Assembly (NCBI GenBank): GCA_028277445.1 | Contig: JANQGG010000054.1 | Location: forward strand, 1 to 64,000 | Direction: 5' to 3' | Source of the DNA: Chloroherpetonaceae bacterium | GTDB taxonomy: Bacteria > Bacteroidota > Chlorobiia > Chlorobiales > Chloroherpetonaceae | Length of the DNA stretch: 64,000 nucleotides | Part shown: positions 1 through 64,000 of the stretch, piece by piece | Layout: the number at the start of each line of letters is the position of its first letter | Numbering within the stretch: position 1 is the first letter of the stretch | Program-made: the position numbers and the translations under genes | Notes under the pieces: model-generated | Told to the model about the DNA's origin: nothing | Database searches by the model: none | Seen by the model: the letters and a program-made list of their open reading frames with translations, nothing else

Positions 1-25
1 ACAAGTTACTAATGACAAAATTAGT

Positions 26-100
26 GTTCCCTGAGCGTGCCGAAGGGAACATGATCTTCAAAATCGGCATTTCGGCAGGCTCAATGCACGATTTTATTGT
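26..100 (+). repeat. Intergenic repeat family 1, copy A
   Basis: The copy begins with GTTCCCTGAGC, continues GTGCCGAAGGGAAC (arms GTTCCCT/AGGGAAC, 26-50) and ends in a second hairpin with arms AAAATCG/CGATTTT (60-95). The CCTGAGC...TGCCGAA block followed by an AAAATCGG...CGATTTT hairpin recurs in the same orientation near 8911-9038 and 19628-19732. All copies are in spacers. The rest of the 1-279 spacer shows no gene. Confidence 0.6.
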
Positions 101-209
101 TGTCATTTCCAATTTGTTTATTGCTAAATATGAAAACTCAGCATGACTAGCCATTTTACTCGTCATTCTCTGTTTGTGTTTTTGGCTTCCATTGCCAAAA
201 ATTTTCATT

Positions 210-257
210 CGGCATGACTTCAGGAACCCCGTCTGTTTGCAGCGGGGTAGTTCATTT
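210..257 (+). repeat. Repeat family 3, copy 1 (CCCC/GCGGGG hairpin)
   Basis: CGGCATGACTTCAG is followed by ACCCC, a short loop, GCAGCGGGG and AGTT. Nearly the same string occurs at 58752-58796. The ACCCC/GCGGGG arms can form a small hairpin just upstream of the ABC permease gene. Confidence 0.55.
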
Positions 258-279
258 TACCTCAAAAACAAATTAACTC

Positions 280-1497
280 GTGGCTAAAATTTTGGTGATT
301 GTACATACCGAGCTGAAAGAGCGGTTAAAGCGCAAAGGGTTTTGGATCACAACCCTGTTGTTCCCGGTTATTTTTCTTGCGCCGTTTTTTATCGCCACAC
401 TGGGCTCGCCTGCAAACACACAAAACCAAAAGCTGCTGGTGGTTCATGATAAAACCTCCGAGCTCTTGCCGTCGGTGTTCAAAGAGCTTGAACGCGAACA
501 CCAATTTAAACCGGTGGTATTTAAAACCTACGATAGCGCCACATTAAAAAGGATCTACGATGATATTCGCCAAGGCATCTTTTGGGGGATGTTGGAGCTG
601 AACAAAACCCCGGAAAATGGCCTTACCGTATCGCTTGTGTATTCAGGTTCGGTTTCATCCTATCAACAAGCCATGCTCAAACGATCGTTACAGGTGGCCG
701 CATTGAATGTTGAACTGGAGAAAAAAGGCATCGTAGAGAAAAACGCATTCACATTCAGCGCTGAGCGTATTGAATCGGATACGCTGCGAAGTGATTTCAG
801 TCAATTTATAGTGAGTTATTTTATGGGGCTCTTGATTTACATAACCATGCTGATCTATGGCATTCAGGTGATGAACGCGGTTATTTTTGAAAAATCGACA
901 CGCATTATGGAAATATTGATCTCATCTGTCACGCCGCTTGAACTCATGATCGGCAAAATCTGCGGGGTGGGTTTGGCGGCGCTGGTTCAATACGCAATAT
1001 GGAGCCTGATGGTGATGGGTGTATTTTTCACAAGTGCATGGGTTGATGAAAGTTTCAGGATAATGATCCAGGCTGCCCTGCCGCTTGAACTGATCGGTTT
1101 TCTTCTGGTTTATTTTGTGTTGGGGTATTTGATGTATGCCAGCTTGTATGGGGCGATCGGGGCATTGGTGGAGCATCAGCAGGATGCGCAGTCGCTTCAT
1201 TTTCCGGTTACATTTCTTGTCATTTTACCGGTGCTTATTCTTCCTCAGGTGATTTCAAATCCTCAGGCAACCTGGGTTAGCGTGTTATCGTTGATCCCGT
1301 TTTTTTCGCCCACATTAATGGTTTCAAGACTGGCTGCTGGGCAAATTGCATTGTGGGAAATACTATTGAGCCTTTCATTGTTGATCGCGGCATTTTTTGG
1401 GATCAGCGTTATAGCCGGAAAAATTTACCGGGTTGGCGTTTTGAGCTACGGGCAAAAACCAACATTGAAAACGCTGTTTCGGTATCTGAAACAGTAG
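280..1497 (+). CDS. ABC-2 type exporter permease (NatB-like)
   Basis: This is a membrane subunit of an ABC exporter, 405 residues, starting at a GTG. It has the ABC-2/NatB layout: one N-terminal membrane helix (about residues 20-42), a large extracytoplasmic domain (about 45-170), then five or six membrane helices (175-390). The segment around residues 205-225 (EKSTRIMEILISSVTPLEL) is the cytoplasmic coupling stretch typical of NatB permeases. No ATPase gene is visible in the 279 bases upstream or downstream, so the partner must lie outside the window. The substrate (sodium, drug or other) cannot be read from the sequence. Confidence 0.85.
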   Translation: MAKILVIVHTELKERLKRKGFWITTLLFPVIFLAPFFIATLGSPANTQNQKLLVVHDKTSELLPSVFKELEREHQFKPVVFKTYDSATLKRIYDDIRQGIFWGMLELNKTPENGLTVSLVYSGSVSSYQQAMLKRSLQVAALNVELEKKGIVEKNAFTFSAERIESDTLRSDFSQFIVSYFMGLLIYITMLIYGIQVMNAVIFEKSTRIMEILISSVTPLELMIGKICGVGLAALVQYAIWSLMVMGVFFTSAWVDESFRIMIQAALPLELIGFLLVYFVLGYLMYASLYGAIGALVEHQQDAQSLHFPVTFLVILPVLILPQVISNPQATWVSVLSLIPFFSPTLMVSRLAAGQIALWEILLSLSLLIAAFFGISVIAGKIYRVGVLSYGQKPTLKTLFRYLKQ

Positions 1498-1519
1498 CGT
1501 TCGAAAGATGATTTCAGGA

Positions 1520-2449
1520 TTACTTAAACGCTACGCCAATTAAGTAATGATTACCGGAGAATGTATTTGTACCTGAAATTCTGGAGATGTAGTCAAAACT
1601 GACGCTAAACGATGAAGAAAACGAAAATTCAAATCCTAAAGAATATTGGCTGTAGGCTTCATCTCCCACAACAATCAGGTTACGATCATCGTCCAATCCA
1701 ATGGGCGTAGCGGCATTTTCGGGGGAACTGATTCCACCGTAAGAGGTTTTCACCACAAATTCTTTGGCCATATATAAATTCAGTTCCAACGCATAATGCA
1801 ATTGATTGTCAAACTCTCCGCCACGAAGCTGATAAGCAAGGTTCAGATAGAGCTTTGCCGGCGAATCGAGCATGTAAAAATCAAACTGATTGAGCGATCG
1901 AAGTTCATAGTCCATAAACCCGGTTCCGGTGGGCACATCAGATGTTACATCGCCCGTTGGTAATTTTACACCGAGCTGCAATCCTGAGTATAGCGGGCCA
2001 AAGGTTGATTTTGCTTTTAAAAGACCGATTCGCCCCGAAATCCAAAGATCGCTAAAGTCATCGGAATCGATGGTAACATTGCGTTTCGGGTCGGAAGGTC
2101 GCACGAAAAGATCAATATAGTTAACGGTAAATGTTCGGTAGCCAATATCAACAATCAGCGTTACCCAATCCTCCATAGCCTTTTCATAATGAAAATGCAC
2201 CGAAGTTTCACGAATACGGGCCTCACTGACATCGGCCGTGCTGAACAATTCGCGTGTTTCGCCATTTGAGTTGAACTCCGTGGTACTTGAAAAAATCGAT
2301 GTGCTGATGGAAAAGTACCCGATCTCTTCCGGGTATGGTAATACTCTGGATGCGGCTCTAAAGCGAGGTGTATCGGCATGGAGCACAGGCGCTAAAAGCG
2401 TCCATGCAAATAAACCCATCAAAAAAAGTATTGGCTTGCAATGTTGCAT
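1520..2449 (-). CDS. Exported outer-membrane beta-barrel-like protein
   Basis: I do not recognise a named family. From the chosen ATG the protein is about 309 residues and begins with a clear signal peptide (MQHCKPILFLMGLFAWTLL, cleavage near VLHA-D). An upstream in-frame ATG at 2506 would put 19 polar residues before the signal and is less likely. The mature part has alternating hydrophobic and polar beta strands, many aromatic residues and a C-terminal strand ending in Phe-Lys, which suits a barrel of the channel/OMP type. It converges with the ABC permease gene across a 22-base gap. Confidence 0.7.
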   Translation of the reverse strand: MQHCKPILFLMGLFAWTLLAPVLHADTPRFRAASRVLPYPEEIGYFSISTSIFSSTTEFNSNGETRELFSTADVSEARIRETSVHFHYEKAMEDWVTLIVDIGYRTFTVNYIDLFVRPSDPKRNVTIDSDDFSDLWISGRIGLLKAKSTFGPLYSGLQLGVKLPTGDVTSDVPTGTGFMDYELRSLNQFDFYMLDSPAKLYLNLAYQLRGGEFDNQLHYALELNLYMAKEFVVKTSYGGISSPENAATPIGLDDDRNLIVVGDEAYSQYSLGFEFSFSSSFSVSFDYISRISGTNTFSGNHYLIGVAFK

Positions 2450-2548
2450 ATCATCAATGAATTGAATTTCTGGGCAAAATATACAGAAGCGTTGCATTGA
2501 TGGCAACCCAAATTTGATCTATCGTTAAAAAAGCAGGTTGTTTTTCTT

Positions 2549-2945
2549 TTCCCAATGACGAATTTTTCCTGTGCTGGCGAATGTGGCTTCAAAAACAAGG
2601 GGTTGCAACCCCTTGTTAAGCTGATACTCATGCGTCATTGTAGTACAGCGAAGAAGCAATCCAGACGCATTTTCTGGATCGCCGCACGCCTTACAGGCGT
2701 TGCTGCTGCTAATGACGAGTTAGCAAATGAGTTAATATTAGCATATTTTTCCACCTCCGGCTTCTTCGAAGCCACCTCCGCCAGCGGAGGATAGTTTATT
2801 GAAGTCACAAATTCTAATACCGAATTGTGTTTTATTATCCCTCTCTCTGAGAGGGTGGCCGAAAGGCCGGGAGAGGAAAAATTCGTCGTTAAAATATTTG
2901 TGTTTTGTTCTTCAAAATGCCCGATTGCTAATGACGAGGTTTTGT
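2549..2945. repeat. Mosaic of short palindromic repeats
   Basis: Several different hairpins are packed together: a perfect 24-base palindrome at 2594-2617 (arms AACAAGGGGTTG/CAACCCCTTGTT), ATCCAGA/TCTGGAT near 2659-2679, ACGCC/GGCGT near 2686-2700, GGCTTC/GAAGCC and CCTCCGC/GCGGAGG near 2758-2790, and CCCTCTC/GAGAGGG with GGCCGAAAGGCC near 2839-2869. The motif AATGACGA recurs at the edges (about 2554, 2710, 2930). A small reading frame crosses it but looks spurious. The remainder of 2450-3185 shows no gene. Confidence 0.65.
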
Positions 2946-3185
2946 TAAGCTAAAGGCAGTTTGGCGTTTGATTTTCTGAAGCAGCCCCTGATATAGTCAA
3001 CTCATATAAGGACAATCGTATCAAACCGCTGCAACAGAATTCATTTGTAAGCAGCTCATTGCTTTTATAAATTTAATATCAAAAAATATCCCCGAAATTT
3101 AGTTTAAACCGTTAGGTCTTTTAAATTCAAAAAAACCGCTGTTTAGGGGTAGAGATTGAGTGAATACACGATATCAGAATAACCT

Positions 3186-3545
3186 ATGCCAATCCGTGTG
3201 GTTCATAATAAGCAACTTGGTATCATCGAAGTGAATGCGTTTGGCGCTCTTCTTCGAAGTGAGATGGAGCAAGCCAATGTTGAAATACTGAGGATTCATG
3301 ACGAAGAAGGCGTCGAAAAAATCCTCGGCGACGCTACAAAGGTTGAAAAAATACCAAGTACAACGGATAGTTATGTTATTTGGAGTGTTTTTCCAAAATG
3401 TTTTCGGCATGCGATCGTAGTCCGCAAGTCGGATCCCGCAAGCAGGGATGCGCGGTTTGTGGAAGATGTGGGTGTTAATCGCGGACAAAATCTAAAGTTT
3501 TTCGAGACCAGAGAAGAGGCACTTCGTTGGCTGTTCGAAAAATGA
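3186..3545 (+). CDS. SpoIIAA-like (STAS/SEC14 fold) hypothetical protein
   Basis: A small cytoplasmic protein of 119 residues with no signal or membrane segment. The alternating strand/helix pattern and the C-terminal TREEALRWLFEK helix resemble SpoIIAA-like single-domain proteins, in which the ending 'EeAlaWL' is common. No phospho-acceptor Ser can be assigned with confidence. It lies alone between a repeat-rich spacer and a GNAT gene. The role is unknown. Confidence 0.65.
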   Translation: MPIRVVHNKQLGIIEVNAFGALLRSEMEQANVEILRIHDEEGVEKILGDATKVEKIPSTTDSYVIWSVFPKCFRHAIVVRKSDPASRDARFVEDVGVNRGQNLKFFETREEALRWLFEK

Positions 3546-3711
3546 TCGAACACACATTTTGCCATGAATTAAGTTTTCTTTTATGAACAATGTAGTACTG
3601 GTTTGTGAAAACCTATTTTAGGGCGAGTTACAAGCAGCGCTGCTCTTTCCTGGTCGAGCTTGTTGACAGGGTTTAGTACAATTATTATGATTCACCACCC
3701 AAATAACAAAA

Positions 3712-4308
3712 TTGAAGAATAACGAATCAATAAAGATTGTTCATGGTATTCCTGAATCCATGCGAGAGAGCGCTGCAGAGCTTTACGACGAAGCTTTCGG
3801 CGCTAAGTTTGCCCTGGCAATTTCTTCAAAGACATGCCGGCTTAGTTTACTTGCAAAATCATTGAACCTGCCATTCGCATTCGCGGCGATTGAAGGTGAG
3901 AAACTTCTGGCTCTTGCTGGTTATAAAACAGACGCCGGTTCATTCACCGGCGGCATAACCTTCTCTAATCTTATAAAGCACATCGGTGCAATTCGTGGCA
4001 TCAAGGCTGCAGTGGTTTTTTCCCTCTATGAGCGATCTTTTACACCAGGTGAGCTTCTGATGGATGGTATTGTTGTTGATTCATCACGGCGAGGAGAAGG
4101 CATCGGAAGTCAGCTATTAGCGAAACTGTGTTCTTTTGCCAAAGCGAATGAGTATGCAAATGTTCGGCTTGATGTAATAGACGCCAATCCTTCTGCACGC
4201 CGAATGTATGAGCGTAATGGCTTTGTGCCAACCAAAACGGAACATTTTGAATATCTACGGTGGTTTCTGGGATTCGGAGCTTCAACCACGCTTCTGCGCA
4301 AGGTTTAG
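3712..4308 (+). CDS. GNAT-family N-acetyltransferase
   Basis: 198 residues, starting at a TTG. The acetyl-CoA binding motif A is visible as VDSSRRGEGIGSQLLAKL (about residues 123-140), with the R/Q-x-x-G-x-G/A pattern met by RRGEGIG. It is followed by the motif B region LDVIDANPSARRMYERNGF, which is standard for GNAT enzymes. The substrate is not predictable. It has its own spacer on both sides and no obvious partner. Confidence 0.85.
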   Translation: MKNNESIKIVHGIPESMRESAAELYDEAFGAKFALAISSKTCRLSLLAKSLNLPFAFAAIEGEKLLALAGYKTDAGSFTGGITFSNLIKHIGAIRGIKAAVVFSLYERSFTPGELLMDGIVVDSSRRGEGIGSQLLAKLCSFAKANEYANVRLDVIDANPSARRMYERNGFVPTKTEHFEYLRWFLGFGASTTLLRKV

Positions 4309-4440
4309 TGTAGCGAGTAATAATGAACTAAATTGAAAATATCAATGAACACATAGGCTTATAGATTGCCTCTCAATATTAGCTGCTCTTGGATATTGCA
4401 AAAAACGGTTTTTTTCTGTAGGTTTTGCGCTGCTTTCAGG

Positions 4441-4446
4441 TATAAT
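4441..4446 (+). promoter_or_regulatory. Candidate -10 box for the parvulin/SurA operon
   Basis: A perfect TATAAT lies 36 bases before the ATG of the parvulin lipoprotein gene, with a purine-rich AAGGAAAA ribosome-binding stretch between. I see no good -35 hexamer at the usual 17-base spacing, so this is a weak call. Confidence 0.35.
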
Positions 4447-4481
4447 TCTCTGTAAGGAAAAACGAATCAAAAAAACCAAAC

Positions 4482-6668
4482 ATGGCGGGACGCTTCTGTA
4501 AACAAATACTTAAATCAGCAATTTTTCTTGGTGTGACATCAGTGGTGATTTCGGGTTGCGGTGGGAATTTATCACAATTGCCCGTTGCCGAAATCAAGCA
4601 GCAAAACTGGCGCTATACCGTTACTTTGGATGAATTTGAACAAAAGTTTCGGGAAGGACTTCCCGATAGCGTGGTTTCAATGAATGATTCCCTTGCTCAG
4701 TACCGGGATTTTCTAAGCCGCTATATTGATTACCGATTAAAAGTTAAAGATGCGTTTGATAAAGGTTATGATAAAAAATCCGAACTGATTCGGGAGTACA
4801 ATACCTATCGCAGACAGCTGGCCGAGCCTTATTTGATGGAAAAAGAAGTGATTGAAAAAAACCTTCGAGAGCTTTATGAAAAGCAAAAAGAAGAGATCAG
4901 GGCCGCACACATTTTAGCGCTGGTTCCGAAAAATGCCAAACCGGCCGATACCCTGAAAGCGTATCAAAAAATACAGCGTGCAAAAGCGTTGCTTGTAACA
5001 AATAACGCCCCGTTTGATTCCATTGCATTGGCGTTTTCCGACGATCCCAGCGTAAAACGAAATAAGGGTGAATTAGGCTATTTTTCCGGCGGTATGATGG
5101 TGCATCAGTTCGAAGATGCGGCTTATCAAGGTAGAGCTGGTGAAGTATTGGGGCCAATCCGAACCCGGTATGGGTATCATTTGATCAAGATAAAAGATCG
5201 CCGCAAACGCACGCTTCCCATCCGTGCTTCTCACATTATGGTTAGCGTTCCAAAAAATCCCACGCCCGAAGACACGTTGAAAGCCTACCAATCCATAAAG
5301 GGTATATTGAGCCGCTTGAAAAACGGCGAGCAGTTTGTTGAGCTGGCCAGGCAATTTTCCGACGATAAAACCTCCGGGAAACGAGGCGGCGATTTAGGCT
5401 TTTTTGGTTTGAATCGTATGGTGAAGCCGTTTGAAAATGCCGCGTTCGCACTGAAAAATATCGGCGATCTCTCACCCATTGTCCGCTCACCGTTTGGCTA
5501 TCATATCATCAGGCTGGAAGATCGCCAAGTGGCAAAATCGTATGAAGAAAGCAAAGAGAGTTTGAAACGACTGTTCAAACGAAACAAAGAAAAGGTAAGG
5601 CATGAAAATCGTAAGCTGGTTGATCTCCTGAAAAAACGCTACCGGTTCAAAGCCTATCCAGAAGCTCTAGCTGCCGTCGAGAGTAAGTTGGATAGCAGCG
5701 CAACGTATGGTTTATTGGAAAGTTTAAATCAAAACCAGTTGCAACAGACCGTCATGGCGTTTGCCGAAAAAGAATCCTACACATTGGATACCCTAGTGAG
5801 ATTTTTAAAACGATCGGGAAGCGGCAAGCGAAAGCTCACCCGCGAAAACTATGATATACTGAAATCGGAGTTTGAGGAATCCATCATAAAATCGTATGAA
5901 ATTTCCAAGCTGGATAGCCGATACCCTGAGTTTGCATCCCTGATGAAAAATTATAAGGAAGGCATTCTGCTCTATAAAATTTCAGAAGATATGGTCTGGA
6001 GTAGAACCCAGGTTAGTGATTCGTTAGCAAGAGCCTATTACGAGGATCATCAAAATGACTACAGATTTAGCCCAAGGATTGAAGTTTCCCACATCTCGTT
6101 AGCAAATGATTCCCTGGCTGGTGATCTTTATGAAGAGCTTACCGAAAACATTCGTGTCAGGGATAAGCTGACCAAACGAGAAGTTTATAAGAAAAAACGA
6201 AGCCTTAAGCGTAAGCTAAGAAAGCTTCGCTACAAAAAAGATAACGCATCTAAAATGAAGCGAGTGAGGCTGAAAAAAGAGCTTGAAGCGCTAAAAGTAG
6301 ATGTAAACCCCAGGTCTTATGAAGACTTATCAGCCATCTATTCGGGGAGATCTGATTTAATAACGCCGCTGGAGACTGAAAAATTTGAAAAAGGTGAGCG
6401 CGATTATTTGGATCGGTGTTTTACATTGAACGAAGCCGCAATTTTAGCGCCGGTTAAAGTTGGAAACACCTACCGTATTTACAGGTTGGAAAAAAAGTTG
6501 CCTGCCATGAACAAAAGTTTTGATGAAGCCAAATCGGAGATTTTTTCACATCTTCAGGAACTATTGACTGAGCAATTTGAAAAGGATTGGGTGAGCAGGC
6601 TTCGCCAAAAATCAGAAATCAATATTTATTTGGAAAATCTTAATTATGCGTTTCAGCCCAAGTCATAA
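4482..6668 (+). CDS. Parvulin-type peptidyl-prolyl isomerase lipoprotein
   Basis: A 728-residue exported folding factor. The N-terminus carries a lipobox (VISGC, Cys26), so it should be a lipoprotein facing the periplasm. Two tandem PpiC/parvulin domains are visible, starting with EIRAAHILALVP (about 135) and PIRASHIMVSVP (about 245). Each has the typical FDSIALAFSDDPS or FVELARQFSDDKT stretch, a G-x-LG-[YF]F motif and FGYH(L/I)I. The C-terminal half is helical and highly charged. The gene starts a three-gene operon and overlaps the next gene by 23 bases. It probably assists outer-membrane protein maturation with SurA. Confidence 0.9.
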   Translation: MAGRFCKQILKSAIFLGVTSVVISGCGGNLSQLPVAEIKQQNWRYTVTLDEFEQKFREGLPDSVVSMNDSLAQYRDFLSRYIDYRLKVKDAFDKGYDKKSELIREYNTYRRQLAEPYLMEKEVIEKNLRELYEKQKEEIRAAHILALVPKNAKPADTLKAYQKIQRAKALLVTNNAPFDSIALAFSDDPSVKRNKGELGYFSGGMMVHQFEDAAYQGRAGEVLGPIRTRYGYHLIKIKDRRKRTLPIRASHIMVSVPKNPTPEDTLKAYQSIKGILSRLKNGEQFVELARQFSDDKTSGKRGGDLGFFGLNRMVKPFENAAFALKNIGDLSPIVRSPFGYHIIRLEDRQVAKSYEESKESLKRLFKRNKEKVRHENRKLVDLLKKRYRFKAYPEALAAVESKLDSSATYGLLESLNQNQLQQTVMAFAEKESYTLDTLVRFLKRSGSGKRKLTRENYDILKSEFEESIIKSYEISKLDSRYPEFASLMKNYKEGILLYKISEDMVWSRTQVSDSLARAYYEDHQNDYRFSPRIEVSHISLANDSLAGDLYEELTENIRVRDKLTKREVYKKKRSLKRKLRKLRYKKDNASKMKRVRLKKELEALKVDVNPRSYEDLSAIYSGRSDLITPLETEKFEKGERDYLDRCFTLNEAAILAPVKVGNTYRIYRLEKKLPAMNKSFDEAKSEIFSHLQELLTEQFEKDWVSRLRQKSEINIYLENLNYAFQPKS

Positions 6669-7542
6669 AAAGAGCAGTATAATCTGGAATTGGTTAAAAA
6701 AAACACCGATTGTTGCTGTAGGCGTCCTCGTAAGCCTCTCATTTTGGAATGTTGGTTGCAAAAAAGAGATTGATAGCCCCGTTATTCGCACCATCGGCCA
6801 AACCCATTTAACCCAGGCCGAATTGGATTTTTCAACCCAATATGCAAAAGGTGAAGATCGGGATGTGGCCGAATCGCTTTACATTGAAGATTGGGAAAAA
6901 AATGCGGCGTTGTACGAACTGGCTATGCAGGAAGGTTGGCAAGAAACCAACGAAGCGCTCATCTTAATTGAAAAAGCGCGCCGACAAATCGTAGTGAACC
7001 GGTTTTTGGAAGAAAAACTTGAAACGGCTAAAAACGCCGGGAAATTCAATACAGATTCTGTGGAAGTCAAGCAATATTATGAGACGCACCAAGCGGAATT
7101 TGTGTTCAAAGAACCTCAGTACAAATTGCTCAGGCTTTACAGCGCAGCGAAGGATTCGGCCACAAAACTCATGCGACTGCTCTACCGTCGCGATGGCGTA
7201 AAACGTGCAACCGATAGAATTAACACAGCCGCGCCAACGCTTACTGAGCTAAACCAAAATTCCATTGAACGTTCAAAGCGCTATATTAAAGGAAGCAAAC
7301 TGCATTTGGAAAACAAAACATTACGATCGCTCTTAAAGCAAATGCGCGCCGGTACAACTTCGCCGGTGGTTAAAATTCACGATTCTCTGTTTTGTGTGAT
7401 GTATCTAGATGCTATGATCGAGGAGGGCACGGCCATGTCGTTAGAGAACGCGTATTCCCAAATTAATGATCGCTTGGAATTTAAAAAGCAATCGGCCTTT
7501 ATGGATCAACTTGAGCTGAAAGCACGTGAAGCGGTTAAATAA
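6646..7542 (+). CDS. SurA-N-like periplasmic lipoprotein, no parvulin domain
   Basis: 298 residues. One N-terminal membrane helix (about 20-34) ends at Cys38 in WNVGC, a lipobox with an unusual Asn at -3, so lipidation is probable rather than certain. The body is helical and resembles the N-terminal chaperone part of SurA/PpiC proteins. It lacks the parvulin landmarks (histidine-rich AHI start and FGYHII end). It overlaps the upstream isomerase gene and sits 15 bases before surA, so the three are almost certainly co-transcribed. The likely role is holding unfolded outer-membrane proteins. Confidence 0.8.
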   Translation: MRFSPSHKKSSIIWNWLKKTPIVAVGVLVSLSFWNVGCKKEIDSPVIRTIGQTHLTQAELDFSTQYAKGEDRDVAESLYIEDWEKNAALYELAMQEGWQETNEALILIEKARRQIVVNRFLEEKLETAKNAGKFNTDSVEVKQYYETHQAEFVFKEPQYKLLRLYSAAKDSATKLMRLLYRRDGVKRATDRINTAAPTLTELNQNSIERSKRYIKGSKLHLENKTLRSLLKQMRAGTTSPVVKIHDSLFCVMYLDAMIEEGTAMSLENAYSQINDRLEFKKQSAFMDQLELKAREAVK

Positions 7543-7557
7543 TAATTTTAAACAGAT

Positions 7558-8862
7558 ATGTTGAACAAGTCATTTTTAGGTAATTTCACCCTCATTCTCT
7601 TGCTGGTAGTGTCTAAACCGTTAATGGGGCAGGTTTTGGATAAAGTGGCGGCTGTGGTTGGCGATGAAATTGTCCTGAAATCCGACGTGGATAATCAAGC
7701 GTTGCTTTTTGCTTATCAAAACCAGATGCCTCAAAACGACCCGCGAATTTGGGATCAGGTCTTTAAAGCCATGATCAATCAAAAAATCTTGCTCACAAAA
7801 GCCAAACTCGATAGCATTCAGATTAATTATGAGCAAGTGGATCAAATTGTTGAAGAGCGGATCAATTTTTTAAAGGCACGATTAAACACGATTGAATCCA
7901 TCGAAGAAACGTTTGGAAAGTCGATTGGCAGAATTCGGCTGGATTTGAGGGAAGAAATTAAATCGCAGCGATTGGTTGAAACGCTCCAGCAAAAGAAAAT
8001 TTCAAAAGTTACGATTTCTAATGAAGAAGTGGTGGCCTTCTACAATACCTATAAAGATTCCCTGCCTTCAATTCCTACGGAAGCCGAAGTGGCCCATATT
8101 GTGGTTCGGCCAAAAGTGGATAGCCTGGCAAAACACTCGGCATTAGAACAAATCAACGCCATTAAAGTGCGCCTGGAAAACGGAGAGGATTTTGAAGCGC
8201 TTGCAAAAGAACTTTCTCAAGACCCCGGTTCGGCGTATTTAGGCGGCGACCTCGGGTATGTGCGCCGGGGTGAATTTGTACGCCGGTTCGAAGAAGTGGC
8301 ATTTGCGTTAAAAGACGGCGAAGTTTCGGGGATTGTTGAAACCGAATTTGGGTTTCATATCATCAAATTAATCGCACGCAAAGGCGAAACCATTCGGGTG
8401 CGACATATTTTAATTCAGTTCGATAAAACCAAATTGAATGATCAGTCGGCGATAACAATGCTTAACGATGCTCGTGAAAAAATCCTCAACGGAGAGGTGA
8501 GTTTTGAGAGCATGGCCCGCCGAATATCGGAAGATGAGACCTCCAAAAACAAAGGCGGATATATTGTTTCACCAAAAACAGGTTTAAAGCGAATTGCGTT
8601 GTCTGAAATGCTTCCCGAGCTTCGTACGATGATCGGCGATCTTAAACCCGGCGAGATATCAACGCCTCAAAAAATCAGTATTGGCGATTCTTATGCGTAT
8701 GCCATTGTAAAACTGAACTACCTTGCACTGGAGCACCAGATTAACTTGAGCCAGGACTACGCAAAAATCCGTAACATTGCGCTTAAGAAAAAACAAGCCG
8801 AGGTGTTTGAAAAATGGGTGAAAACCCTTAAAGAAGGCATTTATATTGATGTGAGGATTTAA
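7558..8862 (+). CDS. surA: Periplasmic chaperone / peptidyl-prolyl isomerase SurA
   Basis: 434 residues, close to the usual SurA length. Order of parts: signal peptide (residues 1-24), SurA N-domain beginning LDKVAAVVGDEIVLKSDVD, a first parvulin domain (about 178-280, AEVAHIVVRP to FGFHIIKL) and a second one (about 283-385, IRVRHILIQF onward), then a short C-terminal helix (about 400-430) that packs with the N-domain in known SurA. It escorts outer-membrane proteins to the BAM complex. It is the last gene of its operon and is followed directly by a terminator. Confidence 0.95.
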   Translation: MLNKSFLGNFTLILLLVVSKPLMGQVLDKVAAVVGDEIVLKSDVDNQALLFAYQNQMPQNDPRIWDQVFKAMINQKILLTKAKLDSIQINYEQVDQIVEERINFLKARLNTIESIEETFGKSIGRIRLDLREEIKSQRLVETLQQKKISKVTISNEEVVAFYNTYKDSLPSIPTEAEVAHIVVRPKVDSLAKHSALEQINAIKVRLENGEDFEALAKELSQDPGSAYLGGDLGYVRRGEFVRRFEEVAFALKDGEVSGIVETEFGFHIIKLIARKGETIRVRHILIQFDKTKLNDQSAITMLNDAREKILNGEVSFESMARRISEDETSKNKGGYIVSPKTGLKRIALSEMLPELRTMIGDLKPGEISTPQKISIGDSYAYAIVKLNYLALEHQINLSQDYAKIRNIALKKKQAEVFEKWVKTLKEGIYIDVRI

Positions 8863-8864
8863 GA

Positions 8865-8890
8865 ATCGGGTATTATTAACCCGATGTTTT
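8865..8890 (+). terminator. Intrinsic terminator after surA
   Basis: The arms ATCGGGT (8865-8871) and ACCCGAT (8879-8885) enclose a 7-base loop and are followed by GTTTTT. It begins two bases after the surA stop codon. Confidence 0.8.
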
Positions 8891-9038
8891 TATAATAGTA
8901 TTATTTTTTTTCCTGAGTTGTTTGCCAAGCAGCTTGGAGCCTGCCGAAGCACTAACGAATGGGTATATAAACTGCAAAATCGGTACTTCGTTATGCTCAG
9001 CACAAGCATTTGGCTACGCTCAATGACCGATTTTTTTT
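8891..9038 (+). repeat. Intergenic repeat family 1, copy B
   Basis: This copy starts TATAATAGTATTATTTT, then CCTGAGTTG, TTGCCAAGCAGCTTG, GAGCCTGCCGAAGCAC, and ends in a hairpin with arms AAAATCGGT (8976-8984) and ACCGATTTT (9026-9034). Its first 60 bases closely match copy C at 19609-19672. It occupies the spacer between surA and the small acidic protein gene, which otherwise holds nothing I can identify. Confidence 0.65.
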
Positions 9039-9144
9039 TCGACCTTTATCAAAATTTTCAGTTGAATTAAAATTATAGAAATCGCCAATTGTGCTGATTC
9101 CTAAGACATACATACCAGATTAATAATAACTAAACAATAATAAA

Positions 9145-9351
9145 ATGGATTTAGAAAAAATCATGAATGGCTTGCAAGAAGAGCTGATGCGTGCATTGCA
9201 GGATATGGCAACTGCCAAAAACCTGGATGATCGCCAGGCTTTATCTGAAATTGTCAGTAACATCAGCGATTCCATGGGTGTATTTTTGGAAGCCGCCGCT
9301 GCTTATGATGATTTTGATGATGATTTTTACGACGAAGATGAAGAGATATAG
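9145..9351 (+). CDS. Small acidic hypothetical protein
   Basis: 68 residues, no signal peptide or membrane segment. Residues 1-50 form a probable amphipathic helix pair, and the last 15 residues are almost all Asp, Glu, Tyr and Phe (DDFDDDFYDEDEEI). I recognise no family. The ATG is preceded by an AT-rich leader and the reading frame has no competing gene, so I consider it real but small enough to be uncertain. A DNA-mimic or protein-partner role is conceivable from the acidic tail but unsupported. Confidence 0.55.
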   Translation: MDLEKIMNGLQEELMRALQDMATAKNLDDRQALSEIVSNISDSMGVFLEAAAAYDDFDDDFYDEDEEI

Positions 9352-9520
9352 CCCTCTGTACTGATTCCACAAATTTCTTCCCGTGCCACTTAAGCCTTAT
9401 TTAAGCTGGCCTGATCTTCTTTTTGGTCTTCTACTCTGGAAGTGGGATTTGAGCTTTCGTTTAAAATGTTGTAATATCTATCAAAGTTTTGCCCTCGTTA
9501 CACTATGATAGGCTAAAACC

Positions 9521-11689
9521 ATGTCCTTATCCCAACTGTTTTCACTTGCTGATAAATCCCCTCAAACCAGAGCGTTAAGCGTTACGCTTGTCACCATATT
9601 TTTTATTGGCATCATTACCGGGTTGGGTTTTCTAAACTCGTTGGAGCTGAAAACCTTGGATGTCAGGCAGGTTAGCGCAGAGCGATCAACTCTGCCCGAT
9701 AGCGCCATTGTGTTGCTGGCCATTGATCAGAACAGTTTGGATTTTTTTGAAGAGCAAGGCGTGCCCTGGCCCTGGCCAAGGGAATTTTACGGCGTCCTTG
9801 TCAGCTTTCTTTCGGAAGCCGGCGTTAAAGCCATCGCTTTTGATCTTGATTTTTCAAGCAAGGGCTTGGATAGGCAGGAAAGCTCAGGTGAGGAATCCGA
9901 TTTTCAATTTGCCGAAGCCATGCAAGACGCCAATCGAGTCATTTTAACGGCGCATTTATCCGTTAAAGACACAGGCGATCAATCCGGAGCAAGCATTTTA
10001 CCCCGGCATACATTTAATCATAAATCGTTACCCTTAAATCAAGAGACCTATAACCGCGCCAGCGCGCCCATAGAGATGTTTCAATCGACCGCATCCCGGC
10101 TTGGTGTGGTGAATTTTGAAGCCGATGAAGATGGCGTGGCGCGTAAAATCCCATTACTGTATTCTTTTAACAACGCCTATTTGCCACAATTCGCTTTTGC
10201 CATATACGAACAGGTCTCAAAATACGCCGGCATTGACCCGGAGTCCAAACTATCAGAATTGCCTTTAAATGACCGCGGTGAAGCGCTCATTAAATGGTAT
10301 GGCCGATCGGGTTCGGAGGGCGTTTTCCCATACTTATCTGCGGCATCGGTTTTAGTATCGTCGTTTAAGTTTATGGGAGGGGTTGAGCCCGATATAAAGC
10401 CGGACTATTTCAAAGATAAACATGTGATCGTTGGCGCAACAGCGGCAGGATTATGGGATTACAAACCCACGCCGTTTTCTTCCCTTGAACCTTGCCCCGG
10501 AATGGAAATTCACGCCACCATTCTGAGCAATTTGCTCAACGACGATTTTATAAAATATTACCCCAAATGGCTGGAGTTTTTGTTGATCGTATTAATAGCT
10601 TTTGTGGTATCCCAGGCTTTTTTCCATATCCGACGGCTTGAAATAGCATCCGTATTGATCCTTGTTCTTTTGGTAGGGTTTGTGGCCGCATCGTATTGGG
10701 TTTTTATCACGTTTAATTATTGGGTTCCGGTAGTTGCCCCGTTAAGCGCGTTAGGGTTATCGTTACTTTTATCAGCAATGTTTAGCTATGCTACGGAAGG
10801 AAAGCAGAAACGTGAATTAAGGCGGATTTTTTCCAGGTATTTAAGTCCGCAGGTTATTGAAGAAGTTGTTGAACGCGCCGATGAAATTGAGCTTGGTGGA
10901 AAAGAAGTTCAGGCAACCGTGTTTTTTTCGGACATCAAAGGTTTTACATCAATTTCGGAAAACCTACCCCCAAAACAGCTTGTATCGTATTTGAATGAGT
11001 ATTTATCGCTAGGATCGGACATTCTGCAACGGCATGGGGCTATGATAGATAAATACATTGGCGATGCCATTATGGCGTTATTTGGCGCACCGGTTACCGC
11101 AAATGATCATGCGAAAAATGCCTGCCTGGCAGCGTTGGAAATGCAGGATTACCTGACAAAGTTTTACCAGGCGCAACAAACCGATGAGTTACCTGAGTTT
11201 ATAACGCGAATCGGTTTGCACTCAGGCACGATGGTTATCGGGCATATCGGTTCAAACAGTCGCTCCGATTATACGGCAATTGGCGATACGGTTAATACCG
11301 CTTCCAGGCTTGAAGGCGTCAATAAGCAATTCGGCACAAACATCATCATTAGTGAATCAACGTACGAACAGGCCAAAAATTTTGTGGAAGTTCGTGAGTT
11401 GGATTCTATTCGCGTTAAAGGCCGTCACAAACCCATTTCAATTTTTGAATTAATGGCAAAAAAAGGGGAAATAACCCCACAAAACGAACGGAAACGCACT
11501 CGCTTTGCCGATGGATTAAACCTATATCGCGCCAAAGCGTTTCATGATGCACAAAGTGTGTTTAAGTCCATTTTAGAGGAAAATCCGGGGGATGGCCCGT
11601 CTCAAACGTATGTATCACGGTGTGAGACATTGGCTCAACAAACGCTTCCAGAGCGCTGGGATGGCGTTTTTACCTTAACCACAAAGTAA
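9521..11689 (+). CDS. CHASE2-domain adenylate cyclase
   Basis: 722 residues. Order: one membrane helix (about 20-37), an extracytoplasmic CHASE2 sensor (about 40-340, with WPWPREFYGVLVSFL and the GATAAGLWDYKPTP stretch), three membrane helices (about 347-425), a class III cyclase domain (about 455-640) and a short helical tail. The two metal-binding Asp are D471 (FFSDIKGFT) and D515 (YIGDAIMALFG). The transition-state pair is N592 and R596 (VNTASRLE). Lys511 and Thr585 occupy the purine-specifying positions as in bacterial adenylate cyclases, so the product should be cAMP. The next gene starts 7 bases downstream. Confidence 0.92.
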   Translation: MSLSQLFSLADKSPQTRALSVTLVTIFFIGIITGLGFLNSLELKTLDVRQVSAERSTLPDSAIVLLAIDQNSLDFFEEQGVPWPWPREFYGVLVSFLSEAGVKAIAFDLDFSSKGLDRQESSGEESDFQFAEAMQDANRVILTAHLSVKDTGDQSGASILPRHTFNHKSLPLNQETYNRASAPIEMFQSTASRLGVVNFEADEDGVARKIPLLYSFNNAYLPQFAFAIYEQVSKYAGIDPESKLSELPLNDRGEALIKWYGRSGSEGVFPYLSAASVLVSSFKFMGGVEPDIKPDYFKDKHVIVGATAAGLWDYKPTPFSSLEPCPGMEIHATILSNLLNDDFIKYYPKWLEFLLIVLIAFVVSQAFFHIRRLEIASVLILVLLVGFVAASYWVFITFNYWVPVVAPLSALGLSLLLSAMFSYATEGKQKRELRRIFSRYLSPQVIEEVVERADEIELGGKEVQATVFFSDIKGFTSISENLPPKQLVSYLNEYLSLGSDILQRHGAMIDKYIGDAIMALFGAPVTANDHAKNACLAALEMQDYLTKFYQAQQTDELPEFITRIGLHSGTMVIGHIGSNSRSDYTAIGDTVNTASRLEGVNKQFGTNIIISESTYEQAKNFVEVRELDSIRVKGRHKPISIFELMAKKGEITPQNERKRTRFADGLNLYRAKAFHDAQSVFKSILEENPGDGPSQTYVSRCETLAQQTLPERWDGVFTLTTK

Positions 11690-11696
11690 TGTAAAG

Positions 11697-12941
11697 ATGA
11701 AAAAAACGATTAAAGTACTTGTTGCTCTCCTGCTTGTATGCGCAATTCCGTTTTCGCTCATCGCCCAGGAGGGATTTACCAAGCGAAGTCTTAATTACAT
11801 TCGCAGCGGACCGGGTATTTATTTTCAGTTAAAAGATAAGCTTTTAAGGAATCAAAAAGTTACCATACTTGAAGAGAAGAAGAATTGGGTGAAAGTACGA
11901 TATGACAAATCGGAAGTGGGCTGGATGTCAAAAAACTCACTATCTATGATTCGGAGTAAACGCAGCTATGCCGACCGTTTCCTGAATGTTACGGCGTCTA
12001 AAAAAGTCTCCCGAATCGGCATGTCGGCTGCGGTTAAAGCATTCGGTGAAAAAATAGGACGCGTTGAAGACCGGGAGTTGGATCGTATTGTGGATCAGAT
12101 GCACAGTGGCTTCAGCCAGTCGGATTACGAGCGATTTAAATTGCCGTTGGAAAAGCATTTGAAACGTAGCCGGGGAAGTTCGGTGTATCGAATGGAGTTG
12201 AAATTACAGCCCAAGTCCGATATTCTTTCTCAATCCAATATGGGCGCGGCCATAGCGGCAAAGATCATCAATCATTATGGCTTGGTGGATGATGCAAGGC
12301 TTAGTGAATATCTGAATCTCATGAGCGCTGCGCTGACAGAACATACCCGATTCTACGATATCCCGTTTTATGTGTTCATCCTCGATTCGGAAGAGCTTAA
12401 TGGATTTGCCTGTCCGGGTGGATTTATTTGTATTACCAAGGGTTTGATTGAATCCTGTTCGGATGAGTCTGAACTGGCCGCGGTTATCGCACACGAAATG
12501 GGGCACATTCTTCTCGGACATGGCGCGCATGAAATGGAAAAGCGTAAGCCTCAGATTAAAGCTGAGTCGGCATTTGCAGAATTGGATCAGGAAACCGACG
12601 GTTATTCCGAAGATGAGCACGAAATGGATGAGATGATCATGGATATGTACGATCGCATTGTTCGCAAGCGATTGCTTAAGTATGAGTTTGAAGCCGATAA
12701 CATTTCAGCCGTGATCCTCGCTAATGCGGGCTACGATGCCGAAGCCATTATTCGAATGATCCAAACCATGAATCTGAACCAGGCTGATAAGCCCGATCAT
12801 TATGAATTTGATTCCGAGTTCTTTTCGCCCGATGAAATGCATCTGCGTTTAAACCAGGTATCTTATTTTGTAAAATCAAATTATGCCGCTTTAACCAAAG
12901 GGCTTCGATTGCAGAAGCGTTTTGAAGTGATGGTGAAATAA
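11697..12941 (+). CDS. SH3-domain M48 family metalloprotease
   Basis: 414 residues with a signal peptide (1-23, ending SLIAQ). A bacterial SH3 domain follows (about 28-82, with SLNYIRSGPG and VGWMSKNSL), then a linker and an M48 peptidase domain (about 180-400). The zinc site is HEMGH (H266, E267, H270), with the third ligand Glu in YEFEADNIS. Such periplasmic BepA-like enzymes act on misassembled envelope proteins. It lies 7 bases behind the cyclase gene, so the two are likely co-expressed, a pairing I would not have predicted from function. Confidence 0.9.
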   Translation: MKKTIKVLVALLLVCAIPFSLIAQEGFTKRSLNYIRSGPGIYFQLKDKLLRNQKVTILEEKKNWVKVRYDKSEVGWMSKNSLSMIRSKRSYADRFLNVTASKKVSRIGMSAAVKAFGEKIGRVEDRELDRIVDQMHSGFSQSDYERFKLPLEKHLKRSRGSSVYRMELKLQPKSDILSQSNMGAAIAAKIINHYGLVDDARLSEYLNLMSAALTEHTRFYDIPFYVFILDSEELNGFACPGGFICITKGLIESCSDESELAAVIAHEMGHILLGHGAHEMEKRKPQIKAESAFAELDQETDGYSEDEHEMDEMIMDMYDRIVRKRLLKYEFEADNISAVILANAGYDAEAIIRMIQTMNLNQADKPDHYEFDSEFFSPDEMHLRLNQVSYFVKSNYAALTKGLRLQKRFEVMVK

Positions 12942-12987
12942 CGCCAACGATCACGGCTTAAATCAGTACGGATTGATTTTGTGGCGC

Positions 12988-14676
12988 TCAGTTTAAGACC
13001 TCTTGCAACGCCCGGCCATCATATTGGGTTGATGCATTTGGCGAAAGCTTTAACAAATGATGAAGGGTTGGCGCAATGTCTGCCGGCGAGCAGGAGTCGT
13101 CATAATCCCCCGCTTTAATGCCCTGCCCGAAAAGAAGTAGCGGAACATGGCGGTCGTAATCGTGCGGCGTTCCATGGGATGTACCGGTTTGTTTTGAAAT
13201 AATCACATGAGGTTTATAGACAATATAAATATCGCCATTACGGTTTGGGTGATATGAATTCAAGACAAGCTTACCGATACCGCTCAATCCGCCTAAAACC
13301 AGATCCGAACGTGTAAAAACTTCCGAGACATAACTGAGCTGTTTGGTTTGTTTGGCGACAAACGACTCAATTTCTGCGGTGTAAAGATCGTCTTCTTCAA
13401 TAATCTGATGATTGAGCAATATTTCGTTTTTTGAAAAGTATTGAATGATTTTAGGGTAACGCTCCTCAACAAAAATTTTTAGGGAATCTATCACTTCGTC
13501 GCTATTTAGGCGGCGGCCATCGTCCATAAACTCAGGGAGCGGACACACACCGTGATCGGCTGTCAAGACAATCAAACAGCTATCCAGGCCGATAACAGAA
13601 TCGATGTAAAGAAACAGATCGTCCAATTGACGATCTAATCGAACCGTCATATCCTGTATTTCCTGACTCATTGGCCCGAAAATGTGACCGCAATAATCCA
13701 GTGACGAATACGATACGGTTAAGAGATCGGTAACATTTCGCTGACCTAATTGTTCATGTAAAATGGTTTCTTTAGCCAGTTTGGTGGTTAAATCGTCGCC
13801 GAACGGTGTGGGAAGAATGGCATCAAATCGCCGGGAGTTTCGAAGCCTTGGATCATTTAATGTTGATATATCCTGAATCAAATGGGGAAATGTTCGGGTT
13901 TTTTCGCCCGGTATCATCCCTTCGCCATAAACATCATCAACCATGTCGTAGTTTTTATCGGGAAGCAGTTTATTCCAGGTTTTCCCTAAATACGACTCAG
14001 GGTGGCTTTTATCATTAAAAGCTTTAAGCCACAGAGGAAGTTTACCTTTTGGGTAATAGTATGAACTGGATATCCATTTGCCGCTTCCGGCGTCAAACCA
14101 ATAAGCAGCATCGGCCTTGTGCCCTACCGGCAATATTGCACCACGATCCTTAATGGCAAGCCCGATGACTTTGCTTTTTGGAGAATCGGCTTTAAGATGA
14201 TCGCCTAAAGTTTGTACCAGGAGGTTTTTGGGTGAGCGCATCCCGTATTTTGTTTTGCTATATTCCCCAACCGGCTTAGCAGTACTGTCTTCAACACAAT
14301 ACATAAACCGATTCTCTGATCGGACGAACCAGTTATTGGTGACAATGCCGGACTTTGCCGGAAAGCAGCCGGAGAGAAACGTGGCGTGCCCCGGGCCTGT
14401 GTTTGTAGCGCTGTGCTCATAGCGGCAGTTCTTAAATGAAGCGCCCAGTTTTTTAAGCTTTCGAAACCCGCCGCTTTTTTCACCAACCGGCAAAAACATC
14501 CTTTCAAACCGATCAAGGTAATCGTAACGAAGCTGATCGACGACAATGCCTACAATGAGCTTGTATTTGGGGTTAGCCTTATTATGATTTTGTTGGGCAA
14601 CGGCTGTGCTAAAAAAGGAGAAACCAGATATGAATAAACCAAGAAGAAAGAATGCCAAAGTCTTGAAATATTGCAT
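12988..14676 (-). CDS. PafA-type alkaline phosphatase
   Basis: 562 residues with a signal peptide (1-28), hence periplasmic. It belongs to the alkaline phosphatase superfamily. D47 (VVDQLR) begins the metal site, Thr93 in NTGPGHATF aligns with the Thr nucleophile of PafA, N115 (TNNWF) and the K176-x-R178 pair (IKDRGAILPVGH) match the PafA monoesterase residues, and SLDYCGHIFGP and TADHGV supply further metal ligands. The K-x-R pair argues for a phosphate monoesterase rather than a diesterase. It lies 29 bases downstream of gyrB on the same strand. It would release phosphate from organic phosphomonoesters. Confidence 0.88.
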   Translation of the reverse strand: MQYFKTLAFFLLGLFISGFSFFSTAVAQQNHNKANPKYKLIVGIVVDQLRYDYLDRFERMFLPVGEKSGGFRKLKKLGASFKNCRYEHSATNTGPGHATFLSGCFPAKSGIVTNNWFVRSENRFMYCVEDSTAKPVGEYSKTKYGMRSPKNLLVQTLGDHLKADSPKSKVIGLAIKDRGAILPVGHKADAAYWFDAGSGKWISSSYYYPKGKLPLWLKAFNDKSHPESYLGKTWNKLLPDKNYDMVDDVYGEGMIPGEKTRTFPHLIQDISTLNDPRLRNSRRFDAILPTPFGDDLTTKLAKETILHEQLGQRNVTDLLTVSYSSLDYCGHIFGPMSQEIQDMTVRLDRQLDDLFLYIDSVIGLDSCLIVLTADHGVCPLPEFMDDGRRLNSDEVIDSLKIFVEERYPKIIQYFSKNEILLNHQIIEEDDLYTAEIESFVAKQTKQLSYVSEVFTRSDLVLGGLSGIGKLVLNSYHPNRNGDIYIVYKPHVIISKQTGTSHGTPHDYDRHVPLLLFGQGIKAGDYDDSCSPADIAPTLHHLLKLSPNASTQYDGRALQEVLN

Positions 14677-14705
14677 AAAGACTGAGGTTTTATGGTTTTT
14701 AAGAA

Positions 14706-16637
14706 TTAGACGTCCAAACGGCGTACATATTTTGCATTCGTTTCAATAAACACTCGACGTGGTTCAACCTGGTCGCCCATCAGGGTTGAAAATATTTTAT
14801 CGGCCTCCATAGCATTTTCAATCGTTACCTGTTGCAAGGTTCTGGTTTCAGGGTCCATGGTTGTGCTCCAGAGCTGCTCCGGGTTCATTTCACCCAAACC
14901 TTTATAGCGCTGGACATTCACATTATCCTTGCCTTTTGATTCATACTCTTTGATGATGTCATCGCGCTCGTCATCATCCCAGGCATAAGCCGATTTCTTA
15001 CCGCTTTTTACTAAATACAGCGGCGGCTGGGCAATATAAATGCGTCCGGATTCAACAAGGTTGCGCATGTACCTGAATAAAAACGTGAGCAGCAAAGTTC
15101 GAATATGTGCGCCATCCACGTCGGCATCCGTCATTAAAATAATTTTGCCATACCTGAGCTTATCGGCGTCGAATTCGTCATCGCCAATACTCGTACCAAG
15201 CGCCATAATAATGGTTCGAATTTCTTCGTTTTCAAGCATTTTATTCAAACGTGATTTCTCCACATTCAGGATTTTACCTTTTAACGGTAAAATAGCCTGA
15301 AAACGACGATCGCGGCCTTGTTTGGCGCTGCCGCCGGCCGAATCACCCTCTACAATGTAAAGCTCACAATGCTCGGGATCGTTGATTGAACAGTCGGCAA
15401 GTTTTCCCGGAAGAGAGGACGATTCAAGCGCCGATTTTCGGCGGGTTAAATCTTTTGCTTTACGAGCGGCATCTCGCGAAACTGCGGCGCTCATAACTTT
15501 TTCAAGGATAATCTTCAGCTCACCCGGATGGCTTTCGATATGCTCGGAAAGCCTTTCATTAACCAGGCTTTCAACAATGCTTTGCGTTTCGGAGTTGCCC
15601 AGTTTGGTTTTGGTTTGGCCTTCAAACTGAGGTTCGGGCACTTTAACTGAAATTACCGCTGTAAGTCCTTCTCTGAAATCTTCGCCGGTTAAGGAAAGCT
15701 TAAAATTTTTAAACAGGTCGTTTTTTTGCCCGTAGTAATTCAATGTTCGGGTCAATGCTTTTCGAAACCCGGTAACATGCGTGCCGCCTTCGTGAGTATT
15801 AATATTATTGACATAGCTGAATATGTTTTCCTGATACATGTCGTTGTATTGAAACGCTATTTCAACAATTGTTCCTTCTCGCTCGGCTTCAAAGTAAATC
15901 GGGGCTTTAATGAGGCTCATCCGGGATGAATCCATGAATGTCACAAACTCGCGTATGCCGCCCTCGAAATGATACGTGTCTTCCCTGCCATCTCGTTCAT
16001 CTTTAACATGAATGGTAAGATTTCTATTTAAATACGCTAATTCGCGCATACGGTCGGCTATAGTATCATAACGGTATTCGCAAGATTTAAAAATCGATCT
16101 ATCCGGCAAAAATGTCGTTTTTGTTCCTTTTTCTTTTGTTTTGCCAATGACTTTGACTGTTGATTGAGGGATACCTTTTTCATATCGCTGATGGTGGATT
16201 TTTCCATCACGGTAAACTTCAACTTCGCACCATTCCGATAATGCATTAACCACCGAAGCGCCCACGCCATGAAGACCGCCGGAAACTTTGTAAGCCCCTT
16301 TATCGAATTTGCCTCCGGCGCCAATGACGGTCATAACCAGTTCCAATGCTGATTTCTTTTTCGTAGGATGGATATCGGTTGGAATACCCCTACCTTTATC
16401 TCTGACCGTAACGCTGCCATCATGATTTAAAGAGATGAATATGTAGTCGTTGTATCCACCTAAAGCTTCATCTACGGAATTATCCGTGATTTCATAGACC
16501 AAGTGGTGCAACCCTCTTGAGCTAACATCGCCAATATACATCGCCGGCCTGCGTCGGACGTGTTCAATTCCATCAAGAACCTGAATATTGGAAGCACCAT
16601 AATCTGTGGTTTGATCGGGAGCATTCGCTTCTAACAT
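14706..16637 (-). CDS. gyrB: DNA gyrase subunit B
   Basis: 643 residues, the normal length for GyrB without the enterobacterial insertion. The GHKL ATPase domain has EITDNSVDEA (with the Mg-binding Asn), DKGRGIPTDIHP and GGLHGVGASVVNAL. The TOPRIM domain shows EGDSAGGSAKQGRDR and DADVDGAHIRTLLLTF. The C-terminal end has the QRYKGLGEMNPEQLW motif that contacts GyrA. With GyrA it introduces negative supercoils using ATP. gyrA is not in the window. The 277-base spacer upstream of it (16638-16914), shared with the divergent kinase gene, shows nothing I can name. Confidence 0.97.
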   Translation of the reverse strand: MLEANAPDQTTDYGASNIQVLDGIEHVRRRPAMYIGDVSSRGLHHLVYEITDNSVDEALGGYNDYIFISLNHDGSVTVRDKGRGIPTDIHPTKKKSALELVMTVIGAGGKFDKGAYKVSGGLHGVGASVVNALSEWCEVEVYRDGKIHHQRYEKGIPQSTVKVIGKTKEKGTKTTFLPDRSIFKSCEYRYDTIADRMRELAYLNRNLTIHVKDERDGREDTYHFEGGIREFVTFMDSSRMSLIKAPIYFEAEREGTIVEIAFQYNDMYQENIFSYVNNINTHEGGTHVTGFRKALTRTLNYYGQKNDLFKNFKLSLTGEDFREGLTAVISVKVPEPQFEGQTKTKLGNSETQSIVESLVNERLSEHIESHPGELKIILEKVMSAAVSRDAARKAKDLTRRKSALESSSLPGKLADCSINDPEHCELYIVEGDSAGGSAKQGRDRRFQAILPLKGKILNVEKSRLNKMLENEEIRTIIMALGTSIGDDEFDADKLRYGKIILMTDADVDGAHIRTLLLTFLFRYMRNLVESGRIYIAQPPLYLVKSGKKSAYAWDDDERDDIIKEYESKGKDNVNVQRYKGLGEMNPEQLWSTTMDPETRTLQQVTIENAMEADKIFSTLMGDQVEPRRVFIETNAKYVRRLDV

Positions 16638-16914
16638 AAACGTGATAAACTGTGAAAATTAATTATGAAATGTAAATGCTTTGTGCAGAAGTATAGAGCT
16701 GAAGACACACTCATTTCTATTGCTTTAAGCTTGATAATTTAAGCAATTTTTTCCAGAAATACGATTTTTACTCCTAAGGCCGCTTAAAAAAACAAAAGCA
16801 TTAATTGCTAAAAATTGACTATTATAAGTTGTTGATTTTATTGGTCCATAAATGCATAACTGACATATAAATTGTAATCCCAGAAAAACTATTTAATGAA
16901 AACGTTAACCATCC

Positions 16915-19554
16915 GTGATGATTAACATAAGTTTCGTCGGTTCTCACTCCTTATTGAGTTCGGCATTTATTATTGCGTTAGCTGAAGCAGAAATTAATGT
17001 CATATACCAATCAAAACCCTTCAAACCGCTAATCAATACCAACGTAGCTGCCTCGTTTTGGATACTTGAAAATGAAGCGGATTACCAAGCCCTGATCAAT
17101 ATCATATCAACAGGAAAATTATTTCCCATTGTAGTTGCAAAACCCAAGCATGAGTTGCTAGCTATAGAAGCTGTAAAGCAAGGGGCTGGAGATTATGTGT
17201 TAACCACTTGGCAACATCGATTTGAGTTAATGTTGGATAAGCTGAAGTTAAGGATTAAGTCACAATCAGCAATTTCAGAAAATCATTCCACGCCTTCCGA
17301 GCATTTCCATCCCTTTGATGCGGTCATAAAAAATATTTATGAAGGGGCTTTGATCGGTGATTTTAGTGGAAACGTACTTCATTGTAACAACATTTTTACT
17401 GAGTTGCTCGGATACCCGCGTCATGAATTGGTCGGTCAAGCATTATTAAACTTTGTTACCCAAAGCGATAAAAATCAAGTTGAAGAATCTTTTAAGACCT
17501 TGAAAGAAAAAGGTTTAAGCATATGTTCGCTAACATTTAAAAAAAACGATGGATCGGATGTTTCTCTTGAACTCACAAGCTTTTTGTTTGGTGAAGGTTT
17601 TGAGCAAAAGTTTTTTTCAGTCGTCCGAAATCTGACCACCCAACAACGTATTGAAAATGAGCATCGGAATACTGAAAAGATTTATAAGATGCTTGCTGAA
17701 AATGCAACTGATGTTATTGCCACGTTCGACAAAAGTTTAAACATTACTTATGTCAGCCCGTCGGTTAAAGAACTGCTTGGTTATACCCCTGATGAAGTTA
17801 AAATGATGGGATTGACCACAATTTTATCGCCTGAAATCTATGAGAAGATGGTTTCATTATACAAAGCGCGGTTAAAAAAAATGAGATTGGGAGAGGATTG
17901 GCAGTATAAAAATCAAATACAGATAGAAATAAAACACAAAAATGGCAACACGATTCCAGTTGAATACATTTCAAATCCGATAGTAAGCGAGCAAGGTGAG
18001 TTCATCGGTATGTTGGCAAATGCAAGAGATATTACGGAGCGAAAACAAGCTGAAGCTGCGCTAAAGGTATCCGAAAAGCGTTTTTCCGCAATATTTCATG
18101 CCAGTCCTGAGCCAATGATTATAACTCGTATAAAGGATGGTTTGATCTGGGACGTTAACCAGGCATTTTTGAATATTCTCAAGTATCAGAGAGATGAAGT
18201 TGTCGGCAAATCAACATTAGATATAAATTTGTGGCCTACGCCCGAAGATCGAAAGAGTTATTTAAAGAGACTTTTAGGTCATGGAAGAGTTCAAAATCTT
18301 GAGCTAAAATATATGAACCGATTCGGTGGGTATCATTACGGGATAACCTCTTCTGAAATTATAACAATTGATGATGAAGAGTATGTAATCACAGTCAGCC
18401 GCGATGTTACCCAGCGAAAGAAAAATGAAGAAAAGCTTTTTTTTCAAGCTATGATTCTAAATCAGGTTCGCAATGCGGTGTGTGTCACTAATTTGCAGCA
18501 TCAGGTGATTTATTGGAATAAATTTTCTGAAGATTGCTATGGATGGGCTCAATGCGAAGTTCTCGATAAAAACGTTTTTGACTTTCTAATTCCTAAAAAT
18601 GAACATGAAAAACATAGAGAAATTTTTGAGGATGTGTTGAATACCGGTTTTTGGGAAGGTGAAAGTTTCTTGTTTAGAAAAGATAAAACGCGGTTTTATT
18701 GTTTTAGTACCATCACATTATTGCAGGATTCGGATAATCGTGTGCAAGGGTTTATTAGCGTAAGTACGGACATCAGTGAACGAAAATTATTGGAAAAACA
18801 GCTTGGCCAGGCCCAAAAAATGGAGGCGCTGGGGCGGCTTACCGGTGGCGTTGCCCACGATTTTAACAATTTACTATTGGCAATTTTGGGAAGTGTGGAA
18901 TTAATGAAAATCAAAGCCGGAGATGCGCCACAATTAACCAAACACTTAAATCGCATACACTCGTCGGCCAAGCGCGGCGCGGATTTAACACGAAAACTTC
19001 TCACATTTTCCAGGCAGGAAAAGGGCTCGGAAAAACCCATTGATGTGAATCACGCTATCCGCACCGTTATTGAGATCATTGAGCATACCATTGATCGGCG
19101 CATAAATCTGGAAATGCAGTTATGCGATGAAAAGGCGATCATTTTAGGGGATGAAAATCAGATTGAGTTGGTGATTTTAAACATAACCGTGAATGCTGCA
19201 GATGCAATTAAGCAAACGTTTGACGAAAAGAATCAAGGTGAAATTTTTTTAAAAACACAAATCATCAGCCCTGAAGATACCGATAATCAGCCCGTTAATT
19301 TGTTTAAAGACCGTCGCTATGTTCATATTGAAATTACCGATACCGGAATCGGCATTGATGAAAATATTTTATCGTTAATTTTTGAACCGTTTTTTACCAC
19401 CAAAGAAAAAGAAAACGGTACCGGCTTGGGTTTATCGATGTCTTATGGAGCGATAAAAAATCATCACGGTGAAATCATTGTTCATAGCAAGAAAAATGAA
19501 GGCACATCGTTCCACATATTTTTACCTAAAATTATGTCTGAAAGCGCTAGTTGA
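16915..19554 (+). CDS. Multi-PAS sensor histidine kinase with pseudo-receiver
   Basis: 879 residues, apparently soluble. The start is GTG at 16915 or the adjacent ATG at 16918. Residues 1-115 look like a receiver domain (ending AIEAVKQGAGDYVLT), but the acidic pocket and phospho-acceptor Asp are not present. Four PAS domains follow (about 140-250, 258-378, 384-500, 506-625), then the HisKA dimerisation domain with phospho-acceptor H648 (GGVAHDFNN), and an ATPase domain with an Asn box near 760 (NITVNAADAI), DTGIGID and GTGLGLS. No response regulator is adjacent. The C-terminal half closely resembles the kinase at 20167. Confidence 0.93.
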   Translation: MMINISFVGSHSLLSSAFIIALAEAEINVIYQSKPFKPLINTNVAASFWILENEADYQALINIISTGKLFPIVVAKPKHELLAIEAVKQGAGDYVLTTWQHRFELMLDKLKLRIKSQSAISENHSTPSEHFHPFDAVIKNIYEGALIGDFSGNVLHCNNIFTELLGYPRHELVGQALLNFVTQSDKNQVEESFKTLKEKGLSICSLTFKKNDGSDVSLELTSFLFGEGFEQKFFSVVRNLTTQQRIENEHRNTEKIYKMLAENATDVIATFDKSLNITYVSPSVKELLGYTPDEVKMMGLTTILSPEIYEKMVSLYKARLKKMRLGEDWQYKNQIQIEIKHKNGNTIPVEYISNPIVSEQGEFIGMLANARDITERKQAEAALKVSEKRFSAIFHASPEPMIITRIKDGLIWDVNQAFLNILKYQRDEVVGKSTLDINLWPTPEDRKSYLKRLLGHGRVQNLELKYMNRFGGYHYGITSSEIITIDDEEYVITVSRDVTQRKKNEEKLFFQAMILNQVRNAVCVTNLQHQVIYWNKFSEDCYGWAQCEVLDKNVFDFLIPKNEHEKHREIFEDVLNTGFWEGESFLFRKDKTRFYCFSTITLLQDSDNRVQGFISVSTDISERKLLEKQLGQAQKMEALGRLTGGVAHDFNNLLLAILGSVELMKIKAGDAPQLTKHLNRIHSSAKRGADLTRKLLTFSRQEKGSEKPIDVNHAIRTVIEIIEHTIDRRINLEMQLCDEKAIILGDENQIELVILNITVNAADAIKQTFDEKNQGEIFLKTQIISPEDTDNQPVNLFKDRRYVHIEITDTGIGIDENILSLIFEPFFTTKEKENGTGLGLSMSYGAIKNHHGEIIVHSKKNEGTSFHIFLPKIMSESAS

Positions 19555-19608
19555 GGGTAAGATTTCTCGCATTAAATCCAATTCTATGAGTTATTAACCG
19601 GCGTTATA

Positions 19609-19732
19609 ATTATAGTATTATTTTCTTTCCTGAGTTGGTTGCCAGGCAGCTTGCTAAAGGAGCTTGCCGAAACACCGCCGAACAGAACATTTAAAATCGG
19701 TCATTGAGCGGAGCCGAAATGCCGATTTTTTT
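19609..19732 (+). repeat. Intergenic repeat family 1, copy C
   Basis: TATAGTATTATTTTCTTT, CCTGAGTTGGTTGCCAGGC, AGCTTGCTAAAGGAGCTTG and CCGAAACACC closely follow copy B, and the copy ends in the same hairpin type (AAAATCGGT at 19693-19701, CCGATTTTTT at 19722-19731). Confidence 0.65.
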
Positions 19733-19837
19733 AGATATACTCACCGGATCAATATTAACTCACACTGATCCATTCGGTGAGCGTATGATCTTTTGAGGGA
19801 TTGTTATAAAACTAATGATTAAAAACTCTCCACCCTT

Positions 19838-19924
19838 GTCATGCCCCGATTTAGTCGGGGCATCCAGTAGCTGTCGTATTTTTTTACCATCGTTATGGAT
19901 CACCCGGATAAACCGGGTGATGAC
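19838..19924. repeat. Pair of family 2 palindromes in inverted orientation
   Basis: The first unit (19838-19865) has arms GCCCCGA/TCGGGGC between GTCAT and ATCC. The second (19897-19924) has arms CACCCGG/CCGGGTG between GGAT and ATGAC. The flanks GTCAT/ATCC and GGAT/ATGAC are reverse complements, so the pair forms a larger inverted structure. A third unit is at 58735-58760. Confidence 0.65.
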
Positions 19925-20166
19925 ATTAAGGCAAGTGAAATGATTTTTCACTTAAGAAAACATCAACTATTCTAATCCCTAAACTATACACACCGGATCA
20001 ATAATCCCACTTATCATTAAAGCCACTCGGCAACAGAACACACAGTTTTTTATCCTAAGCCAAAACAGCATTACAATTTTTTAACATGCCTTTATCATGG
20101 ATTTTAATCATGAAAATTGTTCATTATTACGCTGATCCAAAGCATTGATGGCATCACCAAAAATTT

Positions 20167-21729
20167 GTGTTGCTACTTTTGGAATTCAGCTCTAGGCAGG
20201 ACTTTCAATCCATTGAAAAACTTATGTTTCAAGGCACACGTATAAAAAACAAAATGCCCCTCATTATCGCTTTTGGACTTCTGACACTTATTATTCCTTA
20301 TGATATGATTGGACGACCATTAATGGTTTCCTTCAATTATTTTGATGTTCTTGCGAAAGGCGCTACAGGCGTCATTATCTTGTTAGGGATTTATTTATCC
20401 ACAACGCTAACATCAAGTTCAAAAACATTTTACCTGATATTTTTCGGTTTAGCCTGCTATTTCATTTCGGTTCAAGTGGATTTTTTTGAAGAAATCTATT
20501 TTCGTCCCCAGTATGGCGTGTATGAATTTATTGAGCATTATGGCGTTACATTGGGAGTACTATTGGTGAGCATCGGCGTATTTAAACTGGGGGTTGAGCA
20601 TAATCATTCTAATCAATGGCGTTACGATATGGCAACAGGCGCCGGTCAGGTTGGCGTATGGGATTGGAATTTGGAAACCCACGAGTTTTTTGCCGACTCT
20701 CATCTTAAAGCCATGCTGGGGTATAAAGATAATGAGGTGCCAAATCGAATCGATGATTGGAGTAAGCTGGTTCATCCTGATGATAGAGAAGATATGGTGG
20801 AAAAGGCACTGTTATATTTAAAGGGTGAACTTCCCCATTATGAAGTTGTCCGACGTATGCTTCATAAAGACGGATCAATAAAATGGTTTTTAACCCGTGG
20901 ATCGGCGCTCACCGATAAAAGTGGAAAACCATACCGAATAATCGGAACGGATACGGACATTAGTGAGCAACGATTATTGGAAATCCAGTTGATTCAATCC
21001 CAAAAGATGGAGGCCGTTGGACGCCTAACCGGTGGCTTGGCGCATGATTTCAACAATCTCCTGGCAGCTATTATTGGTAGTGCAACTATTTTGGAAAAAC
21101 AATTGCAGGACAACCCATTTTTGTTAAAACAAGCAACCCGTATTCATCTTTCGGCCAAACGCGGCGCTGATTTAACGAAAAAGTTGCTGGGATTTTCACG
21201 CATGGAAAAAAAAGAGTCCCAAACGATTGATGCCCGTCGCTGTGTTGAAACTGTAATTGATCTTATGGAACACACCATCGACAAGCGGATTACCATCAAG
21301 AAACAGTTTTGTGATATCAAAACGTATGTGCTTGCCGATCAAAATCAAATTGAACTTGCCATAATGAACCTGGCTGTAAATGCCTGCGACGCTATAAAAC
21401 CTGTGATTGATAAACGGCACTACAGTGAATTGCGTTTTGACATTGATGTAGAAAGTATTACCGAGCCTTTTGCAGAAAAACACCAAATCCAACCGGGCTG
21501 CGACTATGTTCGCATAACCATTGGCGATACCGGCATCGGAATTTCGGAAGACATGTTGCAGGAAATTTTTGAGCCATTTTACACGACCAAAGATTCGGAA
21601 AAAGGCACGGGTTTGGGTTTGTCAATAACTTATGGTACTGTTAAAAGTTATGGCGGGGCGATTACCGTTGAAAGCACTTTGGGGTATGGCTCTAAGTTTA
21701 ACATCTATTTACCGAAATATGAGGAGTGA
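20167..21729 (+). CDS. Membrane-bound PAS sensor histidine kinase
   Basis: 520 residues, starting at GTG; a start at the ATG 57 bases further in is also possible. Four membrane helices lie at about 28-48, 55-82, 90-110 and 118-140. A PAS domain of the PAS_3 type covers about 150-265 (GVWDWNLETHEFF, HPDDRE). The HisKA domain carries H293 (GGLAHDFNN). The ATPase domain shows NLAVNACDAIK, DTGIGISED and GTGLGLS. It is complete and resembles the kinase at 16915 over the catalytic half. Its stop overlaps the GTG of the next gene by 4 bases, so it leads the operon up to 26840. Confidence 0.93.
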   Translation: MLLLLEFSSRQDFQSIEKLMFQGTRIKNKMPLIIAFGLLTLIIPYDMIGRPLMVSFNYFDVLAKGATGVIILLGIYLSTTLTSSSKTFYLIFFGLACYFISVQVDFFEEIYFRPQYGVYEFIEHYGVTLGVLLVSIGVFKLGVEHNHSNQWRYDMATGAGQVGVWDWNLETHEFFADSHLKAMLGYKDNEVPNRIDDWSKLVHPDDREDMVEKALLYLKGELPHYEVVRRMLHKDGSIKWFLTRGSALTDKSGKPYRIIGTDTDISEQRLLEIQLIQSQKMEAVGRLTGGLAHDFNNLLAAIIGSATILEKQLQDNPFLLKQATRIHLSAKRGADLTKKLLGFSRMEKKESQTIDARRCVETVIDLMEHTIDKRITIKKQFCDIKTYVLADQNQIELAIMNLAVNACDAIKPVIDKRHYSELRFDIDVESITEPFAEKHQIQPGCDYVRITIGDTGIGISEDMLQEIFEPFYTTKDSEKGTGLGLSITYGTVKSYGGAITVESTLGYGSKFNIYLPKYEE

Positions 21730-22694
21730 GCGTTTTGTATGACACGTCATGTTTAAATCTTCCATTAAGCTGGGATTATGCGCCAGGTCAATTGGCCGCG
21801 ATCCGAAAAATCCACCTCCCTTTTTCAAATCTTACCTGGGTTCCATTTGCAACAATTCCAAAACAGTTTTCCTTTAAAGACTTTTTTTCAACGCATATCC
21901 ACACATTAGACGGTGGGTATGTATTAAGGGGTTGCCCAAAACCTGTCGCGGAGTATTTAAAAACAAACCGGGCCGATTGCCTGGTTACCGGCTCGGAAGC
22001 AATATTAAAGTTGTCAGGCAATCATGTTGAAAAGGAATCCGTTCAAAAACAAGTCAGGGCTAATCATAAACTGGGATCAACGTATGAAATAGAGCTCAAT
22101 CAAGAGACCATTGAGAAGCTTGATCGGTTAAAAAAAGGGGCTCGCCACGGCAATAAGCCTCAGCTTGAATTTGTTTTCAGGGATGTTTCTTATGAGGGAT
22201 CGCGGTGTTTTGTGTTTATAGATGCAAAGAAAACCCTGCAAGGCGCTATTACAATGGTCAAACGAAGTGAAACGGCTTACAACATAGAGCTTATGTTAAA
22301 GCATCAAGAGGCTAATTTTGGCGTTATGGAAACCATCATTCACGATGCGTTTTATGCCTTGAAAAAAGAAGGCCTGGCAGAATTGGGTTTGAATGAAGTC
22401 CCCTTCATCCATCTGGAAAAAAAGAAGAAACATCAATTAAACCATGTTGAACGGGCGATGTTGAATGTGGCCAGGGTGATGAAGCCAACGTATAATTACC
22501 AAGGGTTGTATTATTTCAAAAATAAATTCGATCCTATTTGGCGTGATGTTTATTTATGTTCGTCGGGAAAAATTGACGAGCTTTTGCTCTTGGAAATGGC
22601 CTTTAAAATGGGTTATATAAATTTAGCGCTGTTTCAAACGATGAACGATATTCTGGATCCAAAAGCGCTTTTAACGCGTTTGAACATACTATGA
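21726..22694 (+). CDS. DUF2156 / MprF C-terminal-like protein
   Basis: 322 residues, soluble. The sequence follows the phosphatidylglycerol lysyltransferase C-terminal (DUF2156) pattern: paired GNAT-like halves, KQVRANHKLGSTYEIE, a central GVMETIIHDAFYALKKEGLA segment and the late YNYQGLYYFKNKFDPIWRD segment, which matches the FNFkGL-x-x-FK-x-KF-x-P-W motif of MprF. There is no membrane flippase part. It may transfer an aminoacyl or acyl group, but the substrate is unknown. It is translationally coupled to the kinase before it and the DUF4159 gene after it (4-base overlaps on both sides). Confidence 0.75.
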   Translation: MSVLYDTSCLNLPLSWDYAPGQLAAIRKIHLPFSNLTWVPFATIPKQFSFKDFFSTHIHTLDGGYVLRGCPKPVAEYLKTNRADCLVTGSEAILKLSGNHVEKESVQKQVRANHKLGSTYEIELNQETIEKLDRLKKGARHGNKPQLEFVFRDVSYEGSRCFVFIDAKKTLQGAITMVKRSETAYNIELMLKHQEANFGVMETIIHDAFYALKKEGLAELGLNEVPFIHLEKKKKHQLNHVERAMLNVARVMKPTYNYQGLYYFKNKFDPIWRDVYLCSSGKIDELLLLEMAFKMGYINLALFQTMNDILDPKALLTRLNIL

Positions 22695-23380
22695 TGATCA
22701 AGAAATGTAAAGGTTATAACCGGCTGGTATGGGCAAGTTTGCTTCTTGTGTTTTTGTTGCCCGAACCTCAGTATGCAATAGCTCAGGCTAATTTTAAAGT
22801 GGCCCGGTTAAAATATTCCGGCGGCGGCGATTGGTATAATGATCCCTCGGCAATCCCAAACCTGATGGCCTATATTCGAACGAATACCTCTTTACAAACT
22901 CCGGAAACGGAAGATATTGTGGATGTTGGTAGTTCAAAGCTTTTCAACTACCCGTTTGTGTTTTTAACCGGACACGGTCGGATTCGTTTTTCCGATGAAG
23001 AGCGCGATAACTTAAGAACGTACTTAAAATCAGGTGGTTTTCTTTATGCCGATGATGATTATGGCATGGATAAAAGCTTTCGGGATGAAATGAAGGCGCT
23101 GTTTCCTAACAATCCGATTCAAGAGCTGCCATTATCTCATGAGCTTTATTCGATCTATTTTGCGTTCCCAGATGGATTACCCAAAATTCATGAGCATGAT
23201 AATAAGCCGCCGGCGGGTTACGCAATTATCCATAAAGGTCGTGTGGTTGTGGTTTATACTTATGAATCCAATCCCAGCGATGCCTGGGCGGATTCGGAAA
23301 TTCACAAGGAACCTCCTGAAAAAAGAGACGAAGCGTTTAGGTTTGGTACGAATCTTTTATGGCTGGCGCTAAGTCAATAA
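22691..23380 (+). CDS. DUF4159 exported protein
   Basis: 229 residues with an N-terminal signal (about 12-32, cleaving near IAQA). The mature part has the DUF4159 layout: FKVARLKYSGGGDWYNDPSAIPNL near the start, FVFLTGHGRIRFSDEERDNL and then LKSGGFLYADDDYGMDKSF. The fold is related to glutamine amidotransferase-like domains without the catalytic Cys. DUF4159 proteins are often encoded near MoxR-type ATPase and VWA genes. Here the partner is the DUF4175 gene 13 bases downstream. Function unknown. Confidence 0.85.
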   Translation: MMIKKCKGYNRLVWASLLLVFLLPEPQYAIAQANFKVARLKYSGGGDWYNDPSAIPNLMAYIRTNTSLQTPETEDIVDVGSSKLFNYPFVFLTGHGRIRFSDEERDNLRTYLKSGGFLYADDDYGMDKSFRDEMKALFPNNPIQELPLSHELYSIYFAFPDGLPKIHEHDNKPPAGYAIIHKGRVVVVYTYESNPSDAWADSEIHKEPPEKRDEAFRFGTNLLWLALSQ

Positions 23381-23393
23381 CCGGAGAAAATGA

Positions 23394-26300
23394 TTGTGCG
23401 TTATGGATCATGTTTATCGCGACTTGATTTCTCGTTTGCGCCGGGCTCATCAAAAACAAAGGCGCCTTCAATGGATTCGGGCCTTGTTATTATTCATGAT
23501 GTGTTTTGGCCTCATTGTGCTATGCCTCGTATTGCTTGAATCTTTCGTCTTTTTCTCCCAAAGCATTAGACTCGGTTTTGCCATAAGCATGGGCGTTTTT
23601 TGTTTTGTAGCGCTAAGCCTGGTGGTGATCTACCCGATCGTAAAAAATCCCTTTAACACGAATACGTTAGCTAAACTCATCGGCAACAATTTTCCCGATT
23701 TAAGGGATCGGCTTTTAAACGCTTTGCAGCTTTACCACGATGTTGAAAAAACGAACCCGTTTTTAAAAGCTGAAATGCTTGAGCTGGATGAGCTTTGCCG
23801 GGAGATTGATTTTCGTTCGGTCGTTAAAACCGATGCATTAAAAAAATACGTGAAAGTTACAGGGTTAATTTATGCCGTGATTGGGCTGATTTTCTTCAGT
23901 TTCCAGCAGCCGTTGATGGCATCATTAGTAAGGCTGAGGCATGTGGATAAACCATTTTCAATGATGCCGTCAATTGCACTGAAATCGCTCTCAAAAGACA
24001 TTAAAGTGGCTAAAGGCCAGGATGCCCGACTGGTTTTTAAACTGCAATCATCGGATGAAAAGCCATTCATAAATCCGACGGAATTAATTGCAAAAGCTAC
24101 AATTGAGGTTTTTGACACGCAGGGTTTTTTAAGTCAGGATATAGATGTTTTCCCGGATACATTGGGCAAGCTCAGCCATGTGCTTCGAGGGGTTCAAAAA
24201 AATGGCGTTTATCAAGCGAAAATAGACTTCAAAAACAAAGAAAGCCTGGTGAGCCAAACGTTCAACATCCACGTGGTTGAGCCCGGTTATGTGGAGTGGT
24301 TTCAGCTCAGTATTAAACCGCCGGAATACACCCGGCTTGGCGCGCAAGTTTTAGATAAGAACGTTGGCGAAACTACGGTTATTAAAGGCTCGAACGTTTC
24401 AATTCAAGGCCGGTTGAATCGCAATGTGCCACAGTTTGGACTTTCCATAAATGACAAGCCAATGAAACCGCTCAAGCTCAACGCTGCGGGCTTTTCATTC
24501 GCGCAAAGGCTTTACGAGCCGATGACTTTTCAGTTCGTTGTAAAAGACACGCTTCAGCTTCTTAATAAAAAAAGTCCGGTTTATCGCATCGATGTTCTTA
24601 GCGACAACATGCCGGAGATTGAAATTTTAGAACCTCAATCCCGCACAATGGATTTGCCGGGAAATCTTGAAATTGGTATCCGGGGAACTGTTTCGGATGA
24701 TTTTGGCATATCCGGCATCTTTTTATACTACAGGTTGGCTAAAACTGAGTTTGGGGAGGTTCAGGAAACTTTTCAAAAAATACCCATCAAGGATCAATCA
24801 CTTCAGAATCCACTTTCATCAGCATCGCCGTTTGAGAGCGGATTTAGTTATGCCTGGCGATTAAATGACATGCTATTAACAGCCGGCGATGAAATTGAGT
24901 TTTATGTGGAAGCTGCCGATAATGATAATATCTCAGGACCAAAAGCCACCCAATCAGCCATGTTTTACGTGAAATTCCCGGGTTTGGATGAGCTGTTTTC
25001 AAGAGCTGAAACCAAAGAAGCGGACATTTTTGAAAAACTGGATGAGCAAATTTCAAAATCAAAAAAGATTCAAAAAGAGCTCTCTCAGATCGATGCCCGG
25101 CTCAAGCAAAAATCAAAAACTTCATGGGAAGATAAGCAGGATATCGAAAGCCTGAGAAAAGAGCAGCAACAAGCTCTTGAACGCATGGCAGAATTGGCCG
25201 AAAAGCTAAATCGTTTATCCGAAACCCTTGAGGAAAACCAACTGGCTTCCGAAGAAACCCTAAAAAAGTACAGCGAGATCCAGCAGCTCATGGAAGAGCT
25301 GAACGATCCGGAGTTCAAACGTCAACAGGCAAAGCTTCAGGAGGCGCTAAAAAAACTGAATGAAACAGAGATACGGCGAGCGCTTCAAAATATGGATCGC
25401 CTTCAAAAAGATTTTGCACAGCGCCTGGATCGCACCTTGCGATTGCTAAAACGCATGAAAATTGATCGCACATTCGATGAACTGTTGGAGCGTTTAAACA
25501 CAATGGTTGATAAACAGCGCGATATCCAAAAACAAAATAATAAGTCTCGCAAGCCAAGTGACCTAAAGCAAGAACGACTTGCCAAAGAGCAGAAGCATAT
25601 TCAGGATATGCACCGCAGCTATCAAGCATCGTTAAAAGATTTACAAGAACAACTCAAAAACTATGATCATCCTGAAAAGATGCCTCTCTCGGATATGGAT
25701 TCACTGAATCAACGTCAGAAAAACGACAGCCTTGATTCGATGATGAAATCTGCAGAATCGGATATGAAAACCAATCAAAACCGGCAAGCAGCCCAAAAGC
25801 AACAAAAAATTATTTCAAAACTGCTATCGCAACGCCAGTTACTGAGCCAAATGAAGACAAAAGCCAGCATGTTGGATTTGGCGTTTCTAAAAGACTATTT
25901 AATGATGATGATCCGCAAGGCCGTTGATCTTTCAATGCACCAGGAAGACTTGCTGATGAAAATGGAGCGGCAACCCTCCCGGTTAAAGCATGATTCACTT
26001 CAGTTCAAGTTTTCAAAAAACCAAGCCTATTTAAAAGAGCACCTTGGCTATTTGCAAGAAAAAACCAAAGCTATAGGGAATCAATCGCCTAAATTAGAGC
26101 ATGGGATGATGCAGGTTCTAAAACTTGCCGAGATTCATATGGAAAAAGCCATTAATTTGATTCGGAGCGGATATACGTTTCAGATTAAACGCGAAATGGT
26201 ATCAAGCATGAGCTCATTAAACGAGTTCGCCGATAAATCATCCGCTGTTTTAGAGCAATTGCTTTCGCAAAAACCCGCGCAAGGGCAAGGCGGCGGTTCA

Positions 26301-26840
26301 TCTCAAACAAATGCATTGCGGCAATTGGCCAATCAACAGGGTCAGTTAAACAAACAAACCCAAGGCATGCAACCCGGTATGAAACCAGATCACGCCAAAA
26401 GATTGGCGCAACTAGCCGCCCAGCAGCGCTTGCTCCAGAACCAGCTTCAACGCTTGAGCGCACGAAATAAAACAAGCGGCGGGTCAAAAGAAAGGCTTCT
26501 GGGAAATTTGGATGAACTGGCCCAGCAAATGGCTGAAGCTGCTAAAAGTCTTGAATCCAAATCAATCAACCGTGAGTTAATTGAGCGCCAACAGAAAATA
26601 TTATCGAGGTTGTTGGACGCATCAATGGCCATGCGAAAAAACGACTTTGAAAAGAGACGGCAAGCAAAAACGGCTACAAATCCGAAACATTTGCCGCAAC
26701 TAAAAGCATTGCAGGCATATGAAAAATCAATGGTTGAAAAAGCTTTAGACGCATTAAACCTCAATGAGTATTCCGATGATTATCAAAAAATCATTCGGAA
26801 CTACTATCAAAAAATTGAAAAAGCGCTTTATAAAAACTAA
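23394..26840 (+). CDS. Giant DUF4175 membrane-anchored coiled-coil protein
   Basis: 1148 residues. A GGAG at 23383-23386 is 7 bases before the TTG at 23394 and 16 before the in-frame ATG at 23403, so the TTG start is plausible. Three membrane helices (about 25-50, 58-82, 150-170) are followed by beta-rich domains (about 200-540) and a long charged coiled coil (about 545-830). The C-terminal third is rich in Gln and Lys, with a GQGGGSSQ linker near 960. This matches DUF4175, a family of unknown function in Bacteroidota and Chlorobiota. Last gene of the kinase-DUF2156-DUF4159-DUF4175 operon. It is probably an envelope scaffold or sensor. Confidence 0.88.
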   Translation: MCVMDHVYRDLISRLRRAHQKQRRLQWIRALLLFMMCFGLIVLCLVLLESFVFFSQSIRLGFAISMGVFCFVALSLVVIYPIVKNPFNTNTLAKLIGNNFPDLRDRLLNALQLYHDVEKTNPFLKAEMLELDELCREIDFRSVVKTDALKKYVKVTGLIYAVIGLIFFSFQQPLMASLVRLRHVDKPFSMMPSIALKSLSKDIKVAKGQDARLVFKLQSSDEKPFINPTELIAKATIEVFDTQGFLSQDIDVFPDTLGKLSHVLRGVQKNGVYQAKIDFKNKESLVSQTFNIHVVEPGYVEWFQLSIKPPEYTRLGAQVLDKNVGETTVIKGSNVSIQGRLNRNVPQFGLSINDKPMKPLKLNAAGFSFAQRLYEPMTFQFVVKDTLQLLNKKSPVYRIDVLSDNMPEIEILEPQSRTMDLPGNLEIGIRGTVSDDFGISGIFLYYRLAKTEFGEVQETFQKIPIKDQSLQNPLSSASPFESGFSYAWRLNDMLLTAGDEIEFYVEAADNDNISGPKATQSAMFYVKFPGLDELFSRAETKEADIFEKLDEQISKSKKIQKELSQIDARLKQKSKTSWEDKQDIESLRKEQQQALERMAELAEKLNRLSETLEENQLASEETLKKYSEIQQLMEELNDPEFKRQQAKLQEALKKLNETEIRRALQNMDRLQKDFAQRLDRTLRLLKRMKIDRTFDELLERLNTMVDKQRDIQKQNNKSRKPSDLKQERLAKEQKHIQDMHRSYQASLKDLQEQLKNYDHPEKMPLSDMDSLNQRQKNDSLDSMMKSAESDMKTNQNRQAAQKQQKIISKLLSQRQLLSQMKTKASMLDLAFLKDYLMMMIRKAVDLSMHQEDLLMKMERQPSRLKHDSLQFKFSKNQAYLKEHLGYLQEKTKAIGNQSPKLEHGMMQVLKLAEIHMEKAINLIRSGYTFQIKREMVSSMSSLNEFADKSSAVLEQLLSQKPAQGQGGGSSQTNALRQLANQQGQLNKQTQGMQPGMKPDHAKRLAQLAAQQRLLQNQLQRLSARNKTSGGSKERLLGNLDELAQQMAEAAKSLESKSINRELIERQQKILSRLLDASMAMRKNDFEKRRQAKTATNPKHLPQLKALQAYEKSMVEKALDALNLNEYSDDYQKIIRNYYQKIEKALYKN

Positions 26841-26845
26841 AGGTC

Positions 26846-26905
26846 ACGCTTTTAACCATCCTTATTGATTATATTCCGCACCATGAACATTAAAAGCGTA
26901 TTTTT
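26846..26905 (+). terminator. Candidate terminator before the cytochrome gene
   Basis: ACGCTTTTAA (26846-26855) pairs with TTAAAAGCGT (26890-26899), which is followed by ATTTTTT. The loop is long (34 bases), so it could also act as an attenuator of the cytochrome transcript. Confidence 0.5.
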
Positions 26906-26930
26906 TAAATCAAATTAAGGAGAAATAATA

Positions 26931-27356
26931 ATGTCGCGTTTTATCGTAACACTTTGTTTAAGTGGTGTTTTATTATCAGCATGTGGCGGTGATAAGCAAA
27001 AAGCTGAGGAAGAAAAACCTGCTGAAGCAAAGGTTGAAGAAAAAACTACTGAAGGCTCTTCTGAAGCGATCACTGCAGAAATGCTTGCTCAAAAATACAA
27101 TTTAGAAGCAGGTAAAACAGTCTATGAACAAAGTTGCCAATCATGTCATATGATGGGCGTTGCAGGCGCGCCAATACATGCTAAAAAGGAAGCATGGAGT
27201 GACAGAGTTTCCCTGGGAATGGATATGCTGATTAAAAAATCAATTGAAGGTTATACAGGCGAAGCTGGCATGATGCCTGCTAAAGGTGGAAATCCTGAAC
27301 TATCCGATGAGCAAGTTGCTGATGCCGTGGCATACATGATCAGTGAAGTTATCTAA
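26931..27356 (+). CDS. Cytochrome c-555-type photosynthetic electron carrier, lipoprotein form
   Basis: 141 residues. The lipobox LSAC places lipidated Cys18 at the membrane. A Glu/Lys/Ala-rich linker (about 19-48) leads to a single class I cytochrome c domain. Heme is bound by CQSCH (69-73) and the distal ligand is Met115 in MMPAKGGNPELSDEQV, a segment almost identical to Chlorobium c-555. In green sulfur bacteria this carrier reduces the reaction-centre cytochrome. A strong AAGGAG (26917-26922) lies 8 bases before the ATG. Chlorobium c-555 is a soluble periplasmic protein as far as I recall, so the tether is notable. Confidence 0.88.
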   Translation: MSRFIVTLCLSGVLLSACGGDKQKAEEEKPAEAKVEEKTTEGSSEAITAEMLAQKYNLEAGKTVYEQSCQSCHMMGVAGAPIHAKKEAWSDRVSLGMDMLIKKSIEGYTGEAGMMPAKGGNPELSDEQVADAVAYMISEVI

Positions 27357-27394
27357 ACCCAAAATTCACATAGTAATACTATTTTAAGCTGCCT

Positions 27395-27835
27395 TTATGA
27401 ACGCATGTTTGTAAAGGCATCGTCTTTTTTTAGAGCAATTAAGCTTAAAAATCCAATAACCGATAAGCCAAATAAAGCAACGTTCAATGTTGCGGGATTA
27501 AAAGCTGCAATTAAAAAAATCGGGCTTGTTATTACTACGCCTACGGTTGCAAAAATCATCCCGAGAGCGCTTAATGCCAATGGCCATGCCAGTTTCAAAC
27601 TAAGCAGCAAAAAAATCCCGAAACCGATCTCTCCCCAACCGATCAACGGCAGCAATTCAAGCGATTCGCTTTCCGTTAATCCGCCTGAAACCAACAAGCG
27701 AATTTCATCGGCATGTGAAAATAAAATTTTGGGCACCAATCCCTGGTAGATCCAGATCAACGCGGCTAATAATCTGGAGATTAAATGAATTATAAATAAG
27801 TATTGCCACTGACGAAGGTATTCGGGATTGGTCAT
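27395..27835 (-). CDS. DoxX-like four-helix membrane protein
   Basis: 146 residues with four membrane helices (about 10-33, 55-78, 82-103, 112-138). The pattern LLAALIWIYQGLVPKI, GWGEIGFGIFLLL and the closing helix match the DoxX-like family of small quinone-associated or unknown inner-membrane proteins. No catalytic residues can be named. It converges with the cytochrome gene across a 38-base gap. The downstream spacer to mltG (27836-28044) holds nothing recognisable. Confidence 0.75.
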   Translation of the reverse strand: MTNPEYLRQWQYLFIIHLISRLLAALIWIYQGLVPKILFSHADEIRLLVSGGLTESESLELLPLIGWGEIGFGIFLLLSLKLAWPLALSALGMIFATVGVVITSPIFLIAAFNPATLNVALFGLSVIGFLSLIALKKDDAFTNMRS

Positions 27836-28044
27836 AATCGCATGTGTTTTAGTAGCTTATAATGTTACAACCATTGTAAAACCTGAAATAATTTCCTGAC
27901 TTATCGGCAAGCCTGATAAACCCTAAAAAAAAGTTGCAACATACGCTATTGACATTGCATGTGGTTTTCGCAAAAGTTATTCCGGTGAGATCGGTGTCAT
28001 AACACCCCGATGAAACGTATTTATCGAAGAAAAAGGGTTAATGA

Positions 28045-29106
28045 CTAACGTTGCTGATTTAAACGAGCCTCCCGACGTTTTTTTCTCATCACACGTCGGT
28101 ATTTGTTGACGTGCCTCTGATGCTCGGCTGCCGTTTTGGAGAAGTTATGTCCACCGCTTCCGGTAGCGACAAAATAATAATAATCACTGGGTTGTGGATT
28201 TAAAACCGCTAAAATGGAGCTTTTGCTGGGATTGCCAATTGGTCCGGGCGGTAAGCCTTTGTGTTTGTAGGTGTTATATGGGGAATCAATTTCAAGGTCT
28301 TTATAGAGAAGTCGCCTTGGCTGACCGCCTAAAGCGTACTGGATGGTTGGGTCGGCCTGCAAGCGCATCCCAATGCGAAGACGGTTTAGATATACGCCGG
28401 CAATAAGCGGACGCTCTTTTTGTAAAGGTGATTCGGCTTCAACAATTGAGGCCAGCGTTAAAACATCATGAATGCTAAATCCCTTCGATTCGGCTTTCTT
28501 TTTTAACGTTTTATCAAAAAAGGTGACGAATTTACGAAGTAAAAACTCGGCCGTTTCTTCTGCGGTTAATCCCCAAGGTATTTTGTAGGTGTCGGGCAGT
28601 AAATAACCTTCGGCGCTTTTCTCATAAATATCATAGCGCCGGAGTAAGGCGGTATCTTGGCAGGCGCTCATAAATTCATCAGTGGTAAAATCCATGTTTG
28701 AAGCCACCCATTTGGCTACAACTTCCAAACGAACTCCCTCGGGAACCCTAAGTTTGAGCTCATCTTGTTTGTGTTCATAGAGAAATGTTAATAATGCATC
28801 GCTGGAAAGATTGGGTGGTATGTTGTAACGTCCCGGCTTAATGTTGGTTTTGTTCGGGTAGAGATAGGCCAAAACAAGCAAGGGTTCGCGATGGTTGATA
28901 ACACGGTTATCCTGAAGCGTTTTTAAAATCCCGCGATAAGATAATCCTCGTTCAATCGTAACCTTTTGATGCGTTGTATTTTCGGCATTGAATGTAGCGT
29001 GAAAAAGAAAATAGTAACCGATCAAAATTAAAGCGGTTACAGCAGCTAATAGAATTAGGGAAATTCGTTTGAAAATTTGAATACTACTCAAATTTGATGT
29101 AGTCAT
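28045..29106 (-). CDS. mltG: Endolytic murein transglycosylase MltG
   Basis: 353 residues: a single N-terminal membrane helix (about 15-35) and a periplasmic YceG domain. The signature stretches are LTLASIVEAES (with the catalytic Glu), LRIGMRLQADPTIQYALG and SPYNTYKHKGLPPGPIGNPS. MltG cuts nascent glycan strands and sets their length. The C-terminus is unusually basic (RRVMRKKRREARLNQQR). It is the last of a minus-strand run that also contains chorismate mutase, a HAD-like gene and a NYN gene. Confidence 0.95.
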   Translation of the reverse strand: MTTSNLSSIQIFKRISLILLAAVTALILIGYYFLFHATFNAENTTHQKVTIERGLSYRGILKTLQDNRVINHREPLLVLAYLYPNKTNIKPGRYNIPPNLSSDALLTFLYEHKQDELKLRVPEGVRLEVVAKWVASNMDFTTDEFMSACQDTALLRRYDIYEKSAEGYLLPDTYKIPWGLTAEETAEFLLRKFVTFFDKTLKKKAESKGFSIHDVLTLASIVEAESPLQKERPLIAGVYLNRLRIGMRLQADPTIQYALGGQPRRLLYKDLEIDSPYNTYKHKGLPPGPIGNPSKSSILAVLNPQPSDYYYFVATGSGGHNFSKTAAEHQRHVNKYRRVMRKKRREARLNQQR

Positions 29107-29144
29107 AGAAAAAGCGGTAGCTGTTTAGAAATTGGTTTAAGCGC

Positions 29145-29459
29145 TTACTTTGCTTTGGCGCTTAACCAGTTTTTTTGATGGCGACGCATTTCTTCAATAA
29201 TACAGGTATATATCTTTTTTAAGGATTCAGCAGGAAGGGGAGCGTGATTTGTACTTAAAACATGATTTAAAACAGCCTGTTCTCTATCGGGTTGCAAAAT
29301 TTCCTGGCCCGCTTGTTGCTTGATTTGAATGATTTGCTCGGCACAGAACGCACGTTTGGCTAGTAAATCGGCAAGTTGGGCATCAATTTGGTCTACTTTT
29401 TCTCGCCAGGAATCCAATTCTTGTCGATACAAAATTGTTTGATCAGAGTTTCTTGACAT
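29145..29459 (-). CDS. Chorismate mutase, AroQ class
   Basis: 104 residues, all helical, a free-standing AroQ-type mutase converting chorismate to prephenate for Phe and Tyr synthesis. Active-site residues of the E. coli enzyme align with the right spacing: R19, R36, K47, D58-R59-E60 and Q95. The position of the E. coli Ser84 is Met here. There is no fused dehydratase, dehydrogenase or DAHP synthase. It sits 38 bases upstream of mltG on the same strand, with no other aromatic-pathway gene nearby. Confidence 0.9.
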   Translation of the reverse strand: MSRNSDQTILYRQELDSWREKVDQIDAQLADLLAKRAFCAEQIIQIKQQAGQEILQPDREQAVLNHVLSTNHAPLPAESLKKIYTCIIEEMRRHQKNWLSAKAK

Positions 29460-29509
29460 GATATGATCGCTACTAATCCGGATTAAAACGACTTTAAAAA
29501 TACGATAGT

Positions 29510-30229
29510 TTAAATAATATTTCGTAGTTCATCAAATGATGATATCGGTTTTATCCCTTTAATGTGTTTAGAGAGTTTTCGACGATTATTGAAATAGAGT
29601 TTTTTTGCACGAACACGTTGAAGGGGCAACAAGTCACGTTCAAGATTTGAACCCACAATAATGACTTCATGATCCATGCACTCCAGAGATTCTATGGTCA
29701 TTTTATAAATTTTGTCCCCGGGTTTTTGAAGACCCGAATCGCTTGAAAGTATAATGGACTCAAAATATCCTAAAAGGCCAATGCTTTCTAACTGATCGGT
29801 TATTGAAACCAAGGGATAAGGCAAATTTGCGACAATGCCAAGTATATAACCGGAACGATATAATGCATGGATATAAGCTTGGGTTTTTTTAGAAAATTCA
29901 ATTTTAAATGAGGTGGCAAACGCTTGAATCACTTCATCAATTTCTTGAGGAAGCGCAACCCTGCCAAGCGACTGGTTAATGGCTTTTTCACAAATGCTTA
30001 ACAAATTCGGCTGCGGAAATCCCTGATACTTTGTTAGCTCCATACACGCATTATATACATGGACTATATTTTGAAACAAATCTTCAATATCATTAGGTCG
30101 GAGATGCGAGCTTATATGTGGAAAATCGGGGTGACTTGAATCTGCGATGTGATTTTCTAGATTAATTTTCTCAACATTAGCTTTCGTAAGCGTATCAAGA
30201 CTGAATATTATTGCTCGGTATCTTCCCAT
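29510..30229 (-). CDS. HAD-fold protein with degenerate active site
   Basis: 239 residues. The overall layout is HAD type with an inserted helical cap (about 20-115). Motif I is IIFSLDTL, where the nucleophile Asp is replaced by Ser10 while D12 remains. Motif II is GIVANLPY, with Ala at the usual Ser/Thr. Motif III Lys (GLQKPGDKIY) is kept. Motif IV is VGSNLERD instead of VGDxxxxD. Three of four key positions are therefore changed, so this is probably a non-catalytic relative of YjjG-like phosphatases. The frame is open and well conserved in style, so it does not look like a decaying gene. Confidence 0.8.
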   Translation of the reverse strand: MGRYRAIIFSLDTLTKANVEKINLENHIADSSHPDFPHISSHLRPNDIEDLFQNIVHVYNACMELTKYQGFPQPNLLSICEKAINQSLGRVALPQEIDEVIQAFATSFKIEFSKKTQAYIHALYRSGYILGIVANLPYPLVSITDQLESIGLLGYFESIILSSDSGLQKPGDKIYKMTIESLECMDHEVIIVGSNLERDLLPLQRVRAKKLYFNNRRKLSKHIKGIKPISSFDELRNII

Positions 30230-30258
30230 CTGATTATCAAGTTAGGGGTATTAAAATT

Positions 30259-30765
30259 CTACGAATTAAATAATTTAAGCCAATTGGCAACATCTGATTG
30301 TGAAACAGTACTTGGTTTTTCCTGATTCGGATTCAGTGTTGAATGCGATTTAAGATTTTTGTGCTTTTTTTCTTTCGTAATGCCTTCAGCTTCTTTTATA
30401 AACTGCTCCGATAAAACATACTTAAACCCGGATAATTTAGCATACTGTTGAATGCTTGAATCTGAACTGACAATTAAAGCGTTCCCTTTACCTCGTTTTT
30501 TATCTATAAGTTCCTTTATTCTGTTATCAGCGCTTTTACCGCTTGGAGTAAACTCAATAGTCAACAATGAGTTTAGTTCACAATGAGGCAGAATGCCTTT
30601 GCCATCATAGACGATTGTGGCTTTGGATTTAAGTTTTAAGCAATACGAGAGGACCAATGTTTCAACTTTTGAACGAACAAATTCCAGATTCTCCGCAGAG
30701 ACTTTCAGACCAAGCTTATGACCTAAATTATAGCCATCGACAATCATCCATTTTAATGCCGCCAT
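30259..30765 (-). CDS. NYN (YacP-like) domain protein, putative RNase
   Basis: 168 residues. It has the PIN-like NYN fold of YacP: MIVDGYNL (about 7-14), TIVYDGKG (about 49-56), SGKSADNRIKELI (about 75-87) and ALIVSSDSSIQ (about 95-105) give the acidic metal-binding positions. The usual long C-terminal part is replaced by a polar tail ending in a helix (SQSDVANWLKLFNS). YacP-type proteins are ribosome-associated endoribonucleases in other bacteria. It is 29 bases upstream of the HAD-like gene and heads this minus-strand group. Confidence 0.85.
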   Translation of the reverse strand: MAALKWMIVDGYNLGHKLGLKVSAENLEFVRSKVETLVLSYCLKLKSKATIVYDGKGILPHCELNSLLTIEFTPSGKSADNRIKELIDKKRGKGNALIVSSDSSIQQYAKLSGFKYVLSEQFIKEAEGITKEKKHKNLKSHSTLNPNQEKPSTVSQSDVANWLKLFNS

Positions 30766-30960
30766 CCGCCGAAAAATCAGTTGTTTTCATTTATAAGGAA
30801 ATATACAAAGCGCGAATAATGCGACAAAGAAAAACATGATTCATAAAATCATAACTTGAGTTAATATAATGAGTTTGATTTTATCGCAAAACAATGAGTC
30901 GTATTGCTTTAAAAAGAATGGAGTATAATGTTGCGGAAATTATAGTGGAAAACACTGGTT

Positions 30961-31269
30961 TTATTTGACCGATTTGCCTTTCCAGTTCCACCATTTTAAA
31001 AGCTCGGGGTCGTGATCATTATGACTGGCGTAATAAACCGCACATTTCAACATATACAATGTGCATTGATCGAGTTGTTGTTGACGCATTCGAGAAAGTT
31101 TTTCAAATAAGCTTTCAGGTGAAGCTTGTTTGAGGTCAGAAAGCGAATACACTCCAAGCTCAATTAGGCCTAAAGCCAAATCGCTATCAACACAAGGAAT
31201 TTTCTGAATTTCACGAATGATATCCGAAGCGTGTTTCATATGAATGATGATATCGTGTTTACAAACCAA
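30961..31269 (-). CDS. Helix-hairpin-helix protein (Cdd1/pathogenicity-locus family)
   Basis: 102 residues; an inner ATG (residue 11, at 31239) may be the true start because the first ten residues do not fit the family. The helix-hairpin-helix is IQKIPCVDSDLALGLIELGV, followed by SLSDLKQASPESLFEKL. The family end CALYML-like segment appears as LYMLKCAVYYASHNDHDPEL and LKWWNWKG. The family is small, of unknown role and presumed to bind nucleic acid. It is divergent from mraZ. Confidence 0.8.
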   Translation of the reverse strand: MVCKHDIIIHMKHASDIIREIQKIPCVDSDLALGLIELGVYSLSDLKQASPESLFEKLSRMRQQQLDQCTLYMLKCAVYYASHNDHDPELLKWWNWKGKSVK

Positions 31270-31432
31270 AATCTGAAATCAACGTTACTTCCCCACTTCT
31301 ATTTTACCCTGGTAACTCAGTTTGGTTGTTAAGAAATCATTGCCATTTCCTGTTTTAATAAACCCCTATGATACGCTTTTTCATTTAAATCACAAAAATG
31401 AATGATATCACCTTCGTTTTGGTTAAAGAAAA

Positions 31433-31448
31433 GTGGGAAAAATAGGGA
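31433..31448 (+). promoter_or_regulatory. MraZ-box pair 1 (upstream)
   Basis: GTGGGA (31433-31438) is followed after exactly 10 bases by AGGGA (31444-31448). The TGGGN motif with a 10-base period is the MraZ-binding signature. The pair lies about 130 bases before mraZ, upstream of the candidate promoter. Confidence 0.55.
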
Positions 31449-31486
31449 AAAAAAATTAATAAAAGCAAAAATATATTCTAAAATAG

Positions 31487-31519
31487 TTTGTTTTAAGGAT
31501 ATTTTTTATGTTAAATTTG
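31487..31519 (+). promoter_or_regulatory. Candidate Bacteroidota-type promoter of the dcw cluster
   Basis: TTTG (31487-31490), a 21-base spacer, then TAAATTTG (31512-31519), which fits the TTTG / TAnnTTTG consensus of Bacteroidota. Transcription would start near the second MraZ-box pair. Whether Chlorobiota use this consensus is an inference. Confidence 0.45.
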
Positions 31520-31524
31520 CTTAG

Positions 31525-31540
31525 GTGGGAAAAAGTGGGA
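31525..31540 (+). promoter_or_regulatory. MraZ-box pair 2 (promoter-proximal)
   Basis: Two GTGGGA hexamers at 31525-31530 and 31535-31540 are repeated with a 10-base period. They lie 38 bases before the mraZ ATG and right behind the candidate -7 element, a position suited to autorepression. Confidence 0.75.
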
Positions 31541-31577
31541 AATTTATTTCATATTTCAAAAACTTTTGTGTTCAATT

Positions 31578-32009
31578 ATGCCAGGTTTTATTGGACAAGG
31601 ATCATATTCACTAGATGATAAAGCGCGATTGATGATTCCGGCTAAGTTTCGCAAAAAATTTCATCCTGAAACCGAATCGCTTTACATCCTGAAGGCACAA
31701 GGAGGCATTCTTGAGCTTTATGAACCTGACATTTGGCGTGAAACGGAACAAACGCTTGATAAATTATCTGACTTTAATCCCGAAGATAGATTTTTAAAGA
31801 CATTTATTTACGGAAACCTCGACGAAGTGGATTTGGATAAAAGTGGGAGAGTAACCCTATCCAAAAATTTTTTGGATTATGCCGCAATAAAAAAAGATTT
31901 GATTGTGGTTGGTGCCAGAAAAAAGCTTCAATTATGGTCGCCCGAACGATTTGATGAGTTGCAAAATAAGTACGGTGATTTTGAAACGATTGCCAGACGT
32001 GTCTTTTAG
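31578..32009 (+). CDS. mraZ: Transcriptional regulator MraZ
   Basis: 143 residues from the ATG at 31578; a TTG 12 bases upstream is open but adds residues not seen in the family. Two SpoVT/AbrB-like halves are visible: YSLDDKARLMIPAKFRKK (about 9-26) and VDLDKSGRVTLSKNFLDYA (about 85-103), each with the D-x-x-G/A-R motif. MraZ binds TGGGN repeats upstream of its own gene and controls the dcw cluster. Two pairs of such repeats are present (31433-31448 and 31525-31540). First gene of the cluster. Confidence 0.95.
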   Translation: MPGFIGQGSYSLDDKARLMIPAKFRKKFHPETESLYILKAQGGILELYEPDIWRETEQTLDKLSDFNPEDRFLKTFIYGNLDEVDLDKSGRVTLSKNFLDYAAIKKDLIVVGARKKLQLWSPERFDELQNKYGDFETIARRVF

Positions 32010-32018
32010 GAGAGCTTA

Positions 32019-32960
32019 ATGTCGGGCTTTTCACATACACCTGTTTTGGTTGATGAAGCGCTTGACATCTTGGTAATAGGCGAAGGGGTTTATTTGGACG
32101 CAACATTAGGCGGCGGCGGGCATGCAATTAAGATTCTTGAGAAGTTGGATCGGAATGGGTGGCTTGGGAACTCAAGTTTTGTTGGAATTGATCAGGATAT
32201 AGATGCTTTGAATTTTGCAAAAGATCGGCTGAAGCGTTTTAAAAAGTTCGCTACACTTTTTGAGTTGAATTTTTCTGAGTTGGCAACTGCGGTTAAAGCC
32301 GGTTCATGCAAAGCTATCTTAATGGATTTGGGGGTTTCCTCATATCAAATAGATACCCCCGATCGCGGATTTAGTTTTCAAGCAAAAGGTCATTTGGATA
32401 TGAGAATGTCTCTATCCGGTTCAGTAAGTGCAAAAGACATTGTTAATACGTATTCGGAAAAGCATCTGGCGGAAATCATGTATCGCTTCGGCCAGGAGCG
32501 GAAATCAAGAGCGATTGCAAAAGCAATTGTAGCTCAACGCAAGAAAAAAGCCATCGAAACAACGGACGAGCTTAAAACATTGGTTCTGGAGGTAATTGGA
32601 AATCTTAGCCCGGCGATAAAAGCAAAGTCAATGGCCAGAGTGTTTCAGGCGTTGCGAATAGAAGTGAATCAGGAGTTAGACGTATTAAAAAAAGGGCTTG
32701 AAGCGGGGTTTGAAAGTTTGGCAAAAGGTGGGCGTTTAGGCGTGATCAGCTACCATTCGCTTGAAGACCGGATGGTAAAACGGTTCTTTAAAGAGCTTGC
32801 CGAGGAAGATTGGGGTGCAAAAGGGTTGCCCATAAAAAAACCATTAAGGCCGGCAAAAGGACGACTGATCACAAAAAAGCCAATATCGCCATCTTTGGTA
32901 GAGATTGAAAAAAACAGACGAGCACGAAGTGCAAAGTTTAGAGTGATTGAAAAACTTTAA
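32019..32960 (+). CDS. rsmH: 16S rRNA (cytosine-1402 N4) methyltransferase RsmH
   Basis: 313 residues, normal length. The SAM-binding site begins HTPVLVDEALDIL and YLDATLGGGGHA, with GIDQDIDAL following. The family stretches MDLGVSSYQIDTPDRGFSF and VISYHSLEDRMVK are intact. It methylates C1402 in the ribosomal P site. An AGGAG stretch overlaps the mraZ stop region and the ATG is 9 bases after it. It is the usual second gene of dcw clusters. Confidence 0.97.
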   Translation: MSGFSHTPVLVDEALDILVIGEGVYLDATLGGGGHAIKILEKLDRNGWLGNSSFVGIDQDIDALNFAKDRLKRFKKFATLFELNFSELATAVKAGSCKAILMDLGVSSYQIDTPDRGFSFQAKGHLDMRMSLSGSVSAKDIVNTYSEKHLAEIMYRFGQERKSRAIAKAIVAQRKKKAIETTDELKTLVLEVIGNLSPAIKAKSMARVFQALRIEVNQELDVLKKGLEAGFESLAKGGRLGVISYHSLEDRMVKRFFKELAEEDWGAKGLPIKKPLRPAKGRLITKKPISPSLVEIEKNRRARSAKFRVIEKL

Positions 32961-32973
32961 TCGAGAGACCGAT

Positions 32974-33468
32974 ATGAGATATGATGAGCGCTATCAGGAC
33001 GACAAAATTAAAGAGTATGCTGATCAAAGTATTGATGATTTGTTGTCGGAAATTCAGAACACCATAAAAGAATCCGAGCAATCAACCGAAGAATTTGTTT
33101 ATGAAGATCATCAGGTTGAGCCGACAACGCTTCAAGATGAGCCGATAGCAAGATCGCAAAAAAAAGATAAGCCGGCCCGGTCGCCAAAAATTAAAATAGA
33201 GTCGGTTTTAAATCTCAGAACATTTCTCTTTGTGGCAAGTTCAACCGTTTTGTTGGGCCTGTACATTTATAATGTGATTTCAATAAATCGATTGGCTGGC
33301 GAAACGGAGTATTTGAAGCAAAAACTCCGTGATCAAAAAAGTGTGAATGTGGTGCTTGAAAGTCAGCTTAACTATGCACAACGCATTGAAAAAATTAGTG
33401 ACATCGCCCGGAAAAAGTTGGGCTTAAGTGCAAAAGCCGAGCTGCCGGAGCTCATTGAATTAAACTAG
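32974..33468 (+). CDS. ftsL: Cell-division protein FtsL
   Basis: 164 residues from the ATG at 32974; a TTG at 32947 is open but overlaps rsmH, and GAGAG stands about 8 bases before the ATG. It has a long acidic cytoplasmic N-terminus (about 1-85), one membrane helix (about 87-107) and a short periplasmic coiled coil (LKQKLRDQKSVNVVLESQL) ending with the IARKKLGLS sequence typical of FtsL/FtsB proteins. It would connect FtsQ/FtsB to FtsWI. The assignment relies on gene position as well as topology. The cytoplasmic part is longer than in E. coli. Confidence 0.85.
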   Translation: MRYDERYQDDKIKEYADQSIDDLLSEIQNTIKESEQSTEEFVYEDHQVEPTTLQDEPIARSQKKDKPARSPKIKIESVLNLRTFLFVASSTVLLGLYIYNVISINRLAGETEYLKQKLRDQKSVNVVLESQLNYAQRIEKISDIARKKLGLSAKAELPELIELN

Positions 33469-33495
33469 CAAGAGGAAGAATTTTGTAACGCTGAT

Positions 33496-35583
33496 ATGCT
33501 GGAAAAAAGGCCTTTTGATATTCGCATGGCTTTGGTTGTGGCGCTTATGTTTGTGCTTGCTGGTGCGGTAGTGATTCGGTTGTCTTTTATTCAAATTGTT
33601 GAAGCAGATAAATATAAAGATCGCGCCAAACGTCAGTACGAGCGAAAGCTTGTTTTAAAAGCTCAACGGGGCACGATCTTTGACCGCAACATGAACCGGT
33701 TGGCTTCCAGCCTGACAATGATTTCGTTGGCGGCTGATCCAAAGCTAATTGTCAGCAAATATCGTGTTGCGGATTCGTTGGCTAAGTTCTTTGACAAACC
33801 TGCAACGTTTTACCTGAGAAAGCTTAAAAAAAGTGGCCGTTTCGTTTGGCTTGAACGTCATATTCCTATGGATAAGGCTATCGGGTTTAGCGAATGGAAT
33901 CCTGAAGGAATCATCAAAATTAAGGATCAAAATCGCTATTACGAAAACCTTGGCTCTCATGTCATTGGCTTTACCAATGCCGATAATGTTGGGATCAGCG
34001 GTTTGGAATTACAAATGAATAATTTGTTGCAAGGCCGAAACGGTTTGGTGGTTATGCAACGAAATGCTGTTGGCAAGGCTTATCCCGCAATTGATAAGCC
34101 CTTGGTTGAACCGGTCAATGGGCAAAGCCTTCAACTGACATTGGATTTGGATATTCAAGCCATTGTTGAAAAGGAGTTAAAAGAAGGCGTAAAGCATGCG
34201 CAAGCCAAAGAAGGCATTGCTATTGTGATGGACGTTCAGACCGGTGAAATACTGGCTATGGCCAATATGCCCGATTTTGATATGAACAATAAAAAAACAT
34301 ATCAAAGTCACCTGGTTCGGAATCGTGCAATTACCGACATCTATGAGCCGGGATCGACCTTTAAGCTGGTCATGCTCTCGGCAGCTATCAAAAAGGCAAT
34401 AATTGATCCCGATGATGGCGTGAATGCTGAAAATGGCCGGTATAAAATGTATGGTCGTTGGATTGTTGATCACGAAAAGCTTGGCGAGGTATCCTTTAAA
34501 GAAGCCATTGCGCATTCAAGTAATATTGTGACTGCAAAAATGGCGTTAAAAATCGGCAAGGAGAAATTTTTCGAAACCGCTCAAAACTATGGTTTCGGGC
34601 AGTTAACCGGTATTGGACTTTTAGGCGAGCGATCGGGATATTTAAAACCCATGAAAGACTGGTCGAAATTAACCTTGCCGTGGATGGCCCAGGGGTATGA
34701 AGTTTTGGTAACGCCGGTTCAGCTGATCAGGGCTTATGCGGCAATTGCCAATAATGGTCAAATGATGAAGCCATACTTGCTTAAGGCAAAGTTCGATGAA
34801 CATGGCGCTATTGTTGAAGATTATCGCCCTGAAAAAAACAAGCGTGTGATGTCTGAAGATGATGCAAAAATTGTTCAGAAGATTTTACAAACCGTGGTTG
34901 ATAGCGGCACAGGTGAGAATGCGCAAATCAAAGGATTGCATGTTGCCGGGAAAACCGGAACGGCACAGCGTTATAGCAACGGCTCTTATAGACGGGGAGA
35001 ATATGTGTCCTCATTCGTTGGTTTCTTTCCGGTAGAAGAACCCAGAATTGCAGCGCTTGTTATGATGATAAATCCGAAAAACGGCTATTACGGCAGTGCA
35101 GTTTCAGCGCCGGTGTTTTCAAGGATTGGGTCAAGGCTTTTAGCCGTGTCCGACGAATACCGGGAAGCGATCTATAAAAGCAAAACCACACTTGCTGAAA
35201 CTACAGAGGAAAATTCTGAAGAATTGGTAAGCGTGCCCAATATTTGCGGGATGAGCAAATCGGAAGCCACAAATGTGCTTAGGGCTCATTTTTTGGATTA
35301 CAGACAGCTTAATTCGGGTTCCGGGATTGTGGTTTGGCAGGATAAAGATGTCGGATCGAAAGTAAAAGAGTTTTCGAAAATTGCGTTTAAAGTCATCGAA
35401 CCTAAACAAAAACAACGAATGCCGGATTTCACGGGTATTCGTGCCGATAAAGCTCTGGGATTGGTTCATGCATTAAATGCGGATTTAAAGATTAACGGTA
35501 AAGGAACATTTGTGACCGCACAATATCCCAAAGTTGGATCAATATTGAGCGAAAAGTCAAAAATAATTTTAAGAATGGATTAA
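33496..35583 (+). CDS. ftsI: Septal peptidoglycan transpeptidase FtsI (PBP3) with PASTA domains
   Basis: 695 residues. One N-terminal membrane helix (about 12-32) is followed by the PBP dimerisation domain (RGTIFDRN near 56), then the transpeptidase domain with active-site S287 in GSTFK, the HSSN motif near 337 and K486-TGT. Two C-terminal PASTA-like repeats (about 578-632 and 637-695, each starting V/M-PxxxGM/I) are a Bacteroidota/Chlorobiota and Gram-positive trait not found in E. coli FtsI. It crosslinks septal peptidoglycan together with FtsW. Confidence 0.95.
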   Translation: MLEKRPFDIRMALVVALMFVLAGAVVIRLSFIQIVEADKYKDRAKRQYERKLVLKAQRGTIFDRNMNRLASSLTMISLAADPKLIVSKYRVADSLAKFFDKPATFYLRKLKKSGRFVWLERHIPMDKAIGFSEWNPEGIIKIKDQNRYYENLGSHVIGFTNADNVGISGLELQMNNLLQGRNGLVVMQRNAVGKAYPAIDKPLVEPVNGQSLQLTLDLDIQAIVEKELKEGVKHAQAKEGIAIVMDVQTGEILAMANMPDFDMNNKKTYQSHLVRNRAITDIYEPGSTFKLVMLSAAIKKAIIDPDDGVNAENGRYKMYGRWIVDHEKLGEVSFKEAIAHSSNIVTAKMALKIGKEKFFETAQNYGFGQLTGIGLLGERSGYLKPMKDWSKLTLPWMAQGYEVLVTPVQLIRAYAAIANNGQMMKPYLLKAKFDEHGAIVEDYRPEKNKRVMSEDDAKIVQKILQTVVDSGTGENAQIKGLHVAGKTGTAQRYSNGSYRRGEYVSSFVGFFPVEEPRIAALVMMINPKNGYYGSAVSAPVFSRIGSRLLAVSDEYREAIYKSKTTLAETTEENSEELVSVPNICGMSKSEATNVLRAHFLDYRQLNSGSGIVVWQDKDVGSKVKEFSKIAFKVIEPKQKQRMPDFTGIRADKALGLVHALNADLKINGKGTFVTAQYPKVGSILSEKSKIILRMD

Positions 35584-35597
35584 GAGACAAATTAACG

Positions 35598-37103
35598 ATG
35601 CGCCTGAAATTTTTATTACAACATATGGTGCCCATGGAGATCAAGGGCGAAATCAATGAAAATCAGGAGATCGTTGCCATATGCTATGACTCAAGGGATG
35701 TTCAGGAGGATTCAATTTTTGTGGCAATCAAAGGCTATCAATCCGATGGCCACGATTTTATAAATCAAGCCATTGAAAAGGGCGCAAAGATCGTGGTGTG
35801 CGAGCAAATACCCAAAATCCATAATTCTGATGTGCTCTTTTTAAAAGTTTCCGATACAAGAATTGCTTTGGCTGAACTCTCCAAAGCGTTTTATGAAAAT
35901 GTGTGCGATCATATGATGCTAATTGGCATTACCGGGACAAATGGGAAAACAACCACGGCATATTTAATCAAGTCGGTACTTGAAGCCAATGACATAAAAA
36001 CAGGATTGATCGCTACAACGGGTTACGAATTTGACGGGCAGCATTTGGAAGCGCATCATACTACCCCGGAGTCTGTGGATCTGCATCGGTTGTTTCATGA
36101 GATGTATAAATCAGGTTGCAAAGCGGTTGTTTTAGAAGTCTCTTCTCACGCGTTGGTGTTGCACCGAACGTATGGCTTGAATTTCAAAATAGGTGTCTTT
36201 ACGAACCTTTCTCACGACCATTTGGATTTTCACAAAACGATGTCTGAGTATGCCGAAGCCAAAAAAATGCTGTTTGATAGCTTGGATCAGCATAGTCATG
36301 CAATTATTAATAGTGATGATGAATACGCCGAATTTGTGATTAAAGACTGCAAAGCACAAATCTTGCGATGCGGTGTGGATGAATCCAAAAACATGGGCGG
36401 TAATTCCGGCAATTATGATGTCAAAGCTCAAGTTTTTAGTTATCAGATCAATGGTACAAGCGTTGTAATCGCAGATAAACACAACGCTATGATGCACAAC
36501 TTTAAGTTGATCGGCCGTTTTAACATGATCAATATTGCGTTGACGTATGCGGTTGGTAACGCTTTGGCAATTGGTAGGCTGGATACGGTTCGGGGATTAA
36601 TGAAATGTCCGACTGTAAGAGGGCGTATGGAACAGGTGTGGTCAAAAGATCACCGATGCGCAATTGTTGATTACTCGCATACGCCGGATGCTTTGGAAAA
36701 TGTTTTGGAAGTCCTGAAACAATTAATTCCAGAAGAAGGGCGAATAATTACAGTGTTTGGTTGCGGTGGCAATCGTGATAAAACGAAGCGCTCTAAAATG
36801 GGGCATATTGCTTCTCAAAGTTCTGAAATCGTGATCATTACATCGGACAACCCTAGATTTGAAGACCCCGAAAAGATTTTGGATGATATTGAAAGCGGTG
36901 TTTCGGAGGCTGTGCAGTTTTACAGGATTTCTGATAGAAATTCAGCGATTCGCAAGGGCGTAACCTTATTAGGAAAAGGCGATGTGCTTCTTGTAGCCGG
37001 AAAAGGTCATGAAACCTATCAGGAAATAAAAGGTCAGCGCAATCATTTTGATGATAAGGAAATCCTTGAAATGATTTTTGAAGAACAAGAAAACTTGCAA
37101 TGA
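35598..37103 (+). CDS. murE: UDP-MurNAc-tripeptide synthetase MurE (meso-DAP adding)
   Basis: 501 residues, full length. It has the Mur ligase P-loop GITGTNGKTTTAY (about 113-125), the carbamylated Lys region and the C-terminal domain with the D417-N-P-R420 motif. DNPR selects meso-diaminopimelate, so the peptide stem should be DAP-type. Its last 4 bases overlap the murF start (ATGA), implying translational coupling. Cytoplasmic, third amino-acid addition to the precursor. Confidence 0.97.
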   Translation: MRLKFLLQHMVPMEIKGEINENQEIVAICYDSRDVQEDSIFVAIKGYQSDGHDFINQAIEKGAKIVVCEQIPKIHNSDVLFLKVSDTRIALAELSKAFYENVCDHMMLIGITGTNGKTTTAYLIKSVLEANDIKTGLIATTGYEFDGQHLEAHHTTPESVDLHRLFHEMYKSGCKAVVLEVSSHALVLHRTYGLNFKIGVFTNLSHDHLDFHKTMSEYAEAKKMLFDSLDQHSHAIINSDDEYAEFVIKDCKAQILRCGVDESKNMGGNSGNYDVKAQVFSYQINGTSVVIADKHNAMMHNFKLIGRFNMINIALTYAVGNALAIGRLDTVRGLMKCPTVRGRMEQVWSKDHRCAIVDYSHTPDALENVLEVLKQLIPEEGRIITVFGCGGNRDKTKRSKMGHIASQSSEIVIITSDNPRFEDPEKILDDIESGVSEAVQFYRISDRNSAIRKGVTLLGKGDVLLVAGKGHETYQEIKGQRNHFDDKEILEMIFEEQENLQ

Positions 37104-38560
37104 ACAATCGGCCATCACAAGACATACCGGGCAGAATAACCTCGGAGGATTTGCAGCGGATTGGGAAACTTGTTGCATTAGGTGGCATGGATTTGGCCGC
37201 TTTTGAAATCGTTCATCCTAAAGTGACGATTGATTCCCGGACATGTGAAAAGGATGGCGTGTTTATTGCTTTGAAAGGTTCAAAAACGGATGGCCACGCG
37301 TATGTTCGTCAAGCGTTTGAAAAAGGCGTAAAGCTTTGTGTTGTTGAGCACACTTGGTGGCAAGAGGAAGAACAGGTATTAAGAGCTGTTAATGAAGGCG
37401 ATCAATGGATACTTGCTGCAGATGATCCTTTGGATGCGATGCAAAAACTGGCAACAGGGTACAGGCAAAAGTTCAACATACCCGTTATTGCCATTGGTGG
37501 AAGCAATGGAAAGACCACCACAAAAGAAATGGTGGCCAAAGTTCTAGGCAAGGTGTTCAGGGTTGTGGCAACCAAGGGCAATTATAATAATCATATTGGC
37601 GTGCCATTAACACTCTTTCAGATTAAAAACGATACGGAAATTGCGGTTTTGGAATTGGGCATTAACCACCCCGGCGAAATGAATGAGCTTTGTGAGATTG
37701 CTCAACCAACTCATGGACTGTTAACCAACATCGGTTTGGAACACACGGAGTTTTTAATCTCGAAAGATTCTGTTGCAGAAGCCGAAGGGGAACTGTTTGA
37801 GTACTTAAGGCAGCACAAAGGTGAGTTATTTGTCAATGCTGATGATGTGTATATAGCTCGGCAAGCCAAAGGCGAAGGCATGAAATCGTACTATGGTAAA
37901 TGTTCCAGTGAGCACAAATATAGCACATGGTTAGAAGAGGTTTTCCAGAATGAAAAAGGCCATGCATCGCTGGTCATAAGAAATTCAAAGGATGTCGTGA
38001 TCATTCAACTCCGCATTGGCGGATTGCATAATGTAAGCAATGCACTTGCAGCAACATGCGTCGGGGAAAATTTTGGCGTGCCATTGGAAAAGATCGGAGA
38101 AGCATTGCATGGCTTTCAACCCATTTCGGGATCGATGCGAATGGAGCAAGTGGAATTGAATGGCGTTCAGGTCATCAACGATGCGTACAATGCGAATCCG
38201 GATTCAATGCTGGCCGCGCTTGATGTATTGGAGCACGTTAAAACGAGCGGAAAGAAAATTGCCGTGTTGGGCGATATGCTGGAGCTGGGCGCTATTTCAA
38301 TCGAGGCGCATGAAAATATCGGATGGCGAATTTTAAGCTCCGGCATCGATATGTTTTATGCTTATGGCCCGGAAATGAAACACGCTTGCAACATAGCCAA
38401 AAACAAATGTAAAGGCGCATACCAAGATAAGCATCGTTTATACGAGGATTTGAGCGAGGTTTTAAAACCGGGCGATGTGCTGCTCTTGAAAGGTTCGAGA
38501 GGGATGAAAATGGAGGAAATCGTTGAAAGTTTGAAGAACAAAGAACAATTAAACCATTAA
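37100..38560 (+). CDS. murF: UDP-MurNAc-tripeptide:D-Ala-D-Ala ligase MurF
   Basis: 486 residues. The Mur ligase P-loop is IGGSNGKTTTKEM (about 133-145), followed by TKGNYNNHIGVPLTL, the ELGINHPGEM segment and the C-terminal INDAYNANPDSMLAAL segment, which together identify MurF. It adds D-Ala-D-Ala to the DAP-containing tripeptide. The start overlaps the murE stop by 4 bases. A ddl gene, which would supply the dipeptide, is not in the cluster. Confidence 0.97.
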   Translation: MNNRPSQDIPGRITSEDLQRIGKLVALGGMDLAAFEIVHPKVTIDSRTCEKDGVFIALKGSKTDGHAYVRQAFEKGVKLCVVEHTWWQEEEQVLRAVNEGDQWILAADDPLDAMQKLATGYRQKFNIPVIAIGGSNGKTTTKEMVAKVLGKVFRVVATKGNYNNHIGVPLTLFQIKNDTEIAVLELGINHPGEMNELCEIAQPTHGLLTNIGLEHTEFLISKDSVAEAEGELFEYLRQHKGELFVNADDVYIARQAKGEGMKSYYGKCSSEHKYSTWLEEVFQNEKGHASLVIRNSKDVVIIQLRIGGLHNVSNALAATCVGENFGVPLEKIGEALHGFQPISGSMRMEQVELNGVQVINDAYNANPDSMLAALDVLEHVKTSGKKIAVLGDMLELGAISIEAHENIGWRILSSGIDMFYAYGPEMKHACNIAKNKCKGAYQDKHRLYEDLSEVLKPGDVLLLKGSRGMKMEEIVESLKNKEQLNH

Positions 38561-38582
38561 AAAGAAGATATAGAATTAAAGA

Positions 38583-39689
38583 ATGCTGTATTACTTGCTG
38601 AGTTATATCAATGATACATACGATCCGCCTGGTTTTGGGGTCGTTGAATATATAACCTTTAGAGCAGGAGCCGCAGCATTAACATCATTGCTGATCATTT
38701 TGTTTTTAGGGCCAAAGATCATTGCCATTTTAAGAAATAAAGTCATTGAGCCCATTAAAGAAGAAGCGCCCGAAGAGCATCGGAAAAAAAATAATATCCC
38801 GACAATGGGTGGGGTGATCATCATTTTAGGGATTGTGATTTCCGGGTTATTGTGGGGGAAAATCAATGATCCGTTTGTTTGGATGGTACTTTTGGCTGTG
38901 GTATGGATGGGCGCAATTGGTTTTGTCGACGACTATAGGAAAGTCGTGTTGAAGATCAAAGGAGGGCTGGCCGGTAGGTACAAAATTTTCGGTCAGGTTA
39001 CACTGGGATTGATTATTGGTTTATACACGTATTTGGATCCAAATCTTTCGGTGTTGTTATCCAAAACAACAGTTCCGTTCTTTAAAAATTTGACGGTTGA
39101 TTATGGCATCTGGTACATTCCTTTGGCCATTTTTATTGTTACGGCAGTCTCCAACGCTGTGAATTTAACCGATGGCTTGGATGGATTGGCGGCGGGCTCA
39201 ACGGCCATAGTAAGCTTTGCATTGGCCGGGTTTGCATACTTAACCGGGAATGTGGTTTTCGCCGATTATTTGAACATCACGTTTATACAGGGCGCTGGCG
39301 AAGCAACAATCATGAGCATGACCATCGTAGCTTCCTGCATCGGTTTTTTATGGTTCAATTCGCATCCCGCCGAAGTATTCATGGGCGATACAGGTTCACT
39401 TTCGCTTGGAAGCGCTTTGGCAGTCATTGCATTGCTTATAAAAAAAGAGCTATTACTGCCAATTTTGGCCGGCGTGTTTTTCATGGAAACGCTATCAGTG
39501 ATTATCCAGCGAGGCTATTTCAAATACACCAAAAAGAAAACCGGTGAAGGACAACGCGTTTTTTTAATGGCGCCAATTCATCACCATTTCCAGTTAAAAG
39601 GGTGGGCTGAAGAAAAAATTGTGATTCGGTTTTGGATTATTGCCTTGTTATTTGTGCTGGCAAGCTTAATCACCTTAAAACTCAGGTAA
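38583..39689 (+). CDS. mraY: Phospho-MurNAc-pentapeptide translocase MraY
   Basis: 368 residues with about ten membrane helices. Conserved stretches are [20 protein letters not shown] (with the Asp pair), [25 protein letters not shown] and [13 protein letters not shown], covering the catalytic Asp residues and the HHH loop. It joins the UDP-linked precursor to undecaprenyl phosphate to form lipid I at the inner membrane. The ATG lies 22 bases after murF. Confidence 0.97.
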
Positions 39690-39695
39690 GGTATC

Positions 39696-41087
39696 GTGAA
39701 GTTTGAGGCCATAAAACATAAGTCGTTTGTGGTGCTTGGGGCAAAGCGAAGCGGTCTGGCAGCGGCAATGCTTTTAAAACGCCTGGGTATTGAGGTATTT
39801 GTCAGTGATATTTCCAAATCCCTTGAACCCGGTATTGTAGAGGCACTAAACCAAAACGAAATTGCTTTTGAATGTGGCCGGCACAGTGAAAAAGCGCTTG
39901 AAGCAGATGTGGTGGTTATCAGTCCGGGAATACCAACCAACGCGCCGATCATCAGGCAATTAACAGAGCTTGGTAAAACGATTGTAAGCGAAATTGAACT
40001 GGCCAGCTGGTTTTGTAAATGCCGGTGTGTTGCCGTAACCGGAACGGATGGAAAAACCACCGTGACATCATTGATTCATCACATTTTATCGTTGGATGCA
40101 AAGGTGAACGGTTACAAGGTCAAGGCGCTGGGTAATATCGGACAGGCATTTTCCGAGCATGTTGCTCAATTAGATGAAAACGATGTTGCCGTTCTGGAAA
40201 TCAGCAGTTTTCAATTGGATTTTTGCAGGAGCTTTAAGCCCGATATTGCCATTATCACCAATATTGCACCGGATCATTTGGATCGATATGATAACGATAT
40301 TCGCAAATATGAAGCGTCGAAATACAAGATCACGAAAAATCAAACATCGAATGATTGGCTGATCTATAATCATGATAACGAGCGATTGCGTCGGCATTTT
40401 GAACGCAATGCAACACGCGCGCAAAAAATGGCTTTTGGGTTGAGTAAAGAAACGCTAAGTGATTTTAAAAATAGCAGTTATATAGATAATGAGGATATGG
40501 TTTTTCAAAAAAACAATCAAAGAGAAACGGTTATGAATGCAAGCGATATTGCCTCGCCTAATTTTCGCGGGAAACATAATATTTACAATGCAATTGCAGC
40601 GGCTGCGGCGGCGCGGCTGATGCAAATTCGCTCCGAAGTTATTCGCGAAGGCATTAGAACGTTTAAAGGCGTTGAGCATCGCTTGGAATTTGTGCGCACG
40701 CTCGCCGGCGTGGAATACATCAACGACTCAAAAGCAACAACAATAAATGCATTGACTTGCGCTTTAGAAGCGATCCGGGGAGATGTGGTTTTAATTATGG
40801 GTGGTAGAGATAAAGGGAATGATTACTCAACCATTACATCCATTGTAAAACAAAAAGTCAGAGTGGTTATTGCCATCGGTGAAGCAAAAAATGCCATTAA
40901 AAATACCTTGGGTCAAAGTGTTGATGTTCGCCAAGCTGCTTCTTTGGATGATGCGGTGAAATTAGCCAGAGAGTTAAGCGTGCCGGGCAATAGCGTTCTC
41001 CTGTCGCCATCATGCGCCAGTTTTGATATGTTTTCCAGTTATGAAGAGCGGGGCAAAGCGTTTAAAAGCCTCGTTGCAGAGCTTTAA
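39696..41087 (+). CDS. murD: UDP-MurNAc-L-Ala:D-Glu ligase MurD
   Basis: 463 residues, starting at a GTG 6 bases after mraY. The N-terminal Rossmann-like part begins VVLGAKRSGLAAAMLLKRLG. The P-loop is VTGTDGKTTVTSLI (about 113-126). ISSFQLDF, NIAPDHLDRYD and the C-terminal NDSKATTINALTCAL and MGGRDKG motifs identify MurD. It adds D-glutamate to UDP-MurNAc-L-Ala. A hairpin that could end transcription follows it. Confidence 0.96.
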   Translation: MKFEAIKHKSFVVLGAKRSGLAAAMLLKRLGIEVFVSDISKSLEPGIVEALNQNEIAFECGRHSEKALEADVVVISPGIPTNAPIIRQLTELGKTIVSEIELASWFCKCRCVAVTGTDGKTTVTSLIHHILSLDAKVNGYKVKALGNIGQAFSEHVAQLDENDVAVLEISSFQLDFCRSFKPDIAIITNIAPDHLDRYDNDIRKYEASKYKITKNQTSNDWLIYNHDNERLRRHFERNATRAQKMAFGLSKETLSDFKNSSYIDNEDMVFQKNNQRETVMNASDIASPNFRGKHNIYNAIAAAAAARLMQIRSEVIREGIRTFKGVEHRLEFVRTLAGVEYINDSKATTINALTCALEAIRGDVVLIMGGRDKGNDYSTITSIVKQKVRVVIAIGEAKNAIKNTLGQSVDVRQAASLDDAVKLARELSVPGNSVLLSPSCASFDMFSSYEERGKAFKSLVAEL

Positions 41088-41115
41088 TACGAGTGTTTTC
41101 TTTGTTCTTTGATAT

Positions 41116-41131
41116 TGGTGCGTAAGCACCA
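41116..41131 (+). other. GTAA-loop hairpin downstream of murD
   Basis: TGGTGC and GCACCA enclose the GNRA tetraloop GTAA. It lies 28 bases after the murD stop and just before the larger terminator-like hairpin. Confidence 0.55.
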
Positions 41132-41159
41132 GATATGGCCTTCAAATCGTGATAACCAC

Positions 41160-41200
41160 AGTCGGGGATGCTAATGTGAGAGCATCTCCGACTAATTTTT
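41160..41200 (+). terminator. Strong hairpin plus T-tract between murD and ftsW
   Basis: AGTCGGGGATGCT pairs with AGCATCTCCGACT (13 positions, one G-T wobble) around an 8-base loop and is followed by AATTTTT. It looks like an intrinsic terminator inside the dcw cluster, in its only sizeable internal spacer apart from the one before ftsZ (162 and 114 bases). Confidence 0.7.
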
Positions 41201-41249
41201 AACACGATAGGCAAACTTAGAAATTAAGATTAATTGATTGAATGGTTTT

Positions 41250-42506
41250 ATGAGCGGATTTAACCCATACATAGACTATCAGCAAAACGACGGGTTTGGA
41301 AATCATGCAGCCGATATGCTGGATAGGATTTCACCGGATAATTTCATCCCGCAAAAAACGTTTGAAAGTTTTGCCGGCAAGCTATTGCTCTTACTAGTTA
41401 TTGTGCTGATGTGTATTGGCGTGCTTGCCGTGTATAGCAGCGGCGCAGGATGGGGAACCAAAAAATTTGCCGACTCGGAATACTTCTTGTGGCGGCAGCT
41501 TTTTTACACATGCATGGGGATTGTTGTCATCTTTATTGTTGGTGGCATTGACTATAAACTGATCAAAAGCTTCAGCCAGATCATCTTAATTGCGAGTATT
41601 ATCATGCTGGGGATGCTTTTGGTACTTAAGGCATTGGGCGTTATTGAAGGTGCGGCGCGTTGGCTGGGATATGGAAAATTCAAATTTCAGGCATCGGATC
41701 TGGCCAAATATGCGATGATCATTTATTTGGCCAAACTGCTTTCCGAAAAACAACGCGTGATTAAAGATCTCCACAAAGCTTACTACCCTATGGTGAGTGT
41801 GATTATCATAATTGTTGCCTTGGTGGCGTTGGAACCAAATTTTAGCACGGCATCAATTTTAGCGTTAATCGGATTTGCAATGCTATTTGTTGGGCGCGTC
41901 AGTTTGATGCATTTGTTCATGACAACGCTTACGATCATTCCGTTCGCCATGATCTTTGCTGTTGCAGCGCCTTACCGCATGTCGCGATTGATGACCTACT
42001 TAGGCCAGGGTAATGCCAATGAAAGCTACCAGGTTACCCAGGCATTGATTGGTTTAGGCAACGGCGGACTTTTAGGGCTTGGGCCGGGAGAAAGCAAACA
42101 GCGCGAATTGTTTTTACCGGCGTCTTATAACGATTTCATTTTTGCGGTGATCGGTGAAGAATACGGATTTATTGGGGCACTCGTGATTTTAATGATGTTT
42201 GTTGGGATTGTGATTTGTGGGATAACCATAGCGCATAATGCTTTGGATGATTTCGGGCGTTTTCTGGCTTTTGGCATCACCACTGCCCTTGGCATTTATG
42301 CATTCATCAATGCAGGCGTGGCCTGTCATGTATTGCCAACAACTGGGGTTTCATTGCCTTTTATAAGTTTTGGAGGGAGCTCTGCGTTGTTCAACTCGTT
42401 AGGCGTTGGAATATTACTGAGTATTTCAAGAGAAAAGAAACGCATCGAAAAACAATATCGGAACAAAAACAGAGAACGTGAGTCCTTCAATGACTTTGAA
42501 TATTGA
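41250..42506 (+). CDS. ftsW: Septal peptidoglycan glycosyltransferase FtsW
   Basis: 418 residues from the ATG at 41250; a TTG 12 bases earlier is also open. It is a SEDS-family polymerase with about ten membrane helices. The landmarks are RWLGYGKFKFQASDLAKYAMI (split by the conserved Asp region), GLGPGESKQRELFLPASYNDFIFAVIGEE and GVSLPFISFGGSSAL. The N-terminal cytoplasmic stretch (about 1-45) is rather long. It polymerises lipid II at the septum with FtsI. A terminator-like hairpin upstream suggests it may have its own promoter. Confidence 0.96.
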   Translation: MSGFNPYIDYQQNDGFGNHAADMLDRISPDNFIPQKTFESFAGKLLLLLVIVLMCIGVLAVYSSGAGWGTKKFADSEYFLWRQLFYTCMGIVVIFIVGGIDYKLIKSFSQIILIASIIMLGMLLVLKALGVIEGAARWLGYGKFKFQASDLAKYAMIIYLAKLLSEKQRVIKDLHKAYYPMVSVIIIIVALVALEPNFSTASILALIGFAMLFVGRVSLMHLFMTTLTIIPFAMIFAVAAPYRMSRLMTYLGQGNANESYQVTQALIGLGNGGLLGLGPGESKQRELFLPASYNDFIFAVIGEEYGFIGALVILMMFVGIVICGITIAHNALDDFGRFLAFGITTALGIYAFINAGVACHVLPTTGVSLPFISFGGSSALFNSLGVGILLSISREKKRIEKQYRNKNRERESFNDFEY

Positions 42507-42519
42507 AACCTAAAACCGA

Positions 42520-43620
42520 ATGAAAGTAATTATTGCGGGCGGCGGAACAGGAGGTCATTTATATCCCGCTCTCGCTATTGCCGATGAACTTTGCAATCAG
42601 GAACCTAACACAACTGTTATGTTTGTAGGAACACATAAAGGCATAGAGGCAAGGGTAATTCCAAAAACCGGCTATCCGTTGTCGATGATCCCAGCAAGCG
42701 GCATCACCAGAGGCAAGGGGTTAAGCACATTGTTCGAAAATCTCAAATTTCCATTCCGGTTATTGGAAAGCCTATGGCAGAGCGTTCAATTGCTGAAGAA
42801 AGAAAACCCTGATGTTGTGGTTGGAACAGGCGGTTTCGTGAGCGCGCCAATCGTTTTGGCGGCTCAGTTGCAACACAAGCCAACACTTATTCAGGAGCAA
42901 AATGCATTTCCGGGATTAGCAACACGTTTGCTTGCCATGAAAGCAAGCGAAGTTCATTTGTCATTTGAAGAGTCAAAAAAAGCAATCAAACGAGCGGCAA
43001 AGGTTTTTATTACAGGAAACCCAGCGCGCAAATTCTCTGAGATCAGTAAGCGGGAATCGCGAGAGTTTTTTGGTTTGGAAAAATCAAAAAAAACATTGCT
43101 GGTTTTTGGCGGAAGTCTTGGCGCAAGGGCTATCAATCATGCGATCTTAAAATGGGCCGGCCAATTGCAGCCGTTTTATAATCTGATCTGGCAAACGGGA
43201 AAGCTGGATTACCCGGATGTGAAGAAAGAGGTTCAAAAGTCAACCAATCTTTGGTTTAACGATTACATCGAACGAATGGATATGGCATATGCAGCCGCCG
43301 ACTTGGTGCTTTGCCGATCGGGCGCTTCAACAATTGCCGAATTGTGCAATCTGGGCAAGCCATCCATTTTGGTGCCTTATCCATTTGCAACCGATAATCA
43401 CCAGTATTTCAATGCAAAATCGTTATCGGATAAAAATGCTGCAATTTTGATTGATAATAAATACATCGATCATCAGGATAGTTTTTTAACGCTTACCACA
43501 TTACTAAATGACGACAAGGCTCTGGAAAGAATGTCAAGTAATGCAAAAAAGTTAGGTAAGCCAAATGCAGCCGAGCAGATTGCTCAGCGGATTTTTCAAC
43601 TGGGGCAAGTTAAATCGTGA
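42520..43620 (+). CDS. murG: Undecaprenyl-PP-MurNAc-pentapeptide GlcNAc transferase MurG
   Basis: 366 residues. The GT-B enzyme has the N-terminal loop GGGTGGHLYPALAIADEL, QEQNAFPGLATRLLA near 128 and the nucleotide-sugar site CRSGASTIAELCNLGKPSILVP followed by DNHQYFNAK. It adds GlcNAc to lipid I to make lipid II on the inner face of the membrane. Its stop overlaps the murC GTG start by 4 bases. Confidence 0.97.
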   Translation: MKVIIAGGGTGGHLYPALAIADELCNQEPNTTVMFVGTHKGIEARVIPKTGYPLSMIPASGITRGKGLSTLFENLKFPFRLLESLWQSVQLLKKENPDVVVGTGGFVSAPIVLAAQLQHKPTLIQEQNAFPGLATRLLAMKASEVHLSFEESKKAIKRAAKVFITGNPARKFSEISKRESREFFGLEKSKKTLLVFGGSLGARAINHAILKWAGQLQPFYNLIWQTGKLDYPDVKKEVQKSTNLWFNDYIERMDMAYAAADLVLCRSGASTIAELCNLGKPSILVPYPFATDNHQYFNAKSLSDKNAAILIDNKYIDHQDSFLTLTTLLNDDKALERMSSNAKKLGKPNAAEQIAQRIFQLGQVKS

Positions 43621-45032
43621 GTGTTTATTACAGCGCATTAGGCAAAACAAAGCATGTTCATCTTATCGGTATTGGCGGCGCAGGTATGAGTGCAATATCG
43701 CAGGTTTTGTTAAATCAGGGATTTATTGTCTCGGGTTCGGATTTGCAACAATCCGATATCACAAAGCAACTGGAGTCGTATGGCGCAAAAATATATTATC
43801 AGCATGATCGCTCAAATATAGATGGCGCCGATGTGATCGTTCATTCGTCAGCCGTTGATCCTTCAAGGAACGAAGAGGTTCAGGAAGCCAACATTAGAAT
43901 GATCCCGGTGATTAAGCGCGATGAAATGCTCGGTGAGTTGATGCGCAGAAAAGCCGGCATTTGTGTTTCGGGCACGCATGGTAAAACCACAACAACCACG
44001 ATGATCGGTACCATGCTTAATGAATGCGGCGTTTCACCGACAATGCTGATTGGTGGAATTTCAGATTACTTTCAGGGCAGTGCGGTTGTTGGCGATAGTG
44101 ATTACATGGTGATTGAAGCCGATGAATACGACCGGGCATTTTTAAAATTAACGCCAACGCTGGCAATTATTACCAATATTGAAGCCGAGCATTTGGATGT
44201 CTATTCGGATTTAAACGATTTGCAGCAATGCTTTATTCAGTTTGCCAATTCGGTGCCTTTTTATGGCGCGGTTATTTGCTGCAACGATGATCCTGAAGTG
44301 AGCAGCATTATCCCGAAACTGAACCGGCGTGTGATTACTTACGGGACAAATCCCGATGCGGAGTTGCAAGCAAAGGAGCTGGTTTTTAAGGCCAATAAAA
44401 CCATGTTTATGGTCAGTCATTTGGATGTGGATTTGGGACGGATTTCAGTTGGCGTGCCGGGTTTGCATAATGTAAAAAACACCCTGGCGGCCATTGCCGT
44501 AGGTTTGGAGTTGGGATTGGATTTTAAGTCGATTAAAGTGGCTCTGGAAAAATATGTTAATGTCAGGCGAAGGTTTCAGGTGAAATACAACAATACAAAA
44601 ACTGGTGTATGTGTGGTGGATGATTATGCGCATCACCCATCGGAAGTGAAATCAACCCTGAATGCAGCACGATGGGGCTGGCCAAAAAAGAAATTAATCG
44701 CTGTTTTTCAGCCGCATTTGTATTCGCGAACCAAACTCTTTGCCGATGAATTTAGCAAAGCGTTGATGTTGGCTGATCATGTATTCGTTTCGGATGTGTA
44801 TCCGTCGCGTGAAAAAGCAAGCGAATTTGAAGGTGTAAGCGGCGAGCTGATCCTTAAGGGGATCAAAAAAAATGACCATGAAAAAGTGACTTATGTCAAA
44901 ATATTAGGTGAGCTAAATAAGGCGGTTTTAAGGATTGTAAAGAAAGATCAAATGGTGATTTATATGGGCGCTGGTAATATTACAAAATACGCCAATGATT
45001 TGGTTGAGATTTTAAAATCGCTTGAAGCCTAA
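43617..45032 (+). CDS. murC: UDP-MurNAc:L-alanine ligase MurC
   Basis: 471 residues, starting at a GTG that overlaps murG by 4 bases. It begins with the Rossmann segment HLIGIGGAGMSAISQVLL, has the P-loop VSGTHGKTTTTTMIG (about 118-132), the EADEYDRAFL substrate segment and DDYAHHPSEV. It is the first Mur ligase and adds L-Ala to UDP-MurNAc. No fused Mpl or Ddl part is present. Confidence 0.97.
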   Translation: MSVYYSALGKTKHVHLIGIGGAGMSAISQVLLNQGFIVSGSDLQQSDITKQLESYGAKIYYQHDRSNIDGADVIVHSSAVDPSRNEEVQEANIRMIPVIKRDEMLGELMRRKAGICVSGTHGKTTTTTMIGTMLNECGVSPTMLIGGISDYFQGSAVVGDSDYMVIEADEYDRAFLKLTPTLAIITNIEAEHLDVYSDLNDLQQCFIQFANSVPFYGAVICCNDDPEVSSIIPKLNRRVITYGTNPDAELQAKELVFKANKTMFMVSHLDVDLGRISVGVPGLHNVKNTLAAIAVGLELGLDFKSIKVALEKYVNVRRRFQVKYNNTKTGVCVVDDYAHHPSEVKSTLNAARWGWPKKKLIAVFQPHLYSRTKLFADEFSKALMLADHVFVSDVYPSREKASEFEGVSGELILKGIKKNDHEKVTYVKILGELNKAVLRIVKKDQMVIYMGAGNITKYANDLVEILKSLEA

Positions 45033-45055
45033 CGCTTAAAAGGGATTGTTTAACG

Positions 45056-45997
45056 ATGATTTCAATTGAGGAAATGCGCCAGTCGGTTAAGGGTGAAATT
45101 TTAATTGGCGTGCCGATGTCGGAGCATACCAGTTTTAAAATCGGGGGTAATGCTGATTTTGTGATTAAACCCATAGATAAAGATGATGCTATTGCAACGG
45201 CCAGGTACTTTCAAAAAAAAAATCAGCCGTTCATCGTTCTTGGCAAAGGGAGTAATGTTTTGGTCAGCGATTACGGCTTAAGATTGCCGGTTGTGTTTTT
45301 TGAAGAGGCTCTTTCAAAATATGAGATTAATGGGCGCAATGTTTATGCCGAAGCCGGGGTTGATCTTCAGCGGCTAAGTGTGGCAACATTTAAACACAAC
45401 CTTTCAGGCATGGAAATGCTTGCCGGTATTCCCGGATCATTAGGCGGGGCGCTTTTGATGAATGCCGGAGCGTATGGCCAGGAAATCTACGATACCCTGA
45501 ACTGGGTAGAAATTGTAGGCGGCGGAGAAAAACGAAAGCTTAAAAAAAAGGAAATCAAAATAAAGTATCGAGAAACAGAGTTTAAAGATGAAGTGCTGAT
45601 TGCTGCAGAATTCTCATTGAATAAGTTGGATGATAAAAGCTATGAGTTTCAAAAAAAAGTGCGTGAAGAGAACTTAACCAAACGGCGGGAGTCTCAGCCT
45701 TTAAGCATGCCAAATGCCGGATGCATTTTTAAAAACGTAATTATTGATGATGAGATTGTTTCAGCCGGTCGGTTAATAGACCAATGTGGTTTAAAAGGAT
45801 TAAAAGTCGGCCAGGCCATGGTGTCGGAAAAACACGCCAACTTTATTGTGAACCTTGGAAAAGCAAAAGCTGATGATGTAGTAAAGCTGATCCGAACAAT
45901 CAAAGCCAAAGTTAAAGCGCAGCATCAGGTTTCTTTGGCGTTGGAAATTAAAATGATGGGTTTTGAAGATTTAAATATTCAAAATTTAACCGGGTAA
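45056..45997 (+). CDS. murB: UDP-N-acetylenolpyruvoylglucosamine reductase MurB
   Basis: 313 residues, a type II MurB. FAD-binding pieces are EHTSFKIGGNADFVI, VLGKGSNVLVSD and GIPGSLGGALLMNAGAYG. The catalytic Arg is in KYRETEF and the final Glu in LALEIKM. The proton donor, Ser in E. coli (GSFFKN), is Cys223 here (NAGCIFKN). It reduces enolpyruvyl-UDP-GlcNAc to UDP-MurNAc with NADPH. It is placed between murC and ftsQ, a common dcw order. Confidence 0.96.
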   Translation: MISIEEMRQSVKGEILIGVPMSEHTSFKIGGNADFVIKPIDKDDAIATARYFQKKNQPFIVLGKGSNVLVSDYGLRLPVVFFEEALSKYEINGRNVYAEAGVDLQRLSVATFKHNLSGMEMLAGIPGSLGGALLMNAGAYGQEIYDTLNWVEIVGGGEKRKLKKKEIKIKYRETEFKDEVLIAAEFSLNKLDDKSYEFQKKVREENLTKRRESQPLSMPNAGCIFKNVIIDDEIVSAGRLIDQCGLKGLKVGQAMVSEKHANFIVNLGKAKADDVVKLIRTIKAKVKAQHQVSLALEIKMMGFEDLNIQNLTG

Positions 45998-45998
45998 C

Positions 45999-46877
45999 AT
46001 GAAAAACGGTCATCAAACACAAGCGCAATATCGCCCCGATCAGGATTATTTAAACGATTGGGATGAGTCTTTAAACAAGGTGGATGAAGAAAAAAAGCCA
46101 TCCGAGTTAAAAAAAGATCAGTCCTCGGGTCGAAAGAAAAGTGTTGCAAGCCGTTTATGGGTGATCATACTCAGTGTGGTGATATTGATCTTGTTTTATG
46201 CATTGGCACAAAACTGGAAAAAACAAGCTTCACTGAGGAATATAACAATCACCGGTAACCATGTGGTTAAGAGAGATGCCTTGATCAATCAGCTTAAGCC
46301 CTTGATTGGCAATCGGTTGCATAACATAAGCCTTGCGGATATAGAAACCCGGTTGCTCAAAAATGGCTATATCAAACAAGTGATTGCAACAAAAGAATTT
46401 CCGGATGGTATTCGCCTTCAAATCAATGAGCGAAAACCGGTAGCTGTTACAATCCTGAATCAAAAAGTTTATGTGATAGATCATGAAGGGATGGTTTTGG
46501 ATTACAGGCCCGAAACAGTTTCCAAACGTCGTTTGCCCGTGATCTCCGGGGTAGCCAAGATTAAAACGCTTGAAAACGGCTTTAAGCAAATTCAGCAAAA
46601 CCAGTTTCAGGCAGCCGTTTCGCTGATTGAAGAGTTAGACCGGTCAGAGTTAGCTGGGAACTTGATCGGAGAAATTAATATTGCCGAACCGAATCGATTG
46701 TATGCGCGAACTTCCGAAGGCAAAACCAAATTAATCTTTGGCGATGAAGGCCGTTATGAAGAGCTCATAGAAAAGTTTGAAGCATTTTGGGTAAAAGAAG
46801 TTGTGAAAAAAGGGCTTAAGCGTTTTGCATATATCGATTTACGGTTTAAAGATAAAGTTTTTGTTAAAGAGATTTAA
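45999..46877 (+). CDS. ftsQ: Cell-division protein FtsQ (DivIB)
   Basis: 292 residues. A charged cytoplasmic N-terminus (1-48), one membrane helix (about 50-69) and a periplasmic POTRA domain starting LRNITITGNHVVKRDALI, followed by the FtsQ beta domain (INERKPVAVTILNQKVYVID) and a C-terminal YIDLRFKDKVFVK segment. It bridges FtsA/FtsK to FtsL and FtsWI. It begins one base after the murB stop codon. Confidence 0.93.
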   Translation: MKNGHQTQAQYRPDQDYLNDWDESLNKVDEEKKPSELKKDQSSGRKKSVASRLWVIILSVVILILFYALAQNWKKQASLRNITITGNHVVKRDALINQLKPLIGNRLHNISLADIETRLLKNGYIKQVIATKEFPDGIRLQINERKPVAVTILNQKVYVIDHEGMVLDYRPETVSKRRLPVISGVAKIKTLENGFKQIQQNQFQAAVSLIEELDRSELAGNLIGEINIAEPNRLYARTSEGKTKLIFGDEGRYEELIEKFEAFWVKEVVKKGLKRFAYIDLRFKDKVFVKEI

Positions 46878-46921
46878 TTGTAAAGGATGAATTACATCAT
46901 TAATGAAAAAACGAGGGGTTG

Positions 46922-48229
46922 ATGTCGAGAGGAAAAATTGTTGTTGGCCTTGATATTGGAACCACAAAGGTATGTGCTGTAGTAGCGGCAAAGGATGAGT
47001 TTGGTAAACTCAACATCCTGGGCATGGGGCGCTCATCGTCGGAAGGCTTGCAACGTGCAACGGTTATTAATATCAACAAAACGGTAGATGCCATCAAAGA
47101 AGCTGTTGCCGAAGCTGAAGAGACGTCGGCTATAAAAATTAAAGGGGTTAATGTCGGGATATCGGGCGAACATGTGCAATGCATAAAATCAAATGCAGAA
47201 GTTAGTGTGAACACGTCCGGGATTGTTAACCATGGCGATGTGGTGCGATTCATTGAAAAGGCCAAAAAGAATTTGAAGTACCTGGATATTGATCGTGAAA
47301 TCATACACGCCATCCCCCAGGAATTTGTGGTTGACGATCAGGAAGGGGTTTTAGACCCGATCGGCATGGCGGGCATTACCATGAAAGGCGCGGTTTATGT
47401 GGTTGTGGGTATGAAAACGAAAATCCGCAACATTGAGCAATGCATCGAGCGAGCCGGTTTGGAAATCAACGCCATGACTTTCGAACCCATCGCTTCCGGC
47501 CAGGCTGTTATTAAGGAAAGCGAGCGAAAAAGCGGTGTGGTTATCATTGATATCGGCGGCGGCACAACGGATTTGGCCATTTACACCCGCGGCGTAATTC
47601 GCCATTCGGAGGTGGTCAAAATAGCAGCTATAGATGTCACCAACGATGTGGCCATTGGCCTGCGAACCTTGCACGAAGTGGCCGAAGATTTGAAAATTTC
47701 GCATGGTTGCGCATATGCAAAAGATTTAATTCAAGACCATGAAATCCAGGTTCAGGGCATTGAAGGCAGACCGCCGAAGTCATTCCTGCAAAGCGCTTTA
47801 ACGAATATCATTGAAGCGCGCATGACCGAGATTTTTGAACTGGTCAGGGCGGCTTTAAAACGCTCCGGCTATTATGACTATCTCAATGCCGGAGCCATTA
47901 TTACCGGGGGCGGTAGCCTGATGCGCGCCACGCAAGCCCTGGCTCAGGATATTCTTGGGTTGGATGTTCGGATTGGCTACCCGGAAGGGGTTTCAGGAGG
48001 AATCAAACAGGATATTAGCAATCCGATTTATGCCACGGTTATGGGATTGGTATCGCATTCTTTTGCAGATATGGAACAGCGTCAGGAAATCATGAATACG
48101 GTTCGCCAGGAGCAATTGGAAAATCAGAAAAAAAATAAAGACGAGCAAGAGACAGAAAATCCAAAATCCGATCCTGAAAAAGGCAATAAAATTATCAATA
48201 AAGTTAAAAATTGGCTGGATCAGATTTAA
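46922..48229 (+). CDS. ftsA: Cell-division actin-like protein FtsA
   Basis: 435 residues from the ATG at 46922 (GAGGGG stands about 5 bases before it; a TTG just upstream is also open). The actin-fold phosphate loops are VVGLDIGTTKVCAVVA and IDIGGGTTDLAIY, with GGGSLMRA near the adenosine site. Residues 83-160 contain the FtsA-specific 1C domain. A polar linker (about 390-420) leads to the C-terminal amphipathic membrane-targeting helix IINKVKNWLDQI. It anchors FtsZ to the membrane. Confidence 0.96.
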   Translation: MSRGKIVVGLDIGTTKVCAVVAAKDEFGKLNILGMGRSSSEGLQRATVININKTVDAIKEAVAEAEETSAIKIKGVNVGISGEHVQCIKSNAEVSVNTSGIVNHGDVVRFIEKAKKNLKYLDIDREIIHAIPQEFVVDDQEGVLDPIGMAGITMKGAVYVVVGMKTKIRNIEQCIERAGLEINAMTFEPIASGQAVIKESERKSGVVIIDIGGGTTDLAIYTRGVIRHSEVVKIAAIDVTNDVAIGLRTLHEVAEDLKISHGCAYAKDLIQDHEIQVQGIEGRPPKSFLQSALTNIIEARMTEIFELVRAALKRSGYYDYLNAGAIITGGGSLMRATQALAQDILGLDVRIGYPEGVSGGIKQDISNPIYATVMGLVSHSFADMEQRQEIMNTVRQEQLENQKKNKDEQETENPKSDPEKGNKIINKVKNWLDQI

Positions 48230-48343
48230 CCCAATAAAGAGACTATGGACATTACGATCAGAACATTCATTGCTATTCAAACAGAAGATTTGTTTTCACT
48301 AAATAACACTGCATGCGGCAGTAATTAAACAGAGGGAGGTCAT

Positions 48344-49612
48344 ATGCCTTTTGAATTTGATAAGTCCAATAGAGAACCGGGTGCCAATATTAAAATTATC
48401 GGCATCGGAGGTTGTGGCGGAAATGCTGTAAATAACATGATTGAGCGGCGTATTGAAGGCGTTGAATTTATTGCATGCAATACCGATGTGCAGGCGCTAG
48501 AAAATTCACGAGCATCCACACGTATTCAAATCGGAAAATCCTTAACCGTGGGTTTGGGCGCTGGCGCCGATCCTTCAAGAGGCCGTCAGGCTGCCGAAGA
48601 AGACCGTGAAGAAATTTCCGAGTTGATTCGCGGTTCGGATATGCTTTTTATTACAGCAGGTATGGGTAAAGGTACGGGAACAGGCGCTGCGCCGGTAATT
48701 GCCGGGATCGCAAAAAATCTTGGGATTTTGACCATTGGCATTGTAACCATGCCGTTTAAATTTGAAGGACGGAAAAAAACGCACATTGCCGAACAAGGCA
48801 TTATTGAACTGCGGCGACATGTGGATACGTTAATTGTGGTTCAAAACGAAAAAATCCTTAGCATCGCCGATGAAGATGTTAATGCTAAAGAAGCCTTCGA
48901 TATTGCCAACGATGTCTTGTATCGGGCAGCCAAAGGTATTTCTGAAATTATCACCAAACACGGTCACGTTAATGTTGATTTTGCCGATGTGAAAGGCATT
49001 ATGATCGATGCCGGCGATGCCGTTATGGGCTCGGCAACCGCTTCGGGTGATAATCGTGCGGTTAAAGCGGCAACCGAGGCTATTTCAAGCCCGTTATTGG
49101 ATGGCATTTCCATCAAAGGCGCTACAGGCGTGCTTGTCAATATCACCGGTGATGTTAAAATGCGCGATATGGCCGAAGCCATGAACTACATTGAAGAAGA
49201 AGCCGGATTGGAAGCAAAGATCATCAATGGGTATGTTCAGGATAATTCGGTGCCGGGTGAAATTAATGTAACCGTTATTGCCACCGGGTTTGCCAAATCC
49301 AAAAAAGAGCCCGAGCCGGTAAGCGGTCACAATTTGCGGGTGGTTAGCCGGGAAGCTGAGCACCATCACATCAAAGAGGATCATATTTTGCAAATGGCTT
49401 CCAAAGATATGGAAACCCAGGAAGATGTGCCGGCATTTATCAAAAAAGGAATGGATATGCCACAACCCCTTGAAAAGGTTCAGGCCAATTATTCCATGAC
49501 CCAGGATTCGGATGAGGAAGAAAAGCCGTCTATTCAAGCCAATCCTCAGCAGGAGCGCATTCGCAAAGCCAATTCCGATACCCCGGCGTTCTTGAGGAAG
49601 ATTATGGATTGA
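48344..49612 (+). CDS. ftsZ: Cell-division tubulin homologue FtsZ
   Basis: 422 residues. The GTP-binding landmarks are [23 protein letters not shown] and [15 protein letters not shown], with the T7-loop DFADVK supplying the catalytic Asp. A variable linker (about 325-405) ends in the conserved C-terminal peptide [11 protein letters not shown] that binds FtsA. GGGAGG lies 5 bases before the ATG, one of the strongest ribosome-binding sites in the window. It is the last gene of the dcw cluster and a terminator follows. Confidence 0.98.
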
Positions 49613-49640
49613 TAGAGAATTGAAATATCTAATTTTTATG

Positions 49641-49670
49641 AGGCTACATAATATGTGGCCTTTTCTATTT
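49641..49670 (+). terminator. Intrinsic terminator after ftsZ
   Basis: AGGCTACAT (49641-49649) pairs with ATGTGGCCT (49653-49661), with one G-T wobble and a 3-base loop, followed by TTTCTATTT. It marks the end of the dcw cluster, 29 bases after the ftsZ stop. Confidence 0.8.
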
Positions 49671-50041
49671 CTAGTTATTAAACTTGGTTAAATTGCTTTT
49701 ACATTGAGTATGTTTAAAGGAACGATATAATACTCTGAGTTAAGTTTTAAGTTAATCATTGTATTAATTTAAAATATATCCTATATTTCAATGTTTTGAT
49801 AGTAAAAATTTGTATTCCCTTTAAACACATTTTCGTTTACCCCAATGTTTCCAGCTAATAAAACACCGATATAAAGTTACTCTATATTCTTGATTGATTT
49901 TGAAATTCATTTTCAAACAAGAAATATTAAACTCCCTGAATATGATTCTAATAGGGATCTTAAAGATATAAGGGATAAACGATCAAGAAAGTTTATTTGA
50001 ATGAACACATATCTTTTTAACAATAAAACCACAATTACATT
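49671..50041. other. AT-rich spacer at the left end of the accessory island
   Basis: Nothing gene-like is visible. At 49812-49870 the sequence resembles the right end of the attC-like site at 50710-50768: CGTTTACCCCAATGTT (49834-49849) against CGTTTATCCCGATGTT (50732-50747), with TATTCCC, TAAAC and GCTAAT also shared at matching spacing. I read it as a degenerate left boundary of the first cassette. Confidence 0.5.
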
Positions 50042-50533
50042 ATGAAATTCAAATATTTTATCCTCATTAGTTCTTTTTTAGTTATTGGAACCTCCAATAG
50101 TTATGCTCAAACTCAAAAAGACTTTATTACGATTAAAGATGTATTTGGAGGATATGAATTCTATCAGGGTGAAAAAATATTGGACAAGAGCCAACTTGAA
50201 AACACATTGAAAACGAATCGAGAAGCTTATAAGCAAATTGAATCAGCACAAACGTCTTATACATTAGCTATGGCTTGTAGTTATGCTGGTGGATTTATGG
50301 TAGGTTGGCCGCTGGGAACAGCTATAGCTGGAGGAGATCCCAACTGGTTACTTGCAGGCATAGGTGCTGGTCTGATTGTTGTTTCTATTCCATTAAATAA
50401 TAGTTATTATAGTACAGCTAAAGAAGCAGTTGAAACATATAATAATGGTTTACAGACAAGTTCATTTTGGGATAAAAGTGATTTGAAATTAACAATAACT
50501 GGAAACGGAATTGGATTAACACTTACATTTTAA
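50042..50533 (+). CDS. Secreted glycine-rich helix hypothetical protein
   Basis: 163 residues with a signal peptide (1-22, SNSYAQ). The mature protein has a short beta-rich start (TIKDVFGGYEFYQGEKIL), a helix, two glycine-rich hydrophobic segments (about 77-100 and 103-120) that may be membrane hairpins, and an ending GNGIGLTLTF. Similar-looking proteins are scattered in Bacteroidota as accessory genes, and no function is known to me. Codon use and AT content differ from the dcw genes next door. It is the first gene of the putative cassette array. Confidence 0.7.
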   Translation: MKFKYFILISSFLVIGTSNSYAQTQKDFITIKDVFGGYEFYQGEKILDKSQLENTLKTNREAYKQIESAQTSYTLAMACSYAGGFMVGWPLGTAIAGGDPNWLLAGIGAGLIVVSIPLNNSYYSTAKEAVETYNNGLQTSSFWDKSDLKLTITGNGIGLTLTF

Positions 50534-50547
50534 GATTTACTGCTTTC

Positions 50548-50752
50548 TACAGCTATTAGGAAAAAAAGCCGGGAAAACACATTATGCAAATTATTTTATA
50601 ATGTTAAATGTGCATGTGCGAAAGATGGCTGGTTACGCTATTAATGAAAATATCAGTGCAAATGGCTTTCTTTATGGCATCCCGGCTACCCCGCCAATAA
50701 ATTACAGATTTTATTCCCAATAAACCCAATACGTTTATCCCGATGTTAGCGC
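50548..50752 (+). repeat. attC-like recombination site 1
   Basis: A structured spacer after the secreted hypothetical gene. CTACAGC (near 50548) is followed by GCCGGG (50568-50573) and, 107 bases on, CCCGGC (50681-50686), and ends with GTTAGCGC (50745-50752). The right-end octamer is the exact reverse complement of GCGCTAAC at 51467-51474, the relation expected between the two ends of an integron cassette. It is longer than typical attC sites and its left core lacks an expected A (CTAC versus CTAAC), so it may be partly degenerate. Confidence 0.5.
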
Positions 50753-50785
50753 TAATTAAGGCGACGATTTTGAAATAAGCTTAAG

Positions 50786-50821
50786 TTGTACTTTAGTGAA
50801 ACATTTCATATCTTTGTTTCA
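50786..50821 (+). promoter_or_regulatory. Promoter and operator of the HigBA pair
   Basis: TTG (50786-50788), 20 bases, then TATCTTTG (50809-50816) match the Bacteroidota -33/-7 consensus. The inverted repeat TGAAACA (50797-50803) / TGTTTCA (50815-50821) brackets the -7 element and reaches the ATG, as expected for an antitoxin operator. The transcript would start at or next to the ATG and be almost leaderless. Confidence 0.55.
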
Positions 50822-51171
50822 TGGATTCCAAACCAAAATATAGGACAGCAATATTCTATAAAGATTACTTTGAGAAATTCTTCATAAAACAGTCCAAGAA
50901 GGTAAAAGCAAAAATTATTTGGACAATTGAGTTGATTGAGGAACTTGAACGAGTCCCTGAGACATATCTCAAACATATTGAATCGACCAAAGGACTTTAT
51001 GAGATAAGAGTTAAACAGGGTAGAGACATTTTTAGAATCTTTTGCTTCTTTGACAAAGGACATTTAATAATCGTGACAAGTGGATTCCACAAGAAAACCC
51101 AGAAGACACCAAAGAAAGAAATTGATAGGGCACTTAAAATAATGGAGGAGTACGAAAATGAAAACAAGTAA
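50821..51171 (+). CDS. HigB/Gp49-like RelE-superfamily toxin
   Basis: 116 residues, basic. The pattern KAKIIWTIELIEELERVPE, then GLYEIRVKQGRDIFRIFCFF and the ending FHKKTQKTPKKEIDRALKIMEEY is characteristic of the phage-derived Gp49-like HigB toxin family, ribosome-dependent mRNA interferases. Toxin-first order with a 14-base overlap into the XRE antitoxin is the normal higBA arrangement. The pair lies between two attC-like sites, the usual place for stabilising toxin-antitoxin cassettes. Confidence 0.88.
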   Translation: MDSKPKYRTAIFYKDYFEKFFIKQSKKVKAKIIWTIELIEELERVPETYLKHIESTKGLYEIRVKQGRDIFRIFCFFDKGHLIIVTSGFHKKTQKTPKKEIDRALKIMEEYENENK

Positions 51172-51457
51172 CAAGATGACTCTTGATGAGTTTAAAGACA
51201 AGCATTATGGAGTTAAAGGAACCAAATCACGAGATGAGCTCGATAACGGTTATGAAAACTTCAAATTAGGAACATTACTTCATGATGCCAGACTTGAAAA
51301 AGGGCTAACTCAAGCTGAACTAGCTGAGAAGGTTGGAACGACAAAATCTTACATATCTAAAATAGAGAATAATATAAAGGAAGTAAGACTTTCAACCTTG
51401 CAGAAGATAGTTCATTTAGGTCTTGGAGGACATTTAGATTTATCAATACGTTTATAA
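51158..51457 (+). CDS. HigA-like XRE-family antitoxin
   Basis: 99 residues. A short N-terminal segment precedes a helix-turn-helix domain (about 37-92) with ARLEKGLTQAELAEKVGTTKSYISKIEN, the canonical XRE/Cro pattern. It should neutralise the overlapping toxin and repress the operon through the inverted repeat at 50797-50821. It ends 9 bases before the next attC-like core. Confidence 0.88.
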   Translation: MKTSNKMTLDEFKDKHYGVKGTKSRDELDNGYENFKLGTLLHDARLEKGLTQAELAEKVGTTKSYISKIENNIKEVRLSTLQKIVHLGLGGHLDLSIRL

Positions 51458-51466
51458 GAGTAACTT

Positions 51467-51601
51467 GCGCTAACAGCAAATATAAGTAAGCCGGGTGTTG
51501 GCGGGTATTTAAAGTTTTGTACCTTGGGGCAAAAACAGCAACGGCGGATAAGAGCGTGGCCCGGAATTCCCGGCCTCCTCATATTTTCAAAACGTTACAA
51601 G
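51467..51601 (+). repeat. attC-like recombination site 2
   Basis: GCGCTAAC (51467-51474), 15 bases, GCCGGG (51490-51495), a GC-rich imperfectly self-complementary middle, CCCGGC (51569-51574), 19 bases, GTTACAAG (51594-51601). The near-symmetric layout and 135-base length fit an integron attC site with R'' ending in AAC and R' beginning with GTT. The right core recurs inverted as TTGTAAC (51889-51895) after the TIR pseudogene. Confidence 0.6.
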
Positions 51602-51619
51602 CAAGTTTAAAAAGACAAT

Positions 51620-51869
51620 ATGACAAGACAAGTTGAATTTGACATAGCATTATCATTTGCAGGAGAAGACAGAGAATATGTTGACCAAGTTGCGCACACG
51701 ACTTAAAAGGAAAAGGTGTATAAGTGTTTTCAATGATAAATTTGAAGAAGCTAATCTTTGGGGTAAAAATTTATACGACTATTTAAGAGACATCTCTAGA
51801 AACAAAGCTCTTTATACTGTAATGTTTATTTCCGATGATTGCAATAAAAAACTCTGAGCAAATCACGAA
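51620..51869 (+). pseudogene. TIR-domain protein remnant, frameshifted and truncated
   Basis: The first frame (ATG 51620) gives MTRQVEFDIALSFAGEDREY, a TIR-domain start, then hits a TAA after VAHTT. A second frame resumes SVFNDKFEEANLWGKNLYDY and continues to MFISDDCNKKL, where TGA stands where the family has Trp, followed in frame by ANHE. Reading is restored if one AC in ACAC (near 51703) and one TA in TATA (near 51720) are removed. So there are two dinucleotide expansions and one nonsense change. Nothing downstream of the TIR fold remains. TIR proteins of this kind often serve in antiphage NAD depletion. Confidence 0.8.
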
Positions 51870-51888
51870 AATATTTCAGCAAATATCA

Positions 51889-51895
51889 TTGTAAC
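51889..51895 (+). repeat. Left core of a truncated third attC-like site
   Basis: TTGTAAC is the reverse complement of GTTACAA at 51594-51600. No GC-rich hairpin follows before sdhC, so only the left core of the site appears to survive. Confidence 0.4.
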
Positions 51896-51989
51896 TTAAC
51901 CTTTATGCGATGGATTTGCAGGGTAAAAGCCGTATTTTCCTCCAGTTCAATTTTCATCGCATTAAGTCGTTTTTGTTCTTGAAGATAAA

Positions 51990-52445
51990 ATGATGTCATC
52001 TATGTCTAATTTGGAGCAGAACCCTAAACAAGCAGCAAAATATCAGTATACTCATGGATTGGTTGAAGCGTTTAAACAAATATTGGCATACAGAAAATTT
52101 TCGGGCATGACAGCCTGGATCATCCACCGTTTATCAGGCATAGGTTTAGTTATTTATCTCATTTTACACATCAATGGTTTAAAAGCGCTTTACGACCCCG
52201 TGCAGTTTGATATTGTTATGAGCGCTTATCGCAGTCCCCTGTTCAAATTTGGTGAATTTATCCTCCTTGCTCTCGTGGTATATCACTCCATTAATGGCGT
52301 GCGAATTGTACTGATTGATGTCTTGGGATGGACAGTACACCAGAAACGTCTCTACGTAATAACCATTGCTTTATCGCTACTGTTACTGATTTTAGGGGGC
52401 TACCCTATCATTGCCCCATATTTTATTAATCCTTTTTTGAATTAA
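51990..52445 (+). CDS. sdhC: Succinate dehydrogenase cytochrome b subunit (SdhC)
   Basis: 151 residues with three membrane helices (about 40-60, 84-105, 120-143). MTAWIIHRLSGIGLVIYLILH carries the conserved S/H-R-x-SG quinone-site region and a candidate heme His; YHSINGVRIVLID carries the second His. Several Met codons are clustered at the start (51990, 51993, 52002). It would anchor the complex and bind heme b and menaquinone. Followed after 6 bases by the second anchor gene. Confidence 0.85.
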   Translation: MMSSMSNLEQNPKQAAKYQYTHGLVEAFKQILAYRKFSGMTAWIIHRLSGIGLVIYLILHINGLKALYDPVQFDIVMSAYRSPLFKFGEFILLALVVYHSINGVRIVLIDVLGWTVHQKRLYVITIALSLLLLILGGYPIIAPYFINPFLN

Positions 52446-52451
52446 GCGGTC

Positions 52452-52964
52452 ATGCAACAACGCAGTGTTAAAAAAAGCGGCGCTTTTGGATGGTATTTCC
52501 AACGTGTCACAGGCGTTGCAATTGTAATCTTATTTATCGGCCACTTTTGGGTTCAGCATATGCCAACAGATGCACTATCCGATAAAGATGAATACGAAAT
52601 GATTCGGGAAGCCTACAAAAACAAATACCCTGACTATAAAAAGGCCATTGAGGAAGGGAAAATTTCGGAAGCCAAAGAAGGCGAGCATCTCATCACTTAT
52701 GAAAAAGTGACAGCGAGGCTATCAAACCCGGTATGGAAAGTGTTTAATATTTTGTTTTTGGTATTCGGCCTCTATCACGGGTTCAATGGCATTTTCAACA
52801 TCATTGATGATTATATCCGAAATCGTCCGGTTCGTATTGGCATTATATCCATTACCTGGGTGCTGATCTTCTTGTTACTGATACAGGGCAGTTTAACGAT
52901 CATTACTGCCGGTGTTTATCAACCGCCCATTGGTATTGAAAATATTATCGGTGGTATGAATTAA
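52452..52964 (+). CDS. sdhD: Succinate dehydrogenase membrane anchor (SdhD-like)
   Basis: 170 residues with three membrane helices (about 13-33, 94-116, 125-153). WYFQRVTGVAIVILFIGHFWVQH has the R-x-TG motif and a heme-type His; GLYHGFNGIFNIIDDY matches the second conserved segment. Between helices 1 and 2 lies an unusually long charged insertion (about 36-92) rich in Lys, Glu and Tyr. The position between sdhC and sdhA supports the assignment. Confidence 0.82.
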   Translation: MQQRSVKKSGAFGWYFQRVTGVAIVILFIGHFWVQHMPTDALSDKDEYEMIREAYKNKYPDYKKAIEEGKISEAKEGEHLITYEKVTARLSNPVWKVFNILFLVFGLYHGFNGIFNIIDDYIRNRPVRIGIISITWVLIFLLLIQGSLTIITAGVYQPPIGIENIIGGMN

Positions 52965-53002
52965 ACCAAGGTTTATCCTCAATATTTAAAGAGTTTTAAC
53001 GC

Positions 53003-54757
53003 ATGTCTTTATTTAAACATGATGTGGTTATCGTCGGCGCTGGGCTTGCAGGATTGCGCGCAGCCGTTGAACTGGCAGGCCGATGCGATGTTGCGGTAGT
53101 ATCCAAATTGCATCCTCTGCGTTCTCACACCGGGGCGGCTCAAGGCGGAATTTGTGCCGCTTTGGGTAACGAAGAAGAAGACTTCACACTATGGCATGCT
53201 TATGATACAGTTAAAGGGTCGGATTATTTAGGTGATCAGGATGCCATTGAGATCATGTGCAACGATGCCCCAAGAGCCATTATTGAAATGGAGCATTACG
53301 GTGTGCCGTTTTCACGTACCCCGGAAGGCAAAATCGCCCAACGCCCGTTTGGCGGGCATACTAAAAATTTTGGCGAAGCTCCGGTAAGGCGCGCTTGCTA
53401 TGCTGCCGATCGTACCGGTCATGTTTGTATGCACACGCTTTATGAGCAATGCATTAAATACAATGTAAGGTTTTATGATGAATACCAGGTTTTGGATTTG
53501 TGTGAAACCGAAGGCGTAATTTGCGGCGCGGTTGCTTATGAGATCAGAACAGGGGAGGTTCACGCCTTTAACGCCAAGGCCATTATGTTTGCCACCGGAG
53601 GATATGGTCGTGCATGGAAAACCACTTCAAACGCTCATGCCAATACCGGCGATGGATTAAGCATTGTACTTCGAAAAGGCATGCCGCTTGAGGATATGGA
53701 GTTTGTTCAGTTTCACCCAACCGGTTTGTATCGGCTTGGAATTTTGGTCACCGAAGGCGCCAGGGGCGAAGGCGGCGTGTTGAGAAATGCCAATGGGGAA
53801 CGGTTCATGGAGCGATACGCCCCAACCGTTAAAGACTTAGCGCCGCGAGATATCATCAGTCGGTACATGTATCAGGAAATTGCAGAAGGCAGAGGCCTTG
53901 GCCCTAAAAAGGATTATGTTGAACTGGATTTAACCCATCTTTCGTTGAAACAAATAGAAACAAAGCTTCCTGAAATTTCAACATTTGCTAAAATTTACCT
54001 TGGCGTTGATCCCTCAAAAAATCCAATTCCGGTTCAGCCTACATGCCATTATGCCATGGGCGGTATTCCAACAGATATCAACGGACGTGTGTTTAGCGAT
54101 GAAAAAAACACCATAAAAACCGGCTTTTGGAGCGCGGGCGAAGCAGCTTGCGTATCGGTTCATGGAGCAAATCGGTTAGGCACCAATTCACTTTTGGATT
54201 TAATCGTGTTTGGCAGGCGCGCCGGAAAAGACATGCTGGATTTTGTTCAACAAACCAAAGGTTGGCTGCCGGTTCCATCAGATGCTGTTTCTAAAGTTGA
54301 AGCGAGAATAAATGATACCCTTAGCCGAACAAATGGTGAGTTCATAGGGGTTGTTCGATCCGATCTTCAGGAAATGATGATGGAAAATGTATCGGTATTC
54401 AGAAGCGGCGAAACGCTTTCAAAAGCCTCCAAAGAAATAAAACGACTTAAAGAGCGAAGTTCAAAGGTGATCGTTCAGGATAAAGGTAAAGAGTATAACA
54501 CGGATTTATTGGATGCCCTAGAGCTTGAATACCTGATCGATTTCTCAATAACAGTTATAGAAACAGCTTTAGCTCGGGAAGAAACCCGGGGCGCGCATGC
54601 ACGGGACGATTTTCCGAAACGCAATGATGAACAATGGATGAAACACTCGATGTGTTGGTTGGATGACTCCGGCGATATTGAGTTAAAATTCAAATCCGTT
54701 AATATGAAATTAGCCGAAGAGGATGACCGTTTCAAACCGAAAGAACGAAAATACTAA
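53003..54757 (+). CDS. sdhA: Succinate dehydrogenase flavoprotein subunit SdhA
   Basis: 584 residues. The FAD dinucleotide fold is [18 protein letters not shown], and His42 in [11 protein letters not shown] corresponds to the His that binds FAD covalently. Substrate-site stretches [32 protein letters not shown] and [14 protein letters not shown] are intact. In green sulfur bacteria the complex serves succinate/fumarate conversion in the reductive TCA cycle. No iron-sulfur subunit gene (sdhB) follows; the next gene is a protease. Confidence 0.95.
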
Positions 54758-54923
54758 GTTTTCACTGTGTGTTTGCTTAACTTATTAACTGATTTGGTTT
54801 CCCCTATCTTCTAATGGTTCATGTTATTGTGTTTCAAGTGATTTTCAACATGGGGAGATTAAACGTTTATGATATTATAGTGTTTCAATAATAATCTTAC
54901 CTGAACATCTCGACTTGAAATAC

Positions 54924-57179
54924 ATGCATAGAATTTACCATACGCTTCAGATTCTGATTGCTATTTTTGTTTTTAGCGCATCCTCACTTTTTGCTCAACA
55001 TCTCACCATTAAACGACATACGGATCCTAAATTTGCCATCACGTTAAACACGAAATCGCTTAAACAGGATTCTAATGATAAAATGGGGCCGGTTTTGAGG
55101 CATCTTTTACAAGACTCCACCACACGAGCTTTAGCGGTACTTTCTCAAAAAAATACAGGCGAAAAAACGCGTTATCAAGTTTTGGTAAATTCAAAAAACA
55201 GCTACTTAACGGCGTCAGTTTTAGAGCAGTTTGGCGCCAGCGTTCAAACCATCGCCGGTGAGGTTTTGGTCGTTGAAGCCTCAAAAGAAGTGATAGAGCA
55301 GATAATTAGTAATGAGGAAATCTCATCGCTTAAAGCCTCATTAACGCGTCACCTTCATTTAAACGATAGTCGTACGGAGACACAAATTAACTTAATCCAT
55401 AACGGTTTTGGATTAGACACAACCTATGAAGGTGAAGATGTGGTGGTTGGTATTGTTGATAGCGGTATTGATGAAGACCATCCTGATTTTAACACCACGG
55501 ATGGATCGCGGATACAGTATTTGTGGGATATGTCGGGCTCGGGAAAAACGCCTCCAAATTTCAATTATGGGAGAGAATATACCAAAGCCGATATTGATGC
55601 AGGGCTGTGCGAACAAACCGACGAAGCAAGTGGATTAGGACACGGCACGCATGTTGCAGGTATTGCTGTAGGCAACGGCCGCGGAAAATCGGGTTATATT
55701 GGCATGGCTCCCAAAGCTGATATTGTGTTTGTTAAAGGCTTTAGAAACGGGCCCGGTTTTACGGATGGCGATATTATCAATGCGTGCAATTATATTTTTC
55801 AAAAAGCCGATGCGTTGGGCAAAAAGGCCGTGATCAATTTAAGTTTGGGCGGTCATGTGGGGCCGCACGATGGGACAAGCGCTTTGGCAAAGGCGCTAAC
55901 CAATTTATCCGATAAGGGGAAGATAATTGTGGCTTCTGCTGGTAATGAAGGCAGTGAGTTGGTACATCTGAGCTATACAGCAACCGGTAGTGATTTTTCA
56001 ACCGCAAAAGAAACGCTTTTTGAGGTGTCTGATAAGGCCGATAAATGCTATTTAAGTTTATGGTATCCCTCAGGAAGTATTTTTGTAGGGCTGGCTGCAT
56101 ATACGAAATCAGGCACGCTAATCGGTCGTTTGCAGACGGCTGTTGGACCCGGTGAGTCTTTGGAGGGTAATTTCACCATAAATAATACCACATATGCTCG
56201 TGTATTGATTGATGCCTCCAATACCAATGACCCGGGTAACGGAGATAATGAAGTCTTTGTTGTTATAAGTTCGGAAAACGGTCAATACACGCCCTCATCG
56301 GTGAATTGGAGTTTATACACGTATGGAGCAGGGACTTTCGATGGATGGATTGCCAATGGCAACTTTTTAAATGCCAGTGGATCTAAAATTGAAAATCCGG
56401 ATAATGAAAAATCGGTAGCAATACCAGCCACAGCTAACGATGTTTTTGGGGTAGGTTCATATGTGACCAAAACCAAATGGACGGATATTGATGGCTCGCA
56501 ATGGTCTCAAAATGGTGCAACCTTAAATGAAATTTCATCGTTTAGCAGCATTGGCCCATCCCGAGACGGGCGGCTTAAACCTGAAGTAACAGCTCCCGGC
56601 GAAGTGATCATTGCTGCCCTATCCAGCGATTTAATAATCGGTACCGATATTCTCAGAAGCCATGTCGTTCAGGGTGGAGAGTTAAGAAAATTTCAGGGTA
56701 CAAGTATGTCTGCGCCGCATGTAACAGGCGCAATAGCGCTGATGCTTCAAAAAAATCCACAAGCCACATATGATACTTTACTAGCGGCGATTCAGACGAA
56801 CTCCGATGGCGATTCATTTACCGGCTCATTACCAAACGAGACTTGGGGTTATGGCAAAATGAACGCGTACAAGGCATTTTTGTCGTTATCCGAAAGTGAC
56901 CCGGATATTTTCACCGATACCGTAAATGTCTTAAGTCAAAACATTTTGGTCGATCAGAACGGTTCTTCTGTCATTATTCCTTTTAGCATCCCAAGTTCCG
57001 AGTCAAAACCCGTGCTTCAGTTAGAAATTTATGATGTTTTAGGTCGTAAAGTTAAGGGGGTTGATGTTAGAAAAAACGAGCTTCAGATTACCCTGAATCT
57101 GAACCAGTTAGCTTCAGGGATGTATTTTTACAGGATAAAAGGTTATAAGGATATAAAACGCATTTTGATTGTTCGATAA
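54924..57179 (+). CDS. Subtilisin-like S8 protease with T9SS-type sorting domain
   Basis: 751 residues from the ATG at 54924 (a TTG lies 9 bases upstream). The signal peptide ends near SSLFAQ. An N-terminal propeptide-like region (about 25-150) precedes the S8 domain with D179 (GIVDSGID), H240 (GHGTHVAG) and S594 (GTSMSAPH). A jelly-roll-like insertion separates His and Ser (about 330-500). The last 75 residues (IYDVLGRKVKG, LASGMYFYRI) are a type-A T9SS C-terminal sorting domain, so it should be secreted or attached at the surface. Confidence 0.9.
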   Translation: MHRIYHTLQILIAIFVFSASSLFAQHLTIKRHTDPKFAITLNTKSLKQDSNDKMGPVLRHLLQDSTTRALAVLSQKNTGEKTRYQVLVNSKNSYLTASVLEQFGASVQTIAGEVLVVEASKEVIEQIISNEEISSLKASLTRHLHLNDSRTETQINLIHNGFGLDTTYEGEDVVVGIVDSGIDEDHPDFNTTDGSRIQYLWDMSGSGKTPPNFNYGREYTKADIDAGLCEQTDEASGLGHGTHVAGIAVGNGRGKSGYIGMAPKADIVFVKGFRNGPGFTDGDIINACNYIFQKADALGKKAVINLSLGGHVGPHDGTSALAKALTNLSDKGKIIVASAGNEGSELVHLSYTATGSDFSTAKETLFEVSDKADKCYLSLWYPSGSIFVGLAAYTKSGTLIGRLQTAVGPGESLEGNFTINNTTYARVLIDASNTNDPGNGDNEVFVVISSENGQYTPSSVNWSLYTYGAGTFDGWIANGNFLNASGSKIENPDNEKSVAIPATANDVFGVGSYVTKTKWTDIDGSQWSQNGATLNEISSFSSIGPSRDGRLKPEVTAPGEVIIAALSSDLIIGTDILRSHVVQGGELRKFQGTSMSAPHVTGAIALMLQKNPQATYDTLLAAIQTNSDGDSFTGSLPNETWGYGKMNAYKAFLSLSESDPDIFTDTVNVLSQNILVDQNGSSVIIPFSIPSSESKPVLQLEIYDVLGRKVKGVDVRKNELQITLNLNQLASGMYFYRIKGYKDIKRILIVR

Positions 57180-57311
57180 TGAAAGAATAATATAAAATGA
57201 GTGAATTCTTAGGACCACTCCAAGCGGTTTCTTCGTATATTAAAAATCATGCATTTATCTCACAAAAAAACAAACCAATTCCTAGTTAATAAAGATTGAA
57301 AGGAGTCTCTA

Positions 57312-58601
57312 ATGGGAACATACGTTACGGCAGAAGAAGCAGTTTCGGTTATTAAATCCGAAGACAGGGTATTTATCCAAACTGCTGCTGCTACTCCTCA
57401 AGAACTTGTAAAAGCTATGACAGCACGTGCCCATGAACTTAGAAATGTTGAACTGGTTTCATTACACACTGAAGGCGATGCTCCATACGCTAAAGATGAA
57501 TTGTCAGAAAGTTTTATTATTAATGCTTTTTTTGTTGGTGCAAATATTCGAAAAGCAGTTCAATCCGGACGAGCAAACTATGTACCCATCTTTTTAAGTG
57601 AAGTACCACGCCTTTTCACACGAGGTATTATGCCTTTGGATATAGCGCTAGTTCATGTTTCTCCGCCAGATAAACATGGCTTTTGTTCGCTGGGTGTTTC
57701 TGTGGATTCAGCGCAAGCGGCGGTACATACCGCTAAGACCGTTATCGCCCAGGTTAATCGGAACATGCCCCGAACACATGGCGATGGCTTGATCCATGTT
57801 AGAAATATTAATTATCTGGTTGAAGTCAATGATCCGCTCCCCGAGTTTCCACCGCATCCTTTAACCGACATTGAAAAAGAAATCGGTAAACATGTTGCCA
57901 GCATTGTTGAAGACGGCGCTTGTTTGCAAATGGGAATTGGGGCCATTCCAGATGCTGTTTTGGCATTACTTGGCAATCACAAAAACCTTGGCATCCATAC
58001 GGAGATGTTCTCAGATGGTATTATCCCTTTAGTAGAAGCTGGCGTTATCAATGGTGAAGAAAAAAAGGTTCATCCAGGTAAGATTGTTGGCAGCTTTATC
58101 ATGGGCTCTAGAAAATTATATGATTTTGTTGATGATAATCCCTTGCTCGTGATGCTCGGTTCAGACTATGTCAATGACACCGCAGTTATGCGTAGAAATG
58201 CCAAAATGACAGCCATTAACAGCGCCATTGAAGTGGATTTAACCGGCCAGGTTTGTGCTGATTCTATAGGTATCAAGCAATACTCAGGCGTTGGTGGACA
58301 GATGGACTTTATCCGTGGCGCTTCGCTTTCTCCTAATGGAAAACCAATCATTGCACTGCCTTCACAAACCCGCAGAGGTGAATCCCGTATTGTACCGATA
58401 TTAAAATCCGGCGCCAGTGTGGTAACCACTAGAGCACATGTACATTACATCGCTACAGAGTATGGTATCCGCTTCTTGTATGGAAAAAATACCCGCCAAC
58501 GTGCAGAGCTCATGATCGAAATTGCCCACCCTGATCACAGGGAAACTTTATCTAAAGAAGCCCATGATCGATTTGGCTCAAATATGTTTGCGATGAGATA
58601 A
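57312..58601 (+). CDS. Acetyl-CoA hydrolase / 4-hydroxybutyrate CoA-transferase family protein
   Basis: 429 residues. Both halves of the CoA-transferase fold are present. The active-site Glu is E231 in IHTEMFSDG, and GVGGQMDFIRGA (about 327-338) and HGFCSLGVSVD (about 117-127) are family motifs. It could swap CoA between acetyl-CoA and a carboxylate (succinate, butyrate or 4-hydroxybutyrate) or hydrolyse acetyl-CoA; the sequence does not decide. AGGAG (57301-57305) is 6 bases before the ATG. A clear terminator follows. Confidence 0.88.
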   Translation: MGTYVTAEEAVSVIKSEDRVFIQTAAATPQELVKAMTARAHELRNVELVSLHTEGDAPYAKDELSESFIINAFFVGANIRKAVQSGRANYVPIFLSEVPRLFTRGIMPLDIALVHVSPPDKHGFCSLGVSVDSAQAAVHTAKTVIAQVNRNMPRTHGDGLIHVRNINYLVEVNDPLPEFPPHPLTDIEKEIGKHVASIVEDGACLQMGIGAIPDAVLALLGNHKNLGIHTEMFSDGIIPLVEAGVINGEEKKVHPGKIVGSFIMGSRKLYDFVDDNPLLVMLGSDYVNDTAVMRRNAKMTAINSAIEVDLTGQVCADSIGIKQYSGVGGQMDFIRGASLSPNGKPIIALPSQTRRGESRIVPILKSGASVVTTRAHVHYIATEYGIRFLYGKNTRQRAELMIEIAHPDHRETLSKEAHDRFGSNMFAMR

Positions 58602-58616
58602 TCTGGGTTTTATTGT

Positions 58617-58648
58617 AAAAAAGCTCCGGCATTTAGCGGAGCTTTTTT
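58617..58648 (+). terminator. Intrinsic terminator after the CoA-transferase gene
   Basis: AAAAGCTCCG (58619-58628) pairs perfectly with CGGAGCTTTT (58637-58646) around an 8-base loop. The A-run and T-run on either side make it potentially bidirectional. Confidence 0.9.
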
Positions 58649-58734
58649 CTGGGCTTAATAACTATAATTTACAGCAAATCGTTATTACCGGCCTAGGCCA
58701 GGATCGGAGTAAATGAGCAAAGAGATACGCTCTT

Positions 58735-58796
58735 GGATGCCGGATCAAGTCCGGCATGACTTCAGTACCCCTGACTCTTGCTGCGGGGCAGTTTAT
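58735..58796. repeat. Palindrome family 2 unit joined to family 3 copy 2
   Basis: 58735-58760 is a family 2 palindrome (GGAT, arms GCCGGA/TCCGGC, ATGAC). It runs directly into CGGCATGACTTCAG, ACCCC, loop, GCGGGG and AGTT (58752-58796), matching 210-257. It ends at the stop codon of bchU on the minus strand. Confidence 0.6.
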
Positions 58797-59815
58797 TAAG
58801 CAGGTTTTTCAGCTTGGTAAAGCACATGATCGTACTTTTCGTCCAGCGTTACATTTTTAAAACCTACACTTTCCAAGATGCCCGGATATTCGGCGTGCGG
58901 TTTAAAATCAAGAATCGAGAATTCCATGCCAATACCGCAGATATAGTGACTCAGATAGTCGAAATTAGGTTTTTCTTTATCACAAACAATCATATCCAAA
59001 ATTAAAACCTTGCCACCCGGTTTAATGGCATCATAGGCTTTTTTAATCATCATGGTGCTGAATTGTGTATTCATCGGGTACATCATTCTGCAAAACATCA
59101 CAGCATCACCTTCAGGGAAAGGTTCTCTATAAATATCAACAGCTTGTCCTTGAAGTCTATCGCCAACGCCTTTTTCATTAGCATTTTCGTTAACCAATTC
59201 AATAGCGCCGGGTAAATTAAGCAGCTTAACGTTGAGCTCCGGGAATTTATGACATAGCGATGCAGAAATATCGCCAATACCACCGCCAACATCAATCAAT
59301 TGTTTAATGCCTTCCAGACGGGCAAATTCGTTTAAAACTTTTATTGGAAAATAGGCGCTACTGCGGTGCATAACTTCGAAGAACTCGTTGTCTTCGCGAG
59401 TCTGGGGCGGATAAGCCACAGGGCTGACAAATTTCTTTTTACCTCGAACCGCATCGGCCATTTCCATGTAATAGTTTTTTGCTAAAAATGCCATGGAATC
59501 GATATGATGTGCCATCGTCAAGTTTGGGTTTCTTTCAGGATGCGCAAATAGTTTTTCAGATAAATCAGTTAATTGCCATTTGTTGCCAGATTTGCTCAAT
59601 GCCCCAGTTTGTTCAAGCGTAACTAAAAGCATCTCCAGACGTTTTGGCTCTCCTTCACATTTCTGAGCAAGGGTTTCCGTATCCATGGGTTCATCAGAGA
59701 GAAGATCAAAGAGGTTTAATTCAAAGCCGGCATTAATTGCGCCAAACTCAACCAACCCTTTAAACATCATTTCGTAAGCGCGGTCGGTTAGCTTTAATAA
59801 CTCATTGTCCGTCAT
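58796..59815 (-). CDS. bchU: Bacteriochlorophyllide d C-20 methyltransferase BchU
   Basis: 339 residues, the length of Chlorobium BchU. An N-terminal winged-helix dimerisation domain (about 1-100) is followed by a class I SAM methyltransferase domain with LIDVGGGIGDISASL (173-187). Y246 (CRMMYPM) and H290 (YLSHYI) fall at the numbers I recall for the catalytic Tyr and Mg-contacting His of C. tepidum BchU. The enzyme methylates C-20 and so sets bacteriochlorophyll c rather than d in chlorosomes. A divergent lipocalin gene lies 222 bases away. Confidence 0.93.
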   Translation of the reverse strand: MTDNELLKLTDRAYEMMFKGLVEFGAINAGFELNLFDLLSDEPMDTETLAQKCEGEPKRLEMLLVTLEQTGALSKSGNKWQLTDLSEKLFAHPERNPNLTMAHHIDSMAFLAKNYYMEMADAVRGKKKFVSPVAYPPQTREDNEFFEVMHRSSAYFPIKVLNEFARLEGIKQLIDVGGGIGDISASLCHKFPELNVKLLNLPGAIELVNENANEKGVGDRLQGQAVDIYREPFPEGDAVMFCRMMYPMNTQFSTMMIKKAYDAIKPGGKVLILDMIVCDKEKPNFDYLSHYICGIGMEFSILDFKPHAEYPGILESVGFKNVTLDEKYDHVLYQAEKPA

Positions 59816-60037
59816 GACAGTGTTCCTTCCAAAGCGGTTTTTTTAGTTTATTAGTGTATTGTATGATTGTAGAGAAAAGTTTGAACAACGATAGTGTTTA
59901 GGTAAGAAGAACTAAATATAACTTTAGCATTTAATTGAATTCCTCGGCAAACCCTTTTCCAGAGAAATGAAAATATACGTTTCATTGTTACAAACAAGGA
60001 AATAAATTCTTTAATATAAAATTTTTAATCAGAAGTC
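59816..60037. other. Divergent spacer between bchU and the lipocalin gene
   Basis: 222 AT-rich bases that must hold the promoters of both divergent genes. I cannot identify a specific operator. CATTTAATTGAATTCC and neighbouring AT runs show no convincing inverted repeat. Confidence 0.4.
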
Positions 60038-60583
60038 ATGTTATCAAAATTGTTTAAAAAGAAGCGTTCATTAAAGGAGCTTGAGGTTGTAGCCAATGTT
60101 GATGTGGAAAAATATTGTGGCGTGTGGTACGAAATTTCATCATTTCCTTCAGCTCAACAAAAAAATTGCACCGATGTAAAAGCAGACTATACATTGACTG
60201 ATAAAGGTTTTGTAAAAGTCAGAAATTCATGCTTGCGCAAAGGTAAACAAGCCTATATTACCGGAAAAGCTTTCCCGGTTCCAAATACAAATAATGCAAA
60301 ATTGAAAGTCCAGATATTTTGGCCGTTTAAAGCCGCGCTTTGGGTAATTGCACTAGCGGATGATTACTCGCATGCCGTAGTGGCTACGCCAAATCGAAAA
60401 TACATGTGGATTTTAAGCCGGAAACCGGAAATGGATTCGTTGCTTTATAATGATTTAAAAGACATTGCCCGAAAGCAAGGTTTGGATGTAACTCGGTTGG
60501 TTAAATGCTCGCATACAAAGCCGGATCAATTAAATGGAATCCGGAAACATGAAACTGAAAACTCTGGCATGCTTCCAGGCTGA
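60038..60583 (+). CDS. Blc-type lipocalin without a signal peptide
   Basis: 181 residues. The lipocalin signature GVWYEISSFPSAQQKNC (about 28-44) and the following YTLTDKGFVKVRNSC, GKAFP, LKVQIFWPFKAALWVIALADDYSHAVVATPNRKYMWILSR strands match the bacterial lipocalin (Blc/ApoD) family. Blc is normally an outer-membrane lipoprotein, but here the N-terminus is basic (MLSKLFKKKRS) and has no lipobox or hydrophobic core, so it may stay in the cytoplasm. It probably binds a hydrophobic ligand, which cannot be named. It is divergent from bchU. Confidence 0.88.
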   Translation: MLSKLFKKKRSLKELEVVANVDVEKYCGVWYEISSFPSAQQKNCTDVKADYTLTDKGFVKVRNSCLRKGKQAYITGKAFPVPNTNNAKLKVQIFWPFKAALWVIALADDYSHAVVATPNRKYMWILSRKPEMDSLLYNDLKDIARKQGLDVTRLVKCSHTKPDQLNGIRKHETENSGMLPG

Positions 60584-60622
60584 GTTTTAAAACTAAGTTT
60601 TATATGCGGCTTTAAGAGTTTT

Positions 60623-61402
60623 TTATTTTAGCCCAATAATTGCCATCATCCTACCGGTTTTGCCCCAGCTATAGCGATAAGAAAAAAAGTGCTCTTGATC
60701 CCTAAATGTTGAAAACTTGGATTGTTCAATATTTGAAATCTCAATCCCGACTTCCAGCAATTGGTCCATATTGGCTTTGGGGAGGTCAAGCAACCATTTC
60801 ATCGGTGTAGGCGTAGTCATCAAATATGATTTATCGAAATTCATTGCAACATCCTCGCCAACTTCATAGTCGCTTACTTTTATGGATGTCCCGATATAAG
60901 CCAGACAATTCTGAGGTTTCGTTTCAAAATCGTTTGCCATTTTACTAAGAGTATGGGCTACAATACGCTTTTTTGTACTTTTCCAACCGGCATGAATTGC
61001 CGCTACAACCTTTTGAATAGGGTCATAAACCAATATGGGCACACAATCAGCGATTGATACACAAAGAAACAGGTTCCGGCGGTTTGTAATAAACGCATCA
61101 TAGCCTTCATAATGACCAGCTTTGATGGCGTTAAGACATGCTGAGCCATGTATTTGAGTCCCCGTTACAAGCTGCTCGGTATCTATTCCTAAGTAATCAC
61201 ACAATCGCTTGCGATTCGTGCTCACATTCAAATGATCGTCGCCGACTGTAAAACTTAAATTTAAAGAATCGTAGGGCGATTTGCTTAAACCACCATGTCG
61301 TGTGGATTGTCCGGCTACCAAGTCCGGGTGATTTTTAAATATATTTGGGGTGACAAAAAGCGTGAATTCATCAATGGTTTGCGTCGTCATCATCAGATTC
61401 AT
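60623..61402 (-). CDS. pgeF: Laccase-domain purine nucleoside phosphorylase / peptidoglycan editing factor
   Basis: 259 residues of the YfiH/DUF152 family. Conserved metal-site stretches are TRHGGLSKSPYDSLNLSF (first His), VSIADCVPILVYDP (Cys) and AAIHAGWKSTKKRI (second His). The end HFFSYRYSWGKTGRMMAIIGL is typical. The family has multi-copper oxidase-like folds; members act on purine nucleosides and some prevent mis-incorporation of amino acids in peptidoglycan precursors. It is convergent with the lipocalin gene and divergent from the propeller gene, 37 bases apart. Confidence 0.93.
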   Translation of the reverse strand: MNLMMTTQTIDEFTLFVTPNIFKNHPDLVAGQSTRHGGLSKSPYDSLNLSFTVGDDHLNVSTNRKRLCDYLGIDTEQLVTGTQIHGSACLNAIKAGHYEGYDAFITNRRNLFLCVSIADCVPILVYDPIQKVVAAIHAGWKSTKKRIVAHTLSKMANDFETKPQNCLAYIGTSIKVSDYEVGEDVAMNFDKSYLMTTPTPMKWLLDLPKANMDQLLEVGIEISNIEQSKFSTFRDQEHFFSYRYSWGKTGRMMAIIGLK

Positions 61403-61439
61403 TAACTTCTGGAAATCTCATCAAATAAGCATCTCTTGA

Positions 61440-63731
61440 ATGAAAGTACTAAAATACGTTTTAACCTTATTTATTTATAACATTTTTACGGTTAATGGGT
61501 CTGCGCAGAGTGTTGGAGATTGGAAATCCCATACGTCGTTTTACAATGCATCCGGAGTTAGTGTTGATGAGCTTCGGAATAATGTTTGGGTTGGGACGAC
61601 AGGAGGAATTTTTAAATATGACCTTCAAACCGCAAAACTAAAAACATGGAGCAATACGGAAGGATTAGCACAAACACATGTGACGGCGGTATTCTATGAC
61701 ACTCTTCGAAAAGGCCTGTGGATTGGATACCACAATGGTACGATAAGTTTTTTTTTGGATCAACATAATCAGTTTTCACACCTCTACTCGCTTAGTTTTA
61801 TCGATGAAATCCCGGAAAAATCCATTCTTAATTTCGCCTCTAATGGCGATTCGGTTTTTGCGGCTACTGCATTCGGTCTCGTGTTGATTGATCCAAAAAA
61901 AAATGAAATTCGCGAAATCATAAAACGAATCGGTACGTTTTCAGAAGGCATTGCTTGCGGTGATCTTTTGATATGGAAAAATCATCTTTATGCACTTACG
62001 GAAGAAGGGCTTGCCATCGGGGATTTGTCAGCGTTGAATATACTGGCGCCTAATGCCTGGAGAATGGTTTTATCCGATTCAATTGACCATCCCCAAACAA
62101 TAACGCGTTTTAAAGACGCCATTTTGATTGGCGCGCAGAATGGCTTGTTTCACCTGGAAGAGGAGCAATTTAAGCAAGTGCCAACCTTTCATTTACACTC
62201 TGTTGTGGATATGCTTGCAACTCAGGACTCTCTTTTCATATTAACAGAAAATGCCTTAGTTGCCGGTGATACAACATTAACATTTAATGCAATTGAGAGC
62301 AATGTGCCAAATGCTCGTCAAATTGCCTATGGAAATAAAGAAAACCGTTTATGGATTGCTTCCGACTCAATATCGTTAATTAGCTATAGTAATGGCGGAT
62401 TTGATGCCATTTCGCCAAAGATGCCAAAATTCAACGCAATGGCGGTATTGGGTAAAGATCATCTGAACCGCATGTGGATCAGTTCTTCTGCCACAAAAGA
62501 AAATGCTATTGGGCTGTGTTATTACCATAACAATCAGTGGATAAGCATGGATAGCATCCAACCGCAAGGCACGAATCGCACAATCCGGCAATTTACCGAT
62601 TTAGAAACCGGGCAAGGCGTTACCTATTTCGGAACATGGGGGCAAGGGCTCATGAAACTTTCGGGCGAAACGTTTTTCGGATTTGATCAGAACAATTCTA
62701 CATTAATTGGGACAAAAAGCGACAGCTCGGTAATTATTATTCCCTCCCTTGCCGGTAATACTACAAACGATGTTTGGATGACCAATTATTTAACCCAAAA
62801 TGGCCCATTGCAACACATCAACGCTGATGATTCGTTTGAGATGTACGGTTCCGAAGGCAATGTGGGCAAACGCTTTCCCGATGGCATGGCAGCTTACAGA
62901 CTGGCTATTGATGAGCTAAACCAAAAATGGATTGTAGCAAAATCCGAAAGTGACGGCAAAGGACTGGGCTCGGTGGTATTTTTGGATAACGACACCCCGG
63001 ATGAGCTTTCGGATGATGTTTGGATTACCATTAATCAAAATACCGGTTCAGGATCGCTTCCCGATAAAACCATTAACGATATTGCTGTGGATCGTGAAGG
63101 CTCTATTTGGTTGGCAACCAATCGAGGGTTGGCTTATTTTTTTGATGCCAACTCCGTATCGCCTGGTTTTATTGAAGACGTGATTGTCTCCCCCTTTTTA
63201 GAATCCGAAGCTTTAATGTGCTTGGCCATTGATGGTTTAAACAGAAAATGGGTGGGTTCTTCAAATGGGGTTTGGCTCTTAAATCCCGACGCATCTCAGA
63301 TACTTACGCATTATACCCAAGAAAATTCACCGCTTCTTTCCAATACTATTCTGGATATTTATGCCGATCAAACATCAGGTATGATCTATTTCGGTACCGA
63401 TAACGGGCTTTCTGTTCTGCAAACTCAGGCGATAGAAGAAAAAGAATCACTTTCGGGAAAGTTGAACGTGTTCCCAAATCCCTTTACTCCCGGAAGTTCA
63501 ACCAATCTGACAATTGATGGATTAGGCGCGCAGGCGTCGGTTAAAATTTTAACTGTTTCGGGCAAATTGGTAAAAACATTAACAGGCATTGGTTCCAGGC
63601 AGCTTTCCTGGGATGGTAAAACGGATTCGGGAGATAATCTCCCCACGGGAATTTATTTGGTTGTGGCGATAAGTGAGGATGGCTCTCAGTCGGCAATCGG
63701 AAAACTGGCCATAATAAACAAACGCCGGTGA
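61440..63731 (+). CDS. PorZ-like two-propeller exported protein with sorting domain
   Basis: 763 residues with a signal peptide (1-22). The mature start VGDWKSHTSFYNASGVSVDE and NNVWVGTTGGIFKYDLQT resembles the N-terminal propeller of PorZ proteins. Repeated blades with NRLWIAS, NDVWMTN, EGSIWLATNRGLAYF and RKWVGSSNGVWLL motifs run to about residue 660. The C-terminus (LNVFPNPFTPGSSTNL to LPTGIYLVVAISEDG) is a T9SS type-A/FlgD-like domain. PorZ is a surface part of the T9SS attachment complex in Bacteroidota; equivalence here is inference. Confidence 0.8.
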   Translation: MKVLKYVLTLFIYNIFTVNGSAQSVGDWKSHTSFYNASGVSVDELRNNVWVGTTGGIFKYDLQTAKLKTWSNTEGLAQTHVTAVFYDTLRKGLWIGYHNGTISFFLDQHNQFSHLYSLSFIDEIPEKSILNFASNGDSVFAATAFGLVLIDPKKNEIREIIKRIGTFSEGIACGDLLIWKNHLYALTEEGLAIGDLSALNILAPNAWRMVLSDSIDHPQTITRFKDAILIGAQNGLFHLEEEQFKQVPTFHLHSVVDMLATQDSLFILTENALVAGDTTLTFNAIESNVPNARQIAYGNKENRLWIASDSISLISYSNGGFDAISPKMPKFNAMAVLGKDHLNRMWISSSATKENAIGLCYYHNNQWISMDSIQPQGTNRTIRQFTDLETGQGVTYFGTWGQGLMKLSGETFFGFDQNNSTLIGTKSDSSVIIIPSLAGNTTNDVWMTNYLTQNGPLQHINADDSFEMYGSEGNVGKRFPDGMAAYRLAIDELNQKWIVAKSESDGKGLGSVVFLDNDTPDELSDDVWITINQNTGSGSLPDKTINDIAVDREGSIWLATNRGLAYFFDANSVSPGFIEDVIVSPFLESEALMCLAIDGLNRKWVGSSNGVWLLNPDASQILTHYTQENSPLLSNTILDIYADQTSGMIYFGTDNGLSVLQTQAIEEKESLSGKLNVFPNPFTPGSSTNLTIDGLGAQASVKILTVSGKLVKTLTGIGSRQLSWDGKTDSGDNLPTGIYLVVAISEDGSQSAIGKLAIINKRR

Positions 63732-63807
63732 ATTATTGCATGAAAGCAATTCTTCCACCGACGCTTAAATAATGTAAAGATGGTTTTGCTAACCAAATTC
63801 AATGTGA

Positions 63808-64000
63808 TTAATCATCAATAACAACGATCAGAACTTTGGATTTTACCCAGAATTGGTCAGCATTTTTAATCGTTAAATGAGATTTTTTATCGCCGCTTTT
63901 AATCTCAAAGGAATTTGAGGCGTGGGTGGTTAATATTTCAAAGTCGCCATCGGAACGAGGGATTTCAAGACTATTGAATTTTGAAATATCTACCGTTTTA
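63808..64000 (-). CDS. C-terminal end of an unidentified protein (partial)
   Basis: The minus strand is open from the window edge to a TAA at 63808-63810, giving about 64 residues that include SLEIPRSDGDFEILTTHAS and end WVKSKVLIVVIDD. The pattern is beta-rich. I do not recognise the family, and the start lies outside the window. It converges with the propeller gene, leaving a 76-base gap. Confidence 0.6.
   Translation of the reverse strand, partial: KTVDISKFNSLEIPRSDGDFEILTTHASNSFEIKSGDKKSHLTIKNADQFWVKSKVLIVVIDD

Follow-up and report, generated by a model that had tools for sequence, protein, structure and literature searches.

A run of kinase, DUF2156, DUF4159 and DUF4175 genes in a Chloroherpetonaceae bacterium as a probable junction of two modules

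We describe a tightly packed run of four genes, for a membrane histidine kinase, a DUF2156 protein, a DUF4159 protein and a DUF4175 protein, the order of which is present in no other genome that we searched. Its second half, DUF4159–DUF4175, is an old and conserved part, as judged by joint presence and frequent adjacency, and we consider it highly probable that two independent modules, each with a history of its own, meet in the run at a lineage-specific junction. Checking the four-gene run exposed a functionally unassigned envelope pair, DUF4159 and DUF4175, which stand together in all 108 genomes of the phylum sample that have either one, and which lie near kinases in several lineages. If the two proteins form a complex, it would be an undescribed envelope machine common to much of the FCB group.

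Layout and conservation of the four-gene run

The window, that is, the whole stretch of DNA analysed here (64,000 nucleotides), comprises positions 1-64000 of contig C36 of a genome that we label G000. All four open reading frames of the run are on the + strand, with no space between them for a further gene. They are listed here together with an upstream gene that is outside the four-gene unit:

16915..19554, + strand: upstream multi-PAS histidine kinase (Pfam), kin of the run's first gene
20167..21729, + strand: membrane-anchored PAS histidine kinase, 520 aa, GTG start; PAS_3 + HisKA + HATPase_c (Pfam)
21726..22694, + strand: stand-alone LPG_synthase_C (former DUF2156), 322 aa, GTG start; PF09924, 70.2 bits
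22691..23380, + strand: DUF4159, 229 aa, ATG start; PF13709, 220.8 bits
23403..26840 (ATG) or 23394..26840 (TTG), + strand: DUF4175, 1148 aa from the TTG; PF13779, 46.4 bits

The kinase and DUF2156 genes overlap by 4 bases (GTGA), as do the DUF2156 and DUF4159 genes (ATGA); the gap between DUF4159 and DUF4175 is 13 bases from TTG 23394 and 22 bases from ATG 23403. The ORF list and the sequence thereby bear out an earlier note on this DNA, which had described four frames tied by 4-base overlaps and a 13-base gap. We regard ATG 23403, and hence the 22-base gap, as the more likely arrangement, because its MDHVYRDL aligns with the MANHIYDDL of a relative at locus L043. At the other end of the run, GTG 20167 has no obvious ribosome site, and the start codon of the kinase is uncertain. 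A promoter scan scored no better than shuffles, a terminator scan was only ~1 standard deviation above them, and Rfam gave zero matches across 16-28 kb of the window. Co-transcription is probable, and the overlapping genes would tie the doses of their products together. As the earlier note had also observed, a response regulator is missing: neither the ORF list nor Pfam places a receiver-domain gene in the run.

The earlier note had combined the four genes into one envelope sensing or modification module, the order of which was to be sought in relatives; in no related genome searched is the four-gene unit kept together, which is the outcome that the note had named as refuting its reading. In G005, the sole other genome of the family and a single contig of 3,293,456 bases, DUF4175 is found at 747.7-751.1 kb, a kinase–DUF2156 pair at ~820-823 kb and DUF4159 at 1549 kb. 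Among the 148 genomes of the phylum sample, LPG_synthase_C and DUF4159 are both encoded, besides the window genome, in G005, G030, G066, G070, G081, G116, G140 and G142 (weak); the two are neighbours in 0 of these, being on different contigs or far apart. Moreover, within the stretches examined, a relative of the window DUF2156 accompanies 0/80 named DUF4159 loci. What survives of the single module is therefore its two sub-units: DUF4159–DUF4175, which is kept widely, and kinase–DUF2156, which is kept in the two family members with non-orthologous kinases.

Might the four products nevertheless work as one functional system, in which the kinase senses the state of the envelope, DUF2156 modifies a lipid or surface molecule, and DUF4159–DUF4175 is the periplasmic response? 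The two 4-base overlaps are consistent with such a system, and so are the kinases that recur beside DUF4159–DUF4175; furthermore, the kinase–DUF2156 coupling recurs in G005 with the same overlap, the kinase there being no orthologue yet of the same restricted type, which could mean selection for the coupling. Against this, the order is lacking in every other genome searched, and the parts occur separately: there are Chlorobiaceae-like genomes with DUF2156 but neither DUF4159 nor DUF4175, and most of the phylum sample has those two and no DUF2156. We consider a single system very unlikely, and retain a junction of two modules as our preferred reading. The four-gene unit is then probably a local accident, although the tight overlaps could reflect real functional integration in this lineage; with one other genome as the family sample, a recent selected union and a chance union look alike.

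The kinase and the DUF2156 protein

We propose that in the first module (module A) a stand-alone transferase of dual-GNAT type (LPG_synthase_C) follows a membrane PAS kinase specific to the family. By hydropathy, the window kinase has hydrophobic segments at its N terminus (~residues 30-144), followed by PAS_3 (175-261), HisKA and HATPase_c; the receiver domain is absent. The kinase thus has the HisKA and HATPase_c domains expected of a two-component sensor, with no response regulator encoded alongside. We infer its signal and its output; most likely it would act through an unlinked response regulator.

Within the order, the N-terminal sensor region is found only in the window genome and in G005. 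The closest relative of the window kinase is a G005 kinase at 1741 kb (53% identity over 492 aa) that lacks a DUF2156 neighbour; the kinase that does adjoin DUF2156 in G005 is a different paralogue, 38% identical to the window kinase. The upstream kinase at 16915-19554, which ends 612 bases before the run, is 48% identical to the window kinase over 287 aa, and its first 135 residues matched no Pfam family. In a phylogenetic tree the window kinase, the upstream kinase and the G005 kinase at 1741 kb form one clade (support 99/99). We accordingly rejected the idea that the window kinase and its counterpart next to the G005 DUF2156 are orthologues, on the strength of both the identities (53% versus 38%) and this clade. 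Identity along the length has no clear switch of the kind expected from gene conversion. Both family members have the 4-base overlap between kinase and DUF2156, and, since the kinases at this recurring coupling are not orthologous, the coupling either has two origins or results from a re-pairing of the genes.

The DUF2156 protein is a member of the LPG_synthase_C family, its PF09924 score of 70.2 bits exceeding the cut-off of 27.5, and it matches the C-domain of MprF distantly (4v34, E 1.4e-6). Relatives occur in 35/98 genomes of the order; a separate search for related loci with the DUF2156 protein as query gave no match. We take R742 of MprF to be the arginine at its DLMRx position, a mapping of our own; in the alignment the window protein has a leucine there (ELMLK) in place of an R742-type arginine. 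The region of MprF S684 corresponds to a different motif in the window protein, and the position of S684 itself is ambiguous in the alignment. Both R742 and S684 have been reported as relevant for MprF synthase activity (PMC11630815).

These features bear upon the possibility of an MprF-like lipid modification controlled by the kinase, with aminoacyl-phosphatidylglycerol as the product of DUF2156. In its favour, the protein scores above the family cut-off, and it shares with the C-domains of MprF and aminoacyl-PG synthases (4v34, 4v36) a conserved FKxKFxPxW segment. Unlike MprF, it is a stand-alone, soluble protein (322 aa, no hydrophobic segment by hydropathy) that lacks the N-terminal flippase membrane domain; the replacement of the DLMRx arginine by leucine and a bifunc_MprF (NCBIfam) score of 51 bits against a cut-off of 600 argue in the same direction. 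We therefore regard such an activity as improbable.

The surroundings of DUF2156 in genomes that we take, from the genes seen, to be Chlorobiaceae-like (family f2) suggest a different role. Upstream of DUF2156, at a distance of ~4-7 kb and on the opposite strand, 8/15 of these loci carry bchK (the gene for bacteriochlorophyll c synthase; NF009058, 607.7 bits) together with a B12 radical-SAM gene. Most have at least one small hydrophobic protein before DUF2156 on the same strand; we take these proteins to resemble chlorosome envelope proteins, and they matched no Pfam or NCBIfam chlorosome family. One reading is that DUF2156 is a green sulfur bacterial transferase, associated with chlorosomes or bacteriochlorophyll, that moved to a new place here. 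The bchK and small-protein neighbours speak for this, as does CsmA in the window genome, one of the members of the order that carry it. It is weakened by the failure of the small proteins to match a chlorosome family, by DUF2156 relatives in genomes that lack CsmA (G116, G066, G070, G140), and by the absence of a bchK-type neighbourhood from both the window genome and G005; we hold this reading to be unlikely. The bchK neighbourhood does indicate a second possible role for DUF2156, one that is unrelated to DUF4159.

The DUF4159–DUF4175 pair

We searched for DUF4175 with a profile (A1) built in this analysis from the window protein aligned with 12 relatives (20-32% identity). Of the 148 genomes of the phylum sample, 108 have DUF4159, and the same ones have DUF4175 (Fisher P 5e-35, kinship ignored; genus counts 73 and 74 of 82); the one extra DUF4175 match, in G115, is a weak fragment interrupted by stop codons. 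DUF4159 comes first and DUF4175 adjoins it in 38 genomes; a TPR histidine kinase separates the two in G129; in most of the Bacteroidia-type genomes sampled the two are not adjacent. The pair recurs across FCB-type phyla, among them Kapabacteria, Ignavibacteria, KSB1, Gemmatimonadota and Neomarinimicrobiota; in the last three named and in further phyla, genes for a TPR protein and a ~260-residue protein often come next. Both members are absent from the Chlorobiaceae-like f2 genomes, where the sole DUF4175 match of an order-wide scan (59 residues, E 1.6e-4, in G196) is at chance level; many of these genomes carry DUF2156 despite that absence. In the open-access literature searched, DUF4159 goes unnamed and a single paper mentions DUF4175.

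Another observation to emerge from these loci concerns kinases. An enrichment test on both strands was run first (P = 0.012), and a split by strand showed the signal to be in the same direction: kinases within two genes of DUF4175 number 16/260 against a background of 1.6% (pooled-background Poisson P 5.7e-6), an enrichment seen post hoc, from mechanical ORF calls and with kinship only partly corrected. The comparison counts are 1/170 near on the opposite strand, 3/449 far in the same direction and 10/385 far on the opposite strand. After removal of DUF4175 sequences >55% identical, the figures are 10/190 versus 0/290. By mutual similarity these kinases fall into ~8 groups, with 5/16 forming one related set; TPR and PAS types were confirmed by Pfam and the others were judged by eye. 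Since kinases recur in the same direction beside DUF4159–DUF4175, a sensing link for this pair is plausible; the evidence is suggestive rather than proof. The sensing element of the earlier note thus gains independent, suggestive support, with DUF2156 remaining outside the recurring link.

The DUF4159 protein matches PF13709 over the whole domain (profile positions 2-201 of 202; 220.8 bits against a cut-off of 25.9), and its AlphaFold2 model (pLDDT 92) has a known fold, so that its family membership is secure: by Foldseek the best match is 4i66 (E 8.8e-14), then the ThuA-like 4jqs (E 5.6e-3), with GATase1 folds matching weakly. Its N terminus resembles a signal peptide. The catalytic nucleophile-elbow cysteine of class I glutamine amidotransferases is missing; cysteine is absent from the mature window protein altogether, and neither alignment (A2, A4) has an invariant cysteine. 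D121, D122, H167, H169 and W199 are among the invariant residues and could form a metal or ligand site.

The DUF4175 protein belongs to PF13779 (46.4 bits against a cut-off of 27.3), together with full-length relatives, and has three hydrophobic segments by hydropathy. Its AlphaFold2 model (mean pLDDT 80.7, pTM 0.49) predicts Ig-like beta domains at ~190-525 and then ~620 residues of helix or coiled coil to the end; Foldseek returned generic Ig/FnIII matches only, which gave no basis for a function. By the positive-inside rule, the beta and helical parts would face the periplasm, as DUF4159 would. Insofar as the earlier note spoke of an envelope module, the signal peptide, the membrane anchor and the predicted periplasmic domains fit that description for DUF4159–DUF4175; lipid modification by DUF2156 within the same module is not supported.

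We hypothesize that an ancient periplasmic pair of FCB-type bacteria (module B) was joined to module A, the kinase–DUF2156 pair, in this lineage. In the predicted arrangement, three helices would anchor DUF4175 in the inner membrane, and its Ig-like domains and long helical rod would project into the periplasm. DUF4159, a predicted ThuA/GATase-like domain without a cysteine nucleophile, would be exported by its signal peptide and would most likely be the partner of DUF4175 in a putative envelope-maintenance complex, either binding a ligand or acting as an enzyme other than an amidotransferase. We offer this mechanism for module B tentatively. With similar reserve, we suggest that DUF4159 and DUF4175 may form an undescribed, periplasm-spanning FCB complex to which separate lineages would have repeatedly coupled different two-component sensors, here a family-specific membrane PAS kinase.

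Comparison with known systems

The structure closest to the window DUF4159 is that of Hoch_4089 (4i66), a DUF4159-type protein listed as uncharacterised; the two share one ThuA/GATase1-like fold. Because the mature part of the window protein lacks cysteine, it is not a classical glutamine amidotransferase.

For DUF4175, a likeness by annotation is offered by AdvA of Acinetobacter baumannii, which is annotated as carrying a DUF4175 domain and in which two membrane helices are predicted (PMC7481262); the excerpted text of that paper reports a role in cell division and draws no link to DUF4159.

The Bat aerotolerance-type operons (MoxR-DUF58-BatA) with TldD-PmbA house a second DUF4159 paralogue. 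At L075 the order is TldD-PmbA-DUF4159-MoxR-DUF58-BatA-720 aa, and the 720 aa protein, shorter than the window DUF4175, is also picked up by the DUF4175 profile. In the window genome, DUF58 matches are at C36:112737, C36:114811 and C58:36239, with an apparent Bat operon at ~111-121 kb of C36. Unlike the Bat-type operons, the four-gene unit has no MoxR, DUF58 or vWA gene, and its neighbours include neither MoxR nor DUF58; what the Bat-type operon proteins and the window pair have in common is that both are directed to the membrane or periplasm.

Kinases related to the window kinase

Two proteins are related, in whole or in part, to the window's membrane histidine kinase (20167-21729, + strand):

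16915-19554 of the window: multi-PAS kinase, related to the next kinase (20167-21729)
8476-9972 of locus L260 (contig C62 of the same genome), at the contig end: second protein with the window kinase's N-terminal sensor region

Residues 1-135 of the multi-PAS kinase matched no Pfam family; this segment looks like a degenerate receiver domain. The L260 protein shares the sensor region and differs from the window kinase in its C-terminal part; its neighbours match those of the kinase-DUF2156 locus in G005, the only other genome of the family.

A Bat operon, and DUF4159-DUF4175 in other genomes

An apparent Bat operon, without DUF4159, lies on the window's own contig:

~6909-16938 of locus L263 (G000:C36:104000-123900): MoxR, DUF58, vWA, TPR, BatD-like

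In six loci from KSB1, Gemmatimonadota, Neomarinimicrobiota and UBP14 (L186, L189, L203, L230, L245, L254), a TPR protein of ~600 aa comes after DUF4159-DUF4175, and in most of them so does a conserved, exported-looking protein of ~240-290 aa. Together these genes possibly form a wider four-gene envelope operon. We also noted that the contig PABJ01000055.1 (L177), titled Ectothiorhodospiraceae, encodes a DUF4159 protein 52% identical to the window's, alongside DUF4175, reflecting either transfer or a mislabelled bin.

Surroundings of DUF2156 in Chlorobiaceae-like genomes

In eight Chlorobiaceae-like loci (L089, L091, L092, L095, L096, L098, L104, L105), bchK and a B12 radical-SAM gene lie near the DUF2156 orthologue. 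Small hydrophobic proteins precede DUF2156 on the same strand in most of these loci; L107 has this neighbourhood only in part. These small proteins look like chlorosome envelope proteins.
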